64,000 nucleotides of DNA from Ilex aquifolium (taxonomy: Eukaryota; Streptophyta; Magnoliopsida; Aquifoliales; Aquifoliaceae). Positions within the stretch are counted from its first letter, which is position 1. Each line of letters begins with the position of its first letter. The notes under the pieces are model-generated. The model was not told the DNA's origin. It saw only the letters and a program-made list of their open reading frames with translations, and ran no database searches. The position numbers and the translations under genes are program-made. The DNA is taken from positions 21,301,089-21,365,088 of the forward strand of contig OX637405.1 in NCBI GenBank assembly GCA_951799425.1, read 5' to 3'. Below, piece after piece: positions 1-64,000 of the stretch.

Positions 1-3000
1 AACACTCCTGTCCGCCGGCGCTCATGTGCCCATGACTCCCTGGTTTGCTATGCACCACCACCTTCTGCCTTCAGCAGGGTGTAACTGCCTGAGATTTCAG
101 AGATGGTCCCCTTGTCCCTGGGACACGTGGCACAATGGGATTCATTTCAGGACAAGGGCGTGGAGTTAGACCAGGACTGGACTGCTGGTCCTTCGGACCC
201 TTTGAGCTTTGGTCCCTTGGCCCTCTCTGTTTTCGACGTGGGCTGATTAGAGATATTTCCTTTGGGCTAACAAGCCCACCTTTTGGGTTCTCAGGGTGTA
301 TTGGGCTCCGATGCCATGGCGGCCCATGCCCAAAATTTCATCCTTATCAGATAGAATAGAAAAAGTTAATATATCATGCTTATAAGAAACTAGAAAATAA
401 AGACTAAAAACTTTGTCGTAAAAGATAGACATCAAAATGGAGTTAGAATAATAATATATTGAGACCTTTAACAAGAATTAGTAACTGAAAATTAGAATGT
501 TTATCATGCAAGAACTGAAAGGTTATTTCGAGAGAGTTTGACAACGCAACATTGGATAATAGCAATAGAAAATTCAAAAACTATGTGATGGAATTTGAAA
601 GGATAGAAAATTGTTTTAGTTAACGGTAAAATGCTAAAAGAAGTGACTTTTAATGTCACATGCCCAACCCAGTTCCGCCACTCAGATGAAATAAAACCTA
701 CTAAAATACGTTAAGTTTAACATTTACGGCCACGACTTCACAAGGAAGTTTCTCAAAAGTTAAACTTCAATTTACAAAATGTAGTAAAGTCTATTCTTTC
801 TAGATAAGGGAAACACGCTCAACTCAGTCACATTCCCCCAAAATAGGTGTTTTCCTCGTATTGCTCAACCTCTGAAAAATAAATAAATTTTGTAGAATGA
901 GCGACCACATGCTCAGTAGATTATCAAAATTCCGTGAAACACATGGTTTGAAAATGATACAATGACGATGATTGGCATTTAAACAAGTTTTCAGAGATAT
1001 ATAACATATAATACCAAAACTGTTCAATATCACAAATGAAGTATTTAACCAAATCAGGCATTCACTATCCAAAATATCTTGAAGATGCTAGTATCGAAAA
1101 TCATCCAGTATTAAATATCAAATAATAAACCTTTTAGAGGGATCTCACCCAGTGAAAAATATACTCCCTTATCTTGCCGGTACTCAAGCACGAGGGCGCT
1201 ACTAGGCTACCAAAACTGATGTACTTAGTGAAACCTTCTATGATTTCAACCTAGAACATGAACCCTCTGGTATTCAATCATGTGTACACAATACTTTCAT
1301 AAAAAGAATACGAGAAATCACTTTCACAAAGCAGCTCAATAGTTCACAACTTCAAAAAACACTTTCGAATCTGAAATCATAACCAGCATTTAATCCAATC
1401 ACAATAATCTAGAACATTTATAAAAACACACTGGCTAAAATAGTTTGAATGTGAAAAAGAGTTAGAAAATTCAAGCTCTTCGATGAACTGGGTAACTTAC
1501 AAAAGTTTTCAAAAATCAATCAATCAAACTTTTTAAAGACAACTCAAACATAATTCCCTAAGAACTAATAAAACAAAGAAATAATTTTACTTTGACCAAA
1601 ATTACGAAGGCACTTAAATCGAATTTGGGGGCAAAACGGTAATTTTTTGGTGCGATATTGAAACGAAGTCAGAATTGGTCAAACAATGTATGGATGTACG
1701 ACTCTTGAAGAGAGGGTTTCGTTGGTACAAAGCACACCCTCAGAAGAGCCCTCACACGCCGTCAAGCTGTTGGCAGTGCAACCCATCTTTCACTTCTTCC
1801 TTCTTTGACTATACCTCCTCCTCTTCAACCGTTCTCCCTCATTTCTTAACCATTTCGGGTGTTTCAAAAACCAGAATACTCCAACTTCAACCCTCTATAA
1901 ACCATGTCCATGGTTGGTACCAACTCACTCTTGTTGAGACAAATTCAAGCTCAAAACCCTACAACATAGTTCTCCCATGGACAAACCTACAACTGGTTTT
2001 TGACCACCCAAATGACCAAACCAGCTCAATCCAACTCCAAAAATGGATTCGTTGAACCGAAAAACATTGGACCTAACCCTTCCCACAACCTAAAATTCGA
2101 GTTTTCAAATACCCACCAAAACCAAGTTTAAAACTTCAACTAGGGTCTGATTTTTTTCCCTTTGTAGACCACAATCAATGTGAAACTTTAAAAAGATGTG
2201 GAGTAAAAGAAGGCTTACCCTAGCTTGGTTTCGAAGATGAGGCTATGTGCTTCAAGGTGTTACTTCCCTATTCCACAACTTACATTGGAGTTGAGATTGG
2301 CTCGACATTAGGATTTCCCTTCATGAATAGGATTGTCATGTGAAGCCTTTAGAGACATAGTCCATGAAGGAGAAACAAAGGGCAAATTTCCCACTGGGGT
2401 TAAGAGTCGGAATCAAAACCTTAGAATCTAGGGACCCTTGGACAAAGCTTCTAATGTCAGACAAAAAATCTAGAGAAGGGAATACAGATGTAGAGGAAGA
2501 TGAGGCTGGCTAGTTTGGTTCATTTGGGTGCCATCGGTGTTGATTAAGGACTTGTTTGAGCGAGGTACATGAGCTGAAAATGAAAGAGACACTATAGCGA
2601 AGATAGAAGAGAAGTTGCAGACTGAAATGAGTAAAAAGTAAAGCCACCAAAGACGAATAGTCTTCAAAAAATATAATTGCTAGGTCCTTTTTGTTTGCTA
2701 CTAGTGTTCATTTATTTTGGTCATTGAATCAACCAAGATAATAATGAATACCACGCACGCCAAGACTGTTCCACAGTAGTTGATCATGGAGTTATAGTTA
2801 ACATTTTTAATTTTACAAATAAGATATTTTAGTTTAGAGAAAGTCGATACAAGTCTGTAGCCACCAGAAAATAAAGTCACCAACAGCCTAAAAACAAAGA
2901 TGACTGCATCACCCACTGAACATACTTGACAGACATCTGAATGTCATTGACAACCTAATCAAATACATTTAGCATCCATATTGGAGAAATCATAATATTG

Positions 3001-3144
3001 GAAAGACCTAGGCATGGCACAAATTTAAAGAACTGATCAGCTGCAAGGAAAAACTTGAATCTCATTAAAATAACATCACAAACATGAGCTCACATAAATG
3101 GGTACAAATACCAAATCCATTTACTCAGGTACAAATCCTTCTGC
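1..3144. other. Gene-free repeat-derived sequence
   Basis: No open frame here has codon structure or motifs I can tie to a protein family. From about 640 to 2160 the sequence, read on the minus strand, resembles a decayed chromovirus-type LTR: near 1640 there is a short run like the start of the Tekay-type LTRs elsewhere in the window (AAAACGGTAATT-like), and the other end near 650 carries a possible TGTCAC terminus. No TSD was found, so this is a weak reading. The rest (1-640 and 2160-3144) is unclassified AT-rich DNA. Confidence 0.3.
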
Positions 3145-3158
3145 AACACAACCATAGT

Positions 3159-3325
3159 TGTTAGTATCGTACGATACGCGATATGTATCGTACGATTCGT
3201 CACGATACAGCCCTAAACCGATACGGATCATAGTTATGTATCGTTTTTGCATTGTATCGTCCGATACACGATACGTTTTTACGATACGATACGATACCGG
3301 TACGATACGCACGAAACGCGAAGTC
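3159..3325. repeat. Left subterminal GATACG repeat cluster
   Basis: The words CGATACG, GTATCG and ACGATACG recur in both orientations. Such subterminal repeats are the usual transposase-binding sites of hAT elements. This cluster mirrors the one at the right end, supporting the element boundaries. Apparent open frames over this stretch are a by-product of the short repeat. Confidence 0.7.
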
Positions 3326-4092
3326 ACTGTTAAATTTTTTTTTTTTTTTTTTTTGACAGCTTGATTCGCACCAGAGATGAAGACACCGAACCAAAAGCAA
3401 CAGAGATGAAACCACCGAAGCCAACAGAGATGAATACACCGAAGCCCACAAATCAGAGAACAGAGAAAATGCCAAAAAAAAAACAACAGAGATGAAGAAG
3501 ACAAGAATTACCAGGCAACAAATCAGCAAAAACACCCAAGCAAAAGCAAATCAAACAAATTTTTGAAATTAAAAAAAATAGCAACACTAATCTGTAAATT
3601 TCGGATGAAACCCTAGGTCTCACGATCTCTCTCTCCGTGTCTCACGATCTCTATCTCTTTGTCTCACGATCACTCTCTTCATCGCTGTGAGCTGCGACCA
3701 CGAGGTACCACTGTTCTTCTTCTTCCTCCTCTCTCTCTCTCTCCTGCACCGGCACCGGCACCGACATCGGCATCGCGATCGCCTCTCGCCTCTTGCCTCT
3801 TCTCTCTGGCTCTCTGTGTTTGTTCGCGAGTCGTGGGTAGGCTCACGACTGTTTGTTTTTTGTTATAAGAATGAAGAATTACATTTAATACCCCATACAT
3901 TATAACTTTTTACTTTTAAGTATACATAAGTATCATTAATTTAATTTGATACCCTTTATTATTTTTTTAATATTAGTAAATTATATTGGTGACTTGAATA
4001 GTAAGTGGAATATTAATGAAATGTTATGTTTTTATAAGTCTATGATTTTTTTTCAAAAGCATATATATTTTATTATTAATTATTTAAAATTA

Positions 4093-4170
4093 CGCCGTAT
4101 CTTACGATACACGATACGATACGATACACTATTTTTAAAAAACGATACGCCTTCCGATACGCGATTTGAT
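4093..4170. repeat. Right subterminal GATACG repeat cluster
   Basis: Tandem ACGATACGATACGATAC-type words, then CCGATACGCG, lead into the right inverted terminus. It is shorter than the left cluster (about 80 against 165 bp), giving the asymmetry common in hAT elements. Confidence 0.7.
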
Positions 4171-4185
4171 AACTATGAACACAAC

Positions 4186-5889
4186 ACAAACACCAATAAA
4201 AATTTAAACCTTAACATACATAACTTAATACAGATGGTTGCAAAATTATGTAATAAAATATAATCCAGCCCAAGCAATAGGCAGTACAATTTCATGGCTT
4301 AATGAAGCCCAAGCTCAGTAATGAAGTGAATGGTTTCGTAAGTAACCTCCAAACCAAATTCACATGGTGGGAAATTTTCCAATTCCAATCCAAAAGAATA
4401 ATTTAGGGTATCTTATATCGACTTTTTAACTGGACAATTGTTTATGACATCCCCCAAAAGAAGATGGAATATGCTATGTTATGCTATATTAGGATGTGTA
4501 ACCTTCAAGGGTAATTTTGGTACTTTGTGGTTATATATATATTTAGATATAGTTGTATAACCCTAACACACTACTACTTTCACATAATGTCTTTCTCTTC
4601 CTCTTATTCTTATTCTATCTTCTGCTTATCAATACGGTTATGCACTCTTTGAATAGAAATCTATTTTCTAAAAGATCATGGCTTTCGTGGTTTGGTGAGT
4701 CTCCGAGATCCTTTTGATGACCTATGTTGTGTTGAAGGGATATCTATATAATCCAACTGATTGCATAAAGCCCGTGGTAACAACAAAATTGGGGAAAATA
4801 TAAAGAAAAGACAGTTCTGGAAAGCTTGTTTGTTGTAAGGCGCTATCGAATCAGAGAATTCTTTCTTTCAGTTTTGCTTACCCTACTTCTGAGGATAGAT
4901 AGTTTAGGGAAAACAAATGCTATGATGAGATCCGTCTTTTGACTTGGTCGAGGACACCATTACCATGTTGCTCACAAGATACGAACGTTGTCGCGAAACG
5001 AACCCGAGGGATTGATTGGATAACTTGGGTTGGCAAACATGCGGAACCCAAATAGCTTCGGCCTTCGCTTTGTGCAGGTCTACCCCACATGCGAGACTTA
5101 GGAACTCACAAAGGGCACTTATGTGTTGTTTCCTGCCTGATCTCCGTCCCTTGACCCTCGAGTCACTTGTGTCCTTCAGGAACAACAAGTAGAAGAGGTC
5201 GGCCTCAGAGGAAACGCTGACCAAACAATATCGAGATTTTTCCACTGGGTTTCAAACATCGGTTTCACCAAGAACAAGCAAGTTATTTGATCAATAGCAA
5301 CTGGAAACTCCAATTCGATTCGCCCCCCGACTGGGAGGCATCTACCTCATCTTGACCACAAGGAGAGGTCCACTATGATGGGGGCACTTTGGATTTCCCT
5401 TCAACTCCAAGTTCACTTGGTAAGGATTTCAGCTAAATAAGCTCACAAGCCATTGCTCTGCACGGGCGGGCTGCTATGTGCCTGACAGAAAGGGGGAGGA
5501 TTAGAGCGGAACGATTTTGGTGGCATGTTTTGAGCTCATTTTAGCAACAAACTCTGAATACTAGATATGACCTCTAAATAATAAGGGTCAAGGTCAGCCA
5601 GTGAGACGATGGGGAATAAGCTTCATTATCAAGAGGAAAACAGCCCGAATCACCAGCTAAGACCCCTAAATGACCCCCTTCCTTGCCCTCATCGAGAAAT
5701 AGAACTGACTAATTCTAAGTTAAAGGGTAGAGACACTCAACACCACTATTCTTGAATAACTTAGAGCCGAGTCTTCTTTTCGCACTATTACGGATATGAA
5801 AATAATGGAAAAAATCAAATTCAATTGTCAACTGTCCCTATCGAAAATAGGATTGACTACGGATTTGAGCCATAGCACATGGTTTCACA
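4186..5889. other. Gene-free stretch, possible copia LTR debris
   Basis: No recognisable gene. A region near 4530-4670 (a CTAACACACTACTACTTTC-like run followed by pyrimidine-rich DNA and ATCAATACGG) resembles the R/U5 part of Ty1/copia LTRs, but no ends or TSD were found. A minus-strand open frame at 4904-5245 (113 codons) has no motif I recognise, and nothing around it argues for a gene. Confidence 0.3.
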
Positions 5890-6074
5890 AAGAGAAATGC
5901 TATTGAGACTTAATTTACTGACATAATTTACTGATCTAATTCATTATGACATTTGGATTCACTGTAGACTCCATCAAATATTGGAACTTGATGTTGATCC
6001 AATGATTCCTATGAAGCCACATCATTATGTCAGCAAATTAGGTCAAATTTTTAGGTCAAAATAGTATTACTCTT
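5890..6074. mobile_element. Small MITE-like element
   Basis: About 185 bp bounded by imperfect inverted ends: AAGAGAAATGCTATT on the left and the complement of AATAGTATTACTCTT on the right (13 of 15 positions). The similarity continues inward through a shared TTTRCTGACATAAT word. There is no coding capacity. I could not fix a clear TSD, so the superfamily is left open. Confidence 0.5.
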
Positions 6075-6124
6075 CCATAAAACCGCACGATTTTTCTAAA
6101 TCCTAATTACTTCATAATCTAAAC

Positions 6125-6136
6125 TGGTATCAGTGC
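6125..6136 (+). other. Primer-binding site, Ty1/copia relic
   Basis: TGGTATCAGTGC differs at one base from the usual plant initiator tRNA-Met binding site TGGTATCAGAGC. It lies about 500 bp upstream of a copia-type gag start, a plausible leader length, so both belong to one degraded element. The LTR upstream could not be delimited. Confidence 0.55.
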
Positions 6137-6644
6137 ATCGATCTAAATCTAAAGATTGAAAATCATCGGAGATCATTGGAAATACTCAACAGGGATCGTT
6201 GATAGCCCGCATAATTGGATTTATGGGTATTTTCTTGAAATGTTTTGAAGCCATTTGACTGGTCTTTTGACTTTTTGAATGTTTTTGGCTTTTTTTCGGT
6301 TTCAAGCTTCAATCTGTGAAATTTGAACAATCCAAGGGCTATTTTTTGTTCGATCCTTGCATGTGAGGTGCAACTAGGGTTGTTATATAATGCTCACGCA
6401 ATTTGGTTGTGTTTAGATTGGATTTGTGAGGTTTTTTATTTTAGCTATTTTTGATTTGTTGGCACTCGAATCTGCTCTGTTTTGCCACTATTCTACTCCG
6501 GCCACTACAATTTTACTCTGTAGCCATCGTTAAAGCTTTTGGGACTGTTTAAGGCATTATTCTAGTTACGGACCATTTTTTTCGGTTGTGTTTGGTTACC
6601 ACAGTGGGAGACTAGTGTGCTCTTAGTTTTGTGTTGATTCTAGT

Positions 6645-6971
6645 GTGGATATGTCAGAAGGAAGTGTGACTTCTACCACCGTTGGAGGAAGTATGGGAGG
6701 ATATGGGTTGAGTTGTTTAGGTACTCTTGCAAATAATCCCTCTCTCCAAATTAATCTAGAGAAACTAGATGGACACAATTATTTGGCATGGTCACTAGCT
6801 TGTTTGTTATCAATCCAGGCCATCTCTTTGGATGGTTATTTGACTGGGGAGATTAAGAAACCTACCAAGTCTGGTTCTCCACTGAAGCAGGGACATCTGA
6901 AAATACTTTGGGGATGTCGTGGTTGCTTAATTCAATGTAACCTGTATCAATCGTGGTTTTTCGTTGTTTGA
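6645..6971 (+). pseudogene. Ty1/copia gag N-terminal fragment
   Basis: This encodes the start of a copia-type Gag, the capsid precursor. A Ser/Thr/Gly-rich leader is followed by a segment reading LEKLDGHNYLAWSLACLLSI and then GYLTGEIKKP, the signature of the copia Gag N-terminal domain (compare N-Y-x-x-W ... L-T-G in intact elements). About 80 codons in, near 6885, the frame breaks: an ENTLGMSWLLNSM-like continuation of the domain is readable in another frame up to about 6950. Nothing of the zinc knuckle, protease, integrase or RT follows. It is a truncated, frameshifted relic paired with the primer-binding site at 6125. Confidence 0.7.
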
Positions 6972-7099
6972 TGCAACTCATAAGAATTGGTCAAAATATA
7001 CTGAAATATCTTGAAACACCTCTAAACATTCCGCAACATTTGGCGGAAACATGCTGAAACACATCGAAGCATGAAATTTTTTATTTCAATCACTGATTC

Positions 7100-7390
7100 G
7101 TTTTTATTGTTTTGAAATGAAATTTTGATCATTAGGCTAGATATAACCTGTCTAGCAGCTTCTAAAACACCACTTGAGGCAACTGGAGCAAGAACTTGTT
7201 CTCACATTTTGAAGAATAGAAGCTGCCTTTACAGTGCTTTTTTTCCAGCCATTTTCTTGCCTGTTCTCCTTGTTTTCTTCTGTCATTTCCTACATTCTTT
7301 GTGGGTTGTTGATATAACCTTGTTACTAAGCTGTTGAGCTAGTATACAAGGCTGCAGAGCTCCAACATCGCACATTAGACTTGCATCAGA
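7100..7390 (+). mobile_element. Probable end of Reina-like 5' LTR
   Basis: The sequence just before the primer-binding site at 7391 ends in TTGCATCA, a suitable CA terminus two bases from the site. Reina-type chromoviruses have short LTRs of a few hundred bp, which fits. The left end was not identified, so the start coordinate is approximate. Confidence 0.4.
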
Positions 7391-7402
7391 TGGTATCAGA
7401 GC
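7391..7402 (+). other. Primer-binding site, Reina-like element
   Basis: TGGTATCAGAGC is an exact match to the 3' end complement of plant initiator tRNA-Met used to prime reverse transcription. A gag-like reading frame begins 30 bp downstream at 7432. Confidence 0.8.
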
Positions 7403-7431
7403 AGGTTTGTCCAGCTACCTGTTCATAAACA

Positions 7432-9705
7432 ATGCCTAGAAGAAGAGGAAGTCCAACTGCAGTTCCAGCTCAAACTGAAACTATGGGTGTGATAGAACAA
7501 CTTGTGAAAATTTAAGATGCTACCTTTTAAGTTAGCCCAACTTGAGGCCTCAACTCACAAGGACGATGCCTTTAACTCAGAAATTCTATGACCAAGGTAA
7601 ACATAGGCAGTAGGTTGTAACGAGCGATAAAAGATGGAAAATGAACCTCAAAAGTGGAGATTCCTAAATCTTGGGGAAGTCTTCAAGTTGAAGAGTTGGT
7701 TGACTGGTTTAAGTATGGTTGAAAGAATCCTAGATATCAGATAAACCCCAAATGACAAGAAAGTAAAACTGGTCAGTAGTCGGTTAAGGGAAAGAACTTC
7801 AGCTTGGTGGGAACATGAGGATATTGGGACAACGAAAAAGGCAAGCCGAAAATGATTGGGAGAAGATGAAGAAGCAGCTTAGAGCAGAATTTCTTCCTTA
7901 CAACTACGTCCAAGACATGTACCAGCGACTTCACCGATTGTGACAATGAAAGAAGCATGTTGAGGAATATACCAAGGAACTCTACCAGCTTTTGGCTAGC
8001 AATGATAGCCCTGAAGTAATGAGCAGCTGGATGTGCTTTATGTTACCAACCTGCAACCTCTGACCTGCTATTCAAAATGTTGAGTCTTTGTAACATTTGG
8101 ACAATTTATTAGGTCCTTGCAAAATCGGAGTAGTTTTGCGCTAGAAGAGAATGTGAGAGCAAGCAACACAGTGTTAAAAAACATCAGAGCGTGCGAGAGC
8201 AGGGAACAAACGAATCAAAGGTTAGATAAAGGACCACATGGTGTTAAAAAAAATAAACAAACAAGTGCGCACATTCAGAACTTCAGCAAGGAAAAATATT
8301 GCACCTGGGAAAAAGTTTTTAATGAGGCTGGAACAGTATTACAACATTGTGAAAATGGTGCTGATTCTGGGTGTTACAAGTATGGTAAAGCTGGACAGAC
8401 TTCTTCCGAATGTCAAGGCTTCAAATGGTCGCCTTGACTCAGGAAGACAACTTAAATTGACGGAGAACCTAAATTATGGAACTGATCTTGAAAAAGAACC
8501 AGTGAATGATGAAGGGCTTGGCGGTGAAATGGATAAGGAAAATATATCTCGTAAGGGGACAAGCATTTGCTGCTATCTAAGGAGCAAGGCAAACAAGATT
8601 GGTGAAGAACTACTATTTTCCACACGGCCTGCACAATTGGAAGAAAAGTGTGCCAATTGATAACAGATAAGGGAGATGTGAAAATGTAACCTCTCCAGAA
8701 CCGTAGAAAAATTGAAACTGCCTGCTGAAGCACTCCCAAACCCATACAAGCTAACTTGTTTTAAAAAAGGTAAGGTGACTGTTTTTCAAGGATGTAGAGT
8801 TTCTTTTTGGAATAAACATCATGGTATTATTATGTTCAAAGTTGTTATGGATGCATGCCATATACAATGAAAAAGAACATAACAGTATGATAGAGGTACC
8901 ATTCAGCAAGGGAGAGAGAATGTCTATTTGTTTTGGAAGGATAGGTGAAGATAAATTCGGCCCAATGGGGGGAAAACTTGAGTGGAACCTTAATTCTAAA
9001 TGGTAGACCAATTTCTTTAAATGGAAGTGTTAATTCACAAGTATAGAGACTGTGTTACTTTATCCTTTGGTGGAGTAATTCCCAGTAGTTTAGTACCACA
9101 AGTTGTAGAATATTTAACGAGAAAATTTGTTGATGTGTTTCCAGATGAGATTCCACCCACGGAGTATGAAGAGTTCAACTGTCAAGTACATGAGCTATTG
9201 AAAAAGGGGCATGTGAGGGAGAGCCATAGCCCATGCCTCGTACTTGCATTACTTACACCAAAGAAGGATGGTTTATGGCGCATGTGTGTGGATAGTAGAG
9301 TTATCAACAAAATCAATGTGATAGAGATGTTTCAGATAGGCAGCGTGGCAACACACTGCTACTGGTAACTTTTGTCACCGACTCAGAAAGAGGCTTTCCA
9401 TTATGATCGACGTTCAAACGCTATCATGAAGGGCAAAACAGTGCTTAGACCGACAAGGAGGAAGACTTGTGCCAACCATGACATCATTACCACCTTACAA
9501 TATCCCGCCGAGATGACATGTTGGATATGTTAACTGGATCAAAGTTCTTTTTAAAGATTGATTTGAAGAGTAGCTATCCTCGAATACATATTCGTCAAGA
9601 GAAGGAGAAGAAGACTGCTTTTAAGATGGAAAAGGGTCTTCATGAATGGTTGTTTATGGTAATTTGGTCTATCCAACAAGCCTAGCACATTTGTAGGCCT
9701 ATGGA
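7432..9705 (+). pseudogene. Degraded Reina-like Ty3 gag-pol
   Basis: Pieces of a chromovirus polyprotein can be read in order across several frames. Gag starts at 7432 (MPRRRGSPTA). A capsid segment near 7770-7960 contains LRERTSAWWEHED and a WEKMKKQLRAEFLP-like run. A zinc-knuckle remnant lies near 8370-8420 (CYKYGKAGQTSSEC, second Cys changed to Tyr). The protease-to-RT linker follows near 8700-8900 (NPYKLTCFKKG, VVMDACHI). The RT start is at 9021-9330 with KKDGLWRMCVDSRVINKI, and a second RT piece at 9525-9670 reads SKFFLKIDLKSSY. A deletion removes the segment after the DEIPP-like motif, and about 170 bp of foreign sequence separates the two RT pieces. The YxDD box, RNase H and integrase are absent. 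It cannot encode a working protein. Confidence 0.75.
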
Positions 9706-10039
9706 AGAACATTTGTTGTCAACGTCCTTGGCGTTTTATGCAAAATGTTGCATGCAAACCTTAAGAAGAGCAAACCCTCTACAATTCATTTAGTGCAAAG
9801 TTTCTAAGGATCAAAAATATTTGATCACAGATTCATTCAAAATTTTAGCACAATATTACTTTGATGATAGATTCTATGATACGATGGATTTTTGTCTACA
9901 CGTGGTGCAGAGAATAGCTTGGAGCTCATTAAGAAGAAATCATTAAGGGTCCTATTCTTGTTTACCTGATTTTAACAAGATTTTTGAAGCAGACTTCCAC
10001 AGTTCAGGGTCGCAGTACCGTCCGTCGACTCAAAACATA
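9706..10039. other. Unassigned spacer
   Basis: I see no gene or clear repeat between the end of the Reina-like RT and the LINE tail. The missing 3' portion of the Reina-like element is not recognisable here. Confidence 0.4.
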
Positions 10040-10795
10040 CTAATACACATCAAACCAAACCAAACCTTATGTTCCAATCATTTGGGATCAGCTACATGCG
10101 TCCGTTTTCACCATTCATTTCGGTTATGCATTATACGCTCATTTAAGTTAAATATTTTTATATTTTTTCTTATTAGTTCATTCAATATTAATTTAGGTCT
10201 ACACCTAGTCTTAGTGCCATTAAGATAAATTCTATCACTTTTTCTAACCGATGTCTCTATCGACCTCCGTTGAACACGAGCAAACCATCTTAATCTATTC
10301 TCTCTTAACTTATCCTCAATTGGAGCTACTTCTACCATTTCTCTAATACAGTCATTTCGTGTTCTATCCTTTCTAGTTTTTTCACAAATTTATCTTAATA
10401 TTCTCATTTCTGCTACACTTATTTTGTCACTATGTTATTTTCTAGTTGCCCAACATTCCGTCTCATACAACATTGTTGTCTTTTTAGCTGCTCAGTAACA
10501 CTTGCCTTTTAATTTTATTGGTGTCCTGCTATCACATAATATGCTAGAGGATTTCCTCCACTTAAGCCAACCGTCGTTGATTCTATGAGTTATATCGTCT
10601 CCAATCTCTCCATTATTTTTAATGATTGATCCTAAATATATAAATCATTTACTCGTTAGTATTTCTTAATTTTCAATATTAACTTTTTTACTATGTCTAC
10701 TTCTTCTATTACTAAAATTGCATTGCATGCATTCAGTCTTACTCCTACTTATTTTAATTTTTACTCGAGTGTCTCTCTCCAAATTTTTAACTTAT
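10040..10795 (-). pseudogene. RTE-type LINE, 3' end
   Basis: Read on the minus strand this is the C-terminal part of a plant non-LTR retrotransposon polyprotein. From about 10795 downward: a KIWRETLE motif after the RT core, then SIIKNNGEIGDDITHRINDG and WLKWRKSSSILCDSRTP, MLYETECWATRK, DKISVAEMRI and, at 10338-10108, VAPIEDKLRENRLRWFARVQ with a final NEW. These are the conserved blocks downstream of RT in plant RTE-like LINEs. The nucleotide end, with a GTAGCTGATCCCAAATGATT-like run and then TTTGG repeats at about 10040-10100, matches the usual 3' tail of that group. Several stops and frame breaks show it is dead. The 5' part is missing, as expected for a 5'-truncated insertion. Clade assignment is from memory of motifs. 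Confidence 0.75.
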
Positions 10796-11395
10796 TGCCA
10801 AATTGGAATGAAAGTAGAAATAAAAAATCAAAAGTGGAAACTCATAAAAAAAAAAAACAATATTAAGGTATTGAATTCCTTATTTAAAATTCTATGGGTT
10901 GAATATGCAAAATCAAAAATCAACAAAACAAGAAAACATTTTCCTAAACTCATTCCGCCAACCGAAAGAAAAGTGCTTGTGCACAATATGTATAAATTCA
11001 CATGATTATGCCTAATCAACAAAATCGCATCTAAATGCCAATAAAACAACAAAACATTTACCTAAACTCATTCAACCAACTCAAAGAAAAGTGCTTGTGA
11101 ACGTTATGTGCAAAATAACGCGTTAAGCCTTATAAAAAAATCACATCTAAATCCCTACAATCAACAAAACATTTTACTAAAAGTGATCAATTAGCAATAA
11201 AAATTGTAAATCCAAACAAAAAAAAAACAATATACAGCATTAACTATCCAATAGAGCGCATTAAAATTAGGCATAATAGCATGAAAAATTAGATAATTTC
11301 CAACAAAAATTTCACACCAAATTGCAATAATTTCGCATCAAATCGCACAATTATTAACCTAAAAAGTGACAAACTGTGTGCGGGTGTTTGCCAAC
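10796..11395. other. AT-rich gene-free DNA
   Basis: A very A-rich stretch with three imperfect copies of a roughly 70-bp unit (AAAACATTTWCCTAAACTCATTC-like, near 10935, 11050 and 11165). No coding signal. Confidence 0.4.
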
Positions 11396-11716
11396 CAGTG
11401 TGTGTGTGTGTGTGAAGTAGTGTGCATGTGTGTGGGTGTGTGCGGAGCAGTGTATATATGTGGGTGATGAGTGGTGAAGTGAGTTTTCCTTGTCAAAATC
11501 ATATTATATGATTTGCAAATTGTTAAATGCCCAACCTTTGAAACTTCTTTAAACAGAATGGTTACCCTCATACATATTCTTTACATTTTTCTGAACAAAA
11601 CCTATGTGTCGGTCTGTGTAAAGTAGTGTGCGAATGTGTGGGTGTATTTTTTTGAGCAACCTTTGAAACTTTTCTGAACAAAACCTGTGTGGGTGTATGT
11701 GTGTGAATATATGCGT

Positions 11717-11747
<31 letters not shown>

Positions 11748-11758
11748 GGGGGGGTGTG
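11396..11758. repeat. GT microsatellite and 24-G run
   Basis: TG-rich tracts at 11396-11460 and 11690-11730 end in an uninterrupted run of 24 G at 11731-11754. Between them, a segment containing AACCTTTGAAACTT and GAACAAAACCT is duplicated (around 11532-11605 and 11656-11690). The G run could form a G-quadruplex, or its length could be an assembly estimate. Confidence 0.75.
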
Positions 11759-11957
11759 AGTGACGATCTCTATGTGTGTGAGTTACAAGGGCAAATGTGA
11801 GAGAGACGGGATGGGTAGGGTGGGAGCAGCTTGGAACAAAAAGAGGGAGGTAGAAGATAGAAAGAGGGAGTACCTGTCTATGACAACCACTGTTGCCTCT
11901 TCATCAACCTGTGGTGGCGCGCCATACTCCACTACATCTATTTGAGAAAAAAACTAG

Positions 11958-12100
11958 TCTTTGTCATCAAATTTTTCCCCCAGTGGTTCTCTCATTGCCA
12001 TCGGCGTTGGAAAAATCCTCAAAATCTGGTGCTCACCAGGGATCAATATGAGAATCTATCTTCCTCATCAACCACAACCCAAATCCGACATTTACCTCAT
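11958..12100 (+). pseudogene. PWP2-like WD40 gene fragment
   Basis: A short frame reads NFSPSGSLIAIGVGKILKIW followed by CSPGI. This resembles the start of a WD40 blade (FSP-x-G-x-x-[IL]-A ... GK-[IL]-x-[IK]-W-x-SPG) as found near the N-terminus of PWP2, a U3-snoRNP (small-subunit processome) WD40 protein. In the family the next segment continues into further blades; here similarity stops after about 30 codons and the downstream frame is unrelated. Upstream I see no initiator context or further exon. The simplest reading is a captured or decayed gene fragment. A chance match is possible because the recognised stretch is short. Confidence 0.45.
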
Positions 12101-12179
12101 CGTCTTCGCCACAGTCGAATGTGCAGAAAATTCAGTTTCAACTTCCAATTCAGTTTTTGATCTAAATTTGGGGACTTGA

Positions 12180-12597
12180 AGTTCTAGACTGTGTGGGCTT
12201 GTTTAACTTGATTTGCAATGGTGGTGGGACTGGTTCGGGAGTTGGATTGTTGTCCCTTCACCGAAGCTGGAGTTAAATAAAGTTAAGGACTATGGTTTAT
12301 TCAAAAAAATCTTGTCCGTTAAAAATAATTTTTTTTGACGTGTCAATCATTGGATAGACTAGTGAGGGAAATTGGAGGGAAAAAATAATGGAGGGGATCT
12401 GAATTTTTAGAACAGTAAGATTCACTAATTTTATCAAACATTCAATATATATAATTTTAACACATTATTTGAAATATAGCTTTTGGTAAATAAATTTGAA
12501 AAATACAATTTTATCCATATGGGTTTTCTTTTAGAATCTCTAATGTGATTAGTGGGATTCGATATTCAAATTTGGTAGCAAAGTGAAGATGATTAAT
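12180..12597. other. Gene-free AT-rich spacer
   Basis: No gene or repeat structure recognised up to the TSD (TTAAT, 12593-12597) of the next LTR. Confidence 0.4.
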
Positions 12598-13333
12598 TGT
12601 AAAATCCAGAAAAATTTAAAATTTTATTGTGAAGGGTAAAATGGTAATTAACTATTACAGTAGGGGTTAAAAATCCGAATTTTTTAAAAATTCGGATGAC
12701 GAAACAAACTTTACCGTTGAATTCCTCTTGCAAAATCTAGTTACCCAATCAAATTTCGTCCAATTTCGAGACAATTGGATTTTTCGCGTTTTATGATGCG
12801 ATCAGGTGTTGCGCGACTAAAATAGACACAATCGAGTTTTAATTGCGAAACACGGAAAGTAATTTAAAATTAGTTCAAATAAAATATATTGAACCTAACA
12901 CATAACGAAATTTAATTGATTCAGAATGAAATCGGATCAGAAAAAGATGAGACGTGTGGCTCTATGAGAGCCAAGTATTTGAGAGTATAAAAAGAGGGAA
13001 AAATCAGATTTTCCCCCTATTTGTGTTGCTGGGTTTTCTGAATATAGAGAGAGAAAAAAAAACTTAAGATCCTCAAGCTTTCTTCGCCGGTCTAGGGTGA
13101 TCCGTCCTTCGGATTGCTTCGGGCCAAGAATAAAAGTTGTTCTATGCGACGAGAGCTACAAATACATACTAAAGATTGCGGGTTTCACCAAAGTCTCAAG
13201 ATCGTGATTTTTGGGATTAAGATTTTGAAGCTTAATCGCGGGTTTTGCCTATGTGGTATTATGCTTCAAGAGGTATGGTTCCTTTCCTAACCAGGTTTAT
13301 TCTCAACCAAGGATTGTATATGGAATGGGTAGC

Positions 13334-14914
13334 TGATTAGCAAAAAATATTGCATATATTGTATGTTGATTATACCCTTTTATACTTGCTTTTGTTGTGA
13401 ATTTGGGGAGAAATGCATTTAATCTGTCTTTTAATGAAGTTTTGTATGAATGTAGTTGAAGAGTTGTAAATGGCTTGAGTTAAGCCCCCATCGTAGTGTT
13501 TAAAGACAATGGAGATGAGGGGGTGGCTTAAAGGGAGGCTTGGAAGGTGAAGAAATCAAGAAAAATACAAATTTGGTGAAAACCTTCCGGAAGGTTTGGT
13601 CATAAACCTTCCAGAAGGTTTGCACATTGAACTGCCTCTACCCTTGCCAAACCCTCCGGAAGGTTTTGCCTACTGAAATAAACCTTTTGGAAGGTTTGTA
13701 TCGATTTTTCGGAAGGTTTTGCTCATTGAACTGCCTTTTCCCTTGTTCCTGCATAAACCTTCCGGAAGGTTTGTATCGACCTTCCTGAAAGTTTTGCCCA
13801 TAATTGTCAGGCAGCATGTAACTCAACTCCAACAGCTTGGGGGGCCCACTTACACTTCTCCCACACCTACCCTGACATGTTCTACCTACAAACATGCCAT
13901 TCTTACACAAGAGTGTGAATTTGGAAGAAGCTACCTAAGCTTAGGAGTAGTGTAGAGAGAGGAGCTCAAGGAAGAAGATGAAGTTAGAGAGAGAACGTTG
14001 GGTTTTCATTATTTCTTCACCATTTTTAGTGTTGTAAGCTTTAAATTACTTGTAATCTTTCCCCTTTTTACTTTAAACTCTTTCATTCAAGTTATATGCA
14101 AGCTTAGCTAAGTATTTCTAGCATTTCAAGTTCTACATTTGGGTATTTGTTTCCAATCTTTGTATTTTGACTATGAATGTCATTTCTCTTGTAGTTTAAC
14201 TCTTTTCTTTCATTAATACAAGTTCCATGTCTCATTTCTTCATTATGTCTCTTTACATTATGCATATTTTTGCTTTGACTACGGATAGCTAAGTTTTTAG
14301 TTGGCTAATCCAAGGGAGATTTACTCTTGGGTATGCTAAATCAACTCTCCTCAATTCTTCCTTGTAGTGTAAAGTGTTTGGTTTGACTAGGTTGAGTGCG
14401 GACGTGGTTGTGAGCTCTTGATACACCGTAGACTTATCACGGGGGTATGCTTGAGCCTACACCTCCACATTAGTCCCTCACTTCCTACGAATCAATCAAG
14501 CACCGATGCACCATTGGTAGAATGTTTTGAGTTGATTTGACATTCCCATTGGAATGACCCCTTTGGATTAACAAATCTTGTTTTCATTGCATTTTAATCA
14601 AAAACTCCACTCACCAAAACACACAACTACAAGATTTTACCCTTTTTATTTCTTTTGAAATCACCCTTCGAAAACACTTGACCTTTCTTCCCTGAGGAGA
14701 TGACCTTGGAATACCCATTCCAAGTAAAACACGACACTCAAAAGTCTCTCTTCTCTTGGGGAGCACTTTTGCACACACACACACATTTTCATTAACACAC
14801 ACGTTTTTCCATTCTAGCATCAAACCCGAGGGAGAGTGACACTCACCTCCTCATATAAGCCATATACACATGACCGAGTGGTGTTTGGAGATTAGGGTGA
14901 ACGGAGTTCAAGCA
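13334..14914 (+). mobile_element. Solo LTR nested in Tekay-type LTR
   Basis: This 1,581-bp insert starts TGATTAGCAAAAAATATTGC, ends GTTCAAGCA and is flanked by GTAGC on both sides (13329-13333 and 14915-14919). Comparison with uninterrupted copies of the host LTR (for example near 59690) shows the flanks join into normal LTR sequence, which fixes both boundaries. TG...CA ends, a 5-bp duplication and no coding sequence identify a solo LTR. Its start (TGATKAG...ATATTGCATA) resembles the partial LTR at 63103, so it may be a distant relative of that Ty3 family. Confidence 0.87.
13579..13796. repeat. AAACCTTCCGGAAGGTTT palindrome array
   Basis: Seven perfect or slightly mutated copies of an 18-bp palindrome, at about 13579, 13604, 13648, 13681, 13704, 13755 and 13778, sit inside the nested solo LTR about 250 bp from its start. 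The core TTCnnGAA has the layout of a heat-shock-factor half-site pair. That is a resemblance only. Confidence 0.85.
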
Positions 14915-16915
14915 GTAGCATGATTAGATATGAAAATCTCTTGTTTAATATATTCCTAGTGTAATTAGAGTACGAAAAATGGTGTAAGAATATATGGAAC
15001 CAATTTTTCATGATTGGGTTTTATGGAAATTGCTTGTTCGTAATTTCTTGAGTTATGTGATGAATGAGGCATGCTATGTGTTTACTTAATTTGTGTCTTC
15101 TATGTGTTTGACAAAATGATTTGAATGATTAAGTATGTTATTTGGATGAAAATTATATAATATACTTTGGTGATGTTGTAGATGGTGATTATATGCTCAT
15201 GATATAATTGATAATTGATGAAATTGGAAAATGTTAATAGACATTAAAATTGTTCATAATGTGCTCATGACATGTTGAACACGATATAGAAATTGTAATT
15301 GCACATTGCATTTGCATATGCACAGTTGACATCGCATTCGTGGGCATTTGATTGAGTGCGGGTGTGTGTGTGCGTGCATGATTTTGATCAAACACCATTC
15401 TTGGTTGATGATACGTGGGCTCGAGAAAGTTGGACCTAGGTTCGACTGAGTCGCATGAGTTGCATTAAAAAAAACATGGGTCGGGTATAACAAGAAGGGA
15501 TAGATCCTCCCTCGGGTGCAAGACTCGGTTACTTGGTTCACGCACTTGCTTTGTGGTGCAATTTCGAAAAGGTGTGTAGGCGTACGCGGAGCCTGGGGTG
15601 AGATGTTCTCGAAATGCCTTGTGGGTTGGTAACCCCTTGGTGGAATGTTCATAAAATACCCACCCAAGAAAGACCCAAGATTTTACAAAATGGTAATTGG
15701 ATGTTCAACATCAATGACGGGGGCTTGGAATACTCGGGTGCATACGCATGACATTGTATGTGTTATGAGAGTCGGTGGAGGGCTGAGGTTGCATTGCATG
15801 TGTGAGTATCATCTCATAACATGACATGGCATTGTGGAATCCATTTATGAGTTGCATATTCTTGAATGGATGTTTGATTGATTGTTGAATTGCATGTGAA
15901 CATTTCATATGCATTTGGGTTGTGGAGTAGCCTTTTTAGGAGATACATTATTGAACGTGACTCACCTTTTATGAGGAAAATATTTCAGGTGCGAGACAAA
16001 TACCAATGGATGGCCATCACATGGACCCTTGTTGATGAAGAAGCCGACATGTGGCTTTTAAATTATATTTTGTAAATCAATTGTATAATTTGGTTTGAAA
16101 TTGTAAAATTGTGTAAAGGGTTTTACAATAAACTCGTATGGACAATAATTTGTGTTAATAAATGAATGACGAAATGTGGAATGAGTTTGGATGATCAAGG
16201 GTTGAAGATTGAAAAGATTTGAAAAAATCTAGGCCCAAGTACCGGTATCTAAGTGATTAAGTACTGGTACCACGTTGTTGGATGGGTCAGGTACCAATAC
16301 CTAGACTTACGGGTACCAGTACCTCTTCCAAAATTTTCAAAAATTTAAATATAACTCTGTCAAACCTTCAAATCTTGAGCCCTCTTGTTGGGATGAAGTA
16401 ATTGGTCAAACATTAAGTCCTGGTTGATAGGGATGGACCTTGAAATGGTCAAGTGGTTGATATGTGCACAGATTATATGTTTGGGAGTGCTCCGGTACAA
16501 GGGAGATTCTGCCCAATTTCGATCCCGATGAAGGGGACGTGATGATGTAGTGTCAGGTTATGCGACATTCACAGGTACTTTCGCAGGTTGATGGGTGATC
16601 AACGGGTTGAGAAATGACTCCCGAATTTTGAGGCGTTATATTAATGGTATTCAAAAATAGGATTTTTTGGATTGAAAAAAGTTTTAAGGTCTCATTCTAT
16701 TTCGTCGGATCAACAAATATTAAAACGATTTGAATCATTTTTTGTTGGACTAACGTCGTTCATCGTACCAAAGTTTTTTATCTCAAATTGATCTGAGCCG
16801 CTTTTTATCTTTGGGATTTAAAAACAACTCTACTTTATTATATATATATATGTGGTTTCTTTGTTTGAATTTCTATTGATGTTTTACCTTTTCCATATTT
16901 GTAAATGTTGTTATT

Positions 16916-17648
16916 TGGGAGTTCACAGACACAGGATCAATTTGTCATGAATTGTTCTTTGAATATGATCAAAATTTATATAATATACAAAATATTGATC
17001 CAAATAAATATTGGCATGGGGACTTATTACAAGATATATGTCAACTTTCATTATCCTATATTCCATCAAGTGTAGCTCTCAGTGTATACTTTGATGTGCC
17101 TGGTTTTATTTTTGGCTAAGATATGCAAGGTTCAAATGAGAAAATGTTAGTAAAGGATGGCAAGAAATCAATGGAGATGTTTGCATTGCATAGGACTACA
17201 AAATAGATAAAAGATTTTTGTTGTTGTAGAAGCAGTTGGTGTTGCTAGGGTTGACTCATCCCCATTATTATCTTCTCCTCACCCCTTGTTGTCGATGATG
17301 GATAATGTTTTTGGGAACCAGACATCAATTGTTAGGAATGTGAATGTTAATATTGGGAATGAAAAGGATGCTAATTCTAATGACGCTACAAATGGTAACA
17401 ATGGGAAACAACCTAATGGTGATCCACAGGATAATGACGACGGTGACTTTGAAGATGATGATATTTATGGATTAATTTCAGAGGATGATGATTATGTAGA
17501 TCAAAATGTGACCTCCAACCATGAGTGTAGGGAAGAGATAGATATAAACTATCATGATGATGGCTTATCATATATATGTCGGGGGGATGATGATCTCAGT
17601 TATTCTAACTCAAATTCGGATGATAATGTTGTTGCGGAAAGGGGATAG
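16916..17648 (+). pseudogene. Possible MULE transposase N-terminal relic
   Basis: A broken frame from 16916 reads DTGSICHELFFEYDQNL, then IDPNKYWHGDLLQDICQLSL and SVALSVYFDVPGF. After stops and frame changes comes an open frame at 17286-17648 rich in Asn and Asp (DNDDGDFEDDDIYGLISEDD). A PB1-like start followed by an acidic linker is the layout of the N-terminus of plant MuDR-type transposases, before the DNA-binding and catalytic domains. Neither of those domains is found here. I give this as a plausible but unproven identity; the acidic open frame alone has no diagnostic motif. Confidence 0.35.
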
Positions 17649-18300
17649 ATACAATGTGGATCTTCCCTCAAGATTATACACGTGAATTGCAAGACACTAC
17701 CTAGAGGGGGTGAATAGGTTAATTAAAATTTAAGCTCGGATAATCACCAATTTTAACATATGTCTACCACAATTATCTCGTCACAATAAACTCTACCTTA
17801 ATTCTATAGAAAATCGATATTAGAGTGTTTTACGTGATTTCATATGGGTAGATCTCCTCTCATTCTAGCCCGATTTACTCTTCATCTTTTTCTCTCTTCT
17901 CTCTTGGCTCTTTGAATTGCTCCTAGGCTCCTTGGGGTTGAAACTTGTATAAAGAAACCCTAAAATTGATCCCCTAGGATTTAAATTAGGTTAATGGTGC
18001 AAAATTGATCGGGACCGAGTTTGCATATGCATCCAGACGTAGCTTCACTCGTCTGGACGGACTGAACTTTATGTCCGTGTAAAAATACACACGTACGAAT
18101 GTGGATTTTGTGTCTGGATGGACCCAAATTTTTGCCAGAAGTTACAAAGGTGTGTTTGAATGCATTCTTTTTCTACCTGGACCCGGGTGACAATCTAACC
18201 CAAAAGTCTAGCCAAATTTTTGCATAGCTAGAGATGGATTCACGAAATTTGCATGAAATACACTTTTGTAAAGATTGAAGTCTTCTTTCCATTTTTACAA
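17637..18300 (-). mobile_element. Ty1 (SIRE-like) LTR tail fragment
   Basis: The block at 17637-17705, with CACTACCTAGAGGGGGTGAA, is the complement of the CTATTCACCCCC...CTAGG motif found near the 3' end of SIRE-like Ty1 LTRs. A second copy of the same block lies at 19957-20045. Further in, at about 18029-18190, are inverted words (ATCCAGACG, CGTCTGGAC, GTCTGGATGG, ACCTGGACCCGGGT) comparable with the palindrome clusters of other LTRs in this window. Ends and TSD were not found. Confidence 0.4.
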
Positions 18301-18648
18301 GAATCAACTCAATCAGACATCGGAATAAAAAGTTATGGTAATTGAAATAGCGTCAAATTTATTCATTCCCGAATTCTCTCCAAAATATGTTTTGAGGCCC
18401 AGAATGCCTCCCAAGGTTTTTCGACGCTCCAAATCCATTTTCATGTTATTTTCACCCAAAGATCTTTAGAATTTTACTTACTCAATTTCTTTTAAGAGTG
18501 ATTACCCAAAAAATATCAAGTCACTTAAAAGTCTAACTTACTCCTACAACATTATTTTTTCAATGAACTTTGTAATAATAATTTAACAACTCAATAACAT
18601 ACTTAATAATCTAATATAAATTAAAATAAATACTTTGGGTCTTACAAA
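18301..18648 (-). mobile_element. Start of 3' LTR after Tekay-like pol relic
   Basis: On the minus strand the chromodomain end at about 18660 is followed by a TTTCGAGGACTAAAATTTTG run and then TGTAAGACCC, the same arrangement as in the intact Tekay-type element at 48010-48060. The LTR therefore starts near 18648 and runs toward lower coordinates. Its far end is not recognisable. Confidence 0.5.
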
Positions 18649-18654
18649 ATTTTA

Positions 18655-19720
18655 GTCCTCGAAACTGATTACTAACCTCAAGAAGAAAATAGTGAGGGTA
18701 TTGTGCTAGCATTTCGGACTCTGGTTCCCAAGCAGTTTCTTCCACTCCATTTGTTTCGAAAGTACCTTCACTAGTGTAATAATCTTGTTGCGAAGTACCT
18801 TTTCCTTGTTATCCAAGATCCGTACCAGTTGTTCTTTAAAAACCACCCCCTCTTGAACTTGAATCTCTTCCAAGTCCACTACATGTGATATGGCGGGTTC
18901 TCACTTTCGTAGCATCGAAATATGAACACATCGTGAACTCTCGACAATTGTTCTAGTAGGTTAAGTTGATATGTCACCTTTCTGACTACTCTTAGGATTT
19001 CAAAAGGTCCAATATATCTTTAGGCCAACTTCTATCTCTTATCGATGCCTTCAAGAATACATAATCACCTTTTTTAAACTCTAGTGGCCTCCTCCTTTGG
19101 TCAACATAGCCCTTCTAATGACTCTAGGTTGTGTGTAATATATCACAGATCAATTGAATTTTCTTCGTTGTCTCCCTTTGGTCCAACATAATACTCTATT
19201 CGGCCTCTCTATAGGGCTTTCCCATACAATGCCAAATAAGGTACCATACCAATACTAGCTTGAAAACTATTATTGCATGCGAACTCCACCAACGGTAAGT
19301 ACTCACTCCAACTACCTTTGAAGTCCAATGCACACAGCCTTAACATATCTTCTACAATTTGAATTACCCTCTCAGGTTGACCATCAGTTTGTGGGAAGCG
19401 GTGCGAAAATGTAAATTTGTCTCTAAGGGTTTTTCAAACTTTGCCACAAACCTAGTATCTCGATCCAAGACAATGGACAAGGGTATCCCACAAAGCTTCA
19501 CTATCTCCCAAATGTATTACTGACTCAACTTCACCAATGTATACGTCATCTTCATGGGTAAGAAATGTGATGTCTTGGTGAGTCTATCCATAACTACCCA
19601 AATCGCATTATGCCCTTTGGTGGTCCTTCTTCCACTCGGGAATGGGCAAAGGTTGTAGCAAACCTTCTGGTTTCTAATGTTCCACCTTCACTTGCTGACA
19701 TACTACACATCTAGTCAGAT
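18655..19720 (-). pseudogene. Tekay-like integrase and chromodomain relic
   Basis: Read from 19720 downward, this is the C-terminal part of a chromovirus polyprotein: CVVCQQVKVEH (end of the integrase zinc domain), EGLLQPLPIPEWK, then after a damaged catalytic segment FPQTDGQPERVIQIVEDMLR, LPLVEFACNNSFQASIGM, IGPFEILRVVRKVTYQL (integrase C-terminal barrel), and VRILDNKEKVLRN...IITLVKVL, the chromodomain-like tail that directs integration into heterochromatin. Stops and frame changes occur throughout, and the first catalytic Asp region is unrecognisable. The upstream pol and gag are absent. Confidence 0.75.
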
Positions 19721-20802
19721 AGTTTGAATGAAATAATAAACACAAATGTTAGCATAGATACTAAAATACAACAGTGATATATAACTAAAAGGAAGGCAGA
19801 TTGTATGGAAATGCAGTCATTTGGAGCAATCTAGGAAGTGGTGTTGTTATAGAAGCTAATGATCCATACACTGATGGTAGAAGACATTTCAAAATGATTT
19901 TTCTTTCTTTTCATGCTTTCACCACAGGCTTCATATCTAGTTGTAGACTGTTGCAGAATGGGGAGAGATACGCAGTGAATCTTCCCTCACAATTATACAC
20001 GTATGTTACAAGACATTACCTAGAAGGGGGGTGAATAAGTTTTCAAATTTTAATCGTGGACAAAAACCAAATAAACTTATTACTACCTCAATTACCTCTT
20101 CTCACAAAGATTAATCAATTAATAGTGAGAAACTCATTTTAAACACCATGGCCCCTTAAATCCATGAAGATTTATGCTATTAATTTGTTAATTAAATGCA
20201 CAAATACGCAATCTCTCACGATGATCCCAACCAATGACACAAACCCTAGCATGTGACTATGGATGATAAATATATTCAATAAATCATTCCATCAAATACA
20301 TTGTGCACGTGTGTGCTCAAAATTACAAGTGTATATGAAAATAAAAAAGATTAACAAATACAATTTGTTGATGTGGAAACCCTTCTCGGGAACCACTCGG
20401 AGTTCACCAAAACCTAATCTACTATCCTAAGGTCAGTGTACTAGTACTCAAGTCTTATACATCAACTAATTTCATGGTTAGACTCTCATTTCCTTCAATA
20501 AACCTTTCTACCAAAACTCCCTCTTCGATGTCTTAGATATCTTCACTTGAACTGTCCTACGCATAGTTCATTTAGGCCTCGAGCACTCCTAGGATGCACC
20601 AAAGAATCTTAGTATGCACAGTTGTCAATGGATTTGGTTCAACCAAGCAACGTATTCTTCTACAAGGTGTAAGTTTAGATAGGAACCATTAGATGGTAAT
20701 CTTTGGATTTAGGGATCTAGGGTTGTGGCTCAAGCTGTCAAGATATTAGATTGGTTGAATTTACTATCAAGAGGCTTACCTTAGGCTGGGAAGGCTTTCC
20801 CT

Positions 20803-20985
20803 TATTTATAGGTTCAAAGTAGGGTTTGTCTTTGAGACTATGAAAACACAAATTCGCAAAACCGCTTGATCAGTAGGAGGGAAATCATAGGGCTGTGGTT
20901 ACTGGAATGAAAAAGGAATTCAACCGTGCCTAGGAAAGTAGGACCACTTGAGTGACCATGGGACTACTCGAGCCGTTTTTGAGAT
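20803..20985 (-). promoter_or_regulatory. SIRE-like LTR TATA box and palindromes
   Basis: TATAAATA on the minus strand (20803-20810) is preceded, 130-175 bp upstream, by CGGCTCGAGTAGTCC, CCATGG and GGTCACTCAAGTGG, a cluster of palindrome cores (CTCGAG, CCATGG, CACTCAAGTG). This is the same order, palindromes then TATA, as in other LTRs of the window. The transcription start is not known. Confidence 0.5.
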
Positions 20986-21179
20986 CAGATCGTAAACAGT
21001 CGTCTTGGGTTTCAAATATCGTAATAATCTTTTATTTAGTGGTTGGTATTGTCAATAATATATGAATGGATATCTATTTCATTAACATTTCTAGTAATGA
21101 GCTTTATTTTAGGAAGGAACATAATTTTAGAAAGATAGATTGGTTTTAGCAACAAACTAAATTTTGGGAAGGACTTTGA

Positions 21180-21425
21180 ATTTGATTTTTTTTTCTTTTT
21201 TAGAATACACAATTAAGTTGGGTATGAGATTACCAACATTGATGGTGGGTTTAAGATTCCCACTATCATTGGAAATTTGATTCCAATAGTAATGTTATGC
21301 CTGATATAAATTACCGACTTATTAACCACCCAAACATGGTAATTCATGGAATTAGGAATAAGATTGACATTCCCAATCAAGATTACTGCTATCCAAATGG
21401 AGCCCAAGTCTTTAGAGACCGTATA
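21180..21425. mobile_element. MITE-like insertion
   Basis: The stretch consists of runs such as GGTTTAAGATTCCCACTATC, GATTCCAATAGTAATG and GACATTCCCAATCAAGATTAC, ending in CCAAATGGAGCCC. That composition is typical of short plant DNA-transposon MITEs. I could not define inverted ends or a duplication, so identity and limits are uncertain. Confidence 0.3.
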
Positions 21426-21691
21426 ATAAAGCCTAGCAAACATAGAGAGGTCCCTACTGGTTTTTTAATTCTAAAACCAAGTAAAAAACTTGTCATCTTG
21501 AACACTAAAGGGTGTTGTTCAAGAGGGGTCTGCTAATAGCTCAAACTATGTTTTCAAAATACAAAAGAGGTTTAGAAAAACTTTTCTTTGAAGAAAACCA
21601 AGGAGCCATACATGGATCAATTACATATTCTATTTCAACACTAATAATCCTAAATCTAATAAATTAAACCAATAGATCTTAGGTCTCTAAG

Positions 21692-22952
21692 TGATATGGT
21701 TATATACTAAAAGCTTAGGTTTTTTTTGTAGTAAAACTCGTCTTATTAATTAATAGAAGTTTGGTTTTTCCATTTTTATTGAGAATCTATGTGGGCAAAA
21801 TATTTGTATTATATTTGATATATGGTATGCATGTGTGTCTTATATTTTACATTGTAGATAATCTGGTATGTAGAGTTCGGCTTATGCATAGAAGACCAGA
21901 TTATCGGATCCTTATATAATATGAATATAGGTTCACAATCTTAGATGAAATTGAACACAACATCAGGATGATTGTAGTATAATATTCTGACATAGTCTGT
22001 CTTCCCATGTTGAGATTATTATATTTTACTGATTGAATAAGATAATAAATACCTCATGATTATTATAATTGCTTATATTCTTAATCCCGAGATATTTAAT
22101 TGCCACGTGCATATAATGATTGTTATTTTAATTCATCAAAGAGTGAGATTCATATTGAGTCAATAAGCTCGGTGAATTGTGAGACGATATTATTTGTAAA
22201 GTGAAAATTAATTATTAAAACAAACCACATCCTGGTATTTAAATGGGTTGATGATATCCTCTTGAGAAAGCTCATAAGTTTTGTCTATGTCAAACCCTGC
22301 AGGTAGATTTAATTATCCGACATGATAAATAAGTTGAGTGGTAAGGTCTCAAAGAATAGAAGAAGTCAATTAAATATAATTATCAGTAATTTATTTAATT
22401 TATGGACATCTGTAATCTTAAACGTGAGGAGATTATTAAACATATAACAATAAAGAGCTCGAAATATAATTTTGAGATAAGGCTTAAGAGATCAATAATA
22501 AGTTTTTAGTGGACTAACTTATTATTAATAGACTGTAGAATGTTTGTTTTGGGTTGAACATAAGAATCCTAGGCCCATTGATCCCGACCCTTACTTCTCC
22601 TTAGGGTTTCTTTCGTAGCCTATGTGTAGACATCTATGCTCTCTAAATCATCACCACCTTGATTACTCACATTTTGAGGGAGGCTGAGAGAGAGCACAGA
22701 AGTTCGAAGGTCCTTGTAGCCCACACTGCATCCAGATTTTGGCGTTGGGGGATATACGACAAAAGATCGTGAGGTTCATCGAGTTGCTTTCTGCATTTGT
22801 CTTTAGATTCTATGTTCGTGCTGAGACGAGATCAATTCAGAGCGATCTCGAAGGTAAACCCTAGTTATGCTTTGTAGGGTTTTAAATGAATTTTTTTTTT
22901 TGTATTTGATACATATGCGTTGTCAATGATTCTTGGAATTTTCGTTCCAACA
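21692..22952 (+). mobile_element. Copia-like solo LTR, 1,261 bp
   Basis: It starts TGATATGGTTATATAC, ends TTTCGTTCCAACA and is flanked by the exact 5-bp duplication CTAAG (21687-21691 and 22953-22957). The ending and the segment GATCTCGAAGGTAAACCCTAG near 22843 are typical of Ty1/copia LTRs, which suggests plus orientation. There is no internal sequence, so it is a solo LTR that entered the minus-strand SIRE-like LTR around it. Confidence 0.82.
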
Positions 22953-23143
22953 CTAAGGTCATTCATTACCTTTGTCCTAAGCATGGAGGTGCATATGGAG
23001 AGTTCATTTGATGTAGCTTGAAGCATGACCTCTTCCCTTATATTTAATGCTTTTAGATCTTCATCGTTGTAGCATGACCATATAATAGGTTGAGATTTAC
23101 AAGGACTTCATAAAGTTAGTCAATTACAAAACATGATCTAACA

Positions 23144-23158
23144 ATCTCCCCCTTTGGC
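23144..23158 (-). other. Polypurine tract, SIRE-like element
   Basis: On the minus strand GCCAAAGGGGGAGAT stands immediately before the LTR start TGTTAGATC. This is the plus-strand priming site, and the wording is characteristic of SIRE/Maximus-type Ty1 elements. Confidence 0.75.
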
Positions 23159-23213
23159 AATTTTGTGACAAAATACCCAAGTAAGAAATTAAGATTACAA
23201 CCCTCAAACTATT

Positions 23214-25672
23214 TGTGATGCCCCATAATTCGGGGGTTCTTTCTTAACCCGTTGATCACCTACCAATCTGCGGAAGTACCCGTGCATGTCGCATAACCCG
23301 ACACCACGTCATCATACGACCATTGCAAGGTCCCATATCCATCAATTTGCCATTAAAATTTTGCCAATTACATCCCTTAAACAAAAGGACTCAAGACCCG
23401 AAAGCATGGCAAAGTGATGTTAAATTTCTGAATATTTTGGAGGAGCTACTGATAGCTCGTGTACTTGGTACCGGTAGCTGAGCCCTCTGCCGGCGAGCTA
23501 TCGGTAGCTGTGAACCTAGCTACTGGTAGCTGCTCACTGCCAGCGAGTTATCGGTACCTTAAGCTACTATCAGTACCTGAGCCCCTGGAATCGTGGTACC
23601 GGTAACTAATCAACTTACTACCGGTACTAGGGCCCAGTTTTTCCCCAATTCAATTCTTTTTCAATTTCAACTCACCCAATCTCATACAACATTCACCCAA
23701 ACTCATACTATATTCAAAATATAGTCCGTAAAGGTTCATTACACAACCTTTTAAACACTATTACAAGTCCAAAATAATTTATAGCATCGTTTTACAAAAT
23801 GCAATCTTAAAGCCACATTTCGACTTCTTCTCAACAAGGTCCCATTTGAGGGCCGTCCACCGGCGTTTGTCCCGCACTTGAAATGTTGTCTCCATAAAGG
23901 GTGAACCACGCTCAATAGGGTATCTCCTAAAGAGGCTACCTCCCAACCCTGATGCATATGCAATTTCACATGCAATTCAACAATCAAACAAACATTTATT
24001 GAAGAACATACCACTTCAAGAAATGAATGATACAATACTATGTCATGTTATGAGGTGAGACTCACACATGCAATACTACCCGAGCCCTCCACCGGCTCCC
24101 ATAACATATGTAATGTCATGCGTATGTATCCAGGCATTCCAAGCCCTCGCCATTAATGTTACACATCCAATGACCATTTATAAATTTTGGATCCTTCTTG
24201 GGGTGGGTATTTATAGACTTCCACCAATGGGCACCCAACCGACACGGCATCTATGGACTTCCACCAATGGCTCCGCGTACGCCGACACACTTTATGGATT
24301 CAATACCAACAGAGTGCGTATCCAAATCACCAGGTCTTGCACCCGAGGGATAATCTAGCCCTCTTGCTAATCCTGATCCTATTTTCAATGCAAACTGTGC
24401 GGCTCAGTTGAACCTTAGTCTAACTCTCCTGAGCCCACGTATCATCCATCAAGATTGGTGTTTGATCAAAACTATGCACACACTCACACCCATGTCACAT
24501 GCCCACAAATGTGATGCTTCCCGTGTATATGCAAATGTAATGAACAATTGCATTTCATAGCATTGTGTAACTAAGTTTTCAATTGCAATTACCACATTAT
24601 GTTCAACATGTCATGAGCACAACATAAACAATTCAAAATCCTTAATGTAATTTATATCATAAAGCATATAATTACTTTCTAACATGATCTCAAAGCATGT
24701 TATATCAATTTCATGCAAATAACATACTTAATCAATCATAGGCATTTTATCAAACACCCAAAAGGTATAAAATTATTTAAACCCATAATCATGTCCAATT
24801 TATCACATTCTCATGAAATCACCCAATGAACAATTCTCAACAAACCCAATTCATGCAAAATTAGTTTTATACATTTTAGCACAATTTTCCATACTCTAGT
24901 TACACTATGAGTATATGTATAAATAAGAGATTGCATCTCTAATTATACTACTCATTTCATACGCAAACCCTAAGTTGAAAATAAATCTAGCTAGGAGAAA
25001 AATCTCGCTTCTTGAAGCGTAATACAAGTGGCAGAAACTCCAAGAAGCCCAATTCAAGCTTTAAACATTGATTTCCAAAAATCTCATTTTTGAGACTTGA
25101 CAAAATTCGCGATTTTTGGTACGTAGACATAGCTCTCGTCACGTAGAACAACTTTCGTTCCTGGCCCAAGAAAATTTGACGAAAGGTTGGCCCTAGATAG
25201 CAACTCTTCTCTCCCTTCTCTCTTTTTCTGGAAAAAACCAGCAACAAATGGGGGAAAAATATAATTTTTCCCCCTTTCTATACTCCTTGTATACTTGGCC
25301 CACAACGCGCTACACGTCCTGTCTTTTCTAATCCAATTTTATCTTGAATCAATTAAATCTCGTTCTATGTTAGGTTCACTATATTTTATTTGAACTAATT
25401 TTAAATTATTTTTCATTTTTTCACAATTTAATCTTGATCACGTTTATTTTAATCGCGCTGCGCCTAAATGCACTGTAAGACGTAAAAAATTCGGTTGTCT
25501 CAGAATTCAACAAAAATTGACTAGGTAACTAGATTTGACGAAAAAAATCAAATGGTGAGGTCCATTTTGTCATCCGAGTTTTAGAAAAGTTGGGTTTTTA
25601 ACCTGTACCGCAATGGCTAATTATCGTTTTGCCATTTTTCATAAAAAAATTCTAATTTTCCCGGATTTTACA
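23214..25672 (-). mobile_element. Tekay-type solo LTR, 2,459 bp
   Basis: On the minus strand it reads TGTAAAATCCGGG ... GGGGCATCACA. It is flanked by CTATT on both sides (23209-23213 and 25673-25677). It is the reverse-orientation relative of the LTRs at 12598, 52322 and 58972. The site it entered is the 3' untranslated part of the SIRE-like element: joining 23213 to 25678 restores continuous sequence there. Its palindrome cluster (TACCGGTAGC, GAGCTATCGGTAGC and variants) lies at about 23465-23630. Open frames inside it (for example 24987-25305) are not genes. Confidence 0.88.
23465..23630. repeat. ACCGGT-type palindrome cluster in solo LTR
   Basis: Nine or so variants of GTACCGGTAGC, GCTATCGGTAGC and GCTACTGGTAGC occur within 165 bp, some separated by a repeated CTGCCGGCGAG/CTGCCAGCGAG spacer. 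It occupies the position of the CTACCGGTAG array in the plus-strand Tekay LTRs but uses different flanking words. Confidence 0.75.
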
Positions 25673-26549
25673 CTATTGAACAAAAATAATTGTAAAAAAA
25701 TCTCAACACTAGTGCATAAGTCCCTAATCTCTAAGTACAAGATCTATCTTTAGATGTAGCTTTGAAAATCATATTCCTGTATATCACCACTAACTCAATA
25801 CCTTATAAAAAAACATAATATGTATGAGAGAAATAACATAATCACAGGTATGGAAATTACCAAGATAAGGTATATTTATGTTAACATCATGCCAGTGTAA
25901 ATATGTAACATATGTAAGAACTGTTTTGCCCAATATGCTTGAGAACTTTTAGATATAACATGAAAATGCACAACTAGTTCTCCCTCTTAGTTGGGGTTCA
26001 CAAGTAAAATAACAAGTGTAAATTAGGTGACATCATGTCAAGTTTGTATATGTACTAATAAAAATTTCTTTTTAATCTAAACACGTGAAACTTATCTAAG
26101 CTAGTAAAGAGAGAATCTCCTCGAATTCTCCCATATGTACCTAAAATATTTTTTCCCTTTTTGTCACAAAGTGTCAAACCAATGACATATCATAACAACC
26201 ATGGTACATAATCAAGTCATCCTAACGTATTATTCCATATTTGTCATAAAGAGTTAATCTAATGACATATCATATCAAACACGAAATAAAATCATGGTAT
26301 AACAAGAAGGTAAAAATATAAACCAGCTAGCAAGAATAGACATGTAAGTAAAGCAAACAAAAAACATGACACATAACTCAGAGTCTCAAAAGATAAAGCA
26401 TTAAATAGTATCTAACTAAGAGTACATCACAACAAATGAAAATATCACAAAAAAATGCAAAAAACAATAAAAAGGAAAAAAAAATAGAGTACTTTAAGTA
26501 CAGACCATGAATGAATAACTCTCATAAACTCCCATATAATCCCACACTA
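25673..26549 (-). other. SIRE-like element, 3' untranslated region
   Basis: No coding signal. On the minus strand it holds words common in the SIRE 3' leader, such as TGTGACAAAAAGGGAAAAAA near 26150-26170 and CAACTAAGAGGGAGAACTAG near 25975-25995, which look like additional purine-rich tracts. It connects the accessory ORF relic with the polypurine tract at 23144 once the solo LTR is removed. Confidence 0.45.
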
Positions 26550-27912
26550 AAGTCTCCTAAGCAGCTGTAGTGGTTGCATCATCTCCACCATCCTGTGGCT
26601 ATTTCTTGGGCTCATCATCATCATCATCATCACTGAATCCAGTATTTTGCATCATTTGTCTAACATGCATGAGCTCCCTCCGTATGGCTCTCTGATCTCT
26701 CGAAAGATCCATCTATCTCCCTTCAAGAGAATCTAGCCGGAGTGTAATGAGACTATGCTGCATGCCTACACTAGATTGAACATGACCAATGTTGGTCTGA
26801 ACCTCACCTAATGCATTAATGATAGCAGTCCACTGGTTAAGTGAAGGTGCCCGAGGAGTCCTAGGTGGTGGTGCATGTGAGGTGCTAGCTTCTGTGCATC
26901 TCGATGGTGGTGTACGACTCAATGTATCTCAACCTCCATCTCATCGTCCTCTGCCTCTACCACCATGGGGCAAATGTGTAACACACATGAGTCTCACTTT
27001 GTATTAGTGAATCCTTTCCAAAAGGTGTCTTTGGTCTTAGTATCTTATCGGTCTCTAAAACAATCACATCCTTAACTACAGAAATTCGGGTGATAAGAGA
27101 TCCAAAAGGTAGACTGTCACTAATCCCACCCTCATTAAAGGCTCTTCGAATGACTCTAAATATTACCTATGGCAAATCAATCCTCCACACCAATTCCAAT
27201 AGAATGTAAGAGGTAAGCTCGTGGTGTAGGAAATGTAGACACGTGAGTCTTCGGGTCAATGCTATAATTGATTATCAAATTAGTCATTTGATACTCTCTA
27301 TCTAGGTCCTTGTGGTACGAGTTTTGTCAGTTCCATTCAACAAGATAAAGAGCACCATATAACACATATGCAACATCGTGGAGGCTGGGCATATAATTCT
27401 TGGGTCTATGATGATAAGGTCACGTGCTACCTGGGTATAGGTGTTGGGTGGTGGGAATCAAGTCAGTCGAGAACCCAAAAAACACACCTCGAACATATAT
27501 TTGAAAGTGCTCACTATCCTCAGTGGTGTTCTTAATGTGTGTGTAAAAATCACTGACTATATCTACATTTGCTAGTATAGAAGCCGCAAATATCTCAATC
27601 CAACCTCGTGACTTAAAAATTCAAAGGGATAATAGTGTTACTTACCCTAGTGAAATTCACTATGCGCTTTACCAACACAGGTCGTAATGCAAACTGTCTC
27701 CTCTACAACTTACAATAATGTGCAGTTTGGAATCGGCTTGTCTCATTTAGTGCGCGTACTCTTGCCCACATCTGCCATTTCTCAACACATTTATTTAGGC
27801 AAAGACTCCTTTTTTTCTCTTTTTGGATGGAAATGTTTCTCAGCTCTCGGAGGCATTTTCCTAAAAACAATCGGTGAAATAGTGCAAATACAAATGACAA
27901 TAATTGATCCAA
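26550..27912 (-). pseudogene. Degraded plant transposon accessory ORF (PF20167-like)
   Basis: Read from 27912 down, broken frames give AASILANVDIVSDFYTHIKN, then FQIYVRGVFFGFSTDLI, a MTNLIINYSIDP segment and SLPFGSLITRISVVKDVIV. The last open frame (26922-26713) is Pro/Ser-rich and ends in a short heptad-like stretch (NALGEVQTNIGHVQSS). The order and the markers YVRGV and SLPFG[ST]L[IV]T match the ORF at 37989-38864, which I identify with the 'putative plant transposon protein' domain family. Its place, between gag remnants and the polypurine tract of a Ty1 element, is that of a 3' accessory or envelope-like ORF. At least four stops interrupt it. Confidence 0.6.
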
Positions 27913-27949
27913 TAATAAAATACATTAAAACTCACTCAAGTTTAAGCTA

Positions 27950-29347
27950 AAGCTCAAGGGAATGCTATGAGTCTGCACAAGGAGAGATGAGCTTTTTTTA
28001 GAAGTGAAGAAAATGAAGTGGAATCATCAAAAGTCTTGTCTTTAAAGCTTACTAGACCAAGAATCAATACAGGTCGCTCCAGCGGTCCCTAAAGCATCCA
28101 CATTTTCCTCAGCTGGGTTCCAACCCACTTTTCACCTCCAATCATTGATTTGGGCCTCAAAATGCATGCATGGGTATATAGACAACCTAAATGCAATTAT
28201 ATTCACATACAAGGATGAAATTGGAACTAATTGCAATGTAATTTTCAATTTAAACATTAAAATGCACAATGTCATCAATCATGAAAATCACATATATTTA
28301 CATTATAATAGTTTCATCCAAATTTCATCATCTCATAACATTAATCTAAGGTATCTTCAAGAATATAGAGCTCAATTTCATGCATCCTAGAGTAATGTTC
28401 CCTCACTTTAGTTCAATTTCACTTACGCGTGTTCAAATTTTGTTCAACTTGGACTAATTCAAGTGTGACGTGTGTGAAACCAAACTCCGATGTCATTAGG
28501 ATATCGTTTAGTTCAAATAATTAATGAAGCTCTACATGAAATCTTAATGCATTGTCTAAGTGAATACATGACCAGTTAGTGAGTGCCCTATTCATTTTTC
28601 TTTTTGACAACTCTCCTTATCTTTTATCCTTTCTCCTCATATGGTTCCAATCAGTATGATTGTGAATTTTGTACTTGAAAAATATGCTTCTAAATGTGTT
28701 TGGCATTATCTTTTTGAACTTTACAAATGCGCAATGATCATTAAGCATAAGTACTCTCAACAATTCAAGTGCAATTGTTCTTAGCCATTTGTTTTATGCC
28801 TCACCTTCTTAAGATTGGCCACATTGGGCTCTTTTCTCACGTTTGGCTCTTTGACATCTTTTAAGAGATTGAGGCTTTACTAACATTTAGTCATGTGTTC
28901 ACCTATCAGCAGCACTTAGATTCAGGTGAGATCATTAATCAGTTAAACTAACTGACTCCTAATAAGATGAATGATTGGCGTGTACTTGATTTTTGAATTT
29001 TTCAAGGGAAATAATAAAACACACTAGAGTGAAACAGACTTTGGTTCATGGATCATGCACTAAGATTTATGACCACTAAGGTCTTTATCCCTTAATATAA
29101 CTCATAGAAATGGACATTTTAACTTTGATTCAAAGATGAAATCATTATAAAGCAAACCGAATTGTGAACTACCATGATCAATAATACAGAAAAACAAAAA
29201 ACAAAAAAATATTTTTGGCTTTTTCTTTTTCATTATTTTTGAATTTTTCGTATAAAAATTCAAAAATAAACAAATAAAAATATATATAAAGTATGACCCT
29301 AGGGTGTTTGATGCAATGCATGAATAATACACCTAGGTCCATACTAC
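27950..29347. other. Spacer where SIRE-like pol is missing
   Basis: In an intact SIRE-like element protease, integrase, RT and RNase H (about 4 kb) would lie between gag and the accessory ORF. I find no trace of their motifs on either strand here. A GGTCGCTCCAGCGGTCC palindrome-like word occurs at 28071-28087, about 160 bp ahead of the accessory relic. The rest is AT-rich, including a T/A-rich inverted segment near 29200-29290. Confidence 0.45.
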
Positions 29348-31490
29348 TTACCTCACATACTTTTTAAGTGACATGACCTTGTTGAAAGCACTCGAGACAT
29401 GCAACTTGGTTGAGACTGTGAGCCTCTCAAACTCCTCCCTAGTCACCCATACTTGTTTTCCCTTCCAAAATCTTGATTTTGGTCGGGGAATGGGTAGAGG
29501 ACTAGCTCTTTTCTCACCGAAAGTATGTAGCTCAATCTTAATCTTGGGAGTAGAAGGAGTTTTGTGCACTCCAGCATGTGAGGCCTTAGATGATGATGCA
29601 TAAATATGCTTAGACTCACTTAAACTTTCCAAAAGCTTAAAATAATTCATAAATTGATTGTTTAAAGCTTTGGATTGATTAGTTAGATGCATGAGCTTCT
29701 TATTTAAGATATCCTTATTCTTTATGCAATGTGTACTATGATGACCATGTTCTCCATAAGTGAAACAAAAATTATAATTGACTTGGGTTTCCTTAATAAC
29801 CAACTTCTTTAAGTTCTTACCTTTTCTATTTTTAGTCTTTGGTGGACTAGTGCTCAATTGTGGGGTGATGGATTTGGATTACTCTTCACAAACACGGTCT
29901 TGGATGAAGTGTTGGTGGTGTGTTCATGTGTGTAGCCTAAACCATGCTTGTCACCTATATTTTTTCCTATAGACAACATGCTATCAAGCTTTTCAGTGCT
30001 TAGGGATAGTCTCTTAGAGAGTTCATTTGATTCAGGAAGATCTCTATGAAGTTTGACATATTTAATCTCGAGATTCTTCTTAGATTCAACAAGCTCATGA
30101 CGCAATCTTGCAAGGAAGCTTACTCTATCTAGAAGAGATTTCTTCTCTTCCTCAAGCCCACAAATTTGAGCTTTGGACTTCACTAAGTCCACATGTAGTA
30201 ATTTTCGATCTTCATCACTTGAGTTTACTTGGCCACTCAAGACAAGAGCTCTCTTTTATTGTTTGAGGAATTGCTTGTACAGTTGATCATATGCGTTATG
30301 TATATCCTCAAAACTCTCAATGTCCTTCTCGCATGTGGAGACTTCCTCTTTCAAGTCTTCTACAATCGTGGTAGGACTTACTTCAACTTCACTAGTCAAA
30401 GTTTCTTTAGGGGGAGAGGAGTGTGAACTTACAAAGGCCGTGAAATTCTCCTCATCTTCTTGAGAAGAGGAGTCATCACTCGATGTGGACTCACTTTTAC
30501 TATCGATCCATTTGGTCTTCATAGCTCTACTCTTTTCATTGGGCAAATCTTTTTTTTGTTCAATTCGGCATTCCATAGTCATGTGTCCAAATCTTTGACA
30601 CTCAAAGCATTGGAAGCCTTACCTCCTTTCTCTCAACCTCTTGTCGAGAGTTTGTTCTCCTTTCTCCTTTCCCTCCTCAGGAGTTATAGGTCTACTAAAC
30701 TTTCATTTCGACCTTGAGAACTCTACATTACTAGCCTTAAAGTACTTTTTGAACTTCCTCACAATGAAGGCTTGGACGTCTTCTCCTAATTGTTGAAACT
30801 CGAATTTACCCCATTCTTCATTAGTTGAACTTAATGCCACACCCTTCATCTTTTTGGCTAAAACAATGTTCATCTTGAAAGTCAATATTGACCCAACTAG
30901 ATCTTCCACTAACATCGACTCCATATTGACTCTCGTCTCGAAGGACGTCACCTTAGTATGAAACCTCTCCGGTAAAGATCTCAAGGTTTTCCATTTAATG
31001 TTTACGTCATCAATCTTGGTACATAATGCGAAAGATTAGTTACCAATGTCGCACAATTTAGCATAAAACTTGCTAATATTTCATCTTCTTGCATCCTTAA
31101 GGTCTCGAACTAAGAGGTGTAGCTTTGGAGTTTGGACATCTTCACCATGGAGGTCCCTTCGTAGGAAACTACCAAGATGTCCCATGCTTCTTTGGAGGTC
31201 TCGCAATTTTCAATCCTCTGAAAGTCATTAAGTGTCATATTATTGAATATTGCATTCAAGACTTTAGAGTTCCACCCAGCTGATTCAATTTCAGCTTTAG
31301 TCCATGACTTTAGGGATTTCACTTCAACCACTACTTCACCACCTTCAACTAGATTAGTGGTGGTGGTAGGGCTTTAACCCTTTTGCACACAAACTCATAC
31401 TCTCTCGTCTATGGATTTTAGAAATGCTCTCATGCGAGTTGTCTAGTACTCAAAGTTAGACCAATCGAAGAGTGGTGGTCGTGCAATTGA
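29348..31490 (-). pseudogene. SIRE-like Ty1 gag relic
   Basis: From 31490 down: ARPPLFDWSNFEYW and MRAFLKSIDERV (copia Gag start), WNSKVLNAIFNNMTLNDFQR with CETSKEAWDILVVSYEGTS at 31331-31110 (UBN2-type capsid), SLPERFHTKV (30984), a CCHC zinc knuckle CFECQRFGHMTMEC near 30625-30585, and a Ser/Asp/Glu-rich spacer. A long charged coiled-coil segment at 30240-29990 ends in LSLSTEKLDSML. A second knuckle, CFTYGEHGHHSTHC near 29775, has its second Cys changed to Tyr. The long coiled coil with a second zinc knuckle is characteristic of SIRE/Maximus Gag. Several stops and frameshifts split it. Pol does not follow. Confidence 0.75.
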
Positions 31491-31688
31491 ACCTCATTGT
31501 CAATACAAAATCTAGCTCCTATGGGAGAATTCACATATAGAGGCTGCTCCAAGGTTTCAACCTCTAACCCCAAATATTTTACTTAGTTTCATGAAACATT
31601 AACAATGTCAAAGCATCATAGAATATGTCACAACAATGTCATGATGTCATAAAAAGAACATGCGAGTTGGTTTCAAGTTAATGTCATG
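31491..31688. other. Leader remnant of SIRE-like element
   Basis: This lies upstream of the SIRE-like gag on the minus strand. I do not find the expected tRNA-Met primer-binding site, so the leader and 5' LTR appear to have been cut off by the LTR fragment that begins near 31689. Confidence 0.35.
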
Positions 31689-33470
31689 ACACACCCTTAC
31701 TCTTTTGTCATAATTCTTAGGATACTAAGAATTTGGGACTAAAATCTATCTCATTCCTAAGTTTTCCAACGAAAGTTTATTTTCTTAATTCTGACTTCGG
31801 TAGCAAAAGTTATGGTCGTTCGAAGTCGGAGAAAAAATTCTCTCATTTGGCCCCCAATACATGAAATGTATTGTGTTACTACTTTGTCGCATATGCACTC
31901 TCAGCTGCCCATGTTACTTAAAAATTCTTAGTGTATTACTGGTTTGACCCCCAATATGTAAAATATACCATGTTACTACTTTTATGGAGTGCAATTTTTA
32001 AGCAATGTTACTACTTTTATGGAGGCATGCAAATTCACCATGTCCATGTTACTACTTTCTTTGCCTCTTTCTTTTCCAATCCTAAGCTATAATTCTAAAT
32101 AGGTTTTCCACATTCTTCATGTTCAAGCACATATATATTCATACACATAGCGCGTAACAAAGAATATGCAATGCATGTGAATGCAATGTCCTAACCCAAA
32201 TCTTCCCATAACGAAAAATGATGAACTCAATTCCCATGAGACCCATGTGAGATCTAAAGAATATCAACTCATTACCATCATCATACAACATACATTCATT
32301 CTCAAAAGAATATATGTCCATAAAGTCCCAATTACATGCCTTTAATAAAATACAAGGCAAAAATATAATTATATATAAGGGACTACAAAAATCCATATCA
32401 AGAGCCACAACTCGGCACTGTCCTCAAAGCGGGCCCAAGTTTGGGCATTCAGCAGATGTCCGTTCAACACCTGAAATATATCCCCATAAAGGGTGAGCTA
32501 TGCTCAATAGGGTATCTTCTATGAAGATCACCTCCTAACCCATATGCATACGAAATGTCATGCAATCATAAATCTTTCCAAGCATTCAATTCACATATAT
32601 ATTCATGAACAATGCTATTAATATTTGCCATGGCATGAAGTGTAAACTCATGCATGCAATGTCAACACCGAGCCCCATCTCGGGCTCCTATAACACATCA
32701 AATGTCATGCGTACGAACCCGGGCATTCCAAGCCCCCATCTTTTTGGGGCGGCAATTTATGGTATTTCACCAACGAGACACCACACCGTTAATGGATCAT
32801 CATGACATCCCACCTGTGGCTCTGTTTTCTCCATTACGCTTTTATGGGTTCGCTACACCAAGGAAAAATGCGTAATCGGAATTGTCGGGTCTTCCACCTG
32901 AAGGAGAATCTAGTCCTACTTATTACATCCTTACACGTTTACTTACACAATTCTGGTGCAACTCAGCCAGACCTAAGTCCAACCTTCCCGAGCCCACCTA
33001 TCAACTCACCTAGGTGGTGATTGACTCAAACCCATGCACACACACTCATACTCATGTCAATGCCCATGAATGTAGTGCAATCCATGCATATACAAATGCA
33101 ATGCGCAAATGCAATTCATATCATCATGTTCATCATATCATAAAGCATATAATGGACATGTTCATTACCATAAACATTCTCAAGCATGTCATATATGGTT
33201 ACAATCCAATAAACATACTTGAACTTATCTAAGTTTTTAATCAAAACACTTAGAAGGCATGAAATATAAACATATAGGATACCCACAACAAAGCCACATA
33301 AGCTTCATCATAATGTAAATTATATCATGGATGCATATAAAAATAGTCTACCTTATCACCCAACACATGTTAAATACATTGATTAGTTCAATTAAATACT
33401 TGATTCATTTATGCATTTTATTAAACACCTAGGAGGCATGAAATATAAATACATAGCATATGGTGCTTCA
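31689..33470 (-). mobile_element. Chromovirus-type LTR fragment
   Basis: Read on the minus strand, the part at 32470-33470 follows the Tekay-type LTR (complement of CTATTGAGCATAGCTCACCC and ATGGGGATATATTTCAGGTG, and a stretch of monthly-type CATGACATTC words). It ends near 31690 with a GGGTGTGTCAT terminus like the GTGTCACA end of that family. It is a diverged subfamily: TGTTACTACTTT occurs four times (31888-32075) where other copies carry ACCGGT arrays. The upstream end is cut at about 33470 by a foreign LTR piece. No TSD. Confidence 0.55.
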
Positions 33471-33794
33471 TTTAAAGAATGGAATATTAATGCCAGGGTT
33501 GAATGCCTTGTAGAAACACTTGCTTGTTTGTAGACGGGTTTAGTCTCGGCACATACAATTCTTGTAAACTTCTAGAAAGACATCGGAACCATGCTCTTAA
33601 TTCTCACAATCCACATTTATCTTTCGATTAACTTGCTATTGACACATGGGCTAATTGAGTTATCAAGCACAAGTATAATAAATCGGATGATTAACTACAT
33701 GTCCAGATCCTCGAACTAAAGAGTGACTTTTTATTTTTGAGCTCATCTTATATTTTGTCTAGAAAACCTTCTTGGAAAGAATCCTATATTCCAA
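33471..33794 (+). repeat. Inverted repeat arm A (Athila-like LTR piece)
   Basis: This roughly 324-bp segment is the reverse complement, with moderate divergence, of 34246-34567 inside the Athila-like LTR. Shared words include TTCATTTAAAGAATGGAATA, ACTTGCTTGTTTGTAGACGG and GAAAGAATC. It is therefore a fragment of a second LTR of the same family in opposite orientation. Confidence 0.75.
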
Positions 33795-34080
33795 GTCAGT
33801 CTTCGAGATACGCAGTTTCTTGAGATTGGCGGGATACCATCGGAGGTTCATTGAGGACTTCTCCTAACTAGTTTCACCTATGATGAGATTGACCAGGAAA
33901 GAGGTCAAGTTTCAGTGGGGTGACTCGTGTGAGAGGGCATTCTAGGAGTTGAAGAGGAAGCTTACTTCAGCTCTTATTCTGATAGTTCTGGAGAGGGGAT
34001 AAAGGTACACGATATATTGTGATGCCTCGAAGGACAGACTTAGATGTGTATTGATGCAGTCCAAAGGGTGGTGGCTGGCT
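33795..34080 (+). pseudogene. Tekay-like RT/RNase H fragment
   Basis: A short piece of chromovirus pol: EIRSFL then RRFIEDFS (the conserved segment after RT), [13 protein letters not shown], and the start of RNase H, YTIYCDASKDRLRCVLMQSK. It corresponds to 56775-57055 of the complete Tekay element. It has at least three stops. It is cut on the left by an LTR fragment and on the right by the LTR at 34081. Confidence 0.75.
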
Positions 34081-36007
34081 TGATCCGAAATGTGTACACC
34101 CAAGTGCAGGCGGTCAAGCTGTAGTAATAATCCGGTTTGAGTCCGGAGTCGAATCCACAGGGAACTTTTGTTAATATTTCTGAGGTGAGCAGTGGTAGAG
34201 ACCTATTGATTGTAACCTTTGAGATTTGCTGTGAGATATGAGTTTTTCTGGACAGAATATAAGATTCTTTCCAGGAAGATTTTCTTAACAAAATAGGTGC
34301 TAATAAAAAAAGGTCACTCTTTAGTGCAAGGATCTGGACATGTAGCTAGTTATCCGGTTTGTCATAATTGTGCTTGATAACTCAATTAACTCCCGTGTCA
34401 ACAGCAAGTTAATCGGAATATAAAGATGGATTGTGAGAATTAAGAACATGATTCCGACGTCTTTCTAGAAGTTTACAAGAATTGCCTGTGCCGAGACTTA
34501 ACCCGTCTACAAACAAGCAAGTGTTTCTACAAGACATCCAATCATGATATTAATATTCCATTCTTTAAATGAAGTACAATAAGGGGGAAGATTGAGGGGT
34601 AGTCATGAGGATCTAGCCGGGGTACTTGCCTTGAACTGATGAGTCTTTCTATGCAAGAGTCATCCGTGTCATAGAAAGAACCCACAATTATACAAAGTAC
34701 CCTAGCTTTGCTAGATGCAATCAATCGTCCAATAACAAGAGGAAATAAGCGTTAAGCATAGAAACATTGCACAAATATGATTCCCGGATAACTTAGACAT
34801 GCCCTTCTCCTCTTACTAAAGAGTGAATGAGAAACTACTCACTCTTCATGGCTTGGGTAAAGCTAGAAAAGTGAGTGATGCTCATCCCTCCAAGTAGAGA
34901 ACTTATAAGATAAAGTAACAACAAATGCGTAGCCAATCTTTAACAAAGAATGGGTGAATCACATTCCACCCTTCACGGCTTTGGTAAAGCTCTAGAAAAG
35001 TGGAAGAGTTTCACTCTTCTAAGAAAGAAAGAAGCGCAAGCAATGGAAGTGAAATGTATGAACAATAAAAGTAGAAGAAAGCTAGTCACATTTGGAGGGT
35101 GGCTTCCTCAACCAAGAATTGGAGGGTTGCTTCCTCAACCAAAAGGTGAGCTATCTCTCTTCTAAGCATGAAAAATGAAAGCATAAACATAAGTATAAAC
35201 ATAAAACTACTGTTATAACAAGCAAGAGATGTTGGACTAAATCCAAACTAATATCTAAAATAAAGACTTCATACAAGGGAAATGAGCTAAATCTACAATG
35301 AGAGTGGGAGTCTAAGCCTCCATCAACTTTCCTACTTCCTACTTGGCTCCTCTAGCTCTCCAACAAGGGGAGTATTTATAGGCAAGAGGAGGAGACAGGG
35401 GGGTGGTGAAAGAATAGTGTTTGCCGCCCAAGTCCAAGTGAACAGTCAACAACTCTGCTGCCAGTCTGTGGATAACGTTCGAACGTGAGTTGGCGTTCGA
35501 ACGTTCTTTCTGTTTTTGCACTAAGGGCGTTCGAACGTTGACTGCCGTTCGAACGTTTCTTCTGTTTTTGCACTGAGGGCGTTCGAACGCCAGATTTGCT
35601 CTGACCCCTTTCACTCGAGTGATCTGTTGGTCTTCTGTGAAGTTCAGTTCCAACTCTCTGCAGTGGTCTGGTCTTCCATCAACTCAAGTGTACGTTCGAA
35701 CGTGAGTTGGCGTTCGAACGTGACACTCAAGTACTTCAGAGCTCCAGTCTTCTTTCCTAACTGCAACACGCCTTCTCTTCAACAGTTGAGTCTACTACAG
35801 TGCAATGTGGACGTTCGAACGTTCTGGCTATGCTCCAAGCTTTTCCAATTTTGGCCCTAATGTGCTGGTGCTGCATCCAAGTGTGGTACTTGTTGTTCTT
35901 GGGTCCTTGTTCCGTTTAGGGCCTGAAATGACATCACTTAAACTCCATTAAAGTACAATTAGTCTTAAAATGTCATAATAATATGTCAAATTTAAGTACT
36001 AATCACA
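34081..36007 (-). mobile_element. 3' LTR of Athila-like Ty3 element
   Basis: On the minus strand it starts TGTGATTAGTAC right after a polypurine tract and ends ACATTTCGGATCA. Close to the end is the segment TTCCCTGTGGATTCGACTCC that typically precedes the primer-binding site in Athila-type LTRs. The promoter is near 35373-35380, with a palindrome array upstream. The segment 34246-34567 recurs inverted at 33471. The left end abuts Tekay RT sequence, so the element inserted there; no matching TSD can be read because the other end is lost. Length is 1,927 bp. Confidence 0.7.
35373..35821 (-). promoter_or_regulatory. LTR promoter: CGTTCGAACG array and TATA box
   Basis: TATAAATA on the minus strand (35373-35380) is preceded by eight exact copies of the palindrome CGTTCGAACG, starting at 35476, 35494, 35528, 35546, 35580, 35693, 35711 and 35812. 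Most are extended by A/T on each side toward AACGTTCGAACGTT. Pairs are spaced 18 bp apart at the start (35476/35494, 35528/35546, 35693/35711). The nearest copy is about 95 bp upstream of the TATA box. Confidence 0.75.
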
Positions 36008-36018
36008 CTCCCCAACCT
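36008..36018 (-). other. Polypurine tract, Athila-like element
   Basis: GGTTGGGGAG on the minus strand lies directly before the LTR start TGTGATTAG, the position required for plus-strand priming. Confidence 0.7.
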
Positions 36019-37772
36019 AAATATTGCTAGTCTCTAGTAATACGAAAAAGAAAATTCTACTCCTAATGCCATTTTCGTAGGTCATCCGGTTGCATTTAGC
36101 TTATGCAACAAGCCTTTGAACCACTAGGTTTACCCTAGCGGACGAGTGTTGTCTCGTGAGGGTTTCCAGAGAAGCTACCCACAAACTTCAGTCGAACAGA
36201 TGTGCATAGGAGAGTGCTGACTAAAGTAAATTAGTATCATGGTCGTTGGGACACCAGATTCTCAACTTTGACTTATGTCTCACACGTCCTTATTTCACAG
36301 GTATTCATTCTATGCAAAAATTATCATTTGTTACATTGGTATTTGAAATTCTCAATGCAGTAGGAATGATCATTCAAGAAACAGGAATTGTTATGTAACA
36401 AATACTCTCTTTTATCACCTTCCATGGATAGTTTCGATTTCACAAGCCTCGCGTAGTATACCCTCAACAAAAGTTCACTCTGATTATAGTGAATTGTTTC
36501 TCACAGATCATGTGATCAGAAGATGGCCAATCGAAAAATCATATGCACAATTTAGGAAAGGAGTGAAATTTTTAAGAAGCAACTACTTATGTTTGGCATA
36601 ACCTCATGAAAGAATATTAACGCAATTAAAAGGAATGCTATTTACCATATCCCAATTGTGATTATCAACACATGCATGTAACAGACTTGAGATCAAATAG
36701 GGCTTTGCATAGGTTGTAGCGTGGCCAGAGGTCAGTGGCTAACGAAACGACGTCAGGGATTTTCAAAAGCTATCTTTTGTTTACGTATTGTAGCACACCT
36801 TTTTCTAACTTCTTGATATTCTGCCGAGAGATGACATTTTTTTCTTTCATTTTTCTCATTTTTTCACTTTCTTGGCAAGTTCTTGCCTTTTTGCTTCTTG
36901 TTTTGTTTCAATTGTTCCAATCAACTCTTCTTGGATGATAATCTCGAATGCTTCTCTTTCTTTTTCTTTTTCTGTATCATCTTACAAAGAGGATGTAAGA
37001 AAATTAGATAGCCAAGGTATGTCAAGTATGTTTTCCTGTGGAATGGTAATCATATAGGTTTATCACAGAAAAATTTATAAATTGATGGCTCAAACATGGC
37101 TAACGAGGGATAAATTGTGTCAAAGAAAGGTCTAAGGCTCAATATTATATCAAAGATGGCCTAAGATCATTTCTCAAGCATGTGCACATGTACGTGTCGT
37201 ATGCGATGGTTCCTTGTGGGATATGTCAATAGATCACTTTTAAGTGCGTCAATCAAAGCAAGGTTAATGAGATCATTCAAAAATTGAGAGTGAACAGAAT
37301 TTACTTGAGTAAACATTGATTGTCTCTCAAAAGCATCGTTAGGTTCGAAACTCACCCTGGTGTTCTTTGTTATCTCCACTGTGTATGTCGGGTTTTCCAG
37401 GGGGTATTGGTTATATACCAATTCCATTTTCGAGTCAGATCCTCCTGTACCTTTAAAATAACAATTATCGATGTACATATGACAATTTAAGTATAGAGAG
37501 AATACCAATTTTTTTCAAGAAATGTGGTTATAAGTCTCGGTTGATAAATGGAGGTGTCAAACCGATCATGTGCATATTTACTCTAGCAAGCATTCTTACA
37601 TCCACATTTGTTCCATCACCTTTTAATTTTTATGCTAAATCTATAAATGCATTAAAACAAATAAAAGTGATAAATGGAACCATTCATTTCAAAATATCAT
37701 CTTTTAACATCAACGGTTCAATTCATTCAAAACAAACATAAAAACAAGAACAAAAACAGAAATCCCTCTCTC
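36019..37772 (-). other. 3' untranslated region of Athila-like element
   Basis: Mostly non-coding DNA between the accessory ORF and the 3' polypurine tract. A minus-strand open frame at 37167-37508 (113 codons) is the only one of note; it has no motif I recognise and no good reason to be called a gene. Pyrimidine-rich runs occur near 36830-36980. Confidence 0.4.
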
Positions 37773-38864
37773 TCACTCTTCTCCTTGTCCACTAGCTCCA
37801 CTATGTCCACCCCTCAAAAGCCTAAGGATCTCATCCTGCTTAGCTTCAATGCTAAGCATGATGTCCCGTAAGGAGCGTCGGGTGCTGGTGCTAGGTCCCG
37901 CCTCTGCTGGCTGATCTCCCTCTCTCTCCATCTCTCTCTCCATCTCATCTAGCTCCTCTTGTACCTCATCCACTCCGTGGGCCGGGGGCTATTCTTGCCT
38001 TGCCGCTGGGCCACCACTATGACTTTGGCTTCTCCGGAAGGAAGCCTTGTTTAGTGGCCCCATTGGCTTTTGGATTTCCATCTCGGGCCTCACCCTTACC
38101 CCATGCTCTTTGCATAGTTCTGTCACTAGGGTGCCGAAGGGAAGCGAATTCCTCTTCACATCACACCTTTTTTTCATTTCTTTCAGAATTAGGGAGGGGA
38201 GATAAATGCTTTGCCCTTTTCCAATCGCATACAACAACCGAGCCATGTCAGGTAAAACTTCATTTTTTCTTCCTATTGGCGCAAAATTTGACACCGCAAT
38301 TAAGTTTAACATTTTGTATTTGTCACTTAGCTCCCCTTGTCTAAGAAATTTCTTCCCAGTCCACGAAAAATTGGGTACTCCAGTCAATTCCTTCCCCACC
38401 TCATTTATCACCACATTCTTCCTTGGGGGATAAGCGGGATTTGGCACCCGAGGCACCTCTTGCCTTACTCCCCAAATGTAATCTTTATCAACGTCCACAT
38501 GGACTCCCCTTACATACGTTCGAATTTCCCCCTCGATGATCTCGGCGTTGGAGTAAAACTCCCGCACCAAGTCGACTACGGCCTCACCGCCGTTCCTCAA
38601 ATACAACAACCACCCCCTCCTTTCCATCTCCGCAAAGATCCCCAACTCCGCAAAATCAGTCAAAATTACATCTCTTTCACAAACAATGGCTTTGTTTTGG
38701 TAGAAATTTTCAAACCTGTCTGCTTTTAGAGCTGTGAGAAACCGAGTCTTGTCGTATCTCCTTGTGAGTGGTGGCATTCCTTCTCTCACCTCCACCACTT
38801 CTTCGACAAAATTTGGCTCTTGGGTGTTTAGGTTCTTCCTGGCAGGAAGCTTGACTCTTGGCAT
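37773..38864 (-). CDS. Accessory ORF, plant transposon protein (PF20167-like)
   Basis: A real ATG at 38864 opens 291 codons (stop TAG at 37986-37988). The same frame continues for about 66 more codons to 37773, so an ancestral protein of roughly 360 residues has one premature stop. Residues about 35-250 carry TRFLTALKADRFENFYQNKA, MERRGWLLYL, VREFYSNA, YVRGVHVDVDKDYIWGV and SLPFGTLVTELCKEHGV, which I match to the domain listed as 'putative plant transposon protein'. The function is unknown. The tail is Glu-rich with a short coiled coil (SIEAKQDEILRLLRG). It lies 3' of pol on the same strand, is preceded by its own TATA box and palindrome array at 39074-39393, and would end in the 3' LTR. A diverged relative is at 26550-27912. 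Confidence 0.7.
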
Positions 38865-39073
38865 TTTTTCGGTTTTTGAGTTGGAGGGTTTTGAAATCTT
38901 TGATTTCTTTGTGAAAATGGATCTTCTTGAAGTGGCAAATGTCTTGGGAGGGTTGATTTTTGGTGAAGATGGAGAATGGTTGGGGTTTTGGGATCTGGGT
39001 AGTGAAGAGTCTCCAAGGTTTTTCGGGTTTTCAGAAGTTTTGGAGGGTTTTGAAATGAAAAAGACGAGCCGGG

Positions 39074-39393
39074 CTTTTATAGCCTGAGTCGTAACGTTCG
39101 AACGTTTGTGACGTTCGAACGTGGATAGAAGGATTTTAAACAGACCGTTCGAATGTGGTATGACGTTCGAACGTGGTGAGCTCCCAGTACTTTTGTGTTC
39201 TGTCAGAGGCCAAAGTACTGAATGTTCTCTTCGTTCGAACGTTCTATTGGCGTTCGAACGTTAATCTTGTTCGAACGGTCTATTGGCGTTCGAACGGACT
39301 GAGCTCCCAGTACTTTTAAGTTCCAGCAGAAGTTTCATCAGAGGCTGAGTACTGTAAGCAGTCAACGTTCGAACGTTACCTGGCGTTCGAACG
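39074..39393 (-). promoter_or_regulatory. Internal promoter: CGTTCGAACG array and TATA box
   Basis: On the minus strand TATAAAAG (39074-39081) lies 210 bp before the ATG of the accessory ORF. Immediately upstream are eight exact copies of CGTTCGAACG, starting at 39095, 39112, 39164, 39232, 39251, 39287, 39366 and 39384, plus two one-base variants (near 39146 and 39269). The word is the same as in the 3' LTR promoter, and the spacing of close pairs is similar (17-19 bp). A spacer beginning GAGCTCCCAGTACTTTT is repeated (39179 and 39301). Promoter function is inferred from layout; no start site can be read. Confidence 0.6.
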
Positions 39394-39659
39394 TTGAACC
39401 AAAATTAAAATTTTTCTCTACTACACTATATACAATCAAAGAAAACAAAAAACACAAATTTAAATCAAAAACTAAGGCGTCTCGGGATGAACCCCTACCC
39501 ACGCTTCAGGTTGGTATTTTGGGGCATTCCTTACTCGGCCCATATTTTCATTTCAGTCAAAAGAATTTATACAAAAAGATTTTTACACTTTTTACAACAA
39601 ATTCGGACCTTTGGCATTCACTCCCCCAACAAAAGTACACATTTCCTACAGAAAATTAT

Positions 39660-40070
39660 CTAATCCGAGTCTCCCTCTGTGTCTGTGTAAAATGGACAAC
39701 CAGTAACTCTCTCAACTTCCTCTCTCACAAATCGGTTAAGCACAGTACCGGAATAGCATGGCGTATCAGGGTAATCCTTACTCAGCCCATTCACTATCCA
39801 GTCTAATCGATCAAGTGCGCGACCGGAAATTGGTTCAGAACACTGGTTGTACCTTTTTTCGTGAAAGAATCTGCCACACTGTTTACAGGCACCAAGCCTT
39901 TTTGCACGACGGCGTTTGGCAAAGCTGTTTCTGCCACAGAGGGGTTTCTCTTGTTTTTCTTTGATTTCAGCCTTCCTTACTAATCTTGCTTTTCTCATGA
40001 TCATAATATGTACATCAGATGGAAACGTACGTAGAATTCCTAGGCTAAACCAAAAAAGATTTACATCCAT
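39660..40070 (-). CDS. Small basic zinc-motif ORF, unknown
   Basis: A 136-codon frame with a true ATG at 40070 (an in-frame ATG also precedes RKARLVRKAE). The middle is strongly basic: RKARLVRKAEIKEK, then AKRRRAKR, followed by ACKQCGRFFHEKRYNQC, a C-x2-C ... H ... C cluster that could bind zinc. The C-terminal third is acidic and ends EGDSD. I do not recognise the family. It lies on the sense strand of the Athila-like element, between the second purine tract (40258) and the internal promoter (39393). An Arg-rich stretch next to a Cys/His cluster is compatible with nucleic-acid binding. The open frame is uninterrupted, which is notable in such a region, but expression is unproven. Confidence 0.45.
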   Translation of the reverse strand: MDVNLFWFSLGILRTFPSDVHIMIMRKARLVRKAEIKEKQEKPLCGRNSFAKRRRAKRLGACKQCGRFFHEKRYNQCSEPISGRALDRLDWIVNGLSKDYPDTPCYSGTVLNRFVREEVERVTGCPFYTDTEGDSD

Positions 40071-40257
40071 GATTGCTAAATTTTAAGACTCACTATCTGG
40101 TTCTTTAACGTCTGTCAGTCACAAAGACGATTGAAGCTGATTCATAAGCATAATCATCAATTTATACAATCAATGTTCAAACATGATTAACAGCGACAAT
40201 AAAAATTTAAAAATTTACAAAAATTATGAACGAAAAAGAACTGATGAACTGATCATA

Positions 40258-40270
40258 CCCCCCAACCTAA
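40258..40270 (-). other. Second purine tract downstream of pol
   Basis: TTAGGTTGGGGGG on the minus strand is almost identical to the tract at 36008-36018 (TTTAGGTTGGGGAG) and is likewise preceded by a TTGAACATTG-type word. It is followed by TATGATCAGTTC. It may be a central or internal plus-strand primer, or mark the 3' end of an ancestral element before the extra ORFs were gained. Confidence 0.5.
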
Positions 40271-40563
40271 ATTGAACATTGTCCCCAATGTTTCGAATTT
40301 ACCGGTTCATGGAGTGTGGAGACGAGGTTGAATGGTAGAGATCTGTTCACCGCTGAGACCTACAAACAAAAACACAAAAATTACTCATCTGTGCGCAGAT
40401 CTGGGTTTCGAGTAGGCTGAAAATCCTTATGTGTGAGTGCGAACAAGAGAAGAACACCCGTGAGCAAATATAAGATTAAAATGCAAAACATGAAGCAAAA
40501 AATCGTGTTTGTGGAGTGTGTGGTCATGGGTGATTTCTCGGGTAACAGAGACTCGAAGACTAA

Positions 40564-40635
40564 CAGAAGGAAGAAGAAGAAAAGAAAAAGAAGAAGAAGA
40601 AGAAGAAGAAGAAAAAAAAGTGGGGGGGGGGGGGG
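40564..40635. repeat. Purine microsatellite and 14-G run
   Basis: GAA/AAG-rich repeats end in eight A and then 14 consecutive G. On the coding strand of the Athila-like element it is a pyrimidine run just past the integrase C-terminus. A long Arg/Lys reading frame on the plus strand is an artefact of this repeat. Confidence 0.7.
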
Positions 40636-40667
40636 CAACTGCGGCGGCTGGGGAAAAAGTGGGTGCC

Positions 40668-40997
40668 TTATAAAGGCGCCCCAGTGGGTCGGGTTGGAGT
40701 AGATATTTCCTGACCCGATCCACTGGAGTGTCGGCAGGCGCGAATTTCGGAGGAGTACTCTGGTTCCATTAAAAGAATGGTTTCCACATTTCTAACAAAA
40801 TACTCCAAAAATGGTTTTAACCTCTGACCATTAACAGTAAAATTATTACCGTTCGCTGGGTTTTCCACTTCAACTGCTCCATGTTCAAACACCTTTTTGA
40901 CAATGTAAGGTCCAGTCCATCTTGATTTCAACTTACCAGGAAAGAGGCGGAGTCTTGAATTAAATAGCAAGACTTTTTTAGACGGCTCAAAAGATTT
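40668..40997 (-). pseudogene. Integrase C-terminal extension after stop
   Basis: The frame of the large gag-pol ORF continues past one TGA (40995-40997) with KKVLLFNSRLRLFPGKLKSR, the conserved integrase C-terminal segment, then WTGPYIVKKVFEHGAVEVEN and a tail ending near 40668. Family members usually have a positively charged residue at the stop position, so CGA to TGA at a methylated CpG is a likely cause. Apart from this stop the domain looks intact. Confidence 0.75.
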
Positions 40998-43900
40998 TCA
41001 CACAATGTGTTTGTCATGAAAAATTTTCATCCTGGTTTTAGCAATCTTAGCATTTTCATATGCCTCATTTCTCAATTCCTCCAATTCATTTATCTGAAGT
41101 TTCCTTGTTAGCCCAGCCTTGTCCAAGTCAACATTCGTTGCTTTAATAGCCCAGTATGCCCTATGTTCCAATTCCACAGGCAAGTGACATGGCTTTCCAT
41201 AGACTAATCGATAAGGAGACATGCCTAAAATTGTTTTAAAAGCAGTGCGGTATGCCCAGAGCACATCAGTTAGTCTTAATGACCAATCTTTGCGATCTGG
41301 ATTCACCATTTTTTCCAAAATTAATTTGATCTCCCGATTAGCTAACTCAGCTTGTCCACTGGTCTGTGGGTGATAAGGGGTTGCAATTTTGTGAAAAATC
41401 AAGTATTTTTTTATTAAATTCCAGAAGGGACGATTACAAAAATGAGCACCCCCATCGCTTATGATTGATTTCGGAATTCCAAACCGGGACAAAATATTTT
41501 CTTTCAAAAATTTGATCACTGTTTTGTGATCATTGTTTCGGCATGGAATTGCTTCAACCCATTTGGATACATAATCTACAGCCACTAAAATGTATAGATA
41601 GCCAAAGGAAGGGGGAAATGGTCCCATAAAATCGATGCCCCAACAGTCAAAAATTTCAATTACCAGAATGGGGTTTAAGGGCATCATATTTCTTTTAGAA
41701 ATGTTCCCCAACCTTTGACACCTATCACAAGTTAAACAAAAGGCATGGACATCTTTGAAAAGTGTGGGCCAGTAAAATCCACACTGCAATATTTTTGCAG
41801 CTGTTTTTCTTGATGAAAAGTGGCCACCGCATGCTTCAGAATGACAAAATGTTATTACCTGGCTACTTTCATGAGCAGGGATGCAACGTCTTATGATTTG
41901 ATCTTTACAGTACTTGAATACGTAAGGATCCTCCCAAAATAAGTTACGAACCTCCCTCAGAAATTTATTTTTGTCCAACATGGTAAAAGATGGAGGGAGT
42001 GTACCAGTAGCAAGAAAGTTAGCAATGTTTGCATACCATGGTGTCCTATCAATCATGAACAATTGTTCATCGGGGAATTTCTCATTGATTGGCAGTCCAT
42101 CCTCATGGAATTCATAGGTCAGTCTGGACAGATGATCTGCCACCACATTCTCGACATCTTTCTTGTCCTTGATGACAAGATCAAACTCTTGGAGCAAAAG
42201 TATCCATCTCAAGAGTCTTGGTTTGGCATCCTTCTTTGTGAGCAAAAATTTTAGGGCTGCATGGTCAGTGAATACAGTAACAGAAGAACCAACAATATAA
42301 GAACGAAATTTTTCCAATGCAAAAACTACAGCAAGCAATTCTTTCTCAGTTGTCGAATAATTCATTTGGGCATCATTCAAAGTTTTGCTTGCATAGTAAA
42401 TCACATGGGGTTTCTTATCTTTTCTTTGTCCCAATACAGCACCTACAACAAAATCACTTGCATCACACATTAGTTCAAAGGGAAGATTCCAATCAGGGGG
42501 TTGCATTATTGGTGCAGAAATTAACATGTCTTTTAGCTTGTCAAAGGCTTTTTGGCATGCTTCATTCCAATCAAATATTACATCCTGACTTAGGAGGTGA
42601 CACATTGGTTTTGCTATGGTACTGAAATCTTTTATGAATCTCCTGTAGAACCCTGCATGTCCTAGGAATGATCGAACATCCTTTACAGTCTTAGGGGCAA
42701 GCAAATTTCCAATCAAATCAATTTTTGCCTTGTCAACTTTCATACCTTCAGACGACACAATGTGACCAAGAACAATGCCCTGTGTTACCATAAAATGGCA
42801 TTTTTCCCAATTGAGCACTAGGTTGGTCTCCTTACATCTGATCAGTACTTTCTCTAGATTGGTTAAACACAAATCGAAGGAATCACCATAGACAGAGAAG
42901 TCATCCATAAATACTTCCAAAAAATTTTCAACCATATCACTGAACAGGCTTAGCATACATCTTTGGAATGTTGCAGGAGCGTTACAAAGTCCAAATGGCA
43001 TCCTTTTGAATGCAAAGGTGCCAAAGGGGCATGTGAAGATTGTTTTCTCCTGATCATCTAAGGCTATCTCAATTTGGTTATACCCTGAATACCCATCTAA
43101 GAAACAGTAAAATGCATGGCCTACAATTCTCTCCAGAACTTGGTCAATAAATGGGAGGGGAAAATGATCTTTTCTAGTGACCAAATTGAGTTTTCGATAA
43201 TCAATGCACATTCGCCATCCTGTGACGACTCGAGTTGGTACTAGTTCATTTGCATCATTTTTTACCACTGTGACCCCAGATTTTTTTGGCACAACTTGGG
43301 TTGGATTGACCCATTTACTATCTGAGATAGGGAAGATTATCCCTGCATCTAAGAGTTTGAGTACCTCGATTCTCACAACTTCCTTCATGTGAGGGTTCAG
43401 TCGTCGCTGCATTTGACGAGAGGGTTTTGAATCCTCTTCAAGGTATATGGCATGATTGCAGATTAACGGGCCTATACCTTTCAAGTCAGCGATGGTCCAT
43501 CCAATGGTACTTTTATGACTTCGAAGAACTTCAAGCAATTTAGACTCTTGCAAGTCTGTGAGTTTAGATGAAATTACCACTGGGTATGACTCATTCTCTC
43601 CTAAAAATGCATATTTGAGGTCAGATGGGAGAGGTTTCAATTCAGGCCTTGGTGGGGTAACACTTGATGAGACTGGCTTTGTGCCACTTGGTGAAATTTC
43701 TTCGAATTTGGGTGCCCATGTCTCAACAGTATGAGTAGGGCCACTTGGTGGATTTGGGTCATCATCTGTTATTTCTGATGAGATGAGTTCTAACAGAGAT
43801 GATTCATTAGGATCCTCACAGAATGTATCATCCAGATGTTCCTGTATCAAAGATTCTATGGAATTTACTTCCCTTTCTTCCTTTTCTTCTTCTGGATGTT

Positions 43901-46046
43901 TGGCAATATTGAAAATGTTCAGTTCGAGAGTCATATTTCCAAAATTTAATTTCATGACTCCATTCCTACAATTGATTAAAGCATTGGAAGTTGCTAGGAA
44001 TGGCCGACCAAGAATGACAGAAATTTGGTTCTCCGAATTTATTGCTGGTTGAGTATCCAGAACAATGAAATCAACAGGGAAGACAAAACTATCTACTTGG
44101 ACAAGCACATCTTCAACAATTCCTCTGGGGGTTTTGACAGATCTGTCAGCCAACTGGAGTGTGATACAAGTGGGTTTAAGTTCACCCAGACCCAACTGCT
44201 GATAGACAGAGTAGGGTAGCAGATTAACGCTGGCTCCAAGGTCTAACAAGGCTTGTTCAATCCTGAATTTCTCAATGATACATGACACAGTCGGACATCC
44301 TGGGTCTTTGTATTTTGGAAGGGTTTTATGTTGGAGAAGAGCACTAGCTTGTTCCGTTAAGAAAGCTCTCTTTTGGACATTCTGGCTTCTCTTGATTGTG
44401 CACAAGTCTTTTAGAAACTTGGCATAAGACGGAACTGGTTTGATTGCATCCAGAAGTGGGATGTTGATATTTACTTGCTTAAAAAGCTCGTAAATTTCAG
44501 GCTGATTTTTCTCCTTCTGTTTGGTTTTGAGTCGATGAGGAAACGGAGCTGGAATGGGATACGAAGGTTCCCTTTTTTCAGAAGGTTCTGGCTCTTGTTC
44601 AATCACAGGCTCAGGGTCTTTCTCAAGTTCAATCTCAATTGGTTCAGGTTCAGATGATGGATTGGCTAGGCTTGACTCAGGCCTTGGCTTGGGAATGAGT
44701 ATGTCTCTGATTGTTTTGTCAATCACTTTGCCACTTCTTAATGTCGTGACAGCTTGGGCTTGGTCTTGGGTGTTTCCTGTTGTTGAGGGGTTTCCTACAT
44801 GGAATTGGCCTTGTAGTTGCTTTGGTTGAGCAGGAAACTTTCCATTTTCGTGTGTGACCATGGATTGAGTCAACTTTTGGATGTGGCTTTTAAGATCCTC
44901 AAAAGATTGAGTGGTCTGGGTTTTGAAATCAGTGAAAGCCTGTGTGGAATTATTGTTATAATTCATTTGGCTTTGCATGAACTGATTCAGTGTGTCCTCA
45001 AGGTTCCTCTTTTGTGGTGGTTGGTATGGTTGATATGCATGAGGTCCTTGAGGTGGTGGGTATGGTCCTTGTTGTTGGTTCATGGGTATTGGTTGTGTGT
45101 TCTTCCAACTGAAAAAAAACCACCCTGGATTGTATGTTTCAGAATATGGGTTGGAGTAGGGCTTGTTGAAGTTGGAAACTGCATGTGTTTGTTCCAACAA
45201 GACTTCTTTGAATGCTGGGATGGTGGGACACTCACCAGTAGGGTGTCCTGTTAGTGCACAAATTCCACACATTTGCTCGGTGGAAGGGCTAACATCAACT
45301 TGATGGACTTTCTTCATCTCTAAAGCTTCAAGCTTTCGAGATAGTGTGGACATTTTTGCTCTCAAGTCATCATCCTTTCTCAAGACATATTTTCCTCCTT
45401 GGGAATTAGATGGTTTGGCTTCTACAGTGGTAGGGGAGGCTGAGTCCCACATCTGAGAACTGTCAGATATGGTGTCGAAAAAATTGAATGCCTCCTCCGG
45501 ACTTTTTCCCATGAATTCTCCTTGGGCCATCATTTCGACAAACTGACGTAGTCTAGAGGGTAAGGAGTCATAGAAAAATCCTACCAAAGTCCAATTTTCA
45601 AAAGCATGATGTGGGCAAGATTGGAGCAGATCTTTGAATCTCTCCCAACTTTGATAAAAAGTTTCTCCTTCTTTGACCGCAAAATTCATGATTTGCCTTT
45701 TTAGTGCATTTGTGCGGTGTAAAGGGAAAAAATTTCTAAAAAATTCATTTTGCAATGCTTGCCAATTGGGTATTGAAAAAGCCTTTAAAGAATTTAACCA
45801 TTGTTTGGCTCTATCCCTCAAAGAGAAAGAAAACAATTTCATTTTGGCCAATTCAGAATTGTCTTGAAATGTTCCACACACTTCTTCGAAATCTTTTATA
45901 TGCAGATATGGATTTTCTGCATCCAATCCATGAAACACGGGCAATAACTGCACTGTCCCCGGCTTTACAGTAAAGAGGGGAGCATTTTCAGGAAAAATAA
46001 AACAAGAGGGGACACTATTTCTAGTGGGATTCAAGTAATCCCGCAA
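40998..46046 (-). CDS. Athila/Tat-like Ty3 Gag-Pol polyprotein
   Basis: A single frame of 1,682 codons. Approximate residue positions: Gag capsid 1-210 ([28 protein letters not shown]); zinc knuckle at about 258-272 ([14 protein letters not shown]); a Pro/Gln-rich linker; protease at about 600 ([10 protein letters not shown]); RT at about 880-1080 with CIDYRKLN and the catalytic box [10 protein letters not shown]; RNase H at about 1190-1310 ([17 protein letters not shown]); integrase zinc region at about 1400 (HSEACGGHF ... CDRCQR) and core with D-D-E ([24 protein letters not shown]; 35 residues between the last two). Gag and Pol are fused without a frameshift, usual for this lineage. The listed first codon is TTG; the frame runs on to about 46064 (EEEVPNIRT), so the true start was lost at the junction with the Tekay-type element. 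All catalytic motifs appear intact. Confidence 0.9.
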
Positions 46047-46055
46047 AGTTCGAAT

Positions 46056-46075
46056 GTTAGGGACCTCCTCCTCCT
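46056..46075. other. Chimeric junction of two Ty3 elements
   Basis: Left of this point the minus strand reads Athila-like Gag (EEEVPNIRT). Right of it the plus strand reads the end of Tekay-like RT ([19 protein letters not shown]). The shared stretch is CCTCCTCCTCC, usable by both. The Athila-like 5' LTR, primer-binding site and Gag start, and all Tekay sequence before RNase H, are missing. Confidence 0.7.
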
Positions 46076-48010
46076 GTCCTCATTATTCCGAGTAGTGGGG
46101 AAGGATACGATGTGTACACCGATGCTTCGCTACGAGGCTTGGGATGTGTGTTGATGCAAGGAGGGAAGGTGGTCGCTTATGGCTCGAGGCAACTCAAGGT
46201 TCATGAACAGAATTATCCCACCCATGACTTAGAGCTCGCCGCTGTGGTTTTTGCTCTTAAGTTGTGGAGATGTTATTTATACGGGGAGAAATTTCAAGTG
46301 TTCTCAGACCATAAAAGCCTCAAGTACATATTCACACAGAGAGACTTGAACCTTCGGCAAAGGAGGTGGGTTGAGTATTTAGAAGACTATGATTTCACAC
46401 TCAACTACCATCCGGGAAAGGCGAATGTAGTTGCCGACGCTCTTAGCAGGAAGTCTTGGGGTGAACTCAACGTTTCCATAGGTGAATGGAAGTTGAAAGA
46501 TGCCCTTGGAGATTTTGATCTATGGGTTGGAGAAGATGGATCCCGACCATGTTTGTTCAACCTTGTGGCTCAACCTACTCTCCAACGTAGGGTTGTGGAA
46601 TTGCAAGGCTTGGATCCTGAATTAACATCGATGCGAGCTAAATTGGAGAATGGAGAAACTATGGAGGGTTGGTCTTTGAGAAATGGAGAATTGAGATATG
46701 GGGAGAAGCTATGCGTTCCCGACGATTCGTCTCTAAAAGAGGAGATACTTGGAGAGTGTCATCGCTCTAAGTTTGCTATCCACCCCGGTAGCACAAAAAT
46801 GTATAGGGACATGAAGCGCCAATATTGGTGGAAGGGAATGAAGAAGGATGTGGCAAGGTTCATAGCACGATGTGCGGTGTGCCAGCAGGTGAAGATTGAA
46901 CATCAAAAGCCAGGAGGATTACTACAGTCTTTACCTATCCCAGAGTGGAAGTGGGATCACATCACCATGGACTTCGTATCTGGCTTTCCACGGACTTCAC
47001 GAGGGCATAATGCCGTATGGGTCATTGTTGATAGACTCACCAAGTCCGCTCACTTCTTGAGTATGAAGACCACTGACACGTTAGAGACCCTAAGCAAGCT
47101 CTATATTCGCGAGATAGTGAGGTTGCATGGAGTTCCGCTATCCATTGTGTCGGATCGTGATTCTCGTTTCGTAGCGCAATTTTGGCAAAGTCTTCAAAGA
47201 GCTATGGGGACAGAGTTGCACTTCAGCACCGCCTTTCATCCCCAAACGGATGGCCAATCCGAGAGGGTGAACCAGATTCTAGAAGACATGTTGCGTGCTT
47301 GTGTGTTGGATTTCAAGGGAGGTTGGAGCGACCATTTGCCGTTGGTGGAATTTGCATACAACAACAGCTATCAAGCAAGCATCGGAATGGCGCCTTATGA
47401 AGCATTGTATGGAAGACCGTGTAGATCTCCTACTTGTTGGTTGGAAGCCGGAGAAAGTAGCTTGTTCGGGCCGGACATTGTTCGAGAGACTACGGAGAAG
47501 ATCCAACTAATCCGAGAGAGGCTACGGACGGCGCAAAGTAGACAGAAGAGCTATGCGGACCACCGACGAAGACCCTTAGAATTTAAGGTGGGAGACTATG
47601 TATTTCTCAAAGTGTCACCCAAGAAGGGCGTGTTTCGATTCGGCAAGAAAGGGAAGTTAGCGCCAAGATATACCGGACCACTTGAAGTGATCAAGGTTAT
47701 GGGCAAAGCGGCGTATCAGTTGCGGTTACCAGCTCAGTTGTATGGGGTACATGACGTGTTCCACGTGTCGATGTTGAGGAAGTGTCAATCGGATGCAACT
47801 CCAGTCGTGGATTTGGAGGATATTGAAATTCAGGATGGAGCAACATATGAAGAACAACCGGTGGAGATTCTTGATGCCAAGGAAAAGGTACTCCGCAACA
47901 AAGTCATCCGACTAGTGAAGGTTTTGTGGCAACACCATGGAGTGGAAGAAGCTACTTGGGAACCGGAGCAAGAAATGCGGGAGAAGTATCCACGTTTATT
48001 CGCTACTTGA
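46066..48010 (+). CDS. Tekay/Del-like RNase H, integrase and chromodomain
   Basis: An uninterrupted frame (first in-frame GTG at 46112, open from the junction) encodes the C-terminal half of a chromovirus Pol. Order by residue: RNase H 1-120 ([41 protein letters not shown]); integrase zinc domain at about 225-275 (ending CAVCQQVK); catalytic core with D-D-E ([22 protein letters not shown]; 35 residues between the last two); integrase C-terminal barrel ([20 protein letters not shown]); and a chromodomain from about 575 ([28 protein letters not shown]). Chromodomains steer integration into heterochromatin. It lacks gag, protease and RT, so it is a truncated but young-looking copy. The stop is followed 28 bp later by a polypurine tract and the 3' LTR. 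Confidence 0.88.
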
Positions 48011-48038
48011 GGTAAGTTTCGAGGACGAAACTTTCTTT

Positions 48039-48050
48039 AAGGGGGGTGGA
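48039..48050 (+). other. Polypurine tract, Tekay-type element
   Basis: AAGGGGGGTGGA lies one base before the LTR start TGTAACACC. Confidence 0.8.
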
Positions 48051-48051
48051 T

Positions 48052-50265
48052 TGTAACACCCCGAATTTTCTTTTATATATTTATAGAGATATATATATAG
48101 TAAATAATATTTGTAAAAGATGTAGATATATGTAGTGACATAAGAATAAACCGTAGGAATAAATGCTATGGATACAATTTGATTGGGAAGTTACGGGTCG
48201 AAGATGTTTAAACTTGGAAAGGGTGATTGGACAAGTTTCTAAAAGTTTGTAGGTCAAAATAATGATTCCATTGAATCCGGAAGGTTGAAAAACATTGGGA
48301 GTGGTAATATGGATGTATTGGAAGTTAGGAAGTGTCTCGGAGTTAAAATACACTTTAGCGAGAATTTGGGTAAAAATGGGTATTGAACACTACTTAGTGT
48401 TTTGGCCATAACTTTTTATCCTTAATTCCAATTGATCTGAAATTTTAACAGTAGATAGTAGACATCTAGGGCTACAAAAGTATGTCTCATGAAAATTTTC
48501 CAATTCGACCTCTAAATGGGTCAAAACTGCATTGGAAGTTGAAACAAAAATCTGGAAGTCAAATCCTACCGGTACGCGTACCGGTACGCTGAACTCCAGA
48601 AGCTGAATCGTATCGGTACGCGTACCGGTACGCATACCGGTACGCCCGACAAAATCCAGCCCGATCCGACTGCGGGTCTTCCTCCATTTCTTCCACTATA
48701 AATACATTTTGTCACCTCCTTAGCCTTCATTACACCACTCCAAACCCTAGAAAACATAAGAGAGAAAGAGAGAAAGAGAGAAACACAAGAACAAGAGAAA
48801 ACAAGAGATTGAAGGGTTGATTCAAGATCAAAGCCCTAATTTTTTCAAGAACACCAAGGTAGGGGATTTCTTCCTATTCTCTTACATTGAGGCTAGGGTT
48901 AAATTATATGTATTCTTTTGGTTCAAAATCATATATACTTGCTATTATTTACTTGATTCTTGATCCTCTTGCATTTATTACCATGTTTTAAACATTGTAG
49001 TAGTTGGGTAACCATTAAAGGTCCCTTTTTCATTCTCAAACCCTAGTTTTAAGAAAAATGAATCTTTCCTCTTTACATTTTCCTTGTTCTCACCATCACA
49101 ACCTTAGTGTTTGATATTGTATAACAAAATAATGTTTATGGTGATCTCTTGCTCTTTTTCTTCCATTTTGCTATGGTACAAATTGTGAAATTTGGGGATT
49201 TGTGGAGTTATGGGTTAATTGAGGAAATGGTGGATATCGTATGTCTTGTTTGGTTGTTTGGAGGAACAAGGGTGAGAGGTTCCCTGTAAGGATGCTTGAG
49301 AAATAAGGCTTTGAGGGTGAATTGGGGACTTGTGTAATTGTTGTTTATGTGTGATATTTGTTGGATTTTATCTCTTGGGTGGTTGTACGATACGAACATG
49401 GATTACTATGGACCGGGGATCATGTAGTGGGTATACGTCTTTATATGCCACGCGGGTATGAACTTTTCCTACCACATGGAGTGGGTAGACGCCTTTGTAC
49501 GCCGTGTGGGTATAAACTTTTCATATCGCTAATGATCACGGTTTAGTAACGTGGGTTGTATCGGGCACACCGTGTGGGTCATCGTGCATTGTACCAAATA
49601 CGATTTCTGCAAGAATTTTGGGGTAATATGGGATGCCACAAGAACTTGTGGAAATGGTGTCTGGTGGGATGGATTATGTTTTGGGAATTGATTCTTATTG
49701 GTATCTTGTGTTCATTTATTCTTTTAATTACCGTGGTTCCTTAAACTTGAGATCTATTTAAAATGTCCTGCTTTTCCTTCAAAAATGTTATATATGCTAT
49801 TTGTGAAAATGAGACCAACTGTTTTATATGCTTTCCTAAACCTTGTTTGAGTTTGGGAAGATTTTGCTACAGAGCTTCGTGCTCATCCCCTACAATTAAC
49901 ATTTTTCAGATTATGCTATAGAGGAGGAGCTTGGCGCTAATGAGCAGGGTCTCGGGGAAGCCTCATTTGAGGGGTACCTGGATCCCGAGTGGGACATTTA
50001 GAGATGCCCTTTTTCTTTTGTACTAGACTAGGAACCAATATGTACAAACATTGTAAAGTCTAGTTTTCTTTTGTAATTTCGCTGCGCTACATTATTAAAT
50101 TTTTGAGATGTAAATGCCATGGTTGGGCATATTCTTTTGGATAATGATGTAAATATTTTATGGATGATGAATGAAGTTTAATTTATTTATGGATGATATT
50201 AGTGCTCTCATGATGTGAATGTTTTAGAATGTAATGCCGTCTAGGGTGGTATTTGGGGCGTTACA
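48052..50265 (+). mobile_element. 3' LTR of Tekay-type element, 2,214 bp
   Basis: It begins TGTAACACCCCG after the polypurine tract and ends GGGGCGTTACA, with inverted terminal words. The promoter cluster at 48566-48704 lies about 0.5 kb in. The sequence is unrelated to the 2.46-kb Tekay LTRs apart from the ends, so it represents a second chromovirus family. The 5-bp site after it is CAAAC; the partner duplication is lost with the 5' half. Confidence 0.85.
48566..48704 (+). promoter_or_regulatory. LTR promoter: TACCGGTACGC repeats and TATA box
   Basis: Five copies of TA[CT]CGGTACGC, arranged as two tight blocks (48567-48589 and 48611-48645), precede a TATAAATA box at 48697-48704 by about 50 bp. 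The words nest two palindromes, CGTACCGGTACG and TACGCGTA, and are dense in CpG. Confidence 0.7.
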
Positions 50266-51142
50266 CAAACCCAGCAATACAATCCTAAGAAGAATTAACC
50301 AGACGCATGTCATCATATTCAAATCTAAACCTAGAATTCATCTTCCAATTTCATCTAAGTTATCAAATTATTGTTGGCCAAACAATTATATATTAAACAC
50401 AAAATATGACAAACAACTCATCTAAGATCAACAAAAACTAGAAACGAGAGTAGATCAATTTAACTAGACATTAGGTTCCGTTGCAATCTTAATAAAAATT
50501 TAGTTCATAATGTAATCGAAAAAAATCCTTCTCAAATTAAACAACATCTTAGAAAATCAAGAAGTAAAAGTAAGGGAAAAGAATGAAAACTTAGTTGCAA
50601 TCTTCAATCTCTCTCTAGCCTTCAAGTCTGATTTTCTTCGTGTCGGTTTCTTTGATTCTTGCCTTCAATTTTCTATCAATCATTGGTCTTCTTCTCTATG
50701 TTTTCAGCCGCTAAAATCATTCTTTTTATATTCCCCTCAAACCCTAGCACATAAGAGGCATTAGAGTCCAATTTCGGGTAAAAAACAAGTCTTAATTCGC
50801 GTCCAACTTCCATCACAAGTGCAGCTGCACCAAAATCAGTGCAGGGGCGCTGAGTTACTGCCCTTGTGGTGCAGGGGCGTTGGTTTTGGCGTAGGGGTGC
50901 TGACCCCTTTTAAGCCTAGCATCTTCCCTTGTTGTTTAGCCTTCAAAAATCCAACATTTTGGCTCCAAATTGACCTTGTTTCCTTCCAAATCATCTTGTT
51001 TCCTTCTAAATGATCATCCCTACAAAATAACATCAAAACACACAAAAAAAATAAAAAAGGAACATAAAATAATTGAAAACTTGCAATTTCATCAAACCGA
51101 AAGTACTCAATTCGTAGGTATAAAACTCACTAATCAGTGTCT
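50266..51142 (-). mobile_element. LTR-like fragment, unclassified
   Basis: No gene. On the minus strand a TATAAAAA box (50723-50730) follows, about 90 bp downstream, a cluster containing the perfect palindrome GTGCAGCTGCAC (50819-50830) and three related words (CAGCGCCCCTGCAC, AACGCCCCTGCAC, CAGCACCCCTACGC). By comparison with other LTRs this looks like the promoter part of another LTR family. It is cut on the right by the LTR fragment at 51143. Ends were not found. Confidence 0.4.
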
Positions 51143-52321
51143 GTTGGTGTAAATTCATAAATACCCACCCCAAGAAAGACCCGGAATTTATAATGGTCAT
51201 TGGATGTGCAACATCAATGGCGGGGGCTTGGAATGTCTGGATTCATACGCAGATATTGCATGTGATATGGGAGCATGTGAAGGCTCAGGTTGTATTGCAT
51301 GTGTGAGTCTCATCTCATAACATGGCATGACATAGAGAATTCCATTATGAATTGCATATTCTTAAATAGATTGTTGGTTGATCATTGAATTACATGTGAG
51401 CATTTCATATGCATCTAGGTTGGGGAGTAGACTCTTTAGGAGAAATACTCTATTGAGCATGACTCACCCTTTATGGGGACAACATTTCAGGTGGGAGACA
51501 AACGCCAGTGGATGGCTCTCACTTGGGCCCTCATTGATGAAGAAAGCCAGGTTGTGGCTTTATATCACATTTTTGTAAAACAAGTGTGTAATTATTTTTG
51601 GATATGTAATATTGTGCAAATGATTGTAAAACGAACTTATATGGACCTTATTTTGTGTAAAATTTAATGTTATATGAGTTTGGATGGTTGTTGTATGAGA
51701 TTGGAAGTGTTAGAATTGAAAAATGATTGAATCTTGGGCAAATTGGGCACTTCTACCAGTAGAATATTGATTATCTACCGGTAGAAGAATTCCAGTAGAC
51801 ACTTCTACTGGTAGAACATCGAGTATCTACCGGTAGAAGAATTTCAGTAGGCATTTCTACTGGTAGAACGTCGAGTATCTACCGGTAGAAGAAATTCAGT
51901 GGACACTTTTACCGGTAGAACGACGAGTATCTACTGGTAGAAGAACTCTAGTGGGTACTTCTACCGGTAGAACGTCGATTATCTACCGGTAGATCCCCAT
52001 AAATTTTCAAAAAATTAAAATTATTTTGTTAAGCCTCCGGGCCTTGAGTCATTTTGCTCAAATGAGGTAAATGGAGTAATATCAAGGGTAAATTGATATT
52101 TATTGGATCTTGGAATGGTTAATTCATTGAATTGTACAATAGTTATGCGTTTGGGAGTGCCCGGTACAAGGGAGACTCTACCCGAACTCTGTGTTGGTTA
52201 TTATTCCGGTGAAGGGGATGTTGTGACGTGGTGTCGGGTTATGCAGCATTCACGGGTATTTTCACGTGTTGATGGGTGATCAACGGATTGGCAAATGACC
52301 CCCGGTCTTAGAGGAGTCACA
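51143..52321 (+). mobile_element. 3' part of a Tekay-type LTR
   Basis: This corresponds to roughly the last 1.2 kb of the 2.46-kb LTR (compare 60375-61451) and ends GAGGAGTCACA. It is directly joined to an LTR copy lacking its first part at 52322. Its palindrome array is larger than in the neighbouring copies. Confidence 0.75.
51748..51992. repeat. CTACCGGTAG array, five-unit version
   Basis: About five tandem units of roughly 50 bp, each with two copies of CTACYGGTAG separated by GAACRTCGAGTAT-like and GAAGAATTCCAGTAG-like spacers, ten palindromes in all. The LTRs at 52322 and 58972 have only three units. Confidence 0.8.
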
Positions 52322-54618
52322 GTTGCGTGACCAAAATAAACGCGACCGAGAAATAAATTACAAAATATGAAAAATAATTTAAAGTTAGTTTAAATAAAAT
52401 ATATTGAACTTAAAACTGAACGAGATTTAATTGATTCGGGATGAAATCAGATGAGTAAAATGAGGGACGTGTGGCGCGTTGTGGACCAAGTATCCAAGGA
52501 GCATAAATAGGGGAGAAAAATCATATTTTCTCCCCATTTACCTTTAGATTTTCGGATAGAGAGAGAGAGAAGAAGAGAGAGAAAATTAAGTGGGTTTCAA
52601 TCTTCTCTCTACGATCTAGGGCCAACCGTTCGTCGAATCGATTCGGGCCAAGAACTAAAGTTCATCTACTCGATGAGAGTTACGTCTACGTACAAAAAAT
52701 TGGGGATTTTGACTAAGTCTCAAAGACGGGATTTTTTGAAAATCAAGGCTTGAAGGTTGATTTGGGTTTTCTTGGAGTTTCTACCACTTGTATCACGTTT
52801 CAAGAGGTAGGGTTTTTCTCTTAACTAGGTTTATTTTCAACCTAGGGTTTCGTATGAAATGGGTAGCATGACTTGAGATGAAATCTCTTGTCTAAATGTA
52901 ATTTTAGTGTAGCTAGAGTATGAAAAATGTTATAAGAATGTATAAAACCAATTTTCGCATCAATTGGGTTTTGGGTGAAATTGCTTGTTTTGGTAATTTC
53001 ATTAGAAATGTGTTGATTGGGCATGCTATGTGTTTACATTTATGCCTTGATGGTGTTTGATAAAATACCAATGTTGATTTAGCATGCTGATTTCATTGAA
53101 AATGTTATAACATGCTTGGTGAAAATTGTGAAATGTAATTATACGCTCATGATATAATTGACAATGTGAAAATGTTGTACGTCATGCTACACTCATGATA
53201 TGATGAACTTGACATTGGAATTGCAACTGTACATTACATTGCATATGCATAAAAACATCACATTCGTTGGCATGTGACATGGGTGTGGTTGTGCATGATT
53301 TTGATCAAACACCATTCTTGGTGGATGATGTGTGGGCTCAGGAAAGTTGGACCAAGGTACGACTGAGTCGTACATGTTGCATTGGAATAGGGTCAGGGTT
53401 AGTAAGAAGGGCTAGATTATCCCTCGGGTGCTAGAATCGGTGATTTGGATACGCACTCCATTGATATTGAATCTATAAAGTGTGTCGGCGTATGCGGAGC
53501 CATTGGTGGAAGTCCATAAATGCAGTGGTAGTTGGGTGCCCGTTAGCGAAAGTCCATAAATACCCACCCCGAGAAAGACCCGGGATTTATAAATGGTCAT
53601 TGGATGTGTAACATCAATGGCGAGGGTTTGGAATGTCCGGATTCATAAGCATGACATTGCATGTGTTATGGGAGCCGGTGAAGGTTCGGGTTGCGTTGCA
53701 TGTGTGAGTCTCACCTCATAACATGGCATGACATCATGAAATTCATTCTTGAAGTTGCATGTTCTTGGATGAATGCTTGTATGATTGTTGTGTTACATGT
53801 GAGCATTTCATATGCATCTGAGTTGAAGAGTAGCCTCTTTACGAGATACCCTATTGAGCGTGGCTCACCTTTTATGGGGATAACATTTCAGGTGCAGGAC
53901 AAGCGTTGGTGGACGGCTCTCACTTGGGCCCTTGTTGATGAAGAAAGTCGAGTTGTGGCTTTAGATTAAATTTTTATAAAATAATCGTGTAATTTTTTTT
54001 GGATGTGTAACATTGTATAAAGGATTGTAAAAAGAACTCATATGAACTATATTTTGTGTTAAAAATTTGATGTTGTATGAGTTTGGGTGAAAGTTGTATG
54101 AGTTTGGATGAGTTAAAATTGAAAAAGGATTGAATTGGGGGAAAACTGGGCTCATCTACCAGTAGAAAGTCTTGATCTACTGGTAGTTAAATTCCAGAGG
54201 ACTCATCTACCAGTAGAAAGTCTTGATCTACCGGTAGAAAAATTCTAGAGGACTCATCTACTGGTAAAACGTACACGATCTACCGGTAGCTCCTCCAAAA
54301 TTTTCAAAAATTTAAAATAACTTTGCCAAGCCTTCGGACCTTGAGTCATTTTGTTCATGGGGTGTAAATGGAGTAATATTAAGGATAAATTGATGTATAT
54401 GAGACCTTGGAATGGTCAAGTGATTGAAATGTATACAGGTTATGCGTTTAGGAGTGCCCGGTACAAGAGAAACTCTGCCCAAACTCTGTGTTGGTTACGA
54501 TCCCGGTGAAGGGGATGTTATGCCGTGGTATCGGGTTATGCGGCATTCACGGGTACTTCCGCGGGTTGATAGGTGATTAGCGGGTTGAAAAAGGACCCCC
54601 GATTTTAGGGGCGTCACA
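52322..54618 (+). mobile_element. 5' LTR of Tekay element, start missing
   Basis: It aligns with 59150-61451 of the 3' LTR and ends GGGGCGTCACA, followed by the primer-binding site. About 175 bp of its start is absent: the sequence opens at GTTGCGTGACC. A TATA box (GCATAAATAGG) lies near 52500. A three-unit CTACCGGTAG array lies at about 54157-54290. Confidence 0.82.
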
Positions 54619-54621
54619 GCT

Positions 54622-54633
54622 TGGTATCAGAGC
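54622..54633 (+). other. Primer-binding site, Tekay element
   Basis: TGGTATCAGAGC, complementary to the 3' end of initiator tRNA-Met, three bases after the 5' LTR. Confidence 0.88.
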
Positions 54634-54967
54634 CTAGGATCTCGATTTTACCTAGTGCTTGCGGGGCATAAGTCTAGGCCATTGCATCCATTGTGCATTA
54701 CATATTATGTTCTCTAAATGCTACTTGTTATGTGTTATGTGAATAATATGCATGATTGAATGTATATGGAAGGGAGACACTAGGGTTAGAGAACATAACC
54801 TTGGGAGTCGAAAAGAGATGAAACATGACGGTTCATGATATAGATGTCTACTAGTGGGTGGCACACGCTCTACTAGTGAGACAAGGAGATAAATCTCAAT
54901 GTTTCGACTTTGAACCCTATTTTGGAATACTAAGTTAGTGTTCTATTGCTATTTGACATGTGTGTAG

Positions 54968-55635
54968 ATGGAAAATAGAGGAAGAGGACACCAAAACGGT
55001 CGAGGAGGTGGACGAAACAACAATCAACCACCACCGGCCTTTGACCAACAAGCCTTCATGGATGTTATAGGCACAATGGCAGCTACCTTTGAACAAGCTA
55101 GCACCAACGTGGGCCAAAGGGGCTCGACTAACCTCTAAAAGTTTAAGGCACACAAGCCACCAACTTTCATGGGAGGGGCGGATCTGATGGCGGCCAACCA
55201 TTGGTTCCAACAAGTGGATAAGATCTTAGAGGGTATGGAGATCACATCCGATGCCACTAAGATAAGGCTAGTTGTATTCTAGCTTGAGGGAAAGGCTCAT
55301 CTATGGTGGGATTGGGCAAAGGCATCGAAGAACCGTGAGGCAATGACATGGGGAGAGTTCCGTGAACTCTTCATGGGCAAGTACTTCCTGTCGGCTGTTC
55401 GACAAGTGAGAGCCCAAAAATTCTTGGATTTGAAGCAAGGGACTATGACAATGATGGAATACGTGACTAAGTTCACCGAGTTAGCCCATTTTGCCAATGA
55501 TTATGTGGCCACAAACTTGGCCAAAGTGAGGAGCTTCGAGGATGGTTTGAAGTTGTCCATCCGGGGGAAGATTGTGGGATACCGCCTACAAGATTTGGAC
55601 TCAGTGGTGGAGACAGCTAAGAGGTTGAGACCTTG
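54968..55635 (+). pseudogene. Tekay gag relic
   Basis: Gag starts with ATG at 54968 (MENRGRGHQNGRGGG), 335 bp after the primer-binding site. It runs through FKAHKPPTFMGGADLMAANH, LEGKAHLWWDWAKASKN and FMGKYFLSAVRQVRAQKFLD to SVVETAKRL, the standard chromovirus capsid (Retrotrans_gag). Two stops (near 55135 and 55280) interrupt it. The Cys-His zinc knuckle that should follow is absent, because a deletion joins capsid directly to the end of protease near 55635. Confidence 0.82.
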
Positions 55636-55830
55636 AAAGAGCCATTGTATGTGAGTTCTCCCCTAGGAGCTAGGGTATGCATTGATCAGATATGTCGGGG
55701 TTGTGAGCAAGAGATCTTGGGAATTTTACTCACGGTGGACCTTAGGGTCATGGACATGTCGGAGTTTGATGTCATCCTTGAGATGGATTGGTTGGCGACA
55801 CACCTAGTCGTCATTGATTGTGATTGAAAG
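55636..55830 (+). pseudogene. Tekay protease C-terminal remnant
   Basis: Only the second half of the aspartic protease remains: EPLYVSSPLG, a CRGCEQEI segment and MSEFDVILEMDWLATHLVVI. The part bearing the catalytic D-[ST]-G triad has been deleted with the zinc knuckle. It is followed by about 170 bp of decayed linker before RT. Confidence 0.72.
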
Positions 55831-55999
55831 AGGGTCACTTCTTATACATCGGAGGGTGTTTGTTTCAAGTTTCAGGAGAAAAAGCATGATGTTTTGCCCC
55901 AACTAGTGTATGATTCGCATTGGCACAGGTAGTTGTTGGGCTGACTAGCATGCCTTACCCTGGAGGACAAGGTGAGATAGGAGTTGGGTCTACCTCGGG

Positions 56000-57360
56000 T
56001 GGTTTGTGGGTATGCGGATGTTTTTTTCGGACGAGTTACTGAGATTGCCTCCACATCGGGATGTAGAATTCACCATCGAGTTGTACCCTGGTATATCTCC
56101 CATTTCTATGACTCCGTATAGAATGGCACTTGCAGAGTTACAAGAAATCAAGGTCCAATTGCAAGAATTATTGGATAAGGGTTTCATTAGACCGAGTACC
56201 TCACCTTGGGGCGCTCAAGTGTTGTTTGCCGAGAAAAAGGACAAGACCCTTCGACTATTTATAGACTACCGACAGTTGAATCAGGTTACTATCAAGAATA
56301 GATACCCTTTGCTGTGGATTAATGAGTTATTTGATCAACTGAGAGGAGCACAGGTCTACTCCAAGATAAATCTGAGCACGGGTTACCATCAGTTGAGTAT
56401 TAGGGAGGCAAATATCCCTAAGATGGCATTTAGGACACGGTATGGACATTTCGAGTTCACAGTTATGCCTTGTGGATTGACGAATGCCCTGGCGACATTC
56501 ATGGATCTCATGCTTAGGGTGTTCCAACCCTACCTAGATTAGTTTGTCGTGGCCTTTGTTGATGACATCTTGATTTATTCCAAGTCTGAGTAGGAACATG
56601 AGGGTCACTTGAGGATTGTTCTCAAGACTTTGAGAGACCATGAGTTGTACTCCAAGTTCAGCAAATGTGAATTTTGGTGGACGGAGGTGAAATTTTTGGG
56701 ACACGTGGTGTCGGCTTCGGGTGTATCCTTGGACCTGGAGAAGGTTAAGGCAGTCATGAGTTGTGAGAGCCCGAAGTCAGTATTCGAGATACGTAGTTTC
56801 TTGGGATTGGCGTGGTATTACTGGAGGTTCATTGATGACTTCTCCCAACTAGCTGCACCTATGACTAGATTGACTAGGAAGGAGGTCAAATTTTAGTGGG
56901 ATGACTCGTGTGAGAAGACATTCCAGGAGTTGAAGAGGAGGTTTACTTCAAATCCTATTCTAATAGTTCCAGAGAGGGGACAGAGGTACATAGTATATTG
57001 TGATGCCTCTAAGGATGGACTTGGGTGTGTTTTGATGCAGTCCAGGAGGGTGGTAGCTTATGGTTCTCGACAGTTAAAGAGCCACAAGCAGAACTACCCC
57101 ACGCAAGACATAGAGTTGACGGCCGTTGTTTTTTCCTTGAGAGCATGACACCACTATCTATATGGAGAGCAGTTTGAGGTATTTTAGGACCATAAGAGTC
57201 TGAAGTACATCTTCACTCAGTAGGACCTCAACATGAGGCAACGCAGGTGGATAGAGCATTTGGAGGACTATGACTTCACTCTGCATTACCACCTCGGTAA
57301 GGCAAATGTAGTGGCTGATGCACTCAGACAAAAGTCATGGGGAATCTTGGCTAGTATAGA
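56000..57360 (+). pseudogene. Tekay reverse transcriptase and RNase H relic
   Basis: RT reads from [20 protein letters not shown] through [20 protein letters not shown] and [19 protein letters not shown] to the catalytic box FVDDILIYSK near 56555. It continues with [19 protein letters not shown] and [18 protein letters not shown]. RNase H begins [19 protein letters not shown] near 56990 and ends VVADALRQKSWG near 57340. In-frame stops lie near 56541, 56592, 56895, 57147, 57185 and 57222. The VDD box itself is intact. A relative of this segment is the isolated fragment at 33795-34080. Confidence 0.82.
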
Positions 57361-58870
57361 TTCCCGAGAGTGGCAGATGCTCGATACTATAGGGCAATTC
57401 AGGCTACACTACAAGGGTCAAACTCAGGGAACTTTGGAGAGTTTGGTGGCTACGTCTTCCCTACTGAGCAGGGTGATCGAGTCCTAGGGGCAGGACACAA
57501 AGATATTATCCATCAGGGACCGGGTACAGTCAGGTACAGGTGACTAGGGTTGGGCCATGCACGCGGGTGGTATTCTTCGATTCAGGGGAGGGGTTGTGGT
57601 TCCCTAGTCCAAAAATCTGAAAGATGAGATCCTTAGGGAGTTTCATTGCTCCTATTTTGTTGTGCATCCAGGTGGCACGAAGATGTTCCACGATCTTCAT
57701 TTCCAGTATTATTGGAGCATGATGAAGAAGCACGTCGAAGACTTTGTTAGTAGATGTTTCACCTGTCAGCCAGTCAAAGCTGAACACCAGAGAGCAGTAG
57801 GGTTACTCCAGCCTTTGGAGGTGGCTGAGTGGAAGTGGGAGCGCATCACCGACATCGCGGGAACATGGCGCGGTGTGGGTGATAGTGGACTGACTTACGA
57901 AATCGGCACATTTCTTGGTAGTGCGATGAATTTCACACTAGAGGAATTCTGCAGATTGTATATACGAGAGATAGTCCGGTTACATGGGGTACCCGCATCT
58001 ACAGTATCTGACCGGAATCCTAGGTTCACGGCCCATTTTTGGGAGAGTTTCTAGTGGTCTATGGGGACACAGTTGATGATGATCACAACTTTTCATCCCC
58101 AGACAGATGGTCAGTTAGAGAGGACCATCCAGACTTTAAAGGACATGTTACGGGCATGCGTCCTTGATCTCAAGGGTAGCTGAGAAGAGCACTTACCCTT
58201 AGTGGAGTTTGCCTATAACAGTTATCAAGAGATCATATAGATGACACCCTATGACGTACTTTATAGGAGGCCGTGCCATTCTTCGGTTTGTTGGACGGAG
58301 GTTGGAGAGAGACCCTCTACGGGTCCATATTTGATTAGAGACACCTAGGAGAATGTGGACTTGATACGAAAGTTTCTTCTTACGGCACAAAACTGGCAGA
58401 AGAGCTACGTCGACAAACAGCGGTGACCTTTGGAGTTCGAGGTTGGAGATCATGTCTTCTTGAAAGTGATGCCTAAGAGGGGAGTGGTCAGGTTCGGGAA
58501 GCGGGGAAAGTTGTTGATGAGGCATATTGGGGCCATCAAGGTACTCGAGAGGGTTGATTCAGTCGTTTACCGGTTGACATTACCGCCAAATATATCTTGT
58601 GTTCACGCGGTGTTCTATGTCTCCATGCTCGTTAAGTATACTCCAAATCCGATACATGGCGGATTGGGGTGAGCTGGCTGTTGATGCGGATGGGACATTC
58701 GAGGAGGGATCGGTGTGTATCATGGATAATCGGGAGCAAGTTTTCAGGCGTAAGATCGTAAGGTTGGTGAAGGTGCTGTGGTAGCACCGTGGTGTGGAGG
58801 AGGCGACATGGGAGTGTGAGGACACTATACGTACCAGTTATTCGTTTTTGTTCGAGGATGGAGGTACATT
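57361..58870 (+). pseudogene. Tekay integrase and chromodomain relic
   Basis: Integrase zinc-domain traces at 57650-57785 (FVVHPGGTKMFHDL, CFTCQPVKAEHQ) are followed by EVAEWKWERIT, where a deletion and frameshift remove the first catalytic Asp. Then come [13 protein letters not shown] with SDRNPRFTAHFWESF, a QTDGQ remnant near 58105, FEVGDHVFLKVMPKRGVVRF at 58435, and a chromodomain-like tail (NREQVFRRKIVRLVKVL) to about 58860. Multiple stops are present. The neighbouring frames end about 100 bp before the polypurine tract, so the element is structurally complete despite the mutations. Confidence 0.8.
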
Positions 58871-58956
58871 CTTTTGGTCATAAATGTTATGTGACTTGTT
58901 GCATATGCATGTGATTATGTGTGCTGTGTGTGTAAATTTTGAGGATGGAATTCCTT

Positions 58957-58971
58957 TTAACGGAGGAAGAA
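58957..58971 (+). other. Polypurine tract, Tekay element
   Basis: TTAACGGAGGAAGAA immediately precedes the 3' LTR start TGTAAAACC. Confidence 0.75.
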
Positions 58972-61451
58972 TGTAAAACCAGGAAAATTTGAATTTTTAT
59001 GAAAAAGGGTAAAACGGTAATTAACCGTTAAGGTACGGGTTGAGAACCCGAATTTTTCTAGAACTGGGATGATGAAACGGACTTCACCGTTGGATTTGTC
59101 TCGCGAAATCTAGTTACCTTGTCATTTTTTGCGTTTTACAAGGCGATCGGGTGTTGCGTGACCAAAATAAACGCGACCGAGAAATAAATTGCAAAACATG
59201 AAAAATAATTTAAATTTAGTTCAAATAAAATATATTGAACTTAAAACAGAACGAAATTTAATTGATTCGGGATGAAATCAGATCAGTAAAAGGCGGGACG
59301 TGTGGCGCGTTGTGGGCCAAGTATCCAAGGAGTATAAATAGGAGAGAAAAATCAAATTTTCTCCCCATTTACCTTCAGATTTTCGGATAGAAAAGAGAGA
59401 GAAGAAGAGAGGGAAAATCAAGTAGGTTTAAGCTTCTCTCAACGATCTAGGGCCAACCGTTCGTCTAATCGATTCGGGCCAAGAACTAAAGTTCATCTAC
59501 TTGACGAGAGCTACGTACGTACCAAAAATCGAAGATTTTGACAAAGTCTCAAAGTCGTTATTTTTTGGAAATCAAGGCTTGAAGCTTGATTTGGATTTTC
59601 TTGGAGTTTCTACCACTTGTATCACGCTTCAAGAGGTAGGGTTTTTCTCCTAACTAGGTTTATTTTCAACCTAGGCTTTCGTATGAAATGGGTAGCATGA
59701 CTTGAGATGAAATATCTTGTCTAAATGTATTTCTAGTGTAGCTAGAATATGAGAAATGGTATAAGAATGTATAAAACAAATTTTTGCATGAATTGGGTTT
59801 TGGGTAAAATTATTTTTTTTGGTAATTTCATGAGAAATGTGTTGATCGGGCATGCTATGTGTTTACATTTATGCCTTGAAGGTGTTTGATAAAATGCTCA
59901 TGTTCATTTAGCATGTTGGTTTCGTTGAAAATGTTATAACATGCTTGGTGAAAATTATAGAATGTAATTATATGCTCATGATATAATTGACAATGTGAAA
60001 ATGGTGTATGTCATGCTACACTCATGATATGCTGAACATGACATTGGAATTACAATTGCACATTACATTGCATATGCACGGGAAGCATCACATTCGTGGG
60101 CATGTGACATGGGTGTGGATGTGTGCATAGTTTTGATCAAACACCATTCTTGGTGGATGATGCGTGGGCTCGGAAAATTTGGACCAAGGTTCAACTGAGT
60201 CGCACAGGTTGCATTGAAAATAGGGTCGGGATTAGTAAGAAGGGCTAGATTGTCCCTCGCGTGCAAGACACGATGATTTGGATATGCACTCCGTTGGTAT
60301 TAAGTCCATAAAGTGTGTCGGCGTATGTGGAGCCGTTGGTGGAAGTCCATAAATGTCGTGTCGGTTGGGTGCCTTTGGTGGTAGTCCATAAATACCCACC
60401 CCAAGAAAGATCCGGGATTTATAAATGGTCATTGTTTGTGTAAAATCAATGGCGGGGGTTTGGAATGCCCGGATTCATAAGTATGGCATTGTATGTGTTA
60501 TGGAAGCCGGTGAAGGCTTGGGTTGCGTTTCATGTGTAAGTCTCACCTCATAACATGGCATGACATCATGACATTCATTTTTGAAGTTATATGTTCTTGG
60601 ATGAATGCTTGTTTTGATTGTTGAGTTGCATGTGAGCATTTCATATGTATCTAGGTTGGGGAGTAGCATCTTTAGGAGATACCTTATTGAACGTGGCTCA
60701 CCCTTTATGGGGACAACATTTCAGGTGCGGGACAAGCGCTGGTGGACGGCTCTCACTTGGGCCTTCGTTGATGAAGAAAACCGAGTTATGGCTTTAAATT
60801 ACATTTTTGTAAAACAATTGTGTAATTGGTTTTGGAAATGTAACGTTGTATAAATTATTGTAAAACGAACTCATATGAACTATATTTTGTGTAAAAAATT
60901 TGATGTTGTATGAGTTTGGGTGAATGTTGTATGAGATTTGATGAGTTGAAATTGAAAAAATGATTGAATTGGGGGGAAATTGGGCTCATCTACCGGTAGA
61001 AAGTCTTGAGCTACTGGTAGAAAAATTCCAGAGGACTCATCTACCGGTAGAAAGTCTTGACCTACGCGTAGAAAAATTCCAGAGGAGTATCTACCGGTAT
61101 AACATACATGATCTACTGATAGCACTTCCAAAATTTTCAAAAATTTAAAATAACTTTGCCAAGCCTTCGGGCCTTGAGTCCTTTTGTTCAAGGGATGTAA
61201 ATGGAGTAATATTAAGGACAAATTGATGTATATTAGACTTTGGAATGGTCAAGTGATTGAAATGTATATAGATTATGCGTTTGGGAGTCCCCAGTACAAG
61301 AGAAACTTTGTCCAAACTCTGTGTTGGTTACAATCCCAGTGAAGGGGATGTTATAATGTGGTGTCGGGTTATGAGGCATTCACGGGTACTTCCACGGGTT
61401 GATGGGTGATCAACGGGTTGACAAAGAACCCCCGATTTTAGGGGTGTCACA
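58972..61451 (+). mobile_element. 3' LTR of Tekay element, 2,480 bp
   Basis: Begins TGTAAAACCAGG and ends GGGGTGTCACA. TATA box TATAAATA at 59333-59340, about 360 bp in. A three-unit array of CTACCGGTAG-type palindromes lies at about 60988-61120, roughly 1.65 kb downstream of the TATA box, so in this family the array would be within the transcript. Open frames in it (for example 60605-60853) recur in all copies but are not genes. The base pairs after it are ATGAT; the upstream partner is lost. Confidence 0.87.
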
Positions 61452-62654
61452 ATGATTATATAATTTTTGTGATTTATTAAATGAGATGCAAATCTTAAAA
61501 AGCTTGACATCAATAGTGGAGATGAAAATATACTCATGTGAGTCTTGTGTCTAGCTTTATTAGAGGGTTAAAATACATTTACTCAAAGACTATTTTTTTC
61601 AAATTCAATCACTTTCAATAATCTCATTATTTTTGCTTTAGTTAGAGTGTAGGAGGTGATTAGTTGGTTATGTCTCATAATAAGCAATACTTTGTCATGC
61701 TTCTTAAAACATGATTTTAGGCCATATTTTGAATATATTTGAGTCTTAGCCTATTCTTTCTTCTCATTATCTTTAGAAGCTGTGTTTGAGCCAAAATGAA
61801 ATATCGTTTCTTTGCCACAAACAATAACCAAGCCAATTATAAAAGATTTATACCTTACTTTGGTTATCCCGAGAATTGTTATGTACTTGTCCTGATGTTG
61901 GGAAAAATTTGTTGGCAGATGCTCAACTGGAAAGAGAAAAAAAGAAGAAGAAGAAAATTGTGTTGAATTGTGAAAACTATTGGAAAAGCCAAAGGCTGTG
62001 AAGTGGAAAAAGAAAAAAAAATGAATTATATTTGAAAAAGTGTTGGAAATGAAAAGATAGAGAAATACATGTCTTGTGCTATTATTTTCAAAGATTTAGG
62101 CGGAACAATAGTATTTCCGGGATACTCTTTTGAATTCTTTATTATCCTTTGATTCTATAACCCATTCACCCAAAACCACATTACAACCGTAGAAAAGTCC
62201 TATTTAATCTTGGAGATTGTGGCAAGGGTATATATTTAATGGAATAAGAGCTATACCAGTTGCATTACTTCTAAAAAAATTTCATGAGATTATGTCCAGA
62301 TCGTTTCATTTGAATAATGTTCTTTATTTCAAAGATATATGTGAGTTATATTTTACTTTTGACTATAAAAAATCTTTTCACATATAACCTATGAGTGAAA
62401 CGACCACTATAATTAAAGGTTTTCTGTTCTGAGAGTGAATCATTGGTGAGTTTGCGTTGAAACTAGAATTGGATAGTTAATAGAAATGTGGATGTTGTTT
62501 GATAAATTTATTAAATTGCACAATCATTTCATATACACACGAGTTTCTAATGTTGATGTGAATGTAAATAGTTTTACATAGCATTTAAATCTACAGTTTA
62601 ACCTTTATGTGAATGATTTGAGTGGATGGTGAATTTTTATTAAATTTTATTGTT
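61452..62654. other. Gene-free AT-rich DNA
   Basis: No coding frame, element end or repeat cluster recognised. It contains purine-rich runs near 61940-62030. Confidence 0.4.
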
Positions 62655-62659
62655 AATTA

Positions 62660-62873
62660 TGTAACACCCCACCATCCACATGGCATAATATTGATTGTGA
62701 GATCCTGGTGTCCCACATCGGTTAGGGAGAGGAAAGTTGTTGGGCTTATAAGTAAGCCCCTTGCCTTACATGGCATAAGGCCTTTTCCCAGGGGTACTAA
62801 GAGGAACAAAACCGTGAGGGCCAGTGGGCCCAAAGCGGACAATAGTATGCCATGTGGAGGGTGGGGTGTTACA
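62660..62873. mobile_element. 214-bp TG...CA element with inverted ends
   Basis: It starts TGTAACACCCCACC and ends GGTGGGGTGTTACA-like, flanked by AATTA on both sides (62655-62659 and 62874-62878). The outer 29 bp on each side form a near-perfect inverted repeat (two mismatches, including CATCCACATGGCATA against its partner). TG...CA plus a 5-bp duplication indicate a TRIM or other short solo LTR; such a long inverted repeat is atypical for an LTR and resembles a MITE. No protein is encoded: the open frames on both strands reflect the inverted ends. Confidence 0.8.
62710..62753 (+). promoter_or_regulatory. snRNA-type USE and TATA-like pair
   Basis: GTCCCACATCG (62710-62720) is an exact match to the plant upstream sequence element RTCCCACATCG of U-snRNA genes. 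A TATAAGTAA starts at 62747, 26 bp after it. In plant snRNA genes this gap is about 23-24 bp for Pol III and 33-34 bp for Pol II types, from memory. Function here is inference. Confidence 0.5.
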
Positions 62874-62879
62874 AATTAG

Positions 62880-63100
62880 GATATAATAATATGTTTCAAA
62901 TTTGCGGATGAATAAAAGGAAGTTTGTAGGTACCTTCTCTGGAAACCTTCACAAGATAAAACTCGTCCACTAGAGGTAACCTAGGGGTATAACGGCTTGT
63001 TGCATATGCTAAATGCAAATTGTGATCCTTACGAAAGTGGCTTTGGGTTTTTATTTGTATTTTTAGTTTGTTAGGGACTAACTAAGCTTAAGTTGGGGGG
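62880..63100 (+). other. 3' internal end and polypurine tract of LTR element
   Basis: Non-coding sequence ending in AAGCTTAAGTTGGGGGG (to 63100), a polypurine tract placed directly before an LTR start. The rest of the element's interior is not present, so the 214-bp element and surrounding DNA replace it. Confidence 0.6.
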
Positions 63101-64000
63101 TGTGATGAGTAGATAATATTGCATAACCTTATATCTTAAACCAACCATCTTAACTTTGCTTGTTAGTTATATGCTTCATTTTAGTTCAGTTTATGTTTTA
63201 CTAGTAAATTGTGTATTTGAAGGTAATTCGGTGTAAGAAAGGATGATTTACAATCATTTGGATGCTATGAAAAGTTTTGGAGATGGCTGGACTTGAATCG
63301 AGAGCATTACAACAAAAAAGCAGAAAAAGTGAAGTTTTATCGATATGTTATTTCTCACCTACAGGTAGGTCAAAATAGAAACTTTGCAACCAGTAGGTCG
63401 GGGTGTGTTTTCTACCGATAGAAGCAGTAAAATTTCAAAAAATGTTATTTTTAAGGAAATTTTTATTGGCCAAATCTTGGAAGTATTATAGGAGATATTT
63501 TTAAAGATTTTTTAGAAATAAAAGATAGACATAGAAAGAAAGAGAATCTCTAAAAAATCAATCATCTCTCTCTCCCATTTTTCTTATAAATACCGACGCA
63601 TTGGAGGATTCAAGGCATCCTCTCTCAAATGTTCTTCATCAAATGGGTTCTCTTCTTGGAGGCATAACCTCTAGGCAGAGGGGGATCGAGCAATCTTCTT
63701 TTGCCAGTTTTTCTAGATTAGTTTTACTTTCGTTGTTTTCTTGTTTAGTTTAATTAATAAGTACTTTAAATTCCTTGTTCTTTACATTAATTTTATGTTC
63801 TTGTTTTAAATACAAAGTACTAAATTTAATTTCGATTTCAATATCAATTTTATTTTCTTCAATTGCTATGTCTTTTATTCTTGTTTTTAATTTTAATTTC
63901 ATTATGTTTGATTAATTAAATTCCTGTATAATCGGATGATAGAGTCTCATCCATGATTGAGGATTTTGATCTAACTAGGATTTTTCCAAAGAATAAGTTA
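63101..64000 (+). mobile_element. 3' LTR start, runs off window
   Basis: It begins TGTGATGAGTAG or TGATGAGTAG (63101/63103) after the polypurine tract. CCTACAGGTAGG (63358-63369) and CTACCGATAG (63412-63421) form a small palindrome cluster. TATAAATA follows at 63585-63592, about 165 bp later. Its opening resembles the solo LTR at 13334. The CA end lies outside the window. Confidence 0.65.

What the first reader, a model, noticed from the sequence alone, without database searches (positions are those of the whole stretch)
39074..39393. Internal copy of the LTR promoter architecture ahead of an accessory ORF
Inside the Athila-like element, eight exact CGTTCGAACG palindromes sit 14-310 bp upstream of a TATAAAAG box, 210 bp before the ATG of the accessory ORF (38864). 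The same word, also in eight exact copies, lies upstream of the TATA box of this element's own 3' LTR. A retrotransposon reusing its LTR control word to drive a separate downstream gene would give an independent transcription unit, much as some retroviruses have internal promoters. The alternative is that this is the remnant of an older LTR's U3 region captured inside the element.
Basis: partly seen in the sequence, partly recalled or inferred. Interest (0 to 1): 0.8.

Follow-up and report, generated by a model that had tools for sequence, protein, structure and literature searches.

The report
Retrotransposon's internal copy of LTR promoter
This plant jumping gene carries, in front of one of its extra genes, what looks like a second promoter built from the same short DNA words as its end promoter, and a related family has changed both sets of words together, which suggests one regulator reads both.

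Summary
Eight exact CGTTCGAACG words (ten with one mismatch) precede TATAAAAG, 217 bp before the accessory ATG; eight more precede the LTR TATA. Among 49 other copies examined, all keep the internal array, 47 TATAAAAG, and 45 an ATG-free leader. Outside CpG transitions, words differ from the window copy at 0.6% of sites, spacers at 8.6%: selection on binding sites. In a diverged family (T32 protein 35-37% identical) the word is CCGTCCGGACGG, again in LTR and internal region, with the internal TATA at -217/-218. There the internal region is homologous to the LTR U3 (0 of 500 shuffles). A third word, GCGTCCGGACGC, shows the same three-site layout by places alone. No transcript data were available. 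The closest known case is the repeated motifs of Sireviruses (Ty1/copia). Unexpectedly, an intact ORF between pol and the array belongs to the RNA-virus nucleic-acid-binding family PF05515.

The parts
39095..39393 (-). Internal array: 8 exact and 2 one-mismatch CGTTCGAACG words, mostly in pairs 17-20 bp apart
   Evidence: array present in 49 of 49 other copies examined; footprint
39074..39081 (-). TATAAAAG box of the internal promoter, -217 from the ORF ATG
   Evidence: present in 47 of 49 other copies examined
38865..39045 (-). Inferred 5' leader (start site inferred about 30 nt after the TATA box): no ATG; G content of the TATA-to-ATG stretch 7.8%
   Evidence: start site is inference
37989..38864 (-). 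Accessory ORF, 291 aa, PF20167 Transposase_32 (Athila 3' ORF type)
   Evidence: 6441 first-look candidates in the genome, 134 scored
39660..40070 (-). 136-aa ORF matching PF05515 Viral_NABP and PF01623 Carla_C4
   Evidence: 2.4e-9, 4.6e-5; relatives; dN/dS
39615..39635 (-). Weak PPT-like tract at the head of the presumed internal U3
   Evidence: read from the sequence; alignment not significant
40258..40272 (-). Extra polypurine tract; 22 of 25 bp identical to the PPT/LTR junction at 36009
   Evidence: 3 of 200 shuffles as good
40381..40527 (-). 48-aa ORF with a hydrophobic stretch between pol and the extra PPT
   Evidence: no match above cut-off; hydrophobicity read by eye
40998..46046 (-). 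gag-pol ORF (gag, protease, RT, RNase H, integrase), 5' end truncated
36008..36022 (-). PPT of the 3' LTR; the LTR begins at 36007 and runs to lower coordinates (end not determined)
   Evidence: boundary read by eye
35476..35821 (-). LTR U3 array: 8 exact CGTTCGAACG words
   Evidence: seen in 18 of 20 long loci; footprint
35373..35380 (-). TATAAATA box of the LTR
   Evidence: present in 16 of 18 other aligned LTR stretches

Best explanation
The stretch is an internal Pol II promoter for the Transposase_32 (T32) accessory gene of an Athila-type Ty3/gypsy element. It descends from a captured LTR U3 (PPT, U3, palindromic words, TATA) and is kept by selection. A sequence-specific factor, probably binding the 10-bp palindromes cooperatively in pairs, acts on both the LTR and the internal promoter. 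Transcription would start about 30 nt after TATAAAAG and give a short ATG-free, G-poor leader. Because one factor must read both promoters, the words change together in LTR and internal copy when a family changes its word. Shown here: word conservation confined to the 10-bp words in the internal array, TATA and leader conservation, concordant words in two families read directly and in a third by places, and U3 homology in one family. Inferred: protein binding, activation rather than repression, the start site, and the identity of the factor.
For: Of 49 other copies examined, 49 keep the array, 47 TATAAAAG, 45 an ATG-free leader. 4 upstream ATGs seen, 14-25 expected if neutral. Outside CpG transitions words differ at 0.59% and spacers at 8.6% of sites; LTR words 1.15% and spacers 8.85% in 18 copies. 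115 of 140 word differences are CpG transitions. Second family, two elements: a CCGTCCGGACGG pair 20 bp apart (one word exact, the other with 1-2 mismatches) before the TATA both in LTR and internally; internal TATA at -217/-218. Its internal region aligns with its LTR U3 at 64 and 65 against null maxima of 44.5 and 41. With 70 of 150 scored T32 hits (those on C1-C9) and 145 listed word sites, 18 word/T32 pairs lie within 9 kb: 8 at 260-264 bp upstream, 6 at 3178-3216 bp downstream, 4 at 8055-8458 bp upstream, none elsewhere. Third word GCGTCCGGACGC: 3271 sites, control 3; three LTR/internal/LTR-like chains among 17 listed groups. A relative with no T32 match lacks the internal array (one copy). 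The paired word has 7903 sites, control 0.
Against: There are no transcripts, CAGE data or binding data. The copies were chosen as good protein matches to the window T32 (134 scored of 6441 candidates; 50 loci examined) and share ancestry, so p-values overstate independence. The footprint edge is not perfect: the base before the word is intermediate (3.7%) in the internal array, and in the LTR the 5' side of the word is also fairly conserved (about 1-5% at most of the six bases before it), only the 3' side is sharp. In the window family U3 homology is not detectable (19.5; 337 of 500 shuffles as good). One T32 subfamily (L063) showed no palindromes in the 551 bp fetched; its TATA region was not covered. 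Of 70 T32 hits only 10 had any listed word within 9 kb, the word lists being partial and exact. In the second family the 38-bp word module is inverted between LTR and internal site, so part of the sharing may be sequence exchange.
Confidence: 0.8

Rival explanations
1. Passive relic: an older LTR's U3 was captured between pol and the accessory ORF and has no present function.
For: PPT/LTR-start junction at 40257 is 22 of 25 identical to the true one; U3 homology in the second family.
Against: A relic would not be expected to hold its words at 0.6% against 8.6% divergence, a TATA in 47 of 49 copies and few upstream ATGs, a TATA at -217 to -219 across families with 35-43% identical proteins, or words that change together with the LTR.
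Confidence: 0.08
2. The T32 protein is made from a spliced transcript of the 5' LTR, as predicted for env-like ORFs of BAGY2 and Athila; the internal array is only an extra enhancer. This could coexist with the promoter.
For: Splice acceptors were predicted for such elements (passage in PMC2829016); splicing in Bagy2 is described in the review PMC7264820.
Against: Such a model does not need a TATA at a fixed -217 or an ATG-free leader beginning near that TATA. Splicing was not tested here.
Confidence: 0.15
3. The palindromes act as nucleic-acid structure (hairpins feeding small RNAs, or recombination sites) and not as protein binding sites.
For: Two palindromic words 18 bp apart can pair as a hairpin; palindromes in maize Sirevirus LTRs have been linked to small RNAs (recalled from memory, not read here).
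Against: The two unpaired LTR words are as conserved as the six paired ones; stem changes are compensated in 1 case and one-sided in 125; in the internal array conservation stays within the word.
Confidence: 0.07
4. Words are alike in LTR and internal site only because of sequence exchange between them, without selection.
For: The 38-bp word module is nearly identical, inverted, between LTR and internal site in the second family.
Against: In the window family the spacers of the two arrays do not align above shuffles while the words are identical, and within the internal array words outlast spacers between copies.
Confidence: 0.06

Closest known systems
Sirevirus repeated motifs (Ty1/copia), PMC2829016
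   Same: Palindromic words in many copies upstream of the LTR TATA, extra copies of the same word just upstream of the ENV gene, and no linker copies in the four elements without ENV (section 9 read; other passages).
   Different: Sireviruses are Ty1/copia; this is Ty3/gypsy with a T32 ORF. CGTTCGAACG lacks the CGG-CCG core reported for all but one of the 13 Sirevirus motifs. The authors could not conclusively identify an internal promoter; here there is a conserved TATA near -217, an ATG-free leader, a word-level footprint and U3 homology in one family.
Grande gene23 (maize) with its own promoter
   Same: An accessory gene between pol and the 3' LTR with a promoter of its own (review PMC7264820, parts 1 and 2 of 3 read; the original paper was not read).
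   Different: gene23 is antisense to gag-pol; T32 is sense and its promoter resembles the element's own LTR.
Athila 3' ORF with Transposase_32 (sunflower Athila 14, PMC11728184)
   Same: Sense 3' ORF with partial similarity to PF20167 in an Athila element (12 of 25 passages shown).
   Different: No internal palindromic array is mentioned in the passages shown; the paper's single use of 'promoter' was not among them.
Extra PPT of Athila4 and Calypso (cited in PMC2829016)
   Same: One extra polypurine tract in the linker of these ENV-containing Ty3/gypsy elements (passage).
   Different: Here a PF05515 ORF and the U3-like promoter follow it. The original paper is not held.
Carlavirus cysteine-rich / nucleic-acid-binding protein (PF05515, PF01623)
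   Same: The upstream ORF and two relatives pass Pfam's cut-offs for both families.
   Different: Carried by LTR retrotransposons, not an RNA virus, wherever context was read here (window, the aligned copies, L057, L058); the genome has 3095 first-look candidates, 150 scored.

Membership tests
Athila lineage (Ty3/gypsy) | gag-pol with order protease, RT, RNase H, integrase and no chromodomain | tested here: met
   domains in that order, no Chromo match at E 0.1 in the 1682-aa ORF as it stands
Athila lineage (Ty3/gypsy) | Sense 3' ORF of the Transposase_32 / Athila ORF-1 type | tested here: met
   (PF20167, 1.1e-25); PF03078 itself did not match at E 0.1
Athila lineage (Ty3/gypsy) | Extra PPT between pol and 3' LTR | tested here: met
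   22 of 25 bp; 3 of 200 shuffles as good
Athila lineage (Ty3/gypsy) | Placement in the Athila clade of an RT/INT tree | not tested
   no reference set was fetched
Sirevirus repeated-motif system | Ty1/copia gene order | tested here: not met
   Ty3/gypsy order
Sirevirus repeated-motif system | Palindromic motifs upstream of the LTR TATA and again 5' of the 3' accessory ORF | tested here: met
Sirevirus repeated-motif system | CGG-CCG core | tested here: not met
   CGTTCGAACG lacks it; the second family's CCGTCCGGACGG carries CCG and CGG halves
Internal promoter | Transcripts start at the site | not testable with these tools
   no RNA data
Internal promoter | Conserved TATA at fixed distance and ATG-free leader | tested here: met
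   (in the second family and L058 one ATG lies 15-16 nt after the TATA, before the inferred start site)
PF05515 Viral_NABP | Score above the curated cut-off | tested here: met
   37.9 bits against 23; 52 and 48.2 bits in relatives
PF05515 Viral_NABP | Fold | tested here: inconclusive
   single-sequence model with pLDDT 49.9

The most novel reading that the evidence does not exclude
The accessory protein itself (T32, or the NABP-like protein) is the family-specific DNA-binding factor for the word. It switches on its own gene and the LTRs of its own family only: a self-addressed circuit, like the trans-activators of some retroviruses or the anti-silencing proteins of some DNA transposons (comparison recalled, from no call). 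In its favour: the word changes together in LTR and internal promoter while T32 diverges to about 35% identity, and the one T32-less relative examined has only one word left in its LTR. Against: other LTRs in the window carry palindrome arrays where no T32 was seen, and Sireviruses without ENV keep their LTR motifs.
Probability: 0.2. Interest if true: 0.9.

Novelty: new variant of a known kind. Interest (0 to 1): 0.7.

Why it matters
How the 3' accessory ORFs of plant LTR retrotransposons are expressed, and what they do, is described as unresolved in the review read here (PMC7264820). A U3-derived promoter with a word-level footprint, whose words occur at thousands of sites, makes it testable: the words name the likely binding site, and families with different words provide built-in swap controls. 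The similar architecture in Ty1/copia Sireviruses suggests convergence. The RNA-virus-type gene beside it is a separate lead on gene exchange between plant RNA viruses and retrotransposons.

Tried and rejected
Viral-contig scans for relatives of T32, the NABP-like ORF, an RT piece and the L057 NABP found none. The paired word hit two viral contigs (L001, L002), not followed. Rfam: nothing at gathering thresholds. NABP structure: too poor to search. PDB by sequence: best E 0.013, ribosomal proteins. NCBIfam: nothing above cut-off. The degraded T32 relative at 26987-27617 gave no readable promoter. Pure relic, hairpin and exchange-only readings were set aside as argued above. Paper search by the word itself: 62 papers hold the string, 20 listed, none about plant retrotransposons by title.

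Limits and results to weigh. The first masked alignment of the two window arrays scored masked letters as matches and was replaced. There one 62-bp alignment scored 37.0, above all 200 shuffles (maximum 36.0), but it joins the LTR array to the inside of the NABP ORF, not array to array; restricted to the arrays nothing exceeds shuffles. Copies were taken by T32 similarity, so the T32 within-family dN/dS (0.13) is biased low; the 20 long loci are 20 of the last 26 rows. dS between families exceeds 1. One search used 95 of 172 CCGTTCGGACGG places, 50 of 1403 CCGTCCGGACGG sites and 70 of 150 scored T32 hits. For the third word the middle cluster was not checked against a T32 hit in those chains; the link is the spacing seen in L064.

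Full report
What is there. The element lies on the minus strand. gag-pol runs 46046 to 40998 (gag, protease, RT, RNase H, integrase). Its 5' end is cut where a + strand Ty3/gypsy pol ORF (46112-48010, with a weak chromodomain match below cut-off) begins. Downstream of pol follow a 48-aa ORF with a hydrophobic stretch (40527-40381; read by eye), an extra polypurine tract at about 40258-40272, a 136-aa ORF (40070-39660), the palindrome array (39393-39095), TATAAAAG (39081-39074), and the 291-aa ORF (38864-37989). Then come the PPT and 3' LTR start (36007), the LTR array (35821-35476) and the LTR TATAAATA (35380-35373). The 291-aa ORF is PF20167 Transposase_32, here T32 (1.1e-25), a domain also reported in a sunflower Athila (PMC11728184, passages).

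16 exact words occur in the window, none expected. In 30 simulated windows no CG-containing 10-bp palindrome exceeded 2 copies. Counting one-mismatch words, 9 of 16 intervals between words are 17-20 bp (simulated mean 1.85, maximum 8 of 5000). The run from 39339 to the ORF start is the longest ATG-free stretch of the element, and the TATA-to-ATG stretch has lower G content (7.8%) than every 217-nt window tested at steps of 10. CpG observed/expected is 1.73 in the internal array and 0.30 in pol; without the words it falls to 0.50, and in the LTR array from 1.23 to 0.14.

Conservation in the genome. The window is part of an 800-Mb genome held without a name; that it is a plant is inferred from its retroelements. 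The word pair with an 8-bp spacer has 7903 sites, 0 for the reversed pattern. T32 gave 6441 first-look candidates, of which 134 were scored. I examined 50 loci, one being the window itself: 30 top rows with 1.5-kb flanks, and 7-kb stretches around 20 of the last 26 rows. Of the 49 others, 49 keep the internal array, 47 TATAAAAG (at -198 to -239), and 45 an ATG-free leader; 18 of the 20 long ones also show the LTR array. Aligned to the window, words differ at 0.59% of sites and spacers at 8.6% once CpG transitions are left out (Mann-Whitney p 7e-18, not corrected for relatedness). The rate is 0.2-1.5% at each of the ten word positions, 3.7% at the base before and 18% at the base after. No non-word 10-mer upstream is as conserved as the median word, and 3.8% are as conserved as the weakest word. 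Without leaving out CpG transitions the contrast is smaller: 95.2% against 90.7% identity; 115 of 140 word differences are CpG transitions, as would be expected of copies that decay by methylation after insertion. LTR words: 1.15% against 8.85% in 18 copies, with a sharp 3' edge but a soft 5' side. New upstream ATGs: 4 seen, 14 to 25 expected if neutral.

Words change together. In the window family the two arrays share words but not spacers: restricted to the arrays, neither strand aligns above shuffles; one better alignment joins the LTR array to the NABP ORF, not to the internal array. Locus L058 carries a T32 43% identical to the window's; its TATA is at -219 and its decayed words at -261 and -241. 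The presumed intact word CCGTCCGGACGG has 1403 sites, control 10. Two elements with that word were read in short pieces. In both, a word pair 20 bp apart (one exact, one with 1-2 mismatches) precedes TATAAATA in the LTR and TATAAAC inside, with the internal TATA 217 and 218 bp before the T32 ATG, although T32 is only 35-37% identical to the window's. Comparing places only, 70 T32 hits on contigs C1-C9 and 145 listed word sites give 18 pairs within 9 kb, from 10 of the 70 hits. All 18 lie at 260-264 bp upstream (8), 3178-3216 bp downstream (6) or 8055-8458 bp upstream (4): by their spacing, internal promoter, 3' LTR and 5' LTR. A third T32 subfamily (L064) has CGTCCGGACG words after a PPT-like tract. 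The 12-mer GCGTCCGGACGC has 3271 sites, control 3, and its first 50 sites on C1 form 17 groups, 3 of them three-cluster chains with gaps of 6.8 and 3.3-3.5 kb; others have one or two clusters. Its LTR was not read and T32 was not checked in those chains. A fourth subfamily (L065) shows TGATCGATCA words; the pair pattern has 1486 sites, control 1; its LTR was not read. A fifth (L063) showed no palindromes in the 551 bp fetched, and its TATA region was not covered. A relative without a T32 match (L057) has no internal array and only one LTR word. That is one copy only.

Origin. In the CCGTCCGGACGG family the 215 bp before the internal words align with the LTR U3 on the same strand: 64 and 65 against null maxima of 44.5 and 41, 0 of 500 each; the opposite-strand control, run on the second element, scores 18.5. 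The 38-bp word module itself is shared but inverted. So the internal promoter is best read as a captured U3 whose word module was later exchanged or inverted. In the window family this homology is not detectable (19.5; 337 of 500 shuffles as good); what remains is the extra PPT/LTR-start junction (22 of 25 bp, 3 of 200 shuffles as good).

Mechanism. The best account is a U3-derived internal promoter for T32 read by the same factor as the LTR. Palindromic words suggest a dimer, and preferred pairs suggest two dimers side by side; this is inference. Hairpin function is disfavoured: the two single LTR words are as conserved as the six paired ones, and 1 stem change is compensated against 125 one-sided. 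Expression by splicing from the 5' LTR was not tested and could coexist.

Comparison. The Sirevirus paper (PMC2829016; section 9 read in full, other passages seen) describes palindromic repeated motifs upstream of the LTR TATA, further copies almost only upstream of ENV (77 of 79), none in the four elements without ENV, and an internal promoter that could not be conclusively identified. The present case works like that system but is not a member: it is Ty3/gypsy, and its word lacks the CGG-CCG core. Grande gene23 has its own promoter but is antisense (PMC7264820, parts 1 and 2 of 3). Retand TRP28 proteins are thought able to bind DNA (PMC11963269, passages). Searches for Athila with palindromes (26 papers, 15 listed), accessory gene with own promoter (62 papers, 15 listed) and Athila with internal promoter (120 papers, 20 listed) showed no title or abstract start that describes this architecture in Athila. 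Most of those papers were seen as listings only, and the library holds open-licence papers only.

The neighbouring ORF. The 136-aa ORF matches PF05515 (2.4e-9) and PF01623 (4.6e-5), both above cut-off; two diverged relatives score 1.2e-13 and 1.8e-12. The genome gives 3095 first-look candidates; 150 were scored and all of these exceed the cut-off; 14 control genomes give none. dN/dS between the three proteins is about 0.20 to 0.26, with dS above 1; the out-of-frame control on one pair shows no such excess. Within the window family it is 0.43, and 29 of 50 copies have no stop in the aligned frame. In potato virus M the cysteine-rich protein is a silencing suppressor (PMC10219291, passages). Two searches found no paper linking this protein family to retrotransposons (one unrelated paper; 17 listed of 18, none by title). 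Direction of transfer and function are unknown.

Noticed in passing
window 39660-40070 (-): Intact ORF of the RNA-virus families PF05515/PF01623 inside the retrotransposon; 3095 first-look genome candidates, 150 scored, all scored ones above cut-off; also in a relative without T32 (L057).
   Followed up: partly
window 48567-48646 (+): Another LTR-like stretch has a palindrome array (CGTACCGGTACG) upstream of TATAAATA at about 48697, after a Ty3/gypsy pol ORF with a weak chromodomain match.
   Followed up: no
window 51748-51993, 54151-54289, 60985-61099: Arrays of CTACCGGTAG with a 51-52 bp period in an apparently different long LTR family; in the 54-kb copy the array lies well after a TATA-like box, not upstream of it (read by eye).
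   Followed up: no
window 63080-63600 (+): LTR start whose PPT region is 78% identical to the one at 36.0 kb but with decayed CTACCGGTAG-like words upstream of TATAAATA (read by eye).
   Followed up: no
window 40528-40770 (-): Third longest ATG-free run of the element, with a TATAAGG-like box near 40670, ahead of the 48-aa ORF: possibly a second internal promoter.
   Followed up: no
G000, e.g. C1:943495-946346: TGATCGATCA pairs, 1486 sites against 1 in the control: a further amplified word.
   Followed up: partly
G000 PF20167 hits with 377-aa frames: Many hits share the same score (111.5 bits) and frame length, suggesting recent amplification of that T32 family.
   Followed up: no
window 26987-27617 (-): Degraded T32 relative (26-36% identity pieces) of another element.
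   Followed up: partly
window 33459-33738 and 34302-34581: 280-nt inverted repeat, 88% complementary, 563 nt apart.
   Followed up: no
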